This document shows positions 1-64,000 of a DNA stretch of 64,000 bases, piece after piece; positions within the stretch are counted from its first letter, which is position 1; the number at the start of each line of letters is the position of its first letter. The notes beneath the pieces were generated by a model, which did not search any database, was not told the origin of the DNA, and saw only the letters and a program-made list of their open reading frames with translations. The stretch comes from Crambe crambe (lineage: Eukaryota; Porifera; Demospongiae; Poecilosclerida; Crambeidae), in contig OZ004586.1 in the NCBI GenBank assembly GCA_963924555.1, positions 2,046,001-2,110,000 on the forward strand, given 5' to 3'. The translations under genes and the position numbers were made by a program.

Positions 1-372
1 TACAGGCTAGTTTCTTCCACACTACCATAGTCGGATGGTGGCGCCGTTTGGGGGCAGGAGGTGGTGAGCGCCTTACGGTAAATGTTGTTTGTTCTGTCAT
101 TTCTACCGATTTCTTGAACGAGGGGAAGAACTTAACTCGTTTTGAAAGGCTCGAAGAACCACAAGCACAGTTTCTCGGTATTAAATGAGAGATCCCCCAG
201 AGGCCGTATGGGGAAAGTTGAACCCCACAGAATTGCGGAGAACAATTTTGTTTACTTCAGCTTTCAGCTTGCAATTTTTAGTAACGTTCTTGATTACGTC
301 TTTAATCTTTTGGAACGAAATGAATAAGCGTTCGCGTCTCATTCCTAAACCGGGCATGAAATCCGGTCGATC

Positions 373-427
373 TACGTGGCGGCGCGGCATCTCTTTCATG
401 TTCAGCTGTGCTGCAAAGCTGACGTCC
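373..427 (+). promoter_or_regulatory. Possible unfolded-protein-response/CRE-like sites upstream of DNAJB11
   Basis: Two ACGT-core motifs, TACGTGGC at 373-380 and TGACGTCC at 420-427, lie within 90 bases of the DNAJB11 start codon. ACGT cores of this kind bind bZIP factors of the XBP1/ATF6/CREB group, and ERdj3 is a known unfolded-protein-response target in animals. The sequence shows only the motifs; function is inferred. The rest of 1-456 holds the presumed promoter and 5' UTR, with no other gene that I can recognise. Confidence 0.3.
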
Positions 428-456
428 GGCCGGATCTATCTGTGAAAGAAAAGAAA

Positions 457-1252
457 ATGCAATTAAACTGGCTATCAGCGAGAAGAGGATTGTTGTTACT
501 CTTTCTATGGAGTTACTTACTAGTATCATCATTTGCAGGGTGAGCTAAACTCAGTTGTATTAGATGAGAGTAGATGTATTTAAGTTCCAAATAATGCCCA
601 GCATGAGATTAATTAATGGGATCTGCACTCTATTCCACTAATATAGGAGGGACTTCTATAAAATACTAGGGGTGAATAGAGATGCCACCACAAGCCAGAT
701 AAAGAAGGCCTATCGCAAATTGGCCGTCAAATATCATCCCGACAAAAACCCAGATGATGAGAGCGCCGTGGAAAGGTTCCATGATATCAACGAAGCATAT
801 GAGGTGTTGCAAGATGATGAGAAGAGAAAGATCTTTGACCAGCATGGGGAGGAAGGCATCAAGAACCACAATAAGAATCAAGGGGGAGGTGGAGGATTCA
901 GGTGATTTTGCATAGTTTCATTCTGGTTCCAATGTCTGTCCTGGGTCATAAGGAGTGTATTAAGCTCAGGGCTATATTTAGCCCTCAATGATTTCATATC
1001 GGTTCCAATAATTTGTCCCGGAGTGTATTATAGCTCAGGCCAGTTTAGCCCTCAACGATTTCACAATATCTGTCCTGGAGTGTATTTTAGCTCAGGCCAA
1101 ATTTAGCTTCCCAGAAAGTTTCATACTGGTTCTAAGATCTGTCCCAGGTTACAAGGAGGGTATTTTTTTTTTGTGGGATTTATGAGAAACTGAATCCTGG
1201 GTTGGTAACCACAGTTTGGGAGAGATCCCATAATATCCCTGGAGTATATAAT

Positions 1253-1337
<85 letters not shown>

Positions 1338-3338
1338 CCTTTTTTGGTAATTTTGGCTTCCACTTTGGGGGCGGTGAAAGTGGCCCCAGGGAGATTCCCC
1401 GAGGGGGCACAATCACCATGGACTTTGAAGTGTCACTAGAAGACCTGTACAAAGGTACCTTCATTGAACTGGCACGTTTCAAAGCTGTTCCAAAACCAGC
1501 TTCCGGTACTCGGCAGTGCAATTGTAGAACAGAAATGAGGACAATACAAGTTGGACCAGGTAGATTTCAGGTAAGGGGTCATCACAGTCGTGAGTATAAT
1601 GTTTATTCTTTGTCATGTGCTTTTGCAGATGTCTCCTGAGCAAGTGTGCGAGGAATGTCCTAATGTGAAGTAAGTATAGTGCCTTCTAGATGCACACTGC
1701 ATTTGCAGTGCCAGTTTTTATTTTTTGCTAAAATTAATTAGAAATTTGCTATAATCTTATCACTCGTGTGATAATTACACCATAGATATGTATTGGAAGA
1801 GAAAATATTAGAAATAGAGATTGAGCCAGGGATGAGAGATGGTTACAACTACCCCTTCATTGCAGAAGGTAACGAATATTTCTAATTATGGGAATTTGAT
1901 TTAAATTTTTTTTCTTTTGTAGGTGAACCACACACTGATGGTGAACCTGGTGACCTCATTTTAATTATAAAAACACAAAAGTAAGTGAATTTTTGCATTG
2001 TAGCTCTTTTGCACTCATATTTGACATTTTCCTTTGTTCTGCTTACGTATTCTTCCTCTTTCCTTTCCTGCCCTCTTCCTCTTTAATTCTGTTACCCTCA
2101 GACACCCCATATTCGAAAGGCGAGGGGATGACTTGTTCACCAATCTGACTATATCTCTCCGAGATGCTCTGGTAGGATTTGACATGGACCTAGTGCATTT
2201 GGACGGCCACAAGGTCAGTCATTCAAGCGAGGCATTGACACCAGTGTACATAGTTCTCCCCAAAGGGTATTAGAGAGGGGGGGTTTAAACAATGTATTTT
2301 AATAGCCACAAGAATATCAAAATCCTTTAATGTGGTATTCAAGCACCACTCTGATCAGTTTCACTGGGGAAAACCCCGAGTACCCTGTCTAGTTTGTACA
2401 GTGCATGAACGAACATGACAACTTGCTAAGTAGTGTCACCTTGATCATTCATGCTGTAACTTTCTCAATTCTTAACCATTTTTCAAATAAGTGATGATCA
2501 GCTCTCTGTTGATGCATTAAATAAGGTGCCAGGTGAATAGGGCCAGACTCACACGCAGAAGAGAGAGTCTGGTCAAACTCCTATACCGACTTTGTTCTAG
2601 AAATCCATGAAAATCGTGGATAGCATGCGCAGAACACGTAGGTACGTCATCGAATTTGAGCACGCACGTAGTCTTTACTTGGCAAGCAGGTAATTGCTGC
2701 CTCTTTATCTAGCTGCATGCAATCGATAGCGATTGTCTCTTCATGAAGGAGCTTACTGCTTCTATTTGTATGACTTTTAGAATTGAATAGCCAAGCCTAC
2801 GTCCACCTTCTTGAATAGCTTCAAGAAATCTTGAACCATCTTTTTGCTCGCACTATTTCAACAGAGTCATGATGTACTGTGACGCAATTTTTTATGCGCG
2901 GCGCGCGCTGCTGCTTACTCAGCAGAACAAACTCGGTATAGGAGTTTGATCAGACTCTCTCTTCTGCGTGTGAGAGTCTGGCCCACGCGAGACTACCAGG
3001 TGAATGCAAATAGACTTGAGATCAATGACTTTTCCTTGAAATGACCATCTCTTAAAATTCAGGTCCATATCCACAGAGATAAAGTAACGTGGCCTGGGGC
3101 TAAAATACAAAAGTCGGGTGAAGGGATGCCAAACTACGACAATAACAAGCAGAAAGGAACTCTGTATATCACTGTGGATGTGGAATTTCCAAGAGGGACT
3201 TTCCCTGAAGATAAACGAGAAGGTACATGAATTGTGTTTGTTTGTTTTCTCTTTTGCAAGTTTTCAAGTTTTCCCTCTGCAGAAATTATCAAGATATTGG
3301 AGCAAGAGTCAAAGACAAAACTGTACAATGGTCTCTGA
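457..3338 (+). CDS. DNAJB11: DnaJ homolog subfamily B member 11 (ERdj3), ER-lumenal Hsp40 co-chaperone
   Basis: Nine exons: 457-539, 647-901, 1336-1570, 1629-1669, 1786-1868, 1923-1980, 2102-2213, 3063-3222, 3283-3338. All splice phases agree and give 360 residues (human ERdj3 is 358). Residues 1-27 form a signal peptide with a leucine-rich core, and this decides the start. The J domain follows ([10 protein letters not shown] at its start, HPD in YHPDKNP). Next come a Phe/Gly-rich linker, the C-terminal substrate-binding domains with the ERdj3-type cysteines (CNC and CEEC), and conserved blocks such as [20 protein letters not shown] and a final KLYNGL. It stimulates BiP ATPase and binds unfolded clients in the ER lumen. 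Intron 2 ends in a CT microsatellite and intron 7 holds a nested foldback element. GPD2 begins 344 bases downstream on the same strand. Confidence 0.95.
1257..1334. repeat. (CT)n microsatellite in DNAJB11 intron 2
   Basis: A pure CT tract that runs straight into the acceptor AG of DNAJB11 exon 3, so it serves as an extreme polypyrimidine tract. Similar tracts occur in GPD2 introns 7 and 11. Confidence 0.95.
2539..2984. mobile_element. MITE with ~45-bp terminal inverted repeats, nested in another foldback element
   Basis: The left end (GGCCAGACTCACACGCAGAA onward) is mirrored at 2938-2984 with few mismatches over about 45 bases. No coding capacity is visible. It lies in DNAJB11 intron 7. The flanks 2434-2538 and 2985-3025 match the ends and interior of the hairpin element at 32345-32505, so this element apparently inserted into an older copy of that family. 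Confidence 0.7.
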
Positions 3339-3441
3339 CTACTATCGCTCACTTTATTGTTAGGCGGTATTTAATTATTATTACTCTCATTTTTAATTGT
3401 TAGGATATTATGCTTTTGGCAACTTTTTTCCTCTCTCAGAA

Positions 3442-3447
3442 AATAAA
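3442..3447 (+). terminator. Polyadenylation signal AATAAA after DNAJB11
   Basis: A canonical AATAAA lies 104 bases after the DNAJB11 stop codon. The 344-base interval to GPD2 (3339-3682) otherwise holds only the presumed 3' UTR and GPD2 promoter; I see no gene in it. Confidence 0.5.
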
Positions 3448-3682
3448 TTTCATCAGGTCGGTCAATGATTGTTTGTACAATGAGGCACAAGTTATGACAT
3501 GCAACTGCAGAAAAAAAATTAATGGTGGCATGATGGATTTAGCACTATAAGCTGTACAGTTAGCAGTCAGGGCATTCGCACCTCACGTGGGTGACCATCT
3601 GGGCGGGGTGATGGGCGTGGTCATACCTTTGAAGTTCAATAATTAGAAGCCGAATGCGCCTGAGATCTTTCTGAGATCAGAA

Positions 3683-9361
<5,679 letters not shown>

Positions 9362-9479
9362 GACTCTTAGCTATATCCATCCATATCATGCATCATCATT
9401 TACTGTAACAACACAATTGTACTAACTAGTTAGTTACTACAACAGTGACTGTTATTTATTGGATTAATTGTACTGCAAT

Positions 9480-9890
9480 GATCTCCATCTCAAAAGTGCG
9501 TTCAAGTCATGTGGAAGTAGTGAACCAACAGAAACGATCTGTACAACTGAATGAGCATATAAATAACATAAAGCAACTATACCACTTGTACATGTACCCA
9601 AGGTTTCTACCTTCAATACAATATCTTGAAGGACTGCAACACAATATATATTTCTAATTCTAAGTAGTGAAACAGATGCACACAAAAGTATACGATTTGT
9701 GCATTGAAAGTTAACATATCAAAGTACAGTACAGGAAAAAAACTGGAAGATCATCTCAAGGAAATGGAGAGGATAGGTGAAGCGATAACCACAAGGAATT
9801 ATAATTTTTACACAGGAACGTGTGAGAATTTACAGATCATTATCCAGACAGCAAAAGATGTTGAGGAGGAAATTAATTGCCAGCACTGAT
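9480..9890 (+). pseudogene. Relic of family-Y last exon (Y-exon-3 fragment)
   Basis: The + strand keeps short stretches matching the last exon of family Y: one copy of the RSSHVE repeat, then VVNQQKRSVQLNEHINN, then near 9815 ENLQIIIQTAKD. Stops and frame changes interrupt it. It starts about 100 bases after GPD2 ends and precedes X1, which repeats the Y-then-X order of the complete units downstream. Confidence 0.65.
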
Positions 9891-10159
9891 TGATTGAGAG
9901 TGCTCATCACCATCATACATTCAATAGAAAAAATAGTGCAACTGTAGCTATAAACTATAATAAGTTTATCCATACATGATTGAACATTTATGATGGATCC
10001 AATCTTCACACCACAACATTCCACCTGTAAAATTTAATAAATAAACAATAAAAATTTTATACTGATTACATAATAATAATAATAAGTATTAAGTATGACT
10101 AAAGTTAATGCAAAGTCCCCAACAACACGATGTAGCTATTTCATCTTTGAATTTCTATC

Positions 10160-10395
10160 ACTATACTACTTTCACTGTCCACTTCCTTTCCCCTTAGTTA
10201 GGCCTACTGGCCCCATGCATTTCCTGACTGTTGCAGGAACCATTGACTACTTTCACTATCCACTTCCTTTCCCCTTGTAGTTACTGGGCCCCATGCATTT
10301 CCTGACTGTTGCAGGAACCATTGACTACTTTCACTATCCATTTCCTTTCCCCTTAATTACTGGCCCCATGCATTTCCTGACTGTTGCTGTTCAGA
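10160..10395 (+). repeat. Short tandem repeat, about three copies of 75-90 bp
   Basis: The phrase GCCCCATGCATTTCCTGACT recurs three times (about 10210, 10290, 10364), each with a shared CACTTCCTTTCCCCTT block. It lies directly upstream of X1 and may be part of its promoter region. Confidence 0.7.
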
Positions 10396-10618
10396 CAGGA
10401 ATCAATTACATAGCTACCGTAACTATACTCTTCACTTTCACTTTACAACAACGCATTGCCAGATGCACTTCCTCAATCACAAACATGATTGCTCTGGTCC
10501 TCATAACCACTTCCTGGATAGCAGGCTATTTAATAATGGCTTAGCTATACACTATAGACATTGCCTAGTAGCTATATTTTTCATTGTCACATTCATTTTG
10601 CTGAATAGCCAATTAGCT

Positions 10619-12298
10619 ATGTTATTGCTACTGGGTCAGGAGTCCTCTGAAATGGCGTCTTTTGCCAGAGAATTTGCTAACAATCAGCTGAAAGCACATG
10701 CAATGAAATTGTCTGCTATAGATCAACAGCTGGAAGAGTTTGAAATGAATATACTAAATGAAGATACTTTCAAACAACTGTTACCGAAAATGGACGAGAC
10801 GACACCAATCCTCCTTGAAAGGGGATTTTCTGTTGGGATTCACCAAGAAGAGCTGAAAAAGACAATCCAGGAGAGAAATATGGCTATCTTCATGAAAGAT
10901 TGCCGTGCTGGTGATTTGAAAGATTATACACCAGTTAGTCCTGGTGGAAAGTATGTTGCAGTGAAAAATAGGGAAATATTGGTGATAGAATATCCAGATG
11001 AAGCTGAAAAAATAAAGACGAGTTCACAGTCCTTATCTGGTGAGTGTAGTGGAACGATTCAGCATAATGAAGAAGAGGAGCATGAAGATGAAGATGGAGA
11101 CAATGAGGAAGAACTGGGGCATGAAGATAACAGTGGGGATGACGAGGAAGAAGTGGACAGTGGTAATGAGGATGAAGTGGATATTAGCGAAGAAGAAACA
11201 GGCAGTGATAAGGATGATAAAGGGGAAGGAATAGAGCATGAAGATGAAGACGAGGATGTCAAGGACAGTGATGAAAAGTGTCTGGCTCGATTCCTATTAG
11301 AAAGTGTATGCGATGAGCTAAGCGAGCAAGAATCAGATTCTGATGAGGATGATGAAAAAAATCGGCCTCGATCCCGAATTCGCCACGACTATGATGAGCC
11401 AGGTGAATTTGAAGATACGCAGCAGCTTCTGTGTAAAAATACCGGGCGTTCTCGCCGTTGGCACAAGCATGCGACAAAACGTGCAACAAAGCGTGCTAAC
11501 CGTCGCGCTAAATCTAAAGAATGTAAGAAACATCAGTTTAGTAGCAGTCAGTCATATAGGGATGTCAAACTCTCCAAAAAAAGGACACCAAATGGTTCAT
11601 CCTCGTTCTGTTCTTTTCGAGTTTCATGGGAGGCAACTGCAGAATGCAAATGCATCACATTTCAGTCCATCAATATAGGAATGTGTGGAGGCATGAGCCA
11701 CGATAAATCTTCCTCTCGAGGTTACTTCAATGATAATCTGAGTATACATATCATTCCTGGGCCGAATGGAACTGAAGAGGACCATCCTGAACTTGATGGC
11801 TGGACTCGTACGGAAGCCTGCCCTAAAATTACTGCTCACCCAACCACATATACGCATGGAGAAGAAACAAATTGTGAACTAAATCTAAATCCTAAGTTAC
11901 AGTGCAGTGCTATGATTTCACACTGTCGTAATAACAGCGAGCAAACAATAATTGATGACTTTTCTGTTCACAATAAACATACAGATGATAGTATGACAAG
12001 TTGGACTTTTTATTACACTGTCATGGATGAAGGAAGGAAATGGGAGGAGCACTTCACCAGTACCAGAAGAGTGAAAGAATTAGCTAAAGCAGCCAAAACC
12101 ACTAAGCTTTTCTCTGTGAGGGCCAAGTATGAAAGACCGGCTAAAGACGGTGAAAGACCAGCTAATGAATGGGTTGAAGATATGCACTGGACTTTTCGAA
12201 TGGAGTCTGTATTTCGCCTTTTGAAAAGAAACAGAATGAAAAAAAGAGAGCTCAATGAAACTATCATACATGAAGACAAACTGATGATATCCATATAG
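10619..12298 (+). CDS. Family X protein, copy 1 (unknown function, acidic middle)
   Basis: Single open exon of 559 residues from the ATG shared with copies X2 and X3; the frame is open further upstream (from 10463) only in this copy. I do not recognise the protein. Visible parts are a predicted helical N-terminal head (about 1-150), a Glu/Asp-rich segment (about 150-290), a basic Arg/Lys-rich patch with ATKRATKRANRRAKS (about 315-335), and a conserved Cys/Trp-containing C-terminal domain (about 350-545, including PGPNGTEEDHPELDGW and SWTFYYTVMDEG). No signal peptide or membrane segment is clear from this start. The acidic-plus-basic layout could suit a nuclear or scaffold protein, but that is a guess. 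The acidic block is shorter and more diverged than in X3. Confidence 0.7.
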   Translation: MLLLLGQESSEMASFAREFANNQLKAHAMKLSAIDQQLEEFEMNILNEDTFKQLLPKMDETTPILLERGFSVGIHQEELKKTIQERNMAIFMKDCRAGDLKDYTPVSPGGKYVAVKNREILVIEYPDEAEKIKTSSQSLSGECSGTIQHNEEEEHEDEDGDNEEELGHEDNSGDDEEEVDSGNEDEVDISEEETGSDKDDKGEGIEHEDEDEDVKDSDEKCLARFLLESVCDELSEQESDSDEDDEKNRPRSRIRHDYDEPGEFEDTQQLLCKNTGRSRRWHKHATKRATKRANRRAKSKECKKHQFSSSQSYRDVKLSKKRTPNGSSSFCSFRVSWEATAECKCITFQSINIGMCGGMSHDKSSSRGYFNDNLSIHIIPGPNGTEEDHPELDGWTRTEACPKITAHPTTYTHGEETNCELNLNPKLQCSAMISHCRNNSEQTIIDDFSVHNKHTDDSMTSWTFYYTVMDEGRKWEEHFTSTRRVKELAKAAKTTKLFSVRAKYERPAKDGERPANEWVEDMHWTFRMESVFRLLKRNRMKKRELNETIIHEDKLMISI

Positions 12299-12654
12299 CT
12301 AGCTACTGTTATTATCACTACAGCATTCTGACCAACAAGTATAAGAATTTATCTTTTTATTGTGTATGCAATTAGAATCATCTTGTCCATGGCAAATTGA
12401 CCACATATAGCTAGCTCATTATGTTAAGTCTATACTGTGGGTGTTCTAAACACTGCATATTAATTTTGTGTATTTTAAGCTCCTCCCAACATGCACATCC
12501 AGTGGGATATCCATGCCATCAAGGGGGTACACAAATGGCTCAATAGGATCTGGACTTTGTGCCATGATCACATCAATGTTTGTCAGTCATCTTCAGCTCA
12601 TGGGGGATGCAGTGATGATGATCCTTGACACAACCTGGCCATGATCTCACAGTT

Positions 12655-12795
12655 TTGCTTGATGATCCTGTTGACCTCTCAATTACTTCACATCATGGTC
12701 CAACCACTCCTTGTAAATCTGTTTTCAGTCCTTACAGTTTTGCTTGGTGATGCCATTGGCCATGCAGTGATTCGCTGCAAAATGGTGTTCCAGAC
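12655..12795 (-). pseudogene. Relic of the aminopeptidase last exon downstream of X1
   Basis: On the minus strand this segment resembles the last exon of the AP gene (31405-31584). Shared stretches, read on the + strand, include CAACCACTCCTTG, ACAGTTTTGCTTG, GCCATTGGCCA and TTCGCTGCAAAA. It has no usable frame. Its position and orientation relative to X1 match those of intact AP relative to X2 and X3, so it probably marks a collapsed AP gene. The rest of 12299-12849 shows nothing else. Confidence 0.55.
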
Positions 12796-12849
12796 ATGCT
12801 CACTTTTAATAACCACACATGCTCATCTTTATTCCCGTTTTTTTTACAG

Positions 12850-13456
12850 GTGATGATTTATCTCTGCCTTTCAAACAGCATAATCTAAAGGATGTTTTGC
12901 ACATTTTACCACTGCTATTCATACGTCTATCATTGACCAGAACATAAATCCAGATAATTTCCGTTTTTTTCTTCTGAGCCTGAATGCATTTGATCATGAT
13001 AAGTTCCTTTCTGATCTTGAGAATGAACTCTTAAAAAAGACCACAGTTAGTGGCATGTTTGATTTCTTGAAACAGCACGAATTAACTTCTTTTTTGAACT
13101 ACGATATTATCCTGAGAATTGCACTGAAAACGACAGAGAAAATCATGAATTAGAACTGGAGGAATATATCAAGAAGCATAAAATATCAGAGTTTTCTGAA
13201 ATTATCAAACCAGATTTATTGCAAAGGAGTTTTGACACGGGTGAAAATGGTCCTACGTGTATGTGACTAGCTGATGCTTTGAATTAAACTCAACTGCCTA
13301 TAGTGTTAGAGATGGCTGCGTGATGGTGATATTTCTCATTCCAGTATCAACTGCAGAAATTGTCTTCTGTGAAAGCAAAGAGCTCACTGTGAAACGATTA
13401 GTGCCTTTTCTCTTCAGTGGCTAGAATGTTGTGATTTTCAGTGGTTCAATCCAAGG
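12850..13456 (+). pseudogene. Relic of family-Y exon 2 (Y0)
   Basis: Begins after a TTTACAG acceptor with GTGATGATTTATCTCTGCC, as in Y2-Y4, and ends at the usual donor context. Compared with Y1, the start is deleted and several internal indels break the frame (near 12870, 13117 and 13265). It is followed by the A/C-rich intron sequence (about 13518-13562) typical of family-Y intron 2 and then by a Y exon-3 piece. Confidence 0.75.
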
Positions 13457-13784
13457 GTTAGTTATTAGCTATGATATCATGTTCTTGTATGCTATACTCC
13501 AAGATTTGTGCCTTTCCAAAAAACAACAACAAAAAACAACAACAAAAAACAACAACAAAAAAAAAGCATTCAACCCAGTATTAATCCAGCTAGCTTAAGT
13601 GAGTAACTTCACAGCTGATATAGAATGAGACTTCACATGAACCGAACTCTTCTCAAAGAGATAGACCTGCCTTGCAATGAACCCAGCATCCAATCCTTAG
13701 GTATAGCTCACAGTTAGCTAGCTACTGCTCCCTTATTTTCCTAGCTGCATGTGCCACTGAGCCCTACAATTTATTATTATCTAG

Positions 13785-14135
13785 TTCGTTACTAAGAGTA
13801 TGAGAGGATCTGATGAACTGAATGAGGAAGATAAAAAAAGAGAAATCATTAAAGCTCAGTCAAACTTATCACAAAGTTCAAGAGTTCAGCCTAACGAAGA
13901 GATAGATACCAGTACTTTACATCAAAGGACAGCCATTCTATATAACTTCATCTCAACAATGCGTTCAAGTCATGTGGAAAATAGTGAAGCAACAGAAGTG
14001 ATACATAGCTATGTACAACTGGATAAGCATGTAAACAACGTATATATATTGAAGCAACTATGCCACTTGTGTATGTACCCTTCAGGGTTTCCACACCACT
14101 TGCACATGTACTACACGCTTTTGCCTCATTTTGTG
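13785..14135 (+). pseudogene. Relic of family-Y exon 3 joined to GPD2 intron sequence
   Basis: The start (MRGSDELNEEDKK, then SNLSQSSRVQPNEEI) matches family-Y exon 3. The hydrophobic segment is lost: the sequence jumps from TSTLHQR to a degraded RSSHVE repeat and a QLDKHVNN stretch. Near 14135 it runs into sequence homologous to GPD2 intron 8 (compare about 6770), which marks a recombination junction. Confidence 0.7.
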
Positions 14136-16338
14136 AATTTGCATTTTAGAGGAAATTTCTCCAATAATCAGCTTATTGTTTATTTGCTTTGGTACTGTCT
14201 GTTTGTATTAGTGTTGTTTCTGTTTTTTTGTTTATTTGCTGTTTGTTTTTGGTGGCTTGTTCAGGTAAATGGACGACTAACCGCTCCATGGCGCAGGACA
14301 CAGTTGATCGGTTGGTGCAAGTGGCAGGCTTGGAGGATAAGACCGGCTGCGTGACTGATGGCTTCTTATTGGACGGAGGAGAAGGCTGGCACCCGACCAA
14401 CTTCATCAGACTCATCCAGGACTATGGCATTGATATAGAGGTGAGAAACACAAAGACTTCTGTCCCCTTGGCTCCTACAATGATACAAAATTTGGCCCTG
14501 ATATTGTAGGCAAAAAGGGGATGCTGATTCCACTGGTGGTGTTAAATCTGGCTTATATTCAGTGTGAAGGGTCAAATTACTAATCCACCCATTTTTTGCT
14601 GTCTGAATATTGATTACCTAAAAGTGCCTTTAATTTCAGGTTTATAATGCAGTGGTATTTGAAGCTTGACTTCTATAAATGGAGGTACAGATAAGGGAAG
14701 GATAGAACTTCCTGTCTTCCAATTTTGACAATCATACTTAGAAAATTCTGCCGTAAATTGGTAGCCGTCTGAAATATGATACTTTTTTTGGATTATTGAT
14801 TTTTTCGGACACCTGCTTTAATTAATGATGTATGAAATCTATATGAATTAACAACCATGACTGAAAGTCAGGATTCTGAATTAGTTTTCAATGGGCTATC
14901 TTTTGATACTTAAATCATAGGTACTGGTATAAACCAGATGTCAGAAAAAGTGTCCGGTAATTGATTCGTCTGATGATTGATCACTTACACTAATCCACAT
15001 GATTTAGTTAGAAGCCTACTTCCTGTGTAGCTGCTAACCAACCTGACTAGAACAATTCCCCCCATATCTCCGGTCATTTTTTAGCCAAGTAGGACTGTCA
15101 TCAGGTGCTGTATGTGTTTCCCCATTCATCTTGTCCATTTTTACATCTACCCTGAAGCCCTCGTCTTTAGGCATGCTTGTTCTACTTATGTAGGTGGCAA
15201 AACACCTCTCGCATACCTATGGGAACAGGGTTTCTGAAGTGGCTAAACTGGCCAGTTTCACTGGGAAAAGGTGGCCTGTAGTCGGGAAAAAGCTGTCAGA
15301 CCAGTTTCCATACATCGAGGCGGAGGTGAAGTACTCGATCAGGGAGTATGCCTCTACGGTGGTAGATGTGCTGGCACGACAGACTTGACTGGCCTTCCTG
15401 AATGTCCATGTTGCCAATGAAGTGGTGCCCAGGATCACCGAGATTATGGCAAAGGAGTTGGGTTGGGACAAAGCCCGAAAGAAGGTGGGTGTGGCTATCA
15501 TTGAAGTGGGCTTATTGATTCAATTAATATTGTAAAACACCCCTCCATGTATATTTCCAGAGGGACAATTTTTGGTCCTAAAGTCAACATGTGGACCCAA
15601 CCTTTTGTCCTTGAAGAGAGGTTGTCTTTTTAGATAATCATACAAAAGTTACTTTTTAGGTTCAAAGGTACTTTTAGGTTGTCCTTTGCTGAAGATTTGT
15701 CCTCTTTCAGAGTGTCCTTTATCGGAGGTTGCACTATATAATGTATGTTCCTCTAATTATTTCATGTAGGCTGAAGAGGAACGGGCTCATGTGTTCCTGC
15801 AGTCAATGGGACTAACAGTGGCCACAGAGGTCCGAGATGTCCCTATCAACCTCAGCTACCAAGAAGCCAAGAAGTATTCTCAGATCTTCAAGAGCTTTGA
15901 CAAGGATAAGGATGGCCATATAAGTATCCATGATATGCGAAAGGCTCTGCATGAGATGGGGGAGAAGGTGGATGATGATCAACTCACCGCTCTCATAGCC
16001 GAGGTGGACATCAATAAGAACTGTACCATCGAAGAAGAAGAGTTCCTTCAAGTAAGTCCTCATTTACTTAAAGACCTCTCTCTCTCTCTCTCTCATACAC
16101 ACATGTACAAATCAGGACACTTTTGGGGATCCCTCTGCAATATAATTCACCCTTGCCCCTGAATCAAAGGACACCTACTAGTGTTCCACTATTCCATTGT
16201 TATTAAAACTTTCTTTTCCAGGTGATGAGTGAGATAAAATCAGGCGAGGTGACCAATGTGAGGTTAGGCAGCATCGTGGAAGCTCAGCAGAGATCAACAG
16301 AAAAGATCACAGTGGACAGAAGTGGGGGAGGACTATGA
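14136..16338 (+). pseudogene. Partial duplicated GPD2 (exons 9-12)
   Basis: Exon equivalents lie at 14265-14440, 15194-15484, 15770-16051 and 16222-16338, with splice sites and lengths equal to GPD2 exons 9-12. In exon 10 a C-to-T change makes an in-frame TGA at 15386-15388, where GPD2 has an Arg codon. Exons 1-8, including the FAD site, are missing, so no active enzyme can be made. The EF-hand region is otherwise well preserved and the 3' flank also matches the parent, so the duplication is moderately recent. Confidence 0.9.
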
Positions 16339-16520
16339 GACTCTTAGCTATATCCATCCATGCATCATCATTTACTGTAACAACACAATTGTACTGGCTA
16401 GTTAGTTACTACAACAGTGACTGTGACTAATCATTACACTGTTAGTTATTGCATTGATTAATAATTGTACTGCAATGACTCGTGATTTTCACTGTGACTG
16501 GCCCAGAGATTTTATCATTC

Positions 16521-16597
16521 TGTTTGGTATAGGGTCGCCGTACGTATAATACGCATTAATAGTAGGGGCGGGGCTGGATCCGTGAAGGGGGCGTGTT
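16521..16597 (+). promoter_or_regulatory. Relic copy of the family-Y promoter
   Basis: This GC-rich block shares GGGTCGCCGTACGT, GGGGCGGGGCTGG, GGATCC and GGGGGCGTGT, in the same order, with the sequence just before the Y2 start codon (23041-23131). No Y exon 1 follows directly; the next one (Y1) starts about 2.1 kb downstream. The interval 16600-17640 holds no gene that I can see. Confidence 0.55.
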
Positions 16598-17639
16598 ACT
16601 TCCCTCGGCGACCTGGAAAAAGACCAATTGCCGTATGCAAAGACACTCCTTAATCATCTTGCTTAATCTATACAATGCTGTCTCTGTCAGATATAGTATT
16701 TACTAGCCTCATTCCCAAATTATTGCCTTGGAAGGCGGTAATTATTACACTAGTATATTTGTTTAACACACACTAGAAGTCAGACCCTGGTACATGTGAG
16801 ATTATAGAAGTTTACATCAAAGCACTAGCTGTGGCTACTAGCTAATCTCTATCTAGTAATTAGTAATTGCAGTAATTACTGGTAGCTAGTAATTTGTGCA
16901 TATCATCTTTCATACCTCTGAATGACACTCGTTGTCTTGCACGTAAGGCCCAGTCAGACACCCAGATCAGGGTAGATTTAGTCTGATAATACAGCCTATC
17001 CTATGGCCATGGATGAAGCCAGGAGTTGTGTCCCTAGGGACATCCAACTAGTAGCAAATTTGGCTATCTCTTACAAGCAGCAAACATATCTTCATCTAGT
17101 AGATTCTATGGACCAATGCATGTTGTCTGAATATTGACTTTGAGCATGCACAACTTAGTAAGATCATTCATTTGAAGTTGTGAAGTTCCCCTATACATCA
17201 GCCACTGGTGACTGGACTACTGGGGAGGGAGGGAAGTGGAGTAACTAATTTATTTATTTTATGCTAAACCTTCATCTAGTAGATTCTAGCTATGGCCTTA
17301 CCATTTTTTGTGCAAGATAACAAGTGTCATCCAGAGGTGTGCACTTCAGGGTCTGTGGCATGTACAAGACTATACCACTTCTAGTGTTAAACAAAATTAC
17401 TAATGTAACTTGAACTTCCAGTATTTTAAGTGGCTATATATGACTATCACAAACTAATTTAATGTAATTTTGTGGTCAAGTTTAAGTCAGTTCAGTAGTC
17501 CAGTAGTCCAGTCCAGTGAATTCAGACACCCCACGGACTTGTCTCCAGTGCATGTGTGCAGCGCAGCCACCTAGATTCCCAATCATGGTTGGAGTCATGG
17601 CAATCATTTAGCTGGAGGTAGCCATTTCAATCTAAGGAT

Positions 17640-18230
17640 GCATGCATAGTCGGAGTCAAAGGGAGTCATTTCATCCTAGGCATGAATGACTCCCTGAAAA
17701 ATCTATAGCCATGGAATGGAGTCATTTCATCCTATAGGCATGAATGACTTCCTGAAAAATCTATAGCCATGGAAGGGATCCTATATAGGCATGAATGACT
17801 CCCTAAAAAAATATACCCATGGAAAGGAGTCATTTCATCCTATAGGCATGAATGACTCCCTGAAAAATCTATAGCCATGGAAGGGAGTCATTTTATCCTG
17901 GGCATCCCTGAGTGACCCAGTCTATATATGCCATGGAAGGGGAGTCACTCCATCCTAGGCACGAATGACTCCCTAAATGGAAGGGGAATCATTTCATCCT
18001 AGGCATGAATGACTCCCTAAAAAATCTATAAGGGAATCATTTCATCCTCGGCATGAATGACTCCCTAAAAATCTGCCATGGAAGGGAGTCAGGCATCCCT
18101 GAGCCTATATGCCACGGAAGGGGAGTCACTTCATCCTAGGCACGAATAACTCCCTAATTGGAAGGGAGTCATTTCATCCTAGGCATGAATGACTGAAATG
18201 ACTCCCTGAATCTGTGGTGGGGAGTCCAGT
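17640..18230. repeat. Minisatellite, ~55-60 bp unit, about ten copies
   Basis: The unit combines GGGAGTCATTTCATCC, a GGCATGAATGACTCCCT block and AAATCTATAGCCATGG. The first two are partly complementary, so each unit can fold (GGAGTCATT against AATGACTCC). Related GGGAGTCATTT pieces continue at 18535-18640, up to the Y1 start. Units vary by internal deletions. Confidence 0.85.
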
Positions 18231-18672
18231 AGTCGTCTGCCTATATAGGAGTAATATGCAAAGGACAGTCATAATAATTATGCACAGTCTTGATGATACC
18301 AGTTCAAAGAATCTTCACATTCCACCATATCTCTGGCATCAGGCATCTGATAGGAGTTGCGGAAGTGCCTGGGGCTGGCTGCGCCAGACTATGACACTAT
18401 TTTGTTGCTAGCTAGAATACAATTGATCCATCATCATCTATTCTTCACCTGAGATAAATTAGCTAGCTAGCTACATGATTTATTACAATAAAACTTTACC
18501 TTTGTGATCAAGCACCAAGGCAGGAATGACCGTGTGGGGAGTCATTTTACCAGGGGGCAGGGGAGTCATTTTTACCAGAGGGGGAGTCATTTAGGCATGC
18601 GCAGGAATGATGGGGGAGTCAATTTTTCCGAAGGGAGTCAACCGTGACGAACCGCTTGTTTAATAGCTAGCT

Positions 18673-20991
18673 ATGGCTACTAGGTATGTTAGCGGCAGTG
18701 CCGAGTATTCAACGCTCCTCGAGCTCACAGCAACACTTGTTAAGGAAATATCTGGAGATATTGTCTCAGTTACTAATGAATTAGTAGCTAGGGGTTTTGT
18801 CCCACCGTCAAGGATGACTTCAGAAAAGGATCCACAGACAAAGGCCACTGAATTAGTACACGAAGTCATCAATAAAGTTGAATTATATCCAGAGAAGTTT
18901 GATGTGTTTGTTGGCGTCCTTGAAGGTTCTGTTCATTTTGAAGATATAGTTGAATTGATGCGCAAGAAACGAGATCAACTGAAAAGGGAGAGAACAGGTA
19001 GCTACAGGGTACAGTAATATTATAAACTCATTAATTTTTATTTAGTAGCTAGATACCTAAATTCTACTAGAAAGGTGTCATAGTCTCTCCCTTTTCCCCT
19101 CCTCTATGCCTCTTTTGCTAGCCAGCTTTATTCATGCCATCATAAACTATAGAGGTTCCATTATGGTTTATGATGCCATGCCCTTTTTTGCTAGCCAGCT
19201 TCACTCATGCCATAATAAATGAGGACTTCCCTCCTATAAAATGTTATTATTAAATAGATGATGCTCTGCCACCTGAAATTCACGAAGATCTCAAACAGCA
19301 ACTTGAGTGTAATATAAGGAATATCAAGAATTGTTTTGCAAAATTTGCTACAGCTATTCTTGAATCTGTTACTGATCAGGATATAAATCCAGATCATTTC
19401 CGTTTTTTCCTTCTGAGTCTGAATGCATTTGATTATGATAAGTACCTAAAGCTCCTTTCTGATGTTGAGAATGAACTCAGAAGAGAGACCACAGTTAGTG
19501 GCATGTTCGAATTCTTGATACAGCACAAATTTATTTCTTTTTTGAACTACGATATTATCCTGAGTATTATTGATAAGTATGGTACTGAAAACGACAGAAA
19601 AGAATCAAAAGAATATGAATTAGAACTGGAGGAATATATCCAGAAGCATAAAATATCAGAGTTTTCTGAAATTATCAAACCAGATTTATTGCAAAGGAGT
19701 TTTGGCACAAGGGTGAAAATGGTTCTCAAGATTGATATCAAAAGGTGTTCAGAGTTAGCCAATATCCGTTACCTAAAACTCGCACTAGCTGATGCTTTGA
19801 AACTAAACTCAACTGCTCTATTTCTCCACGATGTTAGAGATGGCTGTGTGGTGGTGACATTTCTCATTCCAGTATCAACTGCAGAAGTTGTCTTCTGTGA
19901 AAGCAAAGAGCTCACTGTGAAACAATTAGAACAATTTAGTACCTTTTCTCTTCAGTGGCTGGAATGTGGTGATTTTCAGTGGTTCAATTCAAAGGTTAGT
20001 TATTAGCTATGATAATACTATACTCCAAGATTTGTGCCTTTCCAAAAAACAAAAACAAAACAAAACAAACAAACAAACAAACAAACAAACAAAAAGACAA
20101 CAACAAAAGAACAAAAACTTTCAACCCAACTAGCTAAGTAGTAACTATGGACTTCACAGCTGGTAGAATGAGACTTCACATGAACTGAACTCTTCTTAAA
20201 GAGATAGACCTGCCTTGCAATGAACCCAGCATCCAAAAAACACGTGTAAAAACAACCCATTTTTAGGTTATCTGAGTTACAAATTGGAACTCTGATAACG
20301 TGGGTTGTTTTTATGCATTTGTTTATAGTGTATAGGTCATAGTTAGCTAGCTACTGCTCCTGATTTCCCTAGCTGAATGTGCCACTGACCCCTACAATTA
20401 TTAACTATTTAGTTCGTTACTAAGAGTATGAGAGGATCTGATGAACCGAATGAAGGAGAAATCATTAAAGCTCAGTCAAACTTATCACAAAGTTCAAGAG
20501 TTCTGCCTAACGAAGAGATAGATACCAGTACTTTACATCAAAGGGGTGGTCGAAGTACATCTTGGAAAAAAAAGTGTACATTTCTTTTATCTGCACTTTT
20601 TCTCACTTTTCTCACTTTACTACTACTTTCTCTCTCCATCACAACAATACGTTCAAGTCATATGAAAACAGTGAACCAACAGAAATTATACCTCTGGATT
20701 CGAAAATCAAGGAATGATAAACAAAATATATTATATTTACTAGAAGAACTAAGTGGAAAAATACAGCTGGCTCGCGAGACTAGTGAAACGAATGCACACA
20801 AAAGTAAGACTTGTGCATTGCTATCAAAGTACAGGGAAAAACTGGAAAATCGTCTCAAGAAAATGAAGGGGATTGGTAAAATTATAACCGAAAGGAATTT
20901 TAATGAATATTTTAGTAATTACACAGAGAATTTACAGATCATTATCCAGAAAGCAAAAGATGAACCTAATTGCCTAACTATAATACAATGA
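18673..20991 (+). CDS. Family Y protein Y1: CARD-like domain, shared domain, hydrophobic segment, coiled coil (intact)
   Basis: Three exons, 18673-18997, 19258-19994 and 20413-20991, join in phase (1, then 0) into 546 residues. Residues 1-108 look like a helical death-fold, most like a CARD: a repeating pattern of aliphatic positions with ELVARGFVPP and ATELVHEVINKV. Residues about 110-354 form a domain homologous to exon 3 of the aminopeptidase gene on the other strand (shared pattern around VKMVLKI, GC, TFLIPVS). Exon 3 gives an acidic/polar start, one hydrophobic segment (FLLSALFLTFLTLLLLSLS), a single RSSHMK unit, then a Lys/Glu-rich coiled-coil-like tail. The CARD assignment is by pattern only. 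Intron 2 carries the CAAA-rich sequence found in this family. Confidence 0.75.
20030..20120. repeat. CAAA-rich simple repeat in family-Y intron 2
   Basis: An A/C-rich tract with (CAAA)n following ACTCCAAGATTTGTGCCTTT. The same lead sequence plus A-rich tract recurs near 13500, 21690, 27030, 47910 and 51405, so it is part of an older repeat unit spread with the Y and X copies. Confidence 0.7.
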
Positions 20992-21525
20992 TATTTTCAT
21001 CAATATTATAGCTACATTATCGAACATTGATCCACGATGCCACAGTGGCAGCACTGCAGAAGTTGGTTTTATGTAGATATTAATCATGATTTTATGTGTC
21101 TAGCTAGCTATATCATGAGGTCTTGGGTTCGAATCCCAAATTTGACTTTCTTTTTTTCAACCTTTGAAAATTTTTCTAAATGTCACCTGCCAGCAAGCCA
21201 ATTCAGGGGAGTAACTAGGATTTATGGCAAATGACCTACCATACGCTTATTGCTAATCACACCCATTTTCAGTCATAATTGTTTCCACTTGGGCAAGTGC
21301 CCCAGTTGTCCTAATGGTAGAAATTCTATGCTAAAGATAATGCAAAGTCCCCAACATAATGCATTTCCTCGTATGAGCCAAAATGAATCTGATCTGGAAG
21401 GACTAATGCTATCTATACAGTTTATAATAAGATTGCTATTGACTTAATTTTGTATATAATTTTTTAAGGCCTTTACTGATTATGTACCTAGCTGATATAC
21501 TGTTGCATCAAGGGTTGATTCACAA

Positions 21526-21653
21526 TCAGTATCAACTGCAGAAGTTGTCTTCTGTGAAAGCAAAGAGCTCACTGTGAAACGATTAGAACAATTTAGTGCC
21601 TTTTCTCTTCAGTGGTTGGAATGTGGTGATTTTCAGTGGTTCAAATTCAAAGG
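21526..21653 (+). pseudogene. Relic of family-Y exon 2, 3' end
   Basis: Only the end of exon 2 remains: AVSTAEVVFCESKEL-like coding sequence through QWLECGDFQWF and the donor GGTTAG. One extra base before the end breaks the frame. No exon 1 or 5' part of exon 2 is nearby. Between Y1 and this relic (20992-21525) I see no gene. Confidence 0.7.
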
Positions 21654-21859
21654 TTAGTTATTAGCCATGACATCATGCTCTTGTATGCTATACTCCAAGA
21701 TTTGTGCCTTTCAAAAAAACAACAAAAATAACAACAATAACAACAAAAAACAACATAAAATACCAAAAGACCCATTAAACCCAATATTAATCCAGCTAGC
21801 TGGTAGAATGAGACTTCACATGAACCGAACTCTTCTCAAAGAGATAGATTTAGCATAAT

Positions 21860-22114
21860 AAGCATTTCCGTGAAACGAAAAAATGTAGGGATGACCATTG
21901 CTCAAAAAAGTAAGGAAACAAGGTATGAAGGATGGAAGGATGGAAATGGGATCAATCTTTGTTCTGTATATCCAGCCAATAATCCCTACATATATGTCGG
22001 GTAGCATCAGGGATTGTTGGTTGGATATACAGAACGATCCTTCATACCTACCCTAGTTTCCTTACTTTTTTGAGCAATGGCCATCCCTACATTTTTTCTT
22101 CATTTCACAGAAAT
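21860..22114. mobile_element. Foldback (long-hairpin) element
   Basis: Two arms mirror each other: the left contains TGTAGGGATG, TTGCTCAAAAAAGTAAGG and TATGAAGGAT; the right carries the complements ending in CATCCCTACA. The arms are over 100 bases long with a short spacer around 21985. There is no coding capacity. It lies among Y relics. Confidence 0.75.
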
Positions 22115-22404
22115 ATTTTCCCCTTACTTGTTCCTGGTCTTTTTTTCCTCTCTTTTATGGTTTTAGCTATGTATAGAGTTCATTCTTCTATGTGTATGCA
22201 GGGACAGATGAGAGAAGAATAGTTCTCCAATAGCATAGCATGATTATTTATCAGCGAGTCAAGGCTTGAAGTGTTGAGCTATACTTGGAGGTCAAGGATG
22301 CAGATGAATCTGAAATAGAGTCTACGGATTGGTGAATCTGAAATCCCTGAGTTGATAGAGTAGTCTAGGATCTAGCTATATAGAGAGCTAGAGCTTAGCT
22401 AGCT

Positions 22405-22770
22405 GAGTAACTTTTTTTCTTTTATCTGCACTTTACTACTTTCTCTCTCCATCTCAAGTCATGTGGAAATAGTGAAGCAACAGAAACGATCTGTACAACT
22501 GGATAAGCATGTAAACGACATAGAGGAACAACTACACCACTTGTACATGAACCCCTCAAGGTTTCCACGGCCACACGTATACCACTCCCTCAAGGTATTA
22601 TTAGAAGAACTAAGTGGTGAAATGGGAAAAAACTGGAAGACCGTCTCAAGACAATGAAAAAGATGGGTAAAATGATAACCAAAAGGAATTTTAAAGTATT
22701 TACACAAAATGTGTGAGACTTTACACTTTACATTATCCAGACAGCAAAAGGAGGATGTACTGATTGAGAG
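22405..22770 (+). pseudogene. Relic of family-Y exon 3
   Basis: Contains a degraded hydrophobic segment (TTTATCTGCACTTTACTAC), then VEIVKQQKRSVQLDKHVND, a KNWKTVSRQ stretch and a broken LQIIIQ end. It is frame-shifted throughout. The A/T-rich 22771-23000 that follows matches sequence after the 9.5-9.9 kb relic (compare 9890-10090). Confidence 0.65.
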
Positions 22771-23040
22771 TGCTCATCACCATCATGCATTCAATAGAAA
22801 TAGTGCAACTGTAGCTATAAACTAATACAATGATAAGTTCATCCATAATGTTGTACATGGTTGAACATTTTGATAGATCCAATCTTCACACCACAACATT
22901 CCACCTGTAAAATTTAATAAAATAAATACATCAATAAAAATTTAAATCTAAATTATAGTGATTATAATATGATAATAAGTATGACTAAAAGTCCCCAACA
23001 CGATGCATTTCATCTTTGAATTTCCTTGATTTTATTATTC

Positions 23041-23131
23041 CGTTTGGTACAGGGTCGCCGTACGTTTGCACCATTAATATAGGGGCGGGGCTGGGTATTG
23101 GATCCCTGGAGGGGGCGTGTCGGAATCAGCT
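23041..23131 (+). promoter_or_regulatory. Family-Y promoter upstream of Y2
   Basis: A GC-rich island in an AT-rich setting: GGGTCGCCGTACGT, a GGGGCGGGGC box of the GC-box/Sp1 type, and GGGGGCGTGT, ending at the Y2 start codon. Conservation of this block with 16521-16597 supports a regulatory role; which factors bind is unknown. Confidence 0.5.
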
Positions 23132-25523
23132 ATGGCTACTAGTAGGTATGTTAGCGGCAGTGCCGAGTATTCAACGCTCCTCGAACTCATATCAACACTT
23201 GCTAAGGAAATATCTGGAGATATTGTCTCAGTTACTAATGAATTAGTAGCGAAGGGTTTGGTCCCACCGTCAAGGATGACTTCAGAAAGGATTCACAGAC
23301 AAAGGCCACTGAATTAGTACACGAAGTCATCAATAAAGTTGAATTATATCCAGAGAAGTTTGATGTGTTTGTTGGCGTCCTTGAAGATTCTGCTTTTTTT
23401 GAAGATATAGTTGAATTGATGTGCAAGAAACGAGATCAACTGAAAAGTGCACAACAGCTGGCAGGTACATAATTTATTACCACAAGTGTAGTCAGTAGAT
23501 AGATAGCTTGATCTTTAGCTATACTGGACAGGTGTCACAGCACTCCTCACCCTTTCCCTCCTCTACGTACTGGCTTCATTCATTGATGCCATAATTAATG
23601 AGGACCACCCCTTCTACAATTATTTACAGGTGATGATTTATCTCTGCCTTTGTCACCTGAAATTCATGAAGATCTCAAACAGCAACTTGAGCATAATCTA
23701 AGGGATATCAAGAAACAGTTTGCACATTTCGTCTCTGCTATTCATGAATCTATTATTGACCAGGACATAAATCCAGATAAATTTTGTTTTTTTCTTCTGA
23801 GTCTGAATGCATTTGATCATGATAAATACCCAAAGCTCCTTTCTGATGTTGAGAATGAACTAAAAAAAAGAGACCACAGTTAGTGGCATGTTCAAATTCT
23901 TGATACAGTACAAATTAACTTCTTTTTTGAACTACGATATTATCCTGAGTATCATTGATAAGTATGGCACTGAAGACAATAGAGAGAGATCTGAAGAATA
24001 TGAATTAAAATTGGAGGAATATATCAAGAAGCATAAAATATCAGAGTTTGCTGAAATTATTGAACCAGATTTACTGCAAAGAAGTTTCGATGCAAGGGTG
24101 AAAATGGTTCTCAAAATTGATGTCGAAAAGTGTGCAGAGTTAGCCAATCTCTGTGACCTAAAACTTGCACTAGCTGATGCTTTGAAACTAAACTCATCTG
24201 CCCTATTTCTCTATAATATTAGAGATGGCTGTGTGGTTGTGACATTTCTCATTCCAGTATCAACTGCAGACTCTGTCTTCTATGAAAATAAAGAATTCAC
24301 TACAAAACAATTAGAACAATTTAGTACATTTTCTCTTCAGTGGTTGGAATGTGGTGATTTTCAGTGGTTCAATTTAAAGGTTAGTTATTTGTAGCATTTT
24401 AATGAAATTGATGTAGCTAATACTAGTGCCATTCTAACTTCAAACATGTTTAGTTGACAGCAGTGCAACAAAAAACTGAACTCACGACATATAAACTACG
24501 TATTGGTTGGTTAATGGTTAGCCATGCACTAACCTTACACAATACTGCTTTCACCTTGGGCTTAAAGTGAAGTTTGGGCTCAAGCTCCACATAATCGAAG
24601 AGGTACATGTAGCTATGCCTGCACCTCTCAGAAACCCAGGTAGATTTTGGTCTTACAAATTTTTAAGTAAATTCCAAGAGTATTATAATTACCACTGTGT
24701 GTCACTGAGCCATACAATAATATTTTTATATGTAGTTCGTTGCTAATAATATGAGAGGATCAGATGAACTGAATGACAAAGACAAAGAGGACATATAATC
24801 ATTAAAGTTCAGCCAAACTTGTCACGACGTTCAAGAGTTCAGCCAGCGACCATTTTCCCAAACCATACTCGAATTACATCTTGGAAACAAAAGTTTGCAT
24901 TTTTTTTATCTGCACTTTTTCTCACTTTATTACTTTTTCTCTCCATCTCAACAATGCGTTCAAGTCATGTGGAAATAACAATGCGTTCAAGTCATGTGGA
25001 AATAGCCATCTCAACAATGCCTTCAAGTCATGTGGAAATAGTGAAGCAACTGAACAAACATGTAAACAATATATTAAACAAGCAACAGCCACGCCTGTCG
25101 AGTATTGATTATAAATTCCTACAGCATATGAATTTAACAGAAACTCTTAGAATATCGAAATACAAAATATATCTAATTGAAAAACTCCTAGATGACTTGA
25201 AAGATAGGAGGCTATCTGTTGAGAAAATGGAGGTGAAAATTTGTGGATTAAGAGTTGAAATATCAAAGCTCAGAAAAAGACCGGAAGTCAATCAAAGTAA
25301 GATCAAGTCAAAAATTAGTTGGATAAGAGATGGACAATTCCAGAAAATCAGATGTGGCTGGCGGGGTTGGCATAGATGTGGCTTGCGGACAACCAATAAA
25401 GAACGTTTACATATTCACAAAGAAATCGATGAAAGTTTACAGATCATTATCCAGATAGCAAAAGGTACTGAGAGATGGAGTGTTTACTGTGATATTATGT
25501 TTACTATAAATAAATATGGATGA
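23132..25523 (+). pseudogene. Family Y copy Y2, frame-broken
   Basis: Exon equivalents are 23132-23464, 23630-24379 and 24736-25523. Compared with intact copies, exon 1 lacks one A in an A-run (near 23287), exon 2 has one extra A in an A-run (near 23865), and exon 3 has two extra bases giving a stop at 24796-24798. The domains would otherwise match Y1: CARD-like, shared domain, hydrophobic segment, coiled coil. Exon 3 holds three RSSHVE units. The two homopolymer changes could be sequencing errors, but the third lesion is not in a homopolymer, so a pseudogene is more likely. Confidence 0.8.
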
Positions 25524-25609
25524 AATTATTGTGCCATCTTGAATACATGAATTATGGTGATGACTTTCCCCCTCAGTGCTAGTATCCTCTAAACCCTATA
25601 CAGAAATTC

Positions 25610-26700
25610 ACGTTTTGATGTTGAGAATGAACTCAAAAAAGAGACCACAGTAAGTTGTATGTTCAAATTCTTGATACAGCACAAAATCAACTTCTTTTTT
25701 GAACTAGCTAGCTATGATATTTAATATCCTGAGTATCATTGATACGTATGGCACGGAAGACAATAGAAATAGAGATCTGAAGAATATGAATTAAAACTGG
25801 AGGAATAACAAAAAGCAGAGTTTGCTGACTGCAAAGGAGTTTTTGACACAAAACTGATAATGGTTCTTAGAATTAATATTAAAAGGGAGGATTATACCAT
25901 AAAAAATAAAAATTTTAAAACGTCCATATCTTCATTATACTACCCCCTATAAGCTTGATTTAGGTCTCAAAAGAGAGCTCTCTTGTAGAGCTTTCCAGTG
26001 GTGTACTTAGTTACAACTTTACACCCCCCATATATGGAAGACCTGACATGACCTCATTAATTAACAAAATTCTTTTAAATTATCACATACTTAGGAGGCC
26101 TTTGATACTCCTATCATAGCTTCTATGGGCCTAGCTGCTTTGAATGAACGAAGGGATTTCAAGGGGGGTATGGTTCCAAACATGTGAAGGGAGATGACAC
26201 TTTTTTCACATTTACCTTTTTTTCTTTGGAACTATACCCCCCCTTGAAATCCCTTCGTTCATTCAAAGCAGCTAGGCCCATAGAACCTATGATAGGAGTA
26301 TCAAAGGCCTCCTAAGTATGTGGTAATTTAAAAGAATTTTGTTAATTAATGAAGTCATGTCAGGTCTTCCATAACTAGGAAAGCTCTCAAAGAGAGCTCT
26401 CTTTTGAGACCTAAATCAAGCTTATAGGGGGTAGTATAATGAAGATATGGACATTTTAAAATTTTTATTTTTTATGGTATAATCCTCCCTTTAAAAAAGG
26501 GTAGCCAATATCCGTGACCTAAACTCGCACTAGCCAATGCTTGCTTTGACCACTGAAAATCACCACATTCCAACCACTGAAGAGAAAAGACACTAAATTG
26601 TTCTAATTATTTCACAGTGAGCTCTTTGCTTTCACTTCTGCAATTGATAGCTACTGGAATGAGAAATGTCTAGTCAGCCATCTCTAGCACTACAGCAGAT
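25610..26700. pseudogene. Relic of family-Y exon 2 with an inverted tail and a foldback insert
   Basis: The part 25610-25875 matches the middle of exon 2 on the + strand (EKETTV, KFLIQH and LSIID-like pieces with stops). After the foldback insert, 26500-26535 still reads +, but 26545-26695 matches the 3' end of exon 2 on the minus strand (for example AAAATCACCACATTCCA and TGAGAAATGTC). The equivalent without the insert is at 50260-50735. Confidence 0.7.
25884..26490. mobile_element. Long foldback MITE, ~607 bp, with empty site in the paralogous unit
   Basis: The ends AGGGAGGATTATACCAT and its mirror ATGGTATAATCCTCCCT continue into nearly complementary arms of about 270 bases, broken by a small asymmetric loop. 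It is flanked on both sides by TTAAA. In the second duplicated unit (near 50540) the sequence passes straight from TTAATATTAAA to GGGTAGCC, with no insert. No protein is encoded. A transcript could form a long double-stranded RNA hairpin. Confidence 0.85.
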
Positions 26701-26749
26701 GCAATGGTCATAAAGTGTACTAGAGAATTATTTTTTTTCTTTCCACATT

Positions 26750-27567
26750 TTGCATAGCAATAGATTCATACTCATGTGTACACACTATAAAGTGTATACT
26801 GCATAAAATTTAGTGTACATTGCACACCTAGACTAGTGTGTATAGGGACAATTCAATGTACAATGCACACCAGACCTAGATCACCTACTAGGCTAGTGTG
26901 TAGGCTATTGGGAGATTTTAGTGTAGCTATAACACTTCTGTTTTTACAGTATTAGCTATACATATTTTTTTCCTGATTTCACTTATTACAAAGAAAATTT
27001 TAGCTATGATATTGTGCTCTTTCATGCTATACTCCAAGATTTGTGCCTTTCAAAAAAACAAACAATGAAAACAAACAACAATAATAAAACAACAACAAAA
27101 ACAATAACAAAAAACAACAACAAAAACAACAACAAAAAAGCAAGCATTCAACCCACTCAATATCAATCCAGCTAGCTACTAGAATGAGACTTTGCATAAA
27201 ACGAACTCTTCTCAATGAACCCAGCAGCCAATCTTTTTAGTTATAGCTTGTAGTTAGCTATGGCTATGTAGCTACTGGTCTCTTTCTTCCTAGCTGGCAC
27301 TGAGCCTTACAATTGAACATTGGATCCAACAACATTTCAATAATGCATCAATAAAAAATTATAGTGATTACATAATTATAGTGCTAAAGTTAATGCAAAG
27401 TCCCCAACATGATACATTGCCTGATGCACTTCCTCAATCACGAGCATGATTGGCTTTGATTGCCCCATAACCGCTTCCTGGATAGCAGGCTATAAAATGG
27501 CATGCTACTAGACATTGCCTAGTATATATTTTTTCATTGTCACATTCATTTTGCTGAATAACCAATT
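26750..27567. other. Intergenic sequence upstream of X2
   Basis: No gene is seen. It holds CACACTATAAAGTGTA-type and GTGTACATTGCACACC repeats (also at 47700-47820 and 50800-51310), the A/C-rich tract near 27055-27140, and the conserved X upstream region, which contains TTGCCTGATGCACTTCCTC and a TATAAAATGGC box 68 bases before the X2 ATG. Confidence 0.5.
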
Positions 27568-29311
27568 ATGTTATTGCTACTGGGTCAGGAGTCCTCTGAA
27601 ATGGCGTCTTTCACCAGAGAATTTGCTAACAATCAGCTGAAAGCACATGCAATGGAATTGTCTGCTATAGATCAACAGCTGGAAGAGTTTGAAATGAATA
27701 TACTAAATGAAGATACTTTCAAACAACTGTTACCGAAAATGGACGAGACGACACCAATCCTCCTTGAAAGGGGGTTTTCTGTTGGGATTCACCAAGAAGA
27801 GCTGAAAAAGACAATCCAGGAGAGAAATATGGCTATCTTCATGAAAGATTGCCGTGCTGGTGATTTGAAAAATTACACACCAGTTAGTCCTGGTGGAAAG
27901 TATGTTGCAGTGAAAAATAGGGAAATATTGGTGATAGAATATCCAGATGAAGCTGAAAAAATAAAGACGAGTTCACAGTCCTTATCTGGTGAGTGTAGTG
28001 GAACGATTCAGCATAATGAAGAAGAAGAGCATGAAGATGAAGATGGGAAAGAACTGGGGCATGAAGATAACAGTGGGGATGACGAGGAAGAAGAAGTGGA
28101 CAGTTGTGATGAAGATGAAGTGGATACTAGCGAAGAAGAAATCAGCAGTGATAAAGAGGAAGGAATAAAACGTGAAGATGAAGATGAGGACGTCAAAGAA
28201 AAGAAGGACAGTGATGAAAAGTGTCTGGCTCGATTCCTATTAATGGACGAAGAAAGTGTATGCGATGAGCTAAGTGAGCAAGAATCAGATTCTGATGAGG
28301 ATGACAAAGAAGAGAATGGTGAGGAAGAATCAGACTGCGATGAAAAAAATCGGCCTCGATTCCGAATTGGCTATGACTATGATGAGCCAGGTGAATTTGA
28401 GGATACGCAGCTTCTGTGTAAAGGTACCGGGCGTTCACGCCGTTGGCACAATACAACAAAGAGTGCGGCAAAACGCGCAACAAAGCGTGCTAACCGTCGC
28501 GCTAAATCTGTAAAATAATTATAAGAAACATCAGTTTAGTAGCAGTCAGTCATATAGGGATGTCAAACTCTCCGAAAAAAGTACACCAAATGGTTCATCC
28601 TCGTTCTGTACTTTTCGAGTTTCATGGGAGGCAACTGCAGAATGCAAATGCATCACATTTCAGTCCATCGATATAGGAATGCGTGGAGGCATGATGCACG
28701 ATAAATCTTCCTTTCGAGGTTACTTCAATGATAATCTGAGTATACATATCATTCCTGGGCCAAATGGAACTGAAGAGGACCATCCTAAACTTGATGGCTG
28801 GACTCGTACAGAATTCTGCCCTAGAATCACTTCTCACCCAACCACATATACGCATGGAGAAGAAATAGATTGTGGACTGAATCTATGTGCTGACAAAACA
28901 GGGTTACAGTGCAGTGCTAGTATTGCACACCGTCGAAATAAGACTAAGGAAGTAATAATTGACGACTTTTCTGTTCACAATAAAAATACAGATGATAGTA
29001 TGACAAGTTGGACTTTTTATTATACTGTCATGGATGAAGGAAAGAAATGGAAGAAACACTTTACCAGTACTAACAGTGTGAAAGAATTAGCTAAAGCAGC
29101 CAAAACCACTCAGGTTTTCTCTGTGAGGGCCAAGTATGAAAGACCGGCTAAAGATGGTGAAGAACCAGCTAATGAATGGGTTGAAAATATGCACTGGACT
29201 TTTCGAATGGAGTCTGTATTTCGCTTTTTGAAAAGAGACAAAATGAATTTCCAAAAAAGAGAGCTCCATGAAACCCTCGTACATGAAGAAGAACTGATGA
29301 TATCTATATAG
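27568..29311 (+). pseudogene. Family X copy 2, interrupted by a one-base frameshift
   Basis: Nearly identical to X3. A single-base difference near 28510-28520 (AAATCTGTAAAATAATT against AAATCTGAAAAATATT) shifts the frame after residue 316, and the remaining 210 codons stay open in another frame. The first part keeps the head, acidic block and basic patch; the second keeps the conserved C-terminal domain. This is either a very recent pseudogene or an assembly error, because no other indel separates X2 from X3. Confidence 0.75.
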
Positions 29312-31404
29312 CAACTAATTGTTATTAACACTACCACAAGTATCTTTTTATGTGTGCAATTAGATCTTGTCCGTGGCAAATTGACCAATATAGCTAAATA
29401 AATTAATCAGGGGTGTAATCTTAAGGTTTTATTTGGTCAGGCTATGTGACCACATAGCGCGCAAAGTGCACCATATAGGGGGGGTCTGGGGGTATGCCCC
29501 CCAGGAAATTTTGTGATTTATGGTGTCTGAGAAGGGAATTTTAGCATAAATTTCAAAATAAGGATAGTCTGTTTTCATGTCCGTCATTATTTGATCTCTC
29601 ATTGCAAGTACTATCACATCATGTTTAACAGTCTGTACAACCAACCACTCCTCATTCGGCCTCACAGTTTGCATGATGATGCAGTGATTCTCTGTGAAAT
29701 GATTAATATTTGATGTTGCACAACCATAACTTATGAAAGAGCAGTTTTTGACTTTAAACTTAGATGTTAAAATAAGTTCTCTATTCAGTCTACACTAAGA
29801 CTTGGTGTGACTCTCAGTGGAGTGGTGAAGACAATTTTCTTTGTTTTTGTTATTTTGTTGTTTTTTGATGACTTGTCTCTCTATAGCTAGTAGCTAATGC
29901 GGTTACTAGCTACAGCCATGACACCAGTCACACCACTCACCTATCATCCAAGGCTACAATAATGGTATTAATTAAAAAAAAAAAAAGAAGCTTGAAAAAG
30001 AATCTAACATGACACATCTATACTACACTGTACTTTGATTTGTACTTTCAAGTTCACACATTACTTAACTCAGTGTATAACTAACTGTGATTTCCCTTAA
30101 TTAAGGATCGCACCTGTCACCTACGACCAAATCTCACTTGATGTCAATAATTCCACTTATATTTGTGTTACAGTGGAACCTCTAAATGCGGACACCTTTG
30201 GGACTAGCGAAAAGTGTCCTGATTAGAGAGGTGTCCCTATTTCAGGGGTTAAATCATACACATTTATATTGTGTTGGGACAAGAAAAAGTGTCCTGATTA
30301 GAGAGGTTTTTTGCATTTCAGGGAGTCCACATTTAGGGGTTCCACTGTAACTGTTACAGTGTGAACAATAACACTGACTAGAATTCAAATAACACTGACT
30401 AGAATTCACACATTATAATGAATCACACTTATTGAGTAATATAACACTCGGGCATCTTGCAGCGATAGCTACAAACATAAACAAGTAGCAATAGGAAAGG
30501 GGTAGCTTAATACGCAACATTTCATGTTAATTCAATTTCTGGATGTGTAGCTTGCTTTTGTATAATGCTTTAACACAAGATTAACACAATTGTTGTAATA
30601 ATTATGGATGTGTAGCTTGTTTTAACACTAGACTAACATGTGTTGTAGTGCAGTGCATCCAAATAGCCAATCACTCATTATTTTTATCTAGATCAAACCA
30701 GCATTAGACAAAAAAAACAACTCATCATTAGCCTCTCTGAACACTGTTGGCATCACTGGCAGTTCTCTTGCCGCATAAGTGGAGGCAAAGGTGTGACATC
30801 TCTGAAGTGACACATGCATGGTCACAGGTGTGATTGATTGAACTGTTACTTCCTTTAACAACCACATACAGTACCATGCACGTCACTTCAAAATTGTCCC
30901 GGAAAAAAGAAAAATAGTCTATGTATATACGACACATCCGTATTGCACTGTATATATTTTGGCTTAAAGTCACATGCTAGATAACTCCCCTAAATATTAC
31001 AGATGTGCCAGACTGTTTTTTTTTAGAAGCACTACAGTGCACCATTTTTAGCTACAGGCCTGGCTTGGGAACGAAAAGGGGGTGGGGTTGCAATCCCCTC
31101 AATCAATCCTGCTCCTAGATCCAGCACTGTTATCACATTATGTTAAGGAAAACAATCTTCCCAGCCAGTTGGGTACACCCACAGTAGACACTTGCATGAT
31201 GAGAAAGGTTAGTAACAGGTAAGCAACTGAGCTGTGCATATATTTATCCTAATGCATTTAGTTTCTGTGAATAATTCATAGGGAAACAGCTTTAATAGAC
31301 GATACAAAACAATCTATGTATTTACGACCAGTTTAGTACTAGATAAACGAGTTTTTTTGACCTGTTCAATTCTAATAATAAGAATTCCTCGTCATATTAT
31401 TAGT
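29312..31404. other. Intergenic region between X2 and the 3' end of AP (convergent genes)
   Basis: No gene is recognised. Near 29636-29700 there is a short stretch (CCAACCACTCCTCA, GCCTCACAGTTTGC, CAGTGATTCTCTG) resembling the AP last exon on the minus strand. A small TA-flanked MITE lies at 30171-30347. The second unit carries the same region at 53659-55751, apparently base for base. Confidence 0.6.
30171..30347. mobile_element. Small TA-flanked MITE with CAGTGGAACC ends
   Basis: Terminal inverted repeats: CAGTGGAACCTCTAAATG on the left and its near mirror, ending GGGGTTCCACTG, on the right, both flanked by TA. The internal GTGTCCTGATTAGAGAGGT recurs. Degenerate pieces with GAGGACAACCTCTCTACAAA-like motifs sit in introns near 8470-8660, 15550-15740, 33850-34000, 35580-35740 and 37180-37310, suggesting the same family. 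TA duplication fits a Tc1/mariner/pogo-mobilised element. Confidence 0.7.
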
Positions 31405-31607
31405 CTACTGTGCAGCCAACCACTCCTTGGCAGCCTGTCTGTCCCGCTCCAACCACTTGACATTCAGACGTATGGCCTCACAGTTTTGCTTGACAATCCT
31501 GTCTGCCATTGGCCAGCGATTCTCTGCAAAAAACTTCTCAATTTCTGTAGCACGTTCTTCAGAAACAAATCCTGAAGTGGATACCTAGAGAGAGAGGAAG
31601 AACGGAA

Positions 31608-31652
<45 letters not shown>

Positions 31653-34600
31653 CTTGGTCCCTTACGTACATCAATGATTCTAGCCAACAGGAACTGTCCT
31701 TGGAATCGCTCCTTTAGTTGCGTCCACTTCTCCATCAGAAACTTCCACACCATGTCTCGGGAAAGTGGACAAGAGTTATTGGCAGAGAAAAGCAGGATGT
31801 AGCAGTTATTGGGACGCACTTTGTCCTATAGGTCAAACATACGTCCTAGTAAGATATACTGTGGTCACTCAATTTTCAAACACACTACCATTTCCTTAAA
31901 AATGACAGATTCCCCCCACCCAGCTCTAAATACATATACCATTGTCACATGACAAAGAGTATGTCCTGATTAATATCATGTCCTATAATTTATGAATATT
32001 ATACTGTACTACAAAGTATGTCCTGATTATAATTAGTGAATATCCGAGTTATATGTCCTGTCCTATACTTGCTGCAACTTACTGAAAATATGAGGTCCAG
32101 ACATTTCTTGGTAAGGAGCTCAGTCTTGCCACAGCCCAAGGAGCGATAGATTCTTGATTTCTCCTCGTCAGAATCACTAGCGTCGTTAAGCTGCGTATGT
32201 ATGTATGTATGTATGTATGTATGTATGTATGTATGTATGTATGTATGTGTATGTATGTATGTATGTATGTATGTATGTATGTATGTATGTATGTATGTAT
32301 GTATGAAATGAAACCAGTCAATTAGGAATAAGCTTCTTTTTAGTATTCACCTAACCCCTTGATCATTCGCTATAACTTTCTCAATTCTTAACCAAATTTC
32401 TAGTTTAATGCATCAACAGAGAGCTGATTATCCACTCTCTCTGCTGGTATCTGAAATTTGAAATTTGGTGAAAGTTATAGTGAATGATCAAGGGGCAAGG
32501 TGAATGCAAATAGACTTTAATTATTATGTTGACTTCAGCAACGAGGAATTCCTGGTTGATTATAATCAAGAAAGACTGTAATTACAATGTCTTCTCAGAT
32601 TTCCACTTCATCATAAGTCAATTACCTTTCATGGGCCTCTGACATTAGCTGTACAACCACTATTGGGAAGAGAGGCAGTCTCTGAATAGGGCGGTCTCTT
32701 AATAAGGGCATCTCTTGATAAGGGCAGTCTCTTAATAAGGGTAGTTTCTTAATAAGGGTGTCTCTTAATAAGGGAAGTTTCTTAATAAGGGTGTCTGGAA
32801 GTTTCTTAATAAGGGTGTCTCTTAATAAGGGCAGCCTCTTAATAAGGGTGTCTCTTAATAAGGGCGGTCTCTCTTCACTGTATTATTGCCCCTGGGTACA
32901 ATGCACCTGTTATGAGAACATCTCCTTCTATTAATACAAATATTGTATATTCTAATTATAGCACACTAACTTCAACAAGTTGGTTGAATGTGGCCTCATC
33001 ACCATTGGCAACACAGATGGAGAAGACAGCAGTCTTGAGGTCAGGATGTATGGAGTCACCACCAGAGAAGTGACTATTGAACTTCTTCTTTGCTTCGTTG
33101 ATGGTTTCAGGGTGTTCATACTTGCCCAGCTGGTTGATCACGAGACTTCGCAGCATCACATCCAGAGGACCTCAAGACAAAACAAAGGTCAAAAGGTCAA
33201 ACTAGACTTGTAGAAAGATGATTGGCCATAAGCAAAAAAAAGTAGGTCAGAACTCCATCCCATACGAAGCATTAACAACAATGACAACAACAACGACGAC
33301 AACAATAACAACAATGACAACTACAACAAAACTGGTTGGTCAGTTCCATAGAACGGTCAGTAATCAAGTTATTTGAGTGAAACCTTTCAATCAGGACTGA
33401 AAAGTAGTTTCAATGCATAATATATTGATAAAATAAATTAAATTCCATACCAGGGATATGCACTTCTAGAAAACAATGATCTAAAAAGAAGGTTCAAGCT
33501 TACCATCTGTGTCCTTGGCATCCCATCCAAGTCTAGTGATGGAAGGCTGGAACATCTTCAGGGCATATTTCCTGAAGCTCTCGTAGAAGTCCGTGTAGGA
33601 GAATAGCCGTGCAAAAGTGGAGAGATTGGAAACTAAGCTCTCCCACACTGTGTATGACTCTTCCTTGGAAAATGCTGCCAGCAAGCGCAGCACGTCAACC
33701 GTACTACCCACACCAGCACGAGCCTGTCGTAAACAAGGAAACATAATATGCTTTGAAGTTTATTATATTGATGACCCTTTACCTTATTACTATTAAGAAC
33801 GTTTATTACACTGACGACCCTTTACCTTGTTACCATTAAGCTAACCCTTTGAATAATAACGGACAAACTTTGGGACCCAACCTTTTGTCATTTGTAGAGA
33901 GGCTGTCCTCTTTTGGACGCTGTTTTTTATAGGGTGTATATACAAAAGTACTTTTAGATTATCCTTTGTTGTCTCCCTTATCAAAGGTTCAAGTGGTAGG
34001 TCTATCATAGGACTGAGGAAAGCTATGTTGCAATAAAGCACTAACCAGAGCAAAGGCATCATTCTGCAACCCCAGCCTATCCTGTGCGGAGAGGGTGCCG
34101 TCCTTGAGAGCTGGAAGAAGAGGAGAGAAGAGATCGGAGGAGTACGATACACGATAGAACCCTTGACGACCGGGATTCACCTAGAGATTGCAGGGAAAAA
34201 AATCAGATTGATTAACAACCATTCCTATAGCCTTGTTTAACCGTTTAACAACACCCCAGTTTGCATACCAGTATCCAGTCATCCGGCCCCACCCCTTCCA
34301 CGGTGACAGTGTCAGTTGGCTTATCTAGGATGAACCTGAGGGCCTCTGGATTCTTCTTGGTTGCTATTGTCACAGGAACGAGCCACAACATGGAACCAAA
34401 ATCTGGAATGGAAAAAAGCTCACCACATTCAAAAATATCATGTATGTACTTCCGTACCTCCCATGCAGCCATCAGCACAAAACTTCTTCTGAGAAATTGT
34501 TAACACTCTGTTCTCCCCCTCCTACAGTAATAGATCATGTGAGTATCATGTGACTTCATCTTGCATCACTAAATTTAGCACATACTTGTTTCCCTTCCAC

Positions 34601-36331
34601 TGATAGCACTGGGTAGCCCATCTGCTTGGTCCAAGTGGACATCACCTTGGCAACAGGCTTATTGCTAGTCTTCTCCAGGGCATCCCAAAGATCCTCTGGA
34701 GAGGGAAATTCCAATTAAAGCACATCATTCAAGTGTATGCTTAGCGGTCATGGAACAGACTCATAAAAACTACCATCAAAATCAGCATAACACATAGCAA
34801 TCTACTCATCTTTGTTTAGTCCAATAACAAGATATTACATGCAAACACAATTTTACATTCGATCAGTGGGTTACCTGTGCTGGCATTCTTGTATGCAAAT
34901 TTCTTGAGATAGTTTCCAAGACCCGTACGAAAGTTCTACAGTCAAGCATTTGCCATTAAAATTTAACACTTGCTGTGCATGTGACACAAGTACAATGTCC
35001 CCAGAGCGCGCTAGCACGGCGCAGCACCACGCTACTATAAAGCTTAGACTAAAGTAGAAAGACTTCAAATCAAGCTCTAAAGCTAGATATAGTCTTGCGA
35101 GGGTCTGGCTCAGCTAGCTAGTGCACTGAGAGAATCCAGTACCAGTGCTAAGGTAGGCTTTTAAGCTTATGCGCTTGGAATAATGAACTAACTAAGCTAT
35201 TTTCAATATCTTACTCGACTCTAGCTATAATAGTTCGAAACTCAGCCCATCCTGCACTGACGATCTCGTGCGCGATTGATTACGCACATGCGCAGTGACA
35301 CAATTTACCACTCTACATTTTTTTTCTGGGGACAACCCTGGACAACCCTACATATGTACGTACCTCAGTGCCGATCCAGTCGTGAAGCATTCGTATCACA
35401 CACGACCCCTTGGCATAAGAAATGGTGTCAAAAATCTCCTCCACTTCAGCAGGTGATCCAACAGGGACCTAAAGCAGCAGTGTGGTGATAGAACAAGATA
35501 TAAAGTGTTGCATAAAAGCTAGACGTAAGCAGAACTAGATGTAAGCAGGGTTCTGTCCAAAAGTAGTAGAAAAGTTGTTCTCCCAATGATGACTATGCAG
35601 GACACTCCGAACAAGGACAAGGACAATTTATATACACTCTGTACAAAATAACCTCCAAAAGAGGACAACCTTCTCTACAAAGGATAAAAGGCTGGATCCC
35701 ACGTATGTCCATTATTCAAAGTTCTACAGTAGAACATCTAAGAAAGAATAGTTTCTGGGGGGGCTGATATAATTATATGTATGCAAATCTAAACCGCTGT
35801 CTTTGCCACATAGAACTTTGCAATGATGTTGAAATAAGAGACTCAATTTCATTGGCAATGCATAGCAGGCAGATGTGCATTGCTCGAATCTGATAGTACT
35901 AGTTTTATGGATTTGAACCCACTGACCTCTATGGGATGGGAATTTGAGAGGGCATCAAGTGACTGGGCACTGGCATACTCCCGACTCAGGAAATTGGTCC
36001 AAATCTCGAACTCGGGATGGGTGTGGTCGACGCAGAGATATTCGATCCATGTAGCAAATCCTTCGTTCAGCCAAAGGTGGGTCCACCACTCCATGGTCAC
36101 CTGGATTGAAGTCACACGATCGTCACATGGCTATCATATGACCAAATCAACCAACCAAGTTTCCAAACCACTGGTGAGCTAGCTCGTGGCCAACGACCAA
36201 AGCAACCAGCTGCTTAGTGATGGCAGTGGAGTTGGCTGGGTCAACCAACAGAAGTCGTTCCCTGCAAATCAGAAATATCACGAGTCAGTTAGTTAGGTAA
36301 AGGTCATTCTTGTTCAAATGGTCTAGCTACT

Positions 36332-36377
<46 letters not shown>

Positions 36378-39300
36378 GGGGGGGAAGGGGGGGCAAGACC
36401 AGGGATAAAGTTGGAGGTCAAAGTGAGAGGGAATTGGGTAGACTAAGGTTCAGGGAGGGCAGGGGGAAAGAAAGATGAAGAGAAGGAGAGGGAACTGACC
36501 TGTAAGTGACCAGTCCCCAATTCTCCATGGCTCCAGCTGCAAAGTCAGGAATGGCTATCAGGTCCATCTTTGGTAAAGGGTAGGCCACGTCGAAATAGTC
36601 CCGATAGAAGGGCAGTGTTTTTATTGCCACCTGCATGCAATGAGGAGGTTATCATGATAAACCACAGTGGGGTAGACCCCAACATGATAAAACTATGTGT
36701 GTACCCTGTATGGTTAGTCTAGTTAAACCACTTTCACATCACAAACAGAACTACAAGTCTACATGTAATGGGAAAATCAATGTACCAATGCAAAAACTGC
36801 AAGCCATATAGCCCATACAAGAACACCTTTTGATTTGTTTTTCTTTCTTTACTTGGTATGTAATTCTCTTTCTTTCTTAGTCTTTCTTTCCCACTGAAAA
36901 ATTGTCTATGTTGACACTCCCGACCTACCTACCCTTTCCCCTTGACTTACATCCAGAGCAAACTTTCCCTGCTCTGCTTTGCCCACTGGCGTGTAGACCC
37001 TCACCAACACACCATTTGAGTCAGTGCCTTCCACGTAGTCAAACTCCCCGACGACAAAGGCAAGGAGGTACGAAGACATCACGGGGGAACGAGCAAAGGT
37101 CAACTTCTTCAGATTATCTGGAAGTTCTTCTTCTTTAGTTACATTCTATTACGTATAAGTTAAAAGGTCACACAATGAAACCTTCGATAGAAGTGGACAA
37201 ACCTCTTCACAAAGGACAATCTAAAGATACAATAAAATAACCTCCAAAAGAGGACAACCTCTCTACAAAAGGACGAGAGACTGGGTCCCATTATTCAGAG
37301 CTTCTACTGTGAATATCGATAGGTTAAAGAGCTCAAGGAGTTTCTGAATTATAAGCCACTTCAAGTATCAGCTGAATGCAATTCAGGGATCCCACTGGGC
37401 ACAATAATCAGCCGCTATCCACACATCTGGCCCTCCAGAGTGCAAAAGGTTATCATTTATCTCGCTATCAAAGTTCACACAAGGTTATCATAAATTTTGA
37501 ATCTATTACGGAAATTGGAAACATTGTGGGGCGAACCTGATCTTCTTTCAGGTTACTACAGAATTATTTTGAGCAGCAATAAATGTAAGCATGCTCAAGG
37601 TCATCACTAAAAAATAGATTCAGTATAAAATGAAATCCCTCAGTTGCATGAATATGCCACCTTACCATGTTTGAAAGGGCTACCCTGTCCTTAGGGACAA
37701 TGAGGACCACATCGAAGGAAGCCTTATGTGCAGGTTCGTCCCAGCAAGGGAGGGCCCTTCGAGCATCTGCAGCTTCAAACTGAGTCACAGCAGCATAGCG
37801 CTCCTCCTTGGGGTTGTTTGGGGCTGTGTATTTGGACCGGTAGAACCCGCGCATCTGGTCATTGTGAGTCCCAGTGTACTCGATGTTCAGTGTAGTTTCT
37901 CCCACAGCCAAATCATTCGGGACATCCAAAGTCAATGTCTCTGCATCCTTGTCCAAGGTCCATTTGGCATCTACAGTAAGATGAAAACATGAAGGATCAC
38001 CATATGAAACAAAGAGAGTGAAGCCGCAGAGCTAGAAATAAGACATTCAATCTGATTGGTCATTATAAAGATTTGGTCGGACATTCAGTATCCTATAATA
38101 CTTAAAACTCTGAAATTTGCCAAGAAATGGCTGGCCGGAAAGTGATCCATCACACACAACAGTTTTTCTAGCTCTGCTTCTTATCAGAAACATAGCAGGC
38201 TAGCGTAAGCTGCCTACTATCGACCACTACATATTTGACTTATCATATCTTTGTCCCTGAAGGTCGCAGAGGACTGCAACTTGCACTGTCAGAAAGGTCA
38301 TGACCTCGTCTTTACAGATATAGCAAATTTGACATTCGTTTAAATAGAATGAACTTTGTATAGGCAATATTGCATGCTATACTCAAAATTTTATTATCGA
38401 CGACCGATACCTACTATCGTCCGACCATACAAATTTGTATGATAAATTATCGACCACTTTAACAGAAATCGATCATATCTCTGGATGTGTACCACTACAG
38501 AAAACTGGACAATACTATTTCATTTTATATTATCTAACACACATACAGCCAAAAAAATAGTCAAAATTAAAGAATTAATATATCCACTACATCTGCTGGA
38601 ATGATCGAGTTCCATTATATCCACTACATCTGGTGGAATGAGATCCACCTAGCTATATACATCTGTTGGGATGATAACCTGCACCAACCCTCGCCATTAA
38701 TTTTAATTAATAATATAGCTTTATAATAAAATAGTTCAGTTCAAACAAAAAGGACAAAATCGCTCTGCACCATTTTCATCGATAGAAACATCCTCCATAC
38801 ACCTCTCGTGCACCCAACGATCACATGCGCACATCACCCACTCTTCACCATCAGCACAGAAGCTCCCATAGCAAAATACACATTCATAAGCCTCCTCTTG
38901 GTCACTGTCGGGTGTTTCAAGGCAAGGCTCAGAAGCAGTTCCTTGTACTGGGAGGTCAATGGTGGTAACATTGTCATGACCAGGGTCACCAGGGTTACCA
39001 CAACTAGAGGTACTGGCACTATTATTAGCAGGATCACCAGAATTATTCCCTTTGCTCTTGGAACGACCTCTTCTTTGGGGCTGCCTTTTCTTGTTAGCTA
39101 TCGCCTTCTGCTGGCGCTCAAGACGTTCCTCCTTTTTCTTCTTCTGTAGCTCCTCCCTCTCCAGTTTACGTCTCTTGCGTACCCTCATACGCTCTTCTTT
39201 CTCTTCTGCTTCTTTCTCTTTCTTCCTTTTCTTCTCTTCTAACATGTCCAAACATTCTTTGCTAGTAAGAACTGTGGCACGCCCTGTCTTTCTAGTACTC

Positions 39301-42300
39301 TTGGAGTCTTTTGGAATGGGAATAAGATATTTGCTTAAAGGAGACCCAAGATGCAATGCAGACACATTTGGGGAAATGGGTGCCAATGGTGAACGTCCCT
39401 GTGAATTTGATGGACTAACTAAATCGGCTGAATTCATAGGTGGAGTTTCTGGCACACTAGTTTCAGGTGATGAGAATAGAGGTGGTGACTCAAATTCAGG
39501 TGGAGTATCTTCAGCCAATGGTGATGAACTTGAGGTACTAGAAGTTGAATTGGAACTGGCATCAGAAGTTGAACTACTTGAGGTTTGTGATGAGGAAGAG
39601 GAGGAGCTTTGGGGTGGAGTTTCAGAGGAAGAGCCACCAAGGTGAGACTCTGCTAGTCCAGTTGGAGTAGATTCGATGGAGCAAAGTGGATCAGCAACAG
39701 TTAGTGCTTCAGGATGCATAATAGATAGCCACTGCTCATAGTGATCGTCATAGAGATCATATCCTTCTTCAAAACGTCGAGAAAACAAAGTTTCTTCTTC
39801 ATTGGAAAAAACTGGAGTGACCTTTGGACTTTCACTGGCAGAGTCCTTGCTGCCAGCACCAGGTTCGGTGGTGGAATTCACCTTTGAATTTGTGCAGTTG
39901 TTCTTGTCACACCGTATGTCCATACCCTCAGCATCATCACAATGAGGAAACCGTTTCTTGACACTCCCAGGATCAAATGGAATGATGCCTGCACGACGAA
40001 ACCCAGCACAAATTGTTTCAGGTGTACAGGTCTTCATCCAGGCCTTTGCGAACAACTCACAAAAGTTGTATTTGGTAACAATTCGACCTGGAGCAGCCTG
40101 GTAATATTCATGACATACATGACCCCAGTTGATCTTCAGAGGCCCAAAGAAACTTACATCAAGGGGCTGCGCCTCATGTGTAGTATGAGGCGGGAGGCAG
40201 AAAATAATGATTTCGTGGTCTTTCGCAAACTTGATGGTCTCAGGATCATAGTGAGAACTATGACCATCAACTAAGAGTAGCAATGGACGTCCTGGAACAG
40301 CGTGCAAGAGAAAATGTTCAACAAGCCATCCATGAAACAGGCCTTTGTTTGTCCATCCTGTGTCGCTCAAGCCATACCGACTGCCAGGTACTTCACCACG
40401 AGTCCACTCATAGTTCAGCTGCTTGGCATCAAAGATAATAAATGGTGGAAGCGCCTGTCCTGTCCCACTGCAGCAGCCAAGGACAGTAATTTGTCCCTTG
40501 ATCCCAGCACACCTATAGCGAACCTTCTTTTGTCCTTTTGCTGCCAGAACTTTTGGTGGCTTCGGATCCAATGGTATACCGCTTTCGTCCATATTGTATA
40601 TCCTTTCAGGACTATCTTTAAAGTCAAATTCCTCAAAGATTTCTTTCAGAAGATTAAAATAGTGTGTCAAATTTTCTTGACTTGTGGCCCTCATTCGAAC
40701 ATGTCCAGTTGCATCTCCAGAGCGAAGAGAGAGCTTGGGGTGACGTAAACGAAATTTTTTAAACCAACCATCACTGATTCGAGACTTACGCAGGAGCCCT
40801 TTATCAACAGCAACTTTCTCGACCATGGATTTAACTTGGCTTCTGGTCTTCCCATAACCAAGTTGGCTTGACTTAATAAGATATGATTCTAGCTCCATCT
40901 CTTCATCTTCAGTGAGATAGGAAGAACGGCCAGGCTTATTACCATCCACTACTCGTCCAGATAACCTATCTTTTAGAGTAGATGGAGGTACTCCATGGTC
41001 TCTAGCTGCCCTATTTATGGAGACGGAAACACCCGATTCAACAGCTCTGACAGCAGCTTCCATCTGCATTCTCGTCCATTGCATACGCTTTGCTGGCCTT
41101 CGACTTAGACTAGATGACTCTTCTGGCCTTGAACTAGGTAGGTTTGTTGGCTTAAAGCCGCCTTTCTTCTTCTTTTTGGAGTATCGTGGCATGCGCCTGT
41201 AATGACAAAAAAATAACATCAAATACTAAAATCTACAAAATGAATCTTTAATATAGCTAAATTCAACTACAACTACCTTGAATAAGCACTGATTGCACAA
41301 AAAAAGAGCAGAATAAAGACAGCAGTAACAACTACAAATTATCACATGTCCAACATTCCGTTAATTCTCCCGTACACTTCAACTGATATTCGGATACTTT
41401 GTTGGTCGATAATAGATCTGGAAATGGTCGATAGTAGTACCCAGTCGATAGTAGATTGCTTACGCTACACACAGTACAATGTTACATCTCTAATGCACCA
41501 CAGGGTGACTGCACAGTAAGTGGGCAGTTGTTTTTCACTTCTTCTGATCAATTATCAGAATCACATACCCTGTCCTCCTATACTTGCTGATGCAATTTCA
41601 ATCTCGGCAGCATTCAGTTTTACTTGTTTGGTCGACTTAATCACCTATACACATAAATAAATACACACACATACAAGCAGTACCAAGCTAGAGAAACACT
41701 ACATATAGCTAAAGTGTTGGCTACCTCCGCAGTGATCTCCAGTTTTCCTTTGAAAATGAATGTGGATAGATTTGGCTGGAGCTCCACTTTGTAGTTACGA
41801 GGAACTACATCGGTGGGAAGACGCTGAAAGGGCTTCTTCTCTTCTGCCATATTCCTTACCTTGGACTCATCAGAGATGTCAGTCCCAAGTCCAGAAGTTA
41901 ATATGCTTCCATCGCATGTTAAACTAGTGGCCACACTTATTCCAGTCACATCTCTGATCATACCAAACGCTGAGTCAGCATCATCATCACCGCTATTCAC
42001 TTGAAGGGCAGTAGTCATTGGTTGCAGAGTAGGGGAGGAAGGATCTGGACAGGGAGAAAGATATTAAACTTGACCATACTTGTGTCTGAACTGTCACTGT
42101 TTTCACCTTCACTTTCAGCATCAGCTCTAGCTAGATGCACAAAATAGTTTCACTGTTACCATAGCAATGGCAAATATCACAGGCACATAATTATACTGAT
42201 CATGATTCTCATGCTCTAGCTATCAGTAGCTATACCTGATTCACTATTTTTAGCTGCCTCTTCATCATCTTCATGTTCTGTTATTTTTCCTGCTAGAGAT

Positions 42301-45178
42301 ACGAGATTCAATGATTTTTCTCCATAGGTGATGTTGAGGACTCCCATGTTTCTCAGAGCTTGCTGCTCTTCTCTGGTTAGCTTCTGGATCATCTCTTCTG
42401 CACTGGGCAAGGCTCTGAATGTCAGTTGGATGCAGCCGAGATCTGTTTTCAGCAATCTCAAGTGATGTTTACCTATTGCTAAGTTGAGATCAGAGCAAAG
42501 CTTTTTCAATTCATTCACTGTCATTGTTTTGAAGTTGCACTCCTCTATTTTGAATACGAGGGTCTTTTCATTTTCCTCCTTGTCACCAAACATGTTGCTA
42601 GGACACTCACAGACTCTGCGTCTTGCATACTTATTGAACTTAGTTATATATGCCTTCATTTCCAAGTTGAGTTTATGTTCTTCTTCTTCAAAAAAGCAAC
42701 CAATGAGTAACTCAATCAAAGTATAGTCAATGAATGACCAATGTTTCCCTTTCTTATCAAATACTTTATCAATTGAGTCACATTCCTTGAATACTTCACA
42801 GAATCTTGGATCATCTTGGGAAAAAACATTAATTACTTTTTCTGCAGTTATTCCTGACTCTTTCAATGCCTCTTTTAGATGCAACTCAAGAGCTATAAAG
42901 CTATGCTTTATTTTGGTGGTATCTCTCATCAAAGAATAAATGTAGTTTGTTCGCACATGTTCGGACATGTTCTTAGAGAGAAATGGAAAGAGAGTAACAT
43001 CTGCAGAAATACTAGTTTTTCTAAACATGTAGCCAGGATTATACTGTTAGCCTCCCTATATGAACCAGCTGAAAGAGCTATACTCACTGCACATGCTATA
43101 GCTACATCATTGTTTTCTTCATATGATTGTTCCATGACAATGATGTTAGTTGAGTTTAATAAAACAATGGCATGCAGGGTTTCATACAGGAATTTGGATA
43201 AAGGGGGACTATGCATGTGGGCATGCTTGTGTGAGGAGTTTAAGACACATTCAGTAATTGGTTAAGGGGGGAGGGGGGGAAGTTTCAATCAGAGGGGGGA
43301 TCTCCCCCCTTTCCCCTTCCGCTGAAACCCTGGTATGATTATAGCTTGGTGAAACATAATTAAAAGTGAACAAGTATGTATTTTTTCCAAGGCACCGAGG
43401 TGATGGAGGTACGTTTCACACACAATGATGCATAATGATGCGTATCAAGCATGTGCATTAGCTCTAGATACGAGGTCTACTACAGTACTAAGGACAAACA
43501 GACAGACTCGGGCTCAAGCTTGCAGTCACTATGCAGTAACTCCATACCATGAAGAGAGTGCCATCTTTGCCAACAAATTATGACATGCAGAGAACTGACT
43601 AAAAGATAGCAGTAAACAAAAACAACAGAAATTTCGAACTAGTAACTATTTGAAGTGCCAAAGAGAGAGCCATGGTGAAGGAGAATGACTTTAAGGCTTC
43701 CAAACAATGAGAATCCAGTACACATACTTCAATCAAGCTATGCGTGAGAATAACCATTCAAAACGGCAGTTCGAAAGCATTGAACAGCAAGAATTAGCCT
43801 AGCTAGCTGTGTAAATACTAACCTTACTACAATAAGCCATGTTGCTCAGTGTGCATTATTTAGAAAGTTTAATTATAATCAAGGTTGCACTGAAGTGCCG
43901 AGGCATTCCTAGTCTTTAAAAGTGGGAAATATATACTTCATAATTATTATGGTTCTTCCAGGCCCACAATCGATAATGAATAGCTATTCCAAAATACCTG
44001 ATTGTTGAGAAGTCTGAATATATGGCCGAATATAGTTTGCTTCAATATCCTTGGCAAGAGCAGGGAGCTGTACTGGACGTGCATTTAGTGCAGAGGAAAG
44101 ATTCTTCCATGTTGGTTCTGAACCTTGACCTGCCAGCCAATCTATCAGCATCTGACTGAAGCACTCTGCTGGATTGTTACTGCACTTTTTTCTTATTGCT
44201 TCAAGAGAGGTAGCATTCAGTTCCAACTCCACCCCCAAATCAAACCACTTTACTTGAGCATCCCAAATACAATTCCGCACTTTTTTCAGGTCATCCATCA
44301 CCAACGGAGCTAAATGACATGATACAATGATTAATGGCTAGCTGAGTTCACAAGAGCAGTCCAGTATATATATAGTAACTGACTAAACTTAACTTCCAGC
44401 AGTACCTACTTCACTGAGTATTATTTATTTAGCTATCATCATCATTATTGCTAAAGATAATTGCAGCGAGTGAGCGAAGCGAGTGGGCTGACTCTCAGGT
44501 CATGACTCATTGAAATTTTAAATATATATATATCTAGGTCTACACTCCAAAATGCCCCAGGCATACTTAGTATGTGTCTCGTGCAATAGTAGCGGCGCAT
44601 GCTCCAGTTGCAATTGCTTGATTGATTTCTACATCCTTTGTATATAGCATGGTGGATAGTAGGGCTAGGCTTATCTAAGTGGATTGTAGGCACTAGACAT
44701 ATCCAAGTGCTTTGTGGTAAGTACTTAGCTTTCTATGCATGCAGCTGCCTGCCACTTAGCTACATAACACAACAGCAAAGCACAAATGAACTATCAGCTC
44801 AACATTTCTACAGCCTTTTGGGCAGCAGGCACAAGAGGCTTATCTAAGCGGTTTGTAGGCACTAGGCTTATCTAAGTGCTTTGAGGTAAGCATGTATGCA
44901 GCTGCCTGCCACCACTTACATGACTCTAGCAATATCAAGCACTGAAGCCTATCAGCTACTTTAATTGCTCACTGTCAAATGCTGCACATTGCTACAGATA
45001 CTCAACAGCAAATGAAAATCGTTGAAGAATACTTGCTTGCTCGCTCGCTGTCAACTGAATGTTGAACATTGCCCTAGTAGTGGGATTGGCAATTGGGGGT
45101 GTTACCGTGTATAAGGCTGTACAATAAGTGAGATAATATTGTCATTACAGAGTAATGGCAAAACTTACTCTCTGACAT
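31405..45178 (-). CDS. NPEPPS: DEATH domain - Y-shared domain - puromycin-sensitive aminopeptidase fusion (AP1)
   Basis: Twenty-two minus-strand exons join in phase into 1305 residues: 45169-45178, 43998-44309, 42236-43000, 42080-42130, 41725-42044, 41569-41644, 37666-37970, 36951-37145, 36500-36630, 36156-36261, 35927-36100, 35364-35468, 34875-34935, 34586-34695, 34458-34521, 34269-34402, 34046-34180, 33504-33723, 32971-33170, 32083-32190, 31670-31825, 31405-31584. Residues ~8-100 form a DEATH domain ([24 protein letters not shown]). Residues ~108-360 are homologous to the family-Y domain. An acidic/Ser linker follows. Residues ~445-1305 are a full M1 aminopeptidase: GAMEN near 711, zinc site H747-E-L-A-H751 and E770 (HEXXH-x18-E). 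The family trims peptides in the cytosol. MAEEKKPF at ~445 aligns with the start of ordinary NPEPPS, so an internal promoter making the enzyme alone is possible. A pogo element sits in intron 6. Confidence 0.85.
31613..31650. repeat. (GA)n microsatellite in the last AP intron
   Basis: A GA tract (CT on the coding strand), close to the acceptor of the last AP exon. The copy in unit 2 (about 55960-55995) is two bases shorter. Confidence 0.9.
32195..32304. repeat. (TATG)n microsatellite in AP intron 19
   Basis: A tetranucleotide repeat just upstream, in the transcribed direction, of the acceptor of AP exon 20. The paralogous tract is at 56540-56649. Confidence 0.95.
32345..32505. mobile_element. 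Short hairpin MITE in AP intron 19
   Basis: The ends ATTCACCT and AGGTGAAT enclose an almost perfect ~26-base inverted pair (CCCCTTGATCATTCGC to its mirror GTGAATGATCAAGGGG). The duplicated unit carries it at 56690-56850. A related older copy surrounds the MITE in DNAJB11 intron 7. Confidence 0.75.
32685..32875. repeat. Short tandem repeat TCTTAATAAGGG in AP intron 19
   Basis: About twelve units of roughly 16-18 bases built on TCTTAATAAGGG(T/C)(G/A). The copy in unit 2 is at about 57030-57220. Confidence 0.9.
36332..36393. repeat. Poly-G tract in AP intron 9
   Basis: About 62 bases, almost pure G on the + strand (poly-C in the AP pre-mRNA). The unit-2 copy (60677-60780) is about 42 bases longer and broken by scattered A. 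Both lengths could be assembly estimates. Confidence 0.85.
38203..41465 (-). mobile_element. Pogo-type DNA transposon, 3263 bp, TA target duplication
   Basis: Inserted in AP intron 6. The ends are GCGTAAGC on the left and GCTTACGC on the right, each followed inward by CTACTATCGAC in inverted orientation. Extra copies of that 11-mer or close variants lie inside both ends (near 38415, 41428 and 41443) and may be transposase-binding sites. TA flanks both ends. The second unit has the empty site (GCAGGCTACACACAG near 62586). The offset between the units changes by 3265 bases, exactly the element plus one TA. It encodes one transposase on the AP-sense strand. Confidence 0.93.
38736..41192 (-). CDS. 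Pogo-family transposase with C-terminal PHD-like finger
   Basis: Intact single-exon frame of 818 residues from [10 protein letters not shown]; an upstream ATG in frame (41222) is less likely. Domains: a Psq-type helix-turn-helix near residues 35-85 ([24 protein letters not shown]), a CENP-B/Tc5-type DNA-binding helix-turn-helix near 90-165, then a DDE superfamily nuclease domain with acidic residues in [16 protein letters not shown] and [10 protein letters not shown] (the last pair spaced DD35D, as in pogo). A Ser-rich segment and a highly charged Lys/Glu region follow. The end is a Cys4-His-Cys3 PHD-like finger (CVFC, CACD, WVHERC, CPFC). It would cut and paste the surrounding element. The intact frame suggests recent activity. 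Confidence 0.92.
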   Translation of the reverse strand: MPRYSKKKKKGGFKPTNLPSSRPEESSSLSRRPAKRMQWTRMQMEAAVRAVESGVSVSINRAARDHGVPPSTLKDRLSGRVVDGNKPGRSSYLTEDEEMELESYLIKSSQLGYGKTRSQVKSMVEKVAVDKGLLRKSRISDGWFKKFRLRHPKLSLRSGDATGHVRMRATSQENLTHYFNLLKEIFEEFDFKDSPERIYNMDESGIPLDPKPPKVLAAKGQKKVRYRCAGIKGQITVLGCCSGTGQALPPFIIFDAKQLNYEWTRGEVPGSRYGLSDTGWTNKGLFHGWLVEHFLLHAVPGRPLLLLVDGHSSHYDPETIKFAKDHEIIIFCLPPHTTHEAQPLDVSFFGPLKINWGHVCHEYYQAAPGRIVTKYNFCELFAKAWMKTCTPETICAGFRRAGIIPFDPGSVKKRFPHCDDAEGMDIRCDKNNCTNSKVNSTTEPGAGSKDSASESPKVTPVFSNEEETLFSRRFEEGYDLYDDHYEQWLSIMHPEALTVADPLCSIESTPTGLAESHLGGSSSETPPQSSSSSSSQTSSSSTSDASSNSTSSTSSSSPLAEDTPPEFESPPLFSSPETSVPETPPMNSADLVSPSNSQGRSPLAPISPNVSALHLGSPLSKYLIPIPKDSKSTRKTGRATVLTSKECLDMLEEKKRKKEKEAEEKEERMRVRKRRKLEREELQKKKKEERLERQQKAIANKKRQPQRRGRSKSKGNNSGDPANNSASTSSCGNPGDPGHDNVTTIDLPVQGTASEPCLETPDSDQEEAYECVFCYGSFCADGEEWVMCACDRWVHERCMEDVSIDENGAERFCPFCLN
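43260..43997. other. AP intron 2
   Basis: This interval lies between the DEATH exon and the shared-domain exon of AP. Apart from G/A-rich sequence at 43262-43315 I see no gene, RNA or clear repeat in it. AP intron 1 (44310-45168) is likewise non-coding; it contains a short imperfect duplication around GCTTATCTAAG and GTAGGCACTAG (44668-44890). Confidence 0.5.
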
Positions 45179-45373
45179 CTTGATGTCACCACACAGGGAG
45201 AGGTTGAGGGTGGCCACCAGATGAGGAATTCGAAGGTATTTCGAGTGGGGGAAGATAAAGTGTCTGGATGAGGTGTGGCCGACTTGACGAGGTACGAGCC
45301 CCGCCCCCTAAAAAAGCAGTCTGGCCCAGGCCCGCGAGACTAGCTCTCAAATTCGGGCCTATGATACACACTC
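45179..45373. promoter_or_regulatory. Short interval between AP1 (minus) and truncated Y3 (plus): candidate AP promoter
   Basis: Only 195 bases separate the AP start codon from the point where Y3 homology begins. The interval is GC-richer than its surroundings and contains GCCCCGCCCCC (a GC-box on the minus strand). It is the obvious AP promoter and may act in both directions, because Y3 has lost its own promoter and start codon. The Y promoter block seen at 23041 is not present here. Confidence 0.5.
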
Positions 45374-47700
45374 TATGTTAGCGGCAGTGCCGAGTATTCA
45401 ACGCTCCTCGAACTCACATCAACACTTGTTAAGGAAATATCTGGAGATATTGTCTCAGTTACTAATGAATTAGTAGCGAAGGGTTTGGTCCCACCGTCAA
45501 GGATGACTTCAGAAAAGGATTCACAGACAAAGGCCACTGAATTAGTACACGAAGTCATCAATAAAGTTGAATTATATCCAGAGAAGTTTGATGTGTTTGT
45601 TGGCGTCCTTGAAGGTTCTGCTCATTTTGAAGATATAGTTGAATTGATGTGCAAGAAACGAGATCAACTGAAAAGTGCACAACAGCTGGCAGGTACATAA
45701 TTTATTACCACAAGTAGTCAGTAGCTAGATAGCTTGATCCTTAGTTATACTGGACAGGTGTCACAGCACTCCTCACCCTTTCCCTCCTCTACGTACTGGC
45801 TTCATTCATTGATGCCATAACACCCTCCTACAATTATTTACAGGTGATGATTTATCTCTGCCTTTGTCACCTGAAATTCATGAAGATCTCAAACAGCAAC
45901 TTGAGCATAATCTAAGGGATATCAAGAAACAGTTTGCACATTTCGTCTCTGCTATTCATGAATCTATTTTTGACCAGGACATAAATCCAGATAAATTTTG
46001 TTTTTTTCTTCTGAGTCTGAATGCATTTGATCATGATAAATACCCAAAGCTCCTTTCTGATGTTGAGAATGAACTAAAAAAAGAGACCACAGTTAGTGGC
46101 ATGTTCAATTTCTTGATACAATACAAATTAACTTCTTTTTTGAACTACGATATTATCCTGAGTATTATTGATAAGTATGGCACTGAAGGTGATAGAGAGA
46201 GATCTGAAGAATATGAATTAAAATTGGAGGAATATATCAAGAAGCATAAAATATCAGAATTTGCTGAAATTATTGAACCAGATTTACTGCAAAGGAGTTT
46301 TGATGCAAGGGTGAAAATGGTTCTCAAAATTGATGTCGAAAAGTGTGCAGAGTTAGCCAATCTCCGTGACCTAAAACTTGCACCAGCTGATGCTTTGAAA
46401 CTAAACTCATCTGCCCTATTTCTCTATAGTGTTAGAGATGGCTGTGTGGTTGTGACATTTCTCATTCCAGTATCAACTGCAGAAGTTGTCTTCTGCGAAA
46501 GCAAAGAGTTCACTGTGAAACGATTAGAAAAATTTAGTACATTTTCTCTTCAGTGGTTGGAATGTGGTGATTTCCAGTGGTTCAATTCAAAGGTTAGTTA
46601 TTTGTACCATTCTAACTTCAAGCATGTTTAGTTGACAGCAGTGCAACGAAAAATGAACTCACAACATATGAACTATTGATTGGTTAATGGTTGTAGCCAT
46701 GCACCACAATACTGCTTTCACCTTGGGCTTAAAGTGAAGTTTGGGCTCAAGCTCCACATGATTGAAGAGGTAGCTATGCCTGCACCTCTCAGCATCGGTC
46801 ATGTAGATTTTGGTCTTACAAAATTTTAAGTGAATTCCAAGAGTATTATTCATGGGAAAAGTTTAAGTGACTTGTGCCTTGAGTATTATAATTACCACTG
46901 TGTGTCACTGAGCCATACAATAATAATATTATTATATGTAGGTCGTTGCTAATAATATGAGAGGATCAGATGAACTGAATGACGAAGACAAAGAGGAAAT
47001 AATCATTAAAGTTCAGCCAAACTTGTCACAAAGTTCAAGAGTTCAGCCAAATGAAGAGATAGCGCTAAAAATTATACCTCGGAAGGCTAAAGTTTGTATT
47101 TTGTTATCTGCATTTTATTTCACTTTACTACTTTTTCTCTCTACCTCAACAATGCGTTCAAGTCATGTGGGAATAATAATGCGTTCGCATTCAAGTAATC
47201 TGAAAATAGACATCTCAACAATGTGTGTGGAAATAGTGAAACAACAGAAACAATCTATACAACTGAACAAACATGTAAACAATATATTAAACAAGCAACA
47301 GCCACGCCTGTCGAGTATTGATTATAAATTCCTACAGCATATGAATTTAACAGAAACTCTTAGAATATTGAAATACAAAATTGAAAAACTCCTAGGTGAC
47401 TTAAGAGATAGGCTATCTGATGAGAAAATGGAGGCAAACAATGGGAAAATTTGTGGATTAAGAGTTGAAATATCAAAGCTCAGAAAAAGACTGGAAGTCA
47501 ATCTCAAGTCAAAAATTAGTTGGATAGGAGATGGACGATTCCAGAAAATCAGATGTGGCTGGTGGGGTTGGCGTAGATGTAGCTTGCGGACAACCAATAA
47601 AGAACGTTTACATATTCACAAAGAAATTGATGAAAGTTTACAGATCATTATCCAGATAGCAAAAGATACCGAGTACAGATGGAATAGTCTATGTACATAA
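45374..47700 (+). CDS. Family Y copy Y3, 5'-truncated at the start codon
   Basis: Exon equivalents are 45374-45692, 45844-46592 and 46942-47700, all in phase and free of stops. Homology begins at TATGTTAGCGGCAGTG, just after the position of the usual MATSR start. The upstream frame has a TGA, so the first usable ATG is at 45503 (MTSEKDS). This would remove about 43 residues of the CARD-like domain and give 565 residues. The shared domain, hydrophobic segment (VCILLSAFYFTLLLFLS), diverged repeat units and coiled-coil-like, basic tail are intact. A chimeric 5' exon from the AP promoter side cannot be excluded. It is functional only if expressed from a new start. Confidence 0.65.
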
Positions 47701-48080
47701 AATGTGTGATGTGAATGAAAATCATGTTCAATTTTGTGTACAATGCACACCTAGATCACCTACTAGGCTAGTGTGTGCATTGGGACATTTTAGTGTATAT
47801 AATATTATTATAATGTACAGTGTAGCTAGCTATACTATAATATTTTTTCCTGATTTCACTTATTACAAAGAAAATTTTACCTATGATATTGTGCTCTTAC
47901 ATGCAGATTTGTGCCTTTCCAAAAAAATAACGAATAACAATAAACCATTCAACCCAATATTAATCGAACTCTCCTCAAAGAGATAGTAATGAACCCAGCA
48001 TACAGCTCGTAGTTAGCTATAGCTATGTACTGGTCTCTTTTTTCCTTAATGAGGACCACCCCTTCTACAATTATTTACAG
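47701..48080. other. Y3 3' flank and left junction of the second duplicated unit
   Basis: No gene. 47700-47990 repeats X-upstream-type sequence (A-rich tract, GTGCACACC-type repeats). At about 48040 the sequence CTATGTACTGGTCTCTTTT (also upstream of X3, near 51610) joins ACCACCCCTTCTACAAT, which belongs to Y intron 1 (compare 23603). This is the tandem-duplication breakpoint. Confidence 0.7.
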
Positions 48081-50177
48081 GTGATGATTTATCTCTGCCT
48101 TTGTCACCTGAAATTCATGAAGATCTCAAACAGCAACTTGAGCATAATCTAAGGGATATCAAGAAACAGTTTGCACATTAATTTTCGTCTCTGCTATTCA
48201 TGAATCTATTATTGACCAGGACATAAATCCAGATAAATTTTGTTTTTTTCTTCTGAGTCTGAATGCATTTGATCATGATAAATACCCAAAGCTCCTTTCT
48301 GATGTTGAGAATGAACTAAAAAAAGAGACCACAGTTAGTGGCATGTTCAAATTCTTGATACAGTACAAATTAACTTCTTTTTTGAACTACGATATTATCC
48401 TGAGTATCATTGATAAGTATGGCACTGAAGACAATAGAGAGAGATCTGAAGAATATGAAGAAAAATTGGAGGAATATATCAAGAAGCATAAAATATCAGA
48501 ATTTGCTGAAATTATTGAACCAGATTTACTGCAAAGAAGTTTTGATGCAAGGGTGAAAATGGTTCTCAAAATTGATGTCGAAAAGTGTACAGAGTTAGCC
48601 AATCTCCGTGACCTAAAACTTGCGCTAGCTGATGCTTTGAAACTAAACTCATCTGCCCTATTTCTCTATAATATTAGAGATGGCTGTGTGGTTGTGACAT
48701 TTCTCATCCCAGTATCAACTGCAGACTCTGTCTTCTATGAAAATAAAGAATTCACTATAAAATAATTAGAACAATATAGTACATTTTCTCTTCAGTGGTT
48801 GGAATGTGGTGATTTCCAGTGGTTCAATTCAAAGGTTAGTTATTTGTAGTATTTTTATGAAATACTAGTGCCATTCTAACTTCAAGCATGTTTAGTTGAC
48901 AGCAGTGCAACAAAAAACTGAACTCACGACATATAAACTATTGGTTGGTAGCCATGCACTAACCTTACACAATACTTGGGCTTAAAGTGAAGTTTGGGCT
49001 CAAGCTCCACATAATTGAAGAGGTACATGTAGCTATGCCTGCACCTCTCAAGAAACCCAGCATCGATCATGTAGATTTTGGTCTTACAAATTTTAAATTC
49101 CAAGAGTATTATTTTAAGTCCGACATCTATCTCATGGGAAGAGTTTAAGTGACTTGTGCCTTGAGTATTATAATTACCACTGTGTGTCACCGAGCCATAC
49201 AATAATATTTTTATATGTAGTTCGTTGCTAATAATATGAGAGGATCAGATGAACTGAATGACGAAGACAAAGAAGAAATAATCATTAAAGTTCAGCCAAA
49301 CTTGTCACAACGTTCAAGAGTTCAGCCAGTGACCATTTTCCCAAACCATACTCGAACTACATCTTGGAAACAAAAGTTTGCATTTTTTTAATCTGCACTT
49401 TTTCTCTCCATCTCAACAATGCGTTCAAGTCGTGTGGAAATAACAATGCGTTCAAGTCATGTGGAAATAACAATGCGTTCAAGTCATGTGGAAATAACAA
49501 TGCGTTCAAGTCATGTGGAAATAATAATGTGTTCAAGTCATGTGGAAATAGCCATCTCAACAATGCCTTCAAGTCATGTGGAAATAGACATCTCAACAAT
49601 GCGTTCAAGTCATGTGGAAATAACAATGCGTTCAAGTCATGTGGAAATAATGCGTTCAAGTCATGTGGAAATAGCCATCTCAACAATGCCTTCAAGTCAT
49701 GTGGAAATGGTGAAGCAACTGAACAAACATGTAAACAATAATATTATATTAAACAAGCAACAGCCACGCCTGTCGAGTATTGATTATAAATTCCTACAGC
49801 ATATGAATTTAACAGAAACTCTGAAATTCAAAATATATCTAATTGAAAAACTCCTAAATGACTTGAAAGATAGGAGGCTATCTGTGGAGAAAATGGAGGT
49901 GATTAAGAGTTGAAATATCAAAGCTCAGAAAAAGACTGGAAGTCAATCAAAGTAAGATCAAGTCAAAAATTAGTTGGATAAGAGATGGACAATTCCAGAA
50001 AATCAGATGTGGCTGGCGGGGTTGGCGTAGATGTGGCTTGCGGACAACCAATAAAGAACGTTTACATATTCACAAAGAAATTGATGAAAGTTTACAGATC
50101 ATTATCCAGATAGCAAAAGATACTGAGAGATGGAGTGTTTACTGTGATATTATGTTTACTATAAATAAATATGGATG
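48081..50177 (+). pseudogene. Family Y copy Y4, lacks exon 1 and is frame-broken
   Basis: The duplication breakpoint lies in intron 1, so the CARD-like exon is absent. Exon 2 (48081-48834) has a five-base insertion near 48178 that shifts frame, and a CAA-to-TAA change at 48763-48765. Exon 3 (from 49221) has a stop near 49389 from a shorter T-run in the hydrophobic segment. The remaining tail stays partly open as MRSSHVEI repeats and a coiled-coil-like region. Y2 is the corresponding copy in unit 1. Confidence 0.85.
49417..49710 (+). repeat. Coding-derived minisatellite, ten units of 24-27 bp
   Basis: The unit reads ACAATGCG TTCAAGTCATGTGGAAATA and encodes TMRSSHVEI in the family-Y frame. Most units are 27 bases; a few have a 9-base spacer (GCCATCTCA or GACATCTCA). 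Y1 has one unit, Y2 three, Y4 ten, so it expands by whole codons. Confidence 0.92.
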
Positions 50178-50259
50178 AAATTATTGTGCCATCTTGAATA
50201 CATGAATTATGGTGATGACTTTCCCCCTCAGTGCTAGTATCCTCTAAACCCTATACAGA

Positions 50260-50735
50260 AATTCACGTTTTGATGTTGAGAATGAACTCAAAAAAGAGAC
50301 CACAGTAAGTTGTATGTTCAAATTCTTGATACAGCACAAAATCAACTTCTTTTTTGAACTAGCTATGATATTTAATATCCTGAGTATCATTGATACGTAT
50401 GGCACGGAAGACAATAGAAATAGAGATCTGAAGAATATGAATTAAAACTGGAGGAATAAATATATCAAAAAGCAGAGTTTGCTGACTGCAAAGGAGTTTT
50501 TGACACAAAACTGATAATGGTTCTTAGAATTAATATTAAAGGGTAGCCAATATCTGTGACCTAAACTCGCACTAGCCAATGCTTGCTTTGACCACTGAAA
50601 ATGACCACATTCCAACCACTGAAGAGAAAGGCACTAAATTGTTCATAGTGAGCTCTTTGCTTTCACTTCTGCAATTGATACTGGAATGAGAAATGTCTAG
50701 TCAGCCATCTCTAACACTATACAGCAGATGCAATG
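50260..50735. pseudogene. Relic of family-Y exon 2 with inverted tail, unit 2
   Basis: Counterpart of 25610-26700 without the foldback insert. The part to about 50535 is in + orientation with stops; 50590-50720 matches the exon-2 3' end on the minus strand. The inversion is therefore older than the duplication. Confidence 0.65.
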
Positions 50736-50871
50736 GTCATGAAGTACTAGAGAATTATTTTTTTCTTTCCACATTTTGCATAGCATTAGATTCATACTCA
50801 TGTGTATACACTATAAAGTGTACACTGCATAAAATTTAGTGTACATTGCACACCTAGTTAGGCCTTCGTAA

Positions 50872-51222
50872 ATTATGCTCAAAATTTTGCCTATTATTCT
50901 ATTCAAAAACTGTGCCCATTAGTGACTGAGGTGTAGCTATATAGCCACCTATTATTCTCAAATTATTCTCAAAATAATTAAAATTCTTTTCTGTAGTTGT
51001 ACTGTAACATACTCAGGTCACCAGTAGATCTATATCTTGGCATGGATAGTCACTGCTACTAGGCTCAGCCATACTAGCTAGTTAGCGTGTTAATTAGACC
51101 ATAGACTAGATCTAGATCTCTAGATCTGAAGATCCTCCTAAATTTAACCATGACATCATATTGTTCTCCTATTATTCTCAGTTCTTTTTGGTACCTATTA
51201 TGCCAGCATAATTTATAAAGGT
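50872..51222. mobile_element. MITE present only in unit 2
   Basis: The left end CCTTCGTAAATTATGCT is mirrored by AGCATAATTTATAAAGG on the right. Unit 1 (near 26830) runs directly from GTGTACATTGCACACCTAG to GTGTGTATAGGG, so this sequence is an insertion. The interior has repeated CCTATTATTCT motifs. No coding capacity. Target duplication is not clear. Confidence 0.7.
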
Positions 51223-51915
51223 GTGTATAGGGACAATTTAATGTACAATACACACCTAGATCACCTATTAGGCAAGTGTATGTAACTATTGGGACATTTT
51301 AGTGAATAGCTATAACACTTCTGTTTTTACCATAATTTATTTTTTTCCTGATTTCACTTATTACAAAGAAAATTTTAGCTATGATATTGTGCTCTTGCAT
51401 GCTATACTCCAAGATTTGTGCCTTTCAAAAAAAAACAATGAAAACAAACAACAATAACAACAAAAAAACCATTCAACCCACTCAATATCAATCCAGCTAG
51501 CTAAGTGAGTAACTATGGACTAGAATGAGACTTCGCATAAAACGAACTCTTCTCAATGAACCCAGCATCCAATCTTTTTAGTTATAGCTTGTAGGTAGCT
51601 ATAGCTATGTACTGGTCTCTTTTTTCCTAGCTGGCACTGAGCCTTACAATTGAACATTGGATCCAACAACATTTCGATAATGCATCGATAAAAAATTATA
51701 GTGATTACATAAATATAGTAATAATAATAATGCTAAAGTCAATGCAGAGTCCCAACATGATACATTGCCTGATGCACTTCCTCAATCACAAACATGATTG
51801 GCTTTGATTGCCCCATAACCGCTTCCTGGATAGCAGGCTATAAAATGGCATGCTACTAGACATTGCCTAGTATATATTTTTTCATTGTCGCATTCATTTT
51901 GCTGAATAACCAATT

Positions 51916-53658
51916 ATGTTATTGCTACTGGGTCAGGAGTCCTCTGAAATGGCGTCTTTTGCCAGAGAATTTGCTAACAATCAGCTGAAAGCACATGCAA
52001 TGGAATTGTCTGCTACAGATCAACAGCTGGAAGAGTTTGAAGTGAATATACTAAATGAAGATACTTTCGAACAACTGTTACCGAAAATGGACGAGACGAC
52101 ACCAATCCTCCTTGAAAGGGGGTTTTCTGTTGGGATTCACCAAGAAGAGCTGAAAAAGACAATCCAGGAGAGAAATATGGCTATCTTCATGAAAGATTGC
52201 CGTGCTGGTGATTTGAAAAATTACACACCAGTTAGTCCTGGTGGAAAGTATGTTGCAGTGAAAAATAGGGAAATATTGGTGATAGAATATCCAGATGAAG
52301 CTGAAAAAATAAAGACGAGTTCACAGTCCTTATCTGGTGAGTGTAGTGGAACGATTCAGCATAATGAAGAAGAGGAGCATGAAGATGAAGATGGGAAAGA
52401 ACTGGGGCATGAAGATAACAGTGGGGATGACGAGGAAGAAGAAGTGGACAGTTGTGATGAAGATGAAGTGGATACTAGCGAAGAAGAAACCAGCAGTGAT
52501 AAAGAGGAAGGAATAAAGCATGAAGATGAAGATGAGGACGTCAAAGAAAAGAAGGACAGTGATGGAAAGTGTCTGGCTCGATTCCTATTAATGGACGAAG
52601 AAAGTGTATGCGATGAGCTAAGTGAGCAAGAATCAGATTCTGATGAAGATGACAAAGAAAAGAATGGTGAGGAAGAATCAGACTGCGATGAAAAAAATCG
52701 GCCTCGATTCCGAATTGGCTATGACTATGATGAGCCAGGTGAATTTGAAGATACGCAGCTTCTGTGTAAAGATACCGGGCGTTCACGCCGTTGGCACAAT
52801 ACAACAAAGAGTGCGGCAAAACGCGCAACAAAGCGTGCTAACCGTCGCGCTAAATCTGAAAAATATTATAAGAAACATCAGTTTAGTAGCAGTCAGTCAT
52901 ATAGGGATGTCAAACTCTCCAAAAAAAGTACACCAAATGGTTCATCCTCGTTCTGTACTTTTCGAGTTTCATGGGAGGCAACTGCAGAATGCAAATGCAT
53001 CACATTTCAGTCCATCGATATAGGAATGCGTGGAGGCATGATGCACGATAAATCTTCCTTTCGAGGTTACTTCAATGATAATCTGAGTATACATATCATT
53101 CCTGGGCCAAATGGAACTGAAGAGGACCATCCTAAACTTGATGGCTGGACTCGTACAGAATTCTGCCCTAGAATCACTTCTCACCCAACCACATATACGC
53201 ATGGAGAAGAAATAGATTGTGGACTGAATCTATGTGCTGACAAAACAGGGTTACAGTGCAGTGCTAGTATTGCACACCGTCGAAATAAGACTAAGGAAGT
53301 AATAATTGACGACTTTTCTGTTCACAATAAAAATACAGATGATAGTATGACAAGTTGGACTTTTTATTATACTGTCATGGATGAAGGAAAGAAATGGAAG
53401 AAACACTTTACCAGTACTAACAGTGTGAAAGAATTAGCTAAAGCAGCCAAAACCACTCAGGTTTTCTCTGTGAGGGCCAAGTATGAAAGACCGGCTAAAG
53501 ATGGTGAAGAACCAGCTAATGAATGGGTTGAAAATATGCACTGGACTTTTCGAATGGAGTCTGTATTTCGCTTTTTGAAAAGAGACAAAATGAATTTCCA
53601 AAAAAGAGAGCTCCATGAAACCCTCGTACATGAAGAAGAACTGATGATATCTATATAG
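51916..53658 (+). CDS. Family X protein, copy 3 (intact, unknown function)
   Basis: Single exon of 580 residues. An in-frame stop lies shortly before the ATG, so the start is MLLLLGQ or the second Met (MASFARE). The family is not recognised. Head (~1-140): FANNQLKAHAMEL, then TPILLERGFSVGI and YVAVKNREILVIEYPDE. Acidic middle (~150-290): over half Glu/Asp, interrupted by ARFLLMDEESVCDEL. Basic patch (~310-330). C-terminal domain (~345-570): FRVSWEATAECKC, GMMHDKSS, IIPGPNGTEEDHP, HWTFRMESVFRFLKR, probably beta-rich. A TATAAAATGGC box lies about 68 bases upstream. It converges on the AP2 gene and follows Y4, the same order as in unit 1. Intactness in X1 and X3 suggests selection for function. 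Confidence 0.8.
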   Translation: MLLLLGQESSEMASFAREFANNQLKAHAMELSATDQQLEEFEVNILNEDTFEQLLPKMDETTPILLERGFSVGIHQEELKKTIQERNMAIFMKDCRAGDLKNYTPVSPGGKYVAVKNREILVIEYPDEAEKIKTSSQSLSGECSGTIQHNEEEEHEDEDGKELGHEDNSGDDEEEEVDSCDEDEVDTSEEETSSDKEEGIKHEDEDEDVKEKKDSDGKCLARFLLMDEESVCDELSEQESDSDEDDKEKNGEEESDCDEKNRPRFRIGYDYDEPGEFEDTQLLCKDTGRSRRWHNTTKSAAKRATKRANRRAKSEKYYKKHQFSSSQSYRDVKLSKKSTPNGSSSFCTFRVSWEATAECKCITFQSIDIGMRGGMMHDKSSFRGYFNDNLSIHIIPGPNGTEEDHPKLDGWTRTEFCPRITSHPTTYTHGEEIDCGLNLCADKTGLQCSASIAHRRNKTKEVIIDDFSVHNKNTDDSMTSWTFYYTVMDEGKKWKKHFTSTNSVKELAKAAKTTQVFSVRAKYERPAKDGEEPANEWVENMHWTFRMESVFRFLKRDKMNFQKRELHETLVHEEELMISI

Positions 53659-55751
53659 CAACTAATTGTTATTAACACTACCACAAGTATCTTTTTATGT
53701 GTGCAATTAGATCTTGTCCGTGGCAAATTGACCAATATAGCTAAATAAATTAATCAGGGGTGTAATCTTAAGGTTTTATTTGGTCAGGCTATGTGACCAC
53801 ATAGCGCGCAAAGTGCACCATATAGGGGGGGTCTGGGGGTATGCCCCCCAGGAAATTTTGTGATTTATGGTGTCTGAGAAGGGAATTTTAGCATAAATTT
53901 CAAAATAAGGATAGTCTGTTTTCATGTCCGTCATTATTTGATCTCTCATTGCAAGTACTATCACATCATGTTTAACAGTCTGTACAACCAACCACTCCTC
54001 ATTCGGCCTCACAGTTTGCATGATGATGCAGTGATTCTCTGTGAAATGATTAATATTTGATGTTGCACAACCATAACTTATGAAAGAGCAGTTTTTGACT
54101 TTAAACTTAGATGTTAAAATAAGTTCTCTATTCAGTCTACACTAAGACTTGGTGTGACTCTCAGTGGAGTGGTGAAGACAATTTTCTTTGTTTTTGTTAT
54201 TTTGTTGTTTTTTGATGACTTGTCTCTCTATAGCTAGTAGCTAATGCGGTTACTAGCTACAGCCATGACACCAGTCACACCACTCACCTATCATCCAAGG
54301 CTACAATAATGGTATTAATTAAAAAAAAAAAAAGAAGCTTGAAAAAGAATCTAACATGACACATCTATACTACACTGTACTTTGATTTGTACTTTCAAGT
54401 TCACACATTACTTAACTCAGTGTATAACTAACTGTGATTTCCCTTAATTAAGGATCGCACCTGTCACCTACGACCAAATCTCACTTGATGTCAATAATTC
54501 CACTTATATTTGTGTTACAGTGGAACCTCTAAATGCGGACACCTTTGGGACTAGCGAAAAGTGTCCTGATTAGAGAGGTGTCCCTATTTCAGGGGTTAAA
54601 TCATACACATTTATATTGTGTTGGGACAAGAAAAAGTGTCCTGATTAGAGAGGTTTTTTGCATTTCAGGGAGTCCACATTTAGGGGTTCCACTGTAACTG
54701 TTACAGTGTGAACAATAACACTGACTAGAATTCAAATAACACTGACTAGAATTCACACATTATAATGAATCACACTTATTGAGTAATATAACACTCGGGC
54801 ATCTTGCAGCGATAGCTACAAACATAAACAAGTAGCAATAGGAAAGGGGTAGCTTAATACGCAACATTTCATGTTAATTCAATTTCTGGATGTGTAGCTT
54901 GCTTTTGTATAATGCTTTAACACAAGATTAACACAATTGTTGTAATAATTATGGATGTGTAGCTTGTTTTAACACTAGACTAACATGTGTTGTAGTGCAG
55001 TGCATCCAAATAGCCAATCACTCATTATTTTTATCTAGATCAAACCAGCATTAGACAAAAAAAACAACTCATCATTAGCCTCTCTGAACACTGTTGGCAT
55101 CACTGGCAGTTCTCTTGCCGCATAAGTGGAGGCAAAGGTGTGACATCTCTGAAGTGACACATGCATGGTCACAGGTGTGATTGATTGAACTGTTACTTCC
55201 TTTAACAACCACATACAGTACCATGCACGTCACTTCAAAATTGTCCCGGAAAAAAGAAAAATAGTCTATGTATATACGACACATCCGTATTGCACTGTAT
55301 ATATTTTGGCTTAAAGTCACATGCTAGATAACTCCCCTAAATATTACAGATGTGCCAGACTGTTTTTTTTTAGAAGCACTACAGTGCACCATTTTTAGCT
55401 ACAGGCCTGGCTTGGGAACGAAAAGGGGGTGGGGTTGCAATCCCCTCAATCAATCCTGCTCCTAGATCCAGCACTGTTATCACATTATGTTAAGGAAAAC
55501 AATCTTCCCAGCCAGTTGGGTACACCCACAGTAGACACTTGCATGATGAGAAAGGTTAGTAACAGGTAAGCAACTGAGCTGTGCATATATTTATCCTAAT
55601 GCATTTAGTTTCTGTGAATAATTCATAGGGAAACAGCTTTAATAGACGATACAAAACAATCTATGTATTTACGACCAGTTTAGTACTAGATAAACGAGTT
55701 TTTTTGACCTGTTCAATTCTAATAATAAGAATTCCTCGTCATATTATTAGT
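53659..55751. other. Intergenic region between X3 and AP2
   Basis: Counterpart of 29312-31404; it appears identical, including the short AP-last-exon-like stretch (about 53983-54047). No gene recognised. Confidence 0.6.
54518..54694. mobile_element. Small TA-flanked MITE, unit-2 copy
   Basis: Counterpart of 30171-30347, with the same CAGTGGAACC ends and TA flanks. Confidence 0.7.
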
Positions 55752-55954
55752 CTACTGTGCAGCCAACCACTCCTTGGCAGCCTGTCTGTCCCGCTCCAAC
55801 CACTTGACATTCAGACGTATGGCCTCACAGTTTTGCTTGACAATCCTGTCTGCCATTGGCCAGCGATTCTCTGCAAAAAACTTCTCAATTTCTGTAGCAC
55901 GTTCTTCAGAAACAAATCCTGAAGTGGATACCTAGAGAGAGAGGAAGAACGGAA

Positions 55955-55997
<43 letters not shown>

Positions 55998-58900
55998 CTT
56001 GGTCCCTTACGTACATCAATGATTCTAGCCAACAGGAACTGTCCTTGGAATCGCTCCTTTAGTTGCGTCCACTTCTCCATCAGAAACTTCCACACCATGT
56101 CTCGGGAAAGTGGACAAGAGTTATTGGCAGAGAAAAGCAGGATGTAGCAGTTATTGGGACGCACTTTGTCCTATAGGTCAAACATACGTCCTAGTAAGAT
56201 ATACTGTGGTCACTCAATTTTCAAACACACTACCATTTCCTTAAAAATGACAGATTCCCCCCACCCAGCTCTAAATACATATACCATTGTCACATGACAA
56301 AGAGTATGTCCTGATTAATATCATGTCCTATAATTTATGAATATTATACTGTACTACAAAGTATGTCCTGATTATAATTAGTGAATATCCGAGTTATATG
56401 TCCTGTCCTATACTTGCTGCAACTTACTGAAAATATGAGGTCCAGACATTTCTTGGTAAGGAGCTCAGTCTTGCCACAGCCCAAGGAGCGATAGATTCTT
56501 GATTTCTCCTCGTCAGAATCACTAGCGTCGTTAAGCTGCGTATGTATGTATGTATGTATGTATGTATGTATGTATGTATGTATGTATGTATGTGTATGTA
56601 TGTATGTATGTATGTATGTATGTATGTATGTATGTATGTATGTATGTATGAAATGAAACCAGTCAATTAGGAATAAGCTTCTTTTTAGTATTCACCTAAC
56701 CCCTTGATCATTCGCTATAACTTTCTCAATTCTTAACCAAATTTCTAGTTTAATGCATCAACAGAGAGCTGATTATCCACTCTCTCTGCTGGTATCTGAA
56801 ATTTGAAATTTGGTGAAAGTTATAGTGAATGATCAAGGGGCAAGGTGAATGCAAATAGACTTTAATTATTATGTTGACTTCAGCAACGAGGAATTCCTGG
56901 TTGATTATAATCAAGAAAGACTGTAATTACAATGTCTTCTCAGATTTCCACTTCATCATAAGTCAATTACCTTTCATGGGCCTCTGACATTAGCTGTACA
57001 ACCACTATTGGGAAGAGAGGCAGTCTCTGAATAGGGCGGTCTCTTAATAAGGGCATCTCTTGATAAGGGCAGTCTCTTAATAAGGGTAGTTTCTTAATAA
57101 GGGTGTCTCTTAATAAGGGAAGTTTCTTAATAAGGGTGTCTGGAAGTTTCTTAATAAGGGTGTCTCTTAATAAGGGCAGCCTCTTAATAAGGGTGTCTCT
57201 TAATAAGGGCGGTCTCTCTTCACTGTATTATTGCCCCTGGGTACAATGCACCTGTTATGAGAACATCTCCTTCTATTAATACAAATATTGTATATTCTAA
57301 TTATAGCACACTAACTTCAACAAGTTGGTTGAATGTGGCCTCATCACCATTGGCAACACAGATGGAGAAGACAGCAGTCTTGAGGTCAGGATGTATGGAG
57401 TCACCACCAGAGAAGTGACTATTGAACTTCTTCTTTGCTTCGTTGATGGTTTCAGGGTGTTCATACTTGCCCAGCTGGTTGATCACGAGACTTCGCAGCA
57501 TCACATCCAGAGGACCTCAAGACAAAACAAAGGTCAAAAGGTCAAACTAGACTTGTAGAAAGATGATTGGCCATAAGCAAAAAAAAGTAGGTCAGAACTC
57601 CATCCCATACGAAGCATTAACAACAATGACAACAACAACGACGACAACAATAACAACAATGACAACTACAACAAAACTGGTTGGTCAGTTCCATAGAACG
57701 GTCAGTAATCAAGTTATTTGAGTGAAACCTTTCAATCAGGACTGAAAAGTAGTTTCAATGCATAATATATTGATAAAATAAATTAAATTCCATACCAGGG
57801 ATATGCACTTCTAGAAAACAATGATCTAAAAAGAAGGTTCAAGCTTACCATCTGTGTCCTTGGCATCCCATCCAAGTCTAGTGATGGAAGGCTGGAACAT
57901 CTTCAGGGCATATTTCCTGAAGCTCTCGTAGAAGTCCGTGTAGGAGAATAGCCGTGCAAAAGTGGAGAGATTGGAAACTAAGCTCTCCCACACTGTGTAT
58001 GACTCTTCCTTGGAAAATGCTGCCAGCAAGCGCAGCACGTCAACCGTACTACCCACACCAGCACGAGCCTGTCGTAAACAAGGAAACATAATATGCTTTG
58101 AAGTTTATTATATTGATGACCCTTTACCTTATTACTATTAAGAACGTTTATTACACTGACGACCCTTTACCTTGTTACCATTAAGCTAACCCTTTGAATA
58201 ATAACGGACAAACTTTGGGACCCAACCTTTTGTCATTTGTAGAGAGGCTGTCCTCTTTTGGACGCTGTTTTTTATAGGGTGTATATACAAAAGTACTTTT
58301 AGATTATCCTTTGTTGTCTCCCTTATCAAAGGTTCAAGTGGTAGGTCTATCATAGGACTGAGGAAAGCTATGTTGCAATAAAGCACTAACCAGAGCAAAG
58401 GCATCATTCTGCAACCCCAGCCTATCCTGTGCGGAGAGGGTGCCGTCCTTGAGAGCTGGAAGAAGAGGAGAGAAGAGATCGGAGGAGTACGATACACGAT
58501 AGAACCCTTGACGACCGGGATTCACCTAGAGATTGCAGGGAAAAAAATCAGATTGATTAACAACCATTCCTATAGCCTTGTTTAACCGTTTAACAACACC
58601 CCAGTTTGCATACCAGTATCCAGTCATCCGGCCCCACCCCTTCCACGGTGACAGTGTCAGTTGGCTTATCTAGGATGAACCTGAGGGCCTCTGGATTCTT
58701 CTTGGTTGCTATTGTCACAGGAACGAGCCACAACATGGAACCAAAATCTGGAATGGAAAAAAGCTCACCACATTCAAAAATATCATGTATGTACTTCCGT
58801 ACCTCCCATGCAGCCATCAGCACAAAACTTCTTCTGAGAAATTGTTAACACTCTGTTCTCCCCCTCCTACAGTAATAGATCATGTGAGTATCATGTGACT

Positions 58901-61900
58901 TCATCTTGCATCACTAAATTTAGCACATACTTGTTTCCCTTCCACTGATAGCACTGGGTAGCCCATCTGCTTGGTCCAAGTGGACATCACCTTGGCAACA
59001 GGCTTATTGCTAGTCTTCTCCAGGGCATCCCAAAGATCCTCTGGAGAGGGAAATTCCAATTAAAGCACATCATTCAAGTGTATGCTTAGCGGTCATGGAA
59101 CAGACTCATAAAAACTACCATCAAAATCAGCATAACACATAGCAATCTACTCATCTTTGTTTAGTCCAATAACAAGATATTACATGCAAACACAATTTTA
59201 CATTCGATCAGTGGGTTACCTGTGCTGGCATTCTTGTATGCAAATTTCTTGAGATAGTTTCCAAGACCCGTACGAAAGTTCTACAGTCAAGCATTTGCCA
59301 TTAAAATTTAACACTTGCTGTGCATGTGACACAAGTACAATGTCCCCAGAGCGCGCTAGCACGGCGCAGCACCACGCTACTATAAAGCTTAGACTAAAGT
59401 AGAAAGACTTCAAATCAAGCTCTAAAGCTAGATATAGTCTTGCGAGGGTCTGGCTCAGCTAGCTAGTGCACTGAGAGAATCCAGTACCAGTGCTAAGGTA
59501 GGCTTTTAAGCTTATGCGCTTGGAATAATGAACTAACTAAGCTATTTTCAATATCTTACTCGACTCTAGCTATAATAGTTCGAAACTCAGCCCATCCTGC
59601 ACTGACGATCTCGTGCGCGATTGATTACGCACATGCGCAGTGACACAATTTACCACTCTACATTTTTTTTCTGGGGACAACCCTGGACAACCCTACATAT
59701 GTACGTACCTCAGTGCCGATCCAGTCGTGAAGCATTCGTATCACACACGACCCCTTGGCATAAGAAATGGTGTCAAAAATCTCCTCCACTTCAGCAGGTG
59801 ATCCAACAGGGACCTAAAGCAGCAGTGTGGTGATAGAACAAGATATAAAGTGTTGCATAAAAGCTAGACGTAAGCAGAACTAGATGTAAGCAGGGTTCTG
59901 TCCAAAAGTAGTAGAAAAGTTGTTCTCCCAATGATGACTATGCAGGACACTCCGAACAAGGACAAGGACAATTTATATACACTCTGTACAAAATAACCTC
60001 CAAAAGAGGACAACCTTCTCTACAAAGGATAAAAGGCTGGATCCCACGTATGTCCATTATTCAAAGTTCTACAGTAGAACATCTAAGAAAGAATAGTTTC
60101 TGGGGGGGCTGATATAATTATATGTATGCAAATCTAAACCGCTGTCTTTGCCACATAGAACTTTGCAATGATGTTGAAATAAGAGACTCAATTTCATTGG
60201 CAATGCATAGCAGGCAGATGTGCATTGCTCGAATCTGATAGTACTAGTTTTATGGATTTGAACCCACTGACCTCTATGGGATGGGAATTTGAGAGGGCAT
60301 CAAGTGACTGGGCACTGGCATACTCCCGACTCAGGAAATTGGTCCAAATCTCGAACTCGGGATGGGTGTGGTCGACGCAGAGATATTCGATCCATGTAGC
60401 AAATCCTTCGTTCAGCCAAAGGTGGGTCCACCACTCCATGGTCACCTGGATTGAAGTCACACGATCGTCACATGGCTATCATATGACCAAATCAACCAAC
60501 CAAGTTTCCAAACCACTGGTGAGCTAGCTCGTGGCCAACGACCAAAGCAACCAGCTGCTTAGTGATGGCAGTGGAGTTGGCTGGGTCAACCAACAGAAGT
60601 CGTTCCCTGCAAATCAGAAATATCACGAGTCAGTTAGTTAGGTAAAGGTCATTCTTGTTCAAATGGTCTAGCTACTGGGGGGGGGGGGGGGGGGGGGGGG
60701 GGAGGGGGGGGGGGGGGGGGGGAGGGGGGGGGAGGGGAGGGGGGGAGGGGGGGAGGGGGGGGGAGGGGGGGAAGGGGGGGCAAGACCAGGGATAAAGTTG
60801 GAGGTCAAAGTGAGAGGGAATTGGGTAGACTAAGGTTCAGGGAGGGCAGGGGGAAAGAAAGATGAAGAGAAGGAGAGGGAACTGACCTGTAAGTGACCAG
60901 TCCCCAATTCTCCATGGCTCCAGCTGCAAAGTCAGGAATGGCTATCAGGTCCATCTTTGGTAAAGGGTAGGCCACGTCGAAATAGTCCCGATAGAAGGGC
61001 AGTGTTTTTATTGCCACCTGCATGCAATGAGGAGGTTATCATGATAAACCACAGTGGGGTAGACCCCAACATGATAAAACTATGTGTGTACCCTGTATGG
61101 TTAGTCTAGTTAAACCACTTTCACATCACAAACAGAACTACAAGTCTACATGTAATGGGAAAATCAATGTACCAATGCAAAAACTGCAAGCCATATAGCC
61201 CATACAAGAACACCTTTTGATTTGTTTTTCTTTCTTTACTTGGTATGTAATTCTCTTTCTTTCTTAGTCTTTCTTTCCCACTGAAAAATTGTCTATGTTG
61301 ACACTCCCGACCTACCTACCCTTTCCCCTTGACTTACATCCAGAGCAAACTTTCCCTGCTCTGCTTTGCCCACTGGCGTGTAGACCCTCACCAACACACC
61401 ATTTGAGTCAGTGCCTTCCACGTAGTCAAACTCCCCGACGACAAAGGCAAGGAGGTACGAAGACATCACGGGGGAACGAGCAAAGGTCAACTTCTTCAGA
61501 TTATCTGGAAGTTCTTCTTCTTTAGTTACATTCTATTACGTATAAGTTAAAAGGTCACACAATGAAACCTTCGATAGAAGTGGACAAACCTCTTCACAAA
61601 GGACAATCTAAAGATACAATAAAATAACCTCCAAAAGAGGACAACCTCTCTACAAAAGGACGAGAGACTGGGTCCCATTATTCAGAGCTTCTACTGTGAA
61701 TATCGATAGGTTAAAGAGCTCAAGGAGTTTCTGAATTATAAGCCACTTCAAGTATCAGCTGAATGCAATTCAGGGATCCCACTGGGCACAATAATCAGCC
61801 GCTATCCACACATCTGGCCCTCCAGAGTGCAAAAGGTTATCATTTATCTCGCTATCAAAGTTCACACAAGGTTATCATAAATTTTGAATCTATTACGGAA

Positions 61901-64000
61901 ATTGGAAACATTGTGGGGCGAACCTGATCTTCTTTCAGGTTACTACAGAATTATTTTGAGCAGCAATAAATGTAAGCATGCTCAAGGTCATCACTAAAAA
62001 ATAGATTCAGTATAAAATGAAATCCCTCAGTTGCATGAATATGCCACCTTACCATGTTTGAAAGGGCTACCCTGTCCTTAGGGACAATGAGGACCACATC
62101 GAAGGAAGCCTTATGTGCAGGTTCGTCCCAGCAAGGGAGGGCCCTTCGAGCATCTGCAGCTTCAAACTGAGTCACAGCAGCATAGCGCTCCTCCTTGGGG
62201 TTGTTTGGGGCTGTGTATTTGGACCGGTAGAACCCGCGCATCTGGTCATTGTGAGTCCCAGTGTACTCGATGTTCAGTGTAGTTTCTCCCACAGCCAAAT
62301 CATTCGGGACATCCAAAGTCAATGTCTCTGCATCCTTGTCCAAGGTCCATTTGGCATCTACAGTAAGATGAAAACATGAAGGATCACCATATGAAACAAA
62401 GAGAGTGAAGCCGCAGAGCTAGAAATAAGACATTCAATCTGATTGGTCATTATAAAGATTTGGTCGGACATTCAGTATCCTATAATACTTAAAACTCTGA
62501 AATTTGCCAAGAAATGGCTGGCCGGAAAGTGATCCATCACACACAACAGTTTTTCTAGCTCTGCTTCTTATCAGAAACATAGCAGGCTACACACAGTACA
62601 ATGTTACATCTCTAATGCACCACAGGGTGACTGCACAGTAAGTGGGCAGTTGTTTTTCACTTCTTCTGATCAATTATCAGAATCACATACCCTGTCCTCC
62701 TATACTTGCTGATGCAATTTCAATCTCGGCAGCATTCAGTTTTACTTGTTTGGTCGACTTAATCACCTATACACATAAATAAATACACACACATACAAGC
62801 AGTACCAAGCTAGAGAAACACTACATATAGCTAAAGTGTTGGCTACCTCCGCAGTGATCTCCAGTTTTCCTTTGAAAATGAATGTGGATAGATTTGGCTG
62901 GAGCTCCACTTTGTAGTTACGAGGAACTACATCGGTGGGAAGACGCTGAAAGGGCTTCTTCTCTTCTGCCATATTCCTTACCTTGGACTCATCAGAGATG
63001 TCAGTCCCAAGTCCAGAAGTTAATATGCTTCCATCGCATGTTAAACTAGTGGCCACACTTATTCCAGTCACATCTCTGATCATACCAAACGCTGAGTCAG
63101 CATCATCATCACCGCTATTCACTTGAAGGGCAGTAGTCATTGGTTGCAGAGTAGGGGAGGAAGGATCTGGACAGGGAGAAAGATATTAAACTTGACCATA
63201 CTTGTGTCTGAACTGTCACTGTTTTCACCTTCACTTTCAGCATCAGCTCTAGCTAGATGCACAAAATAGTTTCACTGTTACCATAGCAATGGCAAATATC
63301 ACAGGCACATAATTATACTGATCATGATTCTCATGCTCTAGCTATCAGTAGCTATACCTGATTCACTATTTTTAGCTGCCTCTTCATCATCTTCATGTTC
63401 TGTTATTTTTCCTGCTAGAGATACGAGATTCAATGATTTTTCTCCATAGGTGATGTTGAGGACTCCCATGTTTCTCAGAGCTTGCTGCTCTTCTCTGGTT
63501 AGCTTCTGGATCATCTCTTCTGCACTGGGCAAGGCTCTGAATGTCAGTTGGATGCAGCCGAGATCTGTTTTCAGCAATCTCAAGTGATGTTTACCTATTG
63601 CTAAGTTGAGATCAGAGCAAAGCTTTTTCAATTCATTCACTGTCATTGTTTTGAAGTTGCACTCCTCTATTTTGAATACGAGGGTCTTTTCATTTTCCTC
63701 CTTGTCACCAAACATGTTGCTAGGACACTCACAGACTCTGCGTCTTGCATACTTATTGAACTTAGTTATATATGCCTTCATTTCCAAGTTGAGTTTATGT
63801 TCTTCTTCTTCAAAAAAGCAACCAATGAGTAACTCAATCAAAGTATAGTCAATGAATGACCAATGTTTCCCTTTCTTATCAAATACTTTATCAATTGAGT
63901 CACATTCCTTGAATACTTCACAGAATCTTGGATCATCTTGGGAAAAAACATTAATTACTTTTTCTGCAGTTATTCCTGACTCTTTCAATGCCTCTTTTAG
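55752..64000 (-). CDS. NPEPPS: DEATH/aminopeptidase fusion, second copy AP2 (5' end beyond window)
   Basis: Exons 3 (partial) to 22 of the AP gene are present: 63358-64000, 63202-63252, 62847-63166, 62691-62766, 62053-62357, 61338-61532, 60887-61017, 60501-60606, 60272-60445, 59709-59813, 59220-59280, 58931-59040, 58803-58866, 58614-58747, 58391-58525, 57849-58068, 57316-57515, 56428-56535, 56015-56170, 55752-55931. The translated parts I compared match AP1 exactly, including GAMEN, HELAH and the distal zinc Glu, so the enzyme part is intact. The DEATH exon should lie beyond 64000 if the duplication is complete. Intron 6 lacks the pogo element. The near-perfect identity means either a very recent duplication or conversion, or two alleles assembled in tandem. 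Confidence 0.82.
56540..56649. repeat. (TATG)n microsatellite, unit-2 copy
   Basis: Counterpart of 32195-32304, in AP2 intron 19. Confidence 0.95.
56690..56850. mobile_element. Short hairpin MITE, unit-2 copy
   Basis: Counterpart of 32345-32505 with the same inverted ends. The tandem TCTTAATAAGGG repeat follows at about 57030-57220. Confidence 0.7.
60677..60780. repeat. G-rich tract in AP2 intron 9
   Basis: About 104 bases of G interrupted by single A residues. It is longer than the unit-1 copy and has quadruplex-forming potential. Confidence 0.85.

Follow-up and report, generated by a model that had tools for sequence, protein, structure and literature searches.

A probable in-frame fusion of a death-fold adaptor gene to a puromycin-sensitive aminopeptidase gene in the sponge Crambe crambe

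Puromycin-sensitive aminopeptidase (PSA) is normally a stand-alone enzyme, and we know of no normal PSA that carries a death-fold extension. A locus of Crambe crambe in which a DEATH domain and a complete PSA follow one another on the same strand raises the question of whether they form a single gene and, if so, how the two were joined and which protein would be made. We examined this locus within a 64,000-nucleotide stretch of DNA (the window). Comparison with related sequences in the same genome makes it probable, at about two chances in three, that a member of an adaptor family was joined to a duplicated PSA gene while a stand-alone PSA persisted.

One open frame spans adaptor and aminopeptidase

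We rebuilt the fused gene (copy A) at 45178-31405 on the minus strand as 22 exons, with GT donors and AG acceptors throughout and a coding frame of 1303 aa with 0 internal stops. This reproduced an earlier note's 22 exons in one frame and its phase-1 ends for exons 1-4, while correcting its length of 1305 residues; the internal ATG that it placed near residue 445 is present, at residue 443. Exon 5 ends in phase 0. On the plus strand, the divergent open frame of a neighbouring Y gene (45365) lies 187 bp from exon 1. The features are as follows.

45169..45178, minus strand: exon 1 (MSE + 1 nt), start codon of the fused gene
43998..44309, minus strand: exon 2, DEATH domain (Pfam Death)
42236..43000, minus strand: exon 3, Y domain of about 255 aa, with a helical-looking N-terminal part and a TRADD-N-like C-terminal part
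42297..42566, minus strand: approximate TRADD-N-like region, beta-alpha-beta-beta-alpha-beta by eye, read against PMC8195603 section 8
42080..42124, minus strand: exon 4, acidic linker, aligned with paralogues
41860..42044, minus strand: exon 5, adaptor-family part, linker ...DISDESK
41854..41859, minus strand: surviving family 5' splice site AAG/GTAAGG
41725..41850, minus strand: PSA exon 1 ([12 protein letters not shown]..., 42 codons), where similarity to copy C begins
41569..41644, minus strand: exon 6, PSA, with a phase-0 acceptor usable by either donor
38203..41465, minus strand: DNA transposon inside intron 6 of copy A
36951..37970, minus strand: exons 7-8 (37970-37666, 37145-36951), PSA N-terminal domain
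36500..36630, minus strand: exon 9, PSA GAMEN motif
35927..36261, minus strand: exons 10-11 (36261-36156, 36100-35927), HEXXH-x18-E zinc site
31405..35468, minus strand: exons 12-22, remaining M1 and ERAP1_C domain, stop codon
55752-64000, minus strand: copy B of the fused gene, continuing past the window to about 66300 (L009)

The PSA part appears to encode a full aminopeptidase, as had been proposed: Peptidase_M1_N, Peptidase_M1 and ERAP1_C all exceeded their Pfam cut-offs in copy A, and the HEXXH-x18-E and GAMEN motifs are intact. It aligned with residues 3-858 of the 861 of human PSA at 1032 bits, the best match among M1 enzymes of known structure, the next scoring 484 bits. A search of genome_contigs with PSA exon 7 reached 17 loci at 42-57% identity; each bears a bacterial MAG title, and they were left out of the comparison. 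The DEATH domain scored 23.8 bits against a Pfam Death cut-off of 22.6, a threshold passed by all 7 copies tested (copy A included), although the margin was just 0.1 bit in two. Open frame and Pfam matches thus agree with the claim of an in-frame fusion of a DEATH domain at the N-terminus to an aminopeptidase. A search of solved structures (PDB) with the DEATH sequence gave 12 matches at E 0.2-0.61, none to a death-domain chain. A chance open frame of 442 residues ahead of PSA was ruled out, because paralogues share conserved counterparts of exon 2, exon 3 and the linker.

The Y domain resembles TRADD-N below threshold

The Death/TRADD-N class has a uS (or uC) motif at the b2-b3 turn, according to the sections of PMC8195603 that describe it. 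In 9 aligned Y-domain copies, GC is invariant at the presumed b2-b3 turn, the strands being assigned by eye only. The NCOA6_TRADD-N profile gave no match in copy A at E 1. Across the whole genome it matched 3/3 candidates at E 0.14-0.145, none over its cut-off and all in the C-terminal halves of paralogous Y domains; two of the three, when rescanned, scored 17.5 bits against a cut-off of 22.5. A SAP profile competes over part of the same region, with 19 bits in copy A and 17.5 and 15.6 bits in the two rescanned paralogues (cut-off 23.9). The TRADD-N identity of the Y domain is therefore sub-threshold, with the SAP match equal or stronger.

Searches of PDB with the Y domain returned one match (E 0.42) in one case and four (E 0.2-0.31) in the other, three of these to epsin ENTH domains. 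The 89 and 52 pattern matches found in genome_contigs and viral_contigs included 0 relatives of the Y domain. A search of NCBIfam gave no match. The domain of about 255 residues had been described as shared with the neighbouring Y genes. Its presence was borne out, but it is only 20-22% identical to its counterpart in those genes. Aligning 5 sequences left 27 columns invariant, hhalign returned an E of 0.0063 with a probability of just 5.9%, and tblastn with the exon-3 protein at E 0.01 did not recover them. Homology between the two is plausible, not proven.

An expanded adaptor family with exchangeable C-termini

Y-domain sequence matched the sponge's own genome 144 times, some matches being fragments of one copy, which agrees with the lineage-specific expansion of the Death/TRADD-N class. 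We counted downstream domains for the 43 best-scoring of the 144 Y matches (copies A and B included, leaving 41 paralogues), using 37 of 151 ankyrin (ANK) matches and 11 of 42 PARP matches. In this set an ANK exon lies downstream in 34 of the 41 close paralogues. Single paralogues have PARP, GTPase or sacsin sequence there. The GTPase shares an open frame with its adaptor unit; the remaining joins are inferred from position and strand. The C-terminal domain thus appears variable, as in the Death/TRADD-N class, comprising ANK, PARP, GTPase, sacsin and PSA.

We compared twenty loci (L035-L054), comprising copies A and B themselves plus 18 paralogues. A set of 13 exon-3 sequences was also chosen from retrieved loci. 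The donor motif TCCAAG/GTAAG and the linker occur in 16/18 paralogue loci, the motif being absent from the stretch examined at L037 and L040. We aligned the junction of copy A with the 16 motif-bearing paralogues, several of them near-identical to each other. All 16 have an in-frame stop within 5-8 codons after the motif. We read the sequence after the motif, stop included, as intron, although these adaptors may instead end at VRSK-stop, the ankyrin being a separate gene.

The breakpoint leaves two potentially competing 5' splice sites

A stand-alone PSA (copy C) lies outside the window, 42 kb away. By blastn, the similarity of copies A and B to copy C stops at the PSA start codon, and nothing upstream of that ATG is retained. 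The join is a DNA breakpoint immediately ahead of the PSA ATG and about 7 nt beyond the adaptor-family portion of exon 5 (phase 0), so that about 7 bases of apparent family intron abut the start codon. Paralogue alignment and the position of this breakpoint rule out the phase-1 ends of exons 1-4, which the earlier note had linked to exon shuffling, as the site of the join. The frame is open across the junction in both A and B, and read-through of the family donor (41859-41851) codes VRN.

The family donor scores 9.77, and the PSA exon-1 donor 4.75 in copy A and 6.12 in C, on a matrix trained on 20 donors of this gene alone, whose scores span 4.4-10.9 with a single one under 4.75. Use of the family donor would remove 135 nt in frame, or 45 residues, 42 of them from PSA. 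Because this donor survives and outscores PSA's own, two in-frame proteins are possible, and we predict splice forms of 1303 and 1258 aa. Which is made hinges on whether the family donor is still used, and completeness of the PSA N-terminal domain depends on the same choice.

Within the fusion reading, the family donor might be used almost always and PSA exon 1 skipped; the 1258-aa protein would keep the zinc site and lack the first 42 PSA residues, and may be damaged or a regulatory pseudo-enzyme. The donor scores and matching frames favor such an outcome, but the matrix derives from this one gene, and PSA exon 1 differs from that of C by 2 synonymous and 0 nonsynonymous changes (weak alone, p 0.05), while the adjoining intron has diverged (10/71 positions plus indels, or 29/80 under another alignment setting). 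We consider near-constant skipping rather unlikely.

Over exons 5-7, copies A and C differ by 13 synonymous and 2 nonsynonymous changes (dS 0.122, dN 0.005, dN/dS 0.04) with no frameshift, an excess of synonymous change. PSA exons 8-22 (3 synonymous, 2 nonsynonymous, dN/dS 0.19) are nearly identical in A and C and so carry little information. These changes are not polarised, so the constraint could belong either to the fused lineage or to C, and some of the divergence may be older than the fusion. Copies A and B were rejected for a test of selection because they are too similar.

An alternative is that the locus makes two products, an adaptor that ends early and a PSA translated from its own ATG at 41850. 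That ATG has stayed intact, copy C begins with it, and the early stops in the paralogues fit such an arrangement. Against this, no stop interrupts the frame at the junction in either A or B, and a PSA promoter is not evident in them because, by blastn, nothing upstream of the ATG of C was retained. We regard separate products as distinctly unlikely.

Copies A and B show 0/3912 coding differences and 1/6262 differing aligned intronic positions, plus 44 gap positions, in a comparison that leaves out intron 6 because of its transposon (without the transposon, intron 6 measures 333 nt in B; it is 319 nt in C). Such near-identity means that one copy may be an allele or a spurious duplicate, but an artefact of assembly, or a recent rearrangement that is dead and yields no product, is very improbable given 0 N in the 124-kb stretch, a whole transposon and flanks only 99.1-99.7% identical that distinguish A from B, and the mostly synonymous, frameshift-free divergence of PSA near the junction from C.

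Proposed origin and product

In the fusion that we favor, a member of the DEATH/TRADD-N-like adaptor family would have lost its usual downstream part, and a DNA rearrangement within a tandemly duplicated region would have joined it to a duplicated PSA gene, copy C staying stand-alone. We take C as the ancestral state because PSA is normally stand-alone. The fused copies would be transcribed from the adaptor promoter, since the region upstream of C did not come with the PSA part. Their product would be a cytosolic PSA anchored to a death-fold unit, and induced proximity could then place broad-specificity N-terminal trimming at a death-fold assembly; delivery of the enzyme to such a complex is a reasonable inference. 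More speculatively, and to our minds unlikely in full, the DEATH/TRADD-N assembly might concentrate PSA on protein or peptide N-termini in an immune complex, making exopeptidase trimming an innate immune output that is turned on or off by the choice between the two rival 5' splice sites that the fusion left behind.

Exchange of C-terminal domains on Death/TRADD-N units is a step seldom visible. Here one genome contains an unfused PSA, fused copies and many sister adaptors that carry other domains, and the junction, lying where the constant unit ends, resolves the swap almost to the base. With the unfused PSA still nearby, the DNA preserves a readable record of how the apparent fusion arose. 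If the protein is made, the death-fold effectors would gain an N-terminal exopeptidase.

Comparison with known systems

Unlike normal PSA, which to our knowledge lacks a death-fold extension, the fused protein has 442 residues ahead of the PSA start codon. Like human NPEPPS (PDB 8sw0, 9o5k), it has the zinc and GAMEN motifs and three M1 domains in a near full-length alignment. The earlier note knew of no description of such a protease being recruited to a death-fold signalling complex. The class of architecture is already described in the sponge Amphimedon, whose NCOA6-clade Death/TRADD-N proteins have variable C-termini, ankyrin repeats being one of the most frequent (Kaur et al. 2021, PMC8195603), and the Crambe family resembles these in its N-terminal Death-like unit, linker, lineage-specific expansion and variable C-terminus, and in a domain that is TRADD-N-like below threshold. 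What differs is the enzyme: the C-terminal domains that sections 8 and 10 of that paper mention do not include a PSA/M1 aminopeptidase, and its main text has 0 occurrences of "aminopeptidase" at a word start, and PSA as the variable part of a Death/TRADD-N unit seems unreported in the literature searched. TRADD combines a death domain and a TRADD-N domain (PMC8195603 section 8), and the fused protein would have the same pairing, its TRADD-N identity being sub-threshold; unlike TRADD, it has DEATH first and then an enzyme.

A death-domain adaptor joined in frame to an aminopeptidase

Exon-by-exon rebuilding of the fused gene, copy A, reproduced the 22 minus-strand exons proposed in the earlier note, from 45178 to 31405, with all introns GT-AG and a terminal stop codon. 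The frame is 1303 residues long rather than the 1305 first counted, and exons 1-4 end in phase 1 as described. The DEATH domain claimed for the N-terminal part is encoded by exon 2 and scores just above the Pfam cut-off. The 255-residue domain encoded by exon 3 matches no Pfam family above cut-off, and exons 4-5 form an acidic linker. The claim of a full aminopeptidase also held, with all three M1 domains present from residue 443 onward; the best relative of known structure for this part is human puromycin-sensitive aminopeptidase (PSA, 1032 bits; next M1 enzyme, 484). Copy A is a coding join with intact active-site motifs.

The region is a tandem array, with three PSA-gene copies:

45178-31405, minus strand: copy A, fused gene
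55752-66300 in window-equivalent coordinates, partly beyond the window: copy B, fused gene
about 76788-83866: copy C, stand-alone PSA

Between A and B, 0/3912 coding positions and, with intron 6 excluded, 1/6262 aligned intronic positions differ, so B either arose very recently or is a duplicate made in assembly; identity is 99.1-99.7% over aligned stretches that take in the flanks. A-C similarity ends at the PSA start codon, which is at 41850 in copy A and at 83866 in copy C. An open frame lying divergently upstream of C has a glyoxalase-type domain and probably encodes a methylmalonyl-CoA epimerase. As queries against the joined stretch (tblastn, E 0.01), the DEATH and exon-3 proteins matched copies A and B only and did not detect the neighbouring Y genes. 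These lie on the plus strand in several tandem copies (window 18667-29311 and 45365-53658) and carry a long acidic exon without a Pfam match; their domain may be related to that of exon 3.

Other elements were noted in the window. Intron 6 of copy A holds a Pogo-like DNA transposon (38203-41465; DDE_1 and HTH_psq above cut-off, PHD/RING below) with ends GCGTAAGC/GCTTACGC and a TA duplication, and the matching intron is about 3.2 kb shorter in B and C. About 5284-9182 and 14126-16162 are occupied by a glycerol-3-phosphate dehydrogenase-type gene (DAO_C above its cut-off, DAO narrowly missing) and an incomplete further copy whose aligned pieces are 91-96% identical.

The adaptor family and the fusion junction

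Across the 143-Mb genome the exon-3 domain has 144 matches, some of them fragments of a single copy; an expansion of this family is consistent with a sponge source. Its four closest relatives (74-77% identity) lie on contigs C6 and C8, and 34 of 37 further relatives (55-65%) on C10. In a tree of 13 exon-3 sequences, the PSA-bearing copy groups with three C6/C8 members, among which branching order is weak (support 36 and 51), separate from an ankyrin-bearing group (split support 100) that includes a GTPase-bearing member. The 43 best-scoring of the 144 matches comprise A, B and 41 paralogues; in 34 of the 41, an ankyrin exon follows within 10 kb on the same strand. A PARP exon lies 4.9 kb downstream of the C8 member; sacsin-domain exons follow a C6 member on the same strand, with a PARP match 17 kb beyond. 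Judged by position, these ankyrin, PARP and sacsin exons would share one transcript with the adaptor. The GTPase case stands apart: at L065 (C13:543001-547600) a GTPase-type domain follows the DEATH/Y part without a break in the open frame (MMR_HSR1 just above cut-off; AIG1 and GTP_EFTU below theirs). Downstream of another close paralogue, at L061 (C6:360001-367080), lie one more Y-type domain and a coiled exon that includes a hydrophobic, glycine-rich stretch.

Both the family context and the junction of the fusion are shown by the sequence itself. In 16 of the 18 paralogue loci, TCCAAG|GTAAG closes the linker and the frame then meets a stop within 5-8 codons; the motif was not found in the locus stretch examined at the other two. 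We take the motif to be the 5' splice site of family intron 5; in the one paralogue read, the ankyrin exon has a phase 0 acceptor, which fits the donor phase. Alternatively, paralogue adaptors may end at the linker with a short tail. Copies A and B keep TCCAAG, and GTAAGGA, two more bases and the PSA ATG come directly after it, which places the break ~7 nt past the family exon end and ~1 nt before the ATG; the nine junction bases encode VRN in frame.

If used in the fused gene, the family donor would splice to PSA exon 2 in phase 0, deleting 135 nt (VRN and 42 codons of PSA exon 1) and giving a protein of 1258 residues; the PSA frame is preserved with either donor. With a position matrix trained on 20 other donors of the same gene, the family donor scores 9.77 and the PSA exon-1 donor 4.75 in A and 6.12 in C. 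Donor choice would decide which protein the fused gene makes, and both splice forms are predictions.

Substitution patterns in the two parts

The PSA coding parts of A and C differ by 16 synonymous and 4 nonsynonymous changes in 2586 nt. Exons 5-7 hold 15 of the 20 (13 synonymous, 2 nonsynonymous; dS 0.122, dN 0.005), a synonymous excess close to the junction. Nearby introns differ at 10/71 (intron 5; 29/80 under another alignment setting), 35/270 and 26/497 aligned positions, with many indels. Free drift of the fused lineage alone, at an assumed 3-5%, would give ~12-20 nonsynonymous changes in exons 5-7, against 2 with both lineages summed, a reading of constraint limited in that the changes are unpolarised and some divergence may predate the fusion.

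Exons 8-22 carry 3 synonymous and 2 nonsynonymous differences, with introns and exons almost identical, and this near-identity downstream of exon 7 looks like gene conversion. Over window 30823-64000 and its continuation, A and C have a mosaic pattern of similarity, with divergent 5' ends and near-identity in exons 13-20 and their introns, which likewise suggests conversion. For exon 3, A and its nearest relatives give dS 0.21-0.29 and dN/dS 0.43-0.65, against dN/dS 0.25-0.34 with the ankyrin group; the adaptor part is thus less constrained among close relatives.

Proposed function and known relatives

The adaptor promoter, arranged divergently to a Y gene, would drive the fused gene. Its death-fold part could cluster the protein, and clustered PSA would then trim N-termini by proximity.

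Titles and abstract openings, from a collection holding a minority of subscription papers, described no fusion of a death domain or TRADD-N with an aminopeptidase. Pfam NCOA6_TRADD-N has three candidate places genome-wide, all sub-threshold (E 0.14) and all in the C-terminal half of the family's exon-3 domain; copy A's own domain had no match to it in the Pfam search and gave a competing sub-threshold SAP match (E 0.0011). The main text of PMC8195603, in which no word begins with "aminopeptidase", describes 357 NCOA6-clade TRADD-N proteins in Amphimedon, with one to three Death-like domains, TRADD-N and a variable C-terminus, most commonly ankyrin repeats or SH3-LRR, with kinases, MATH, SH2, PDZ, caspase, PNPase and HD among the others. 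Although its TRADD-N assignment is insecure, the Crambe crambe adaptor family fits this NCOA6-clade architecture as that text presents it (PMC8195603).
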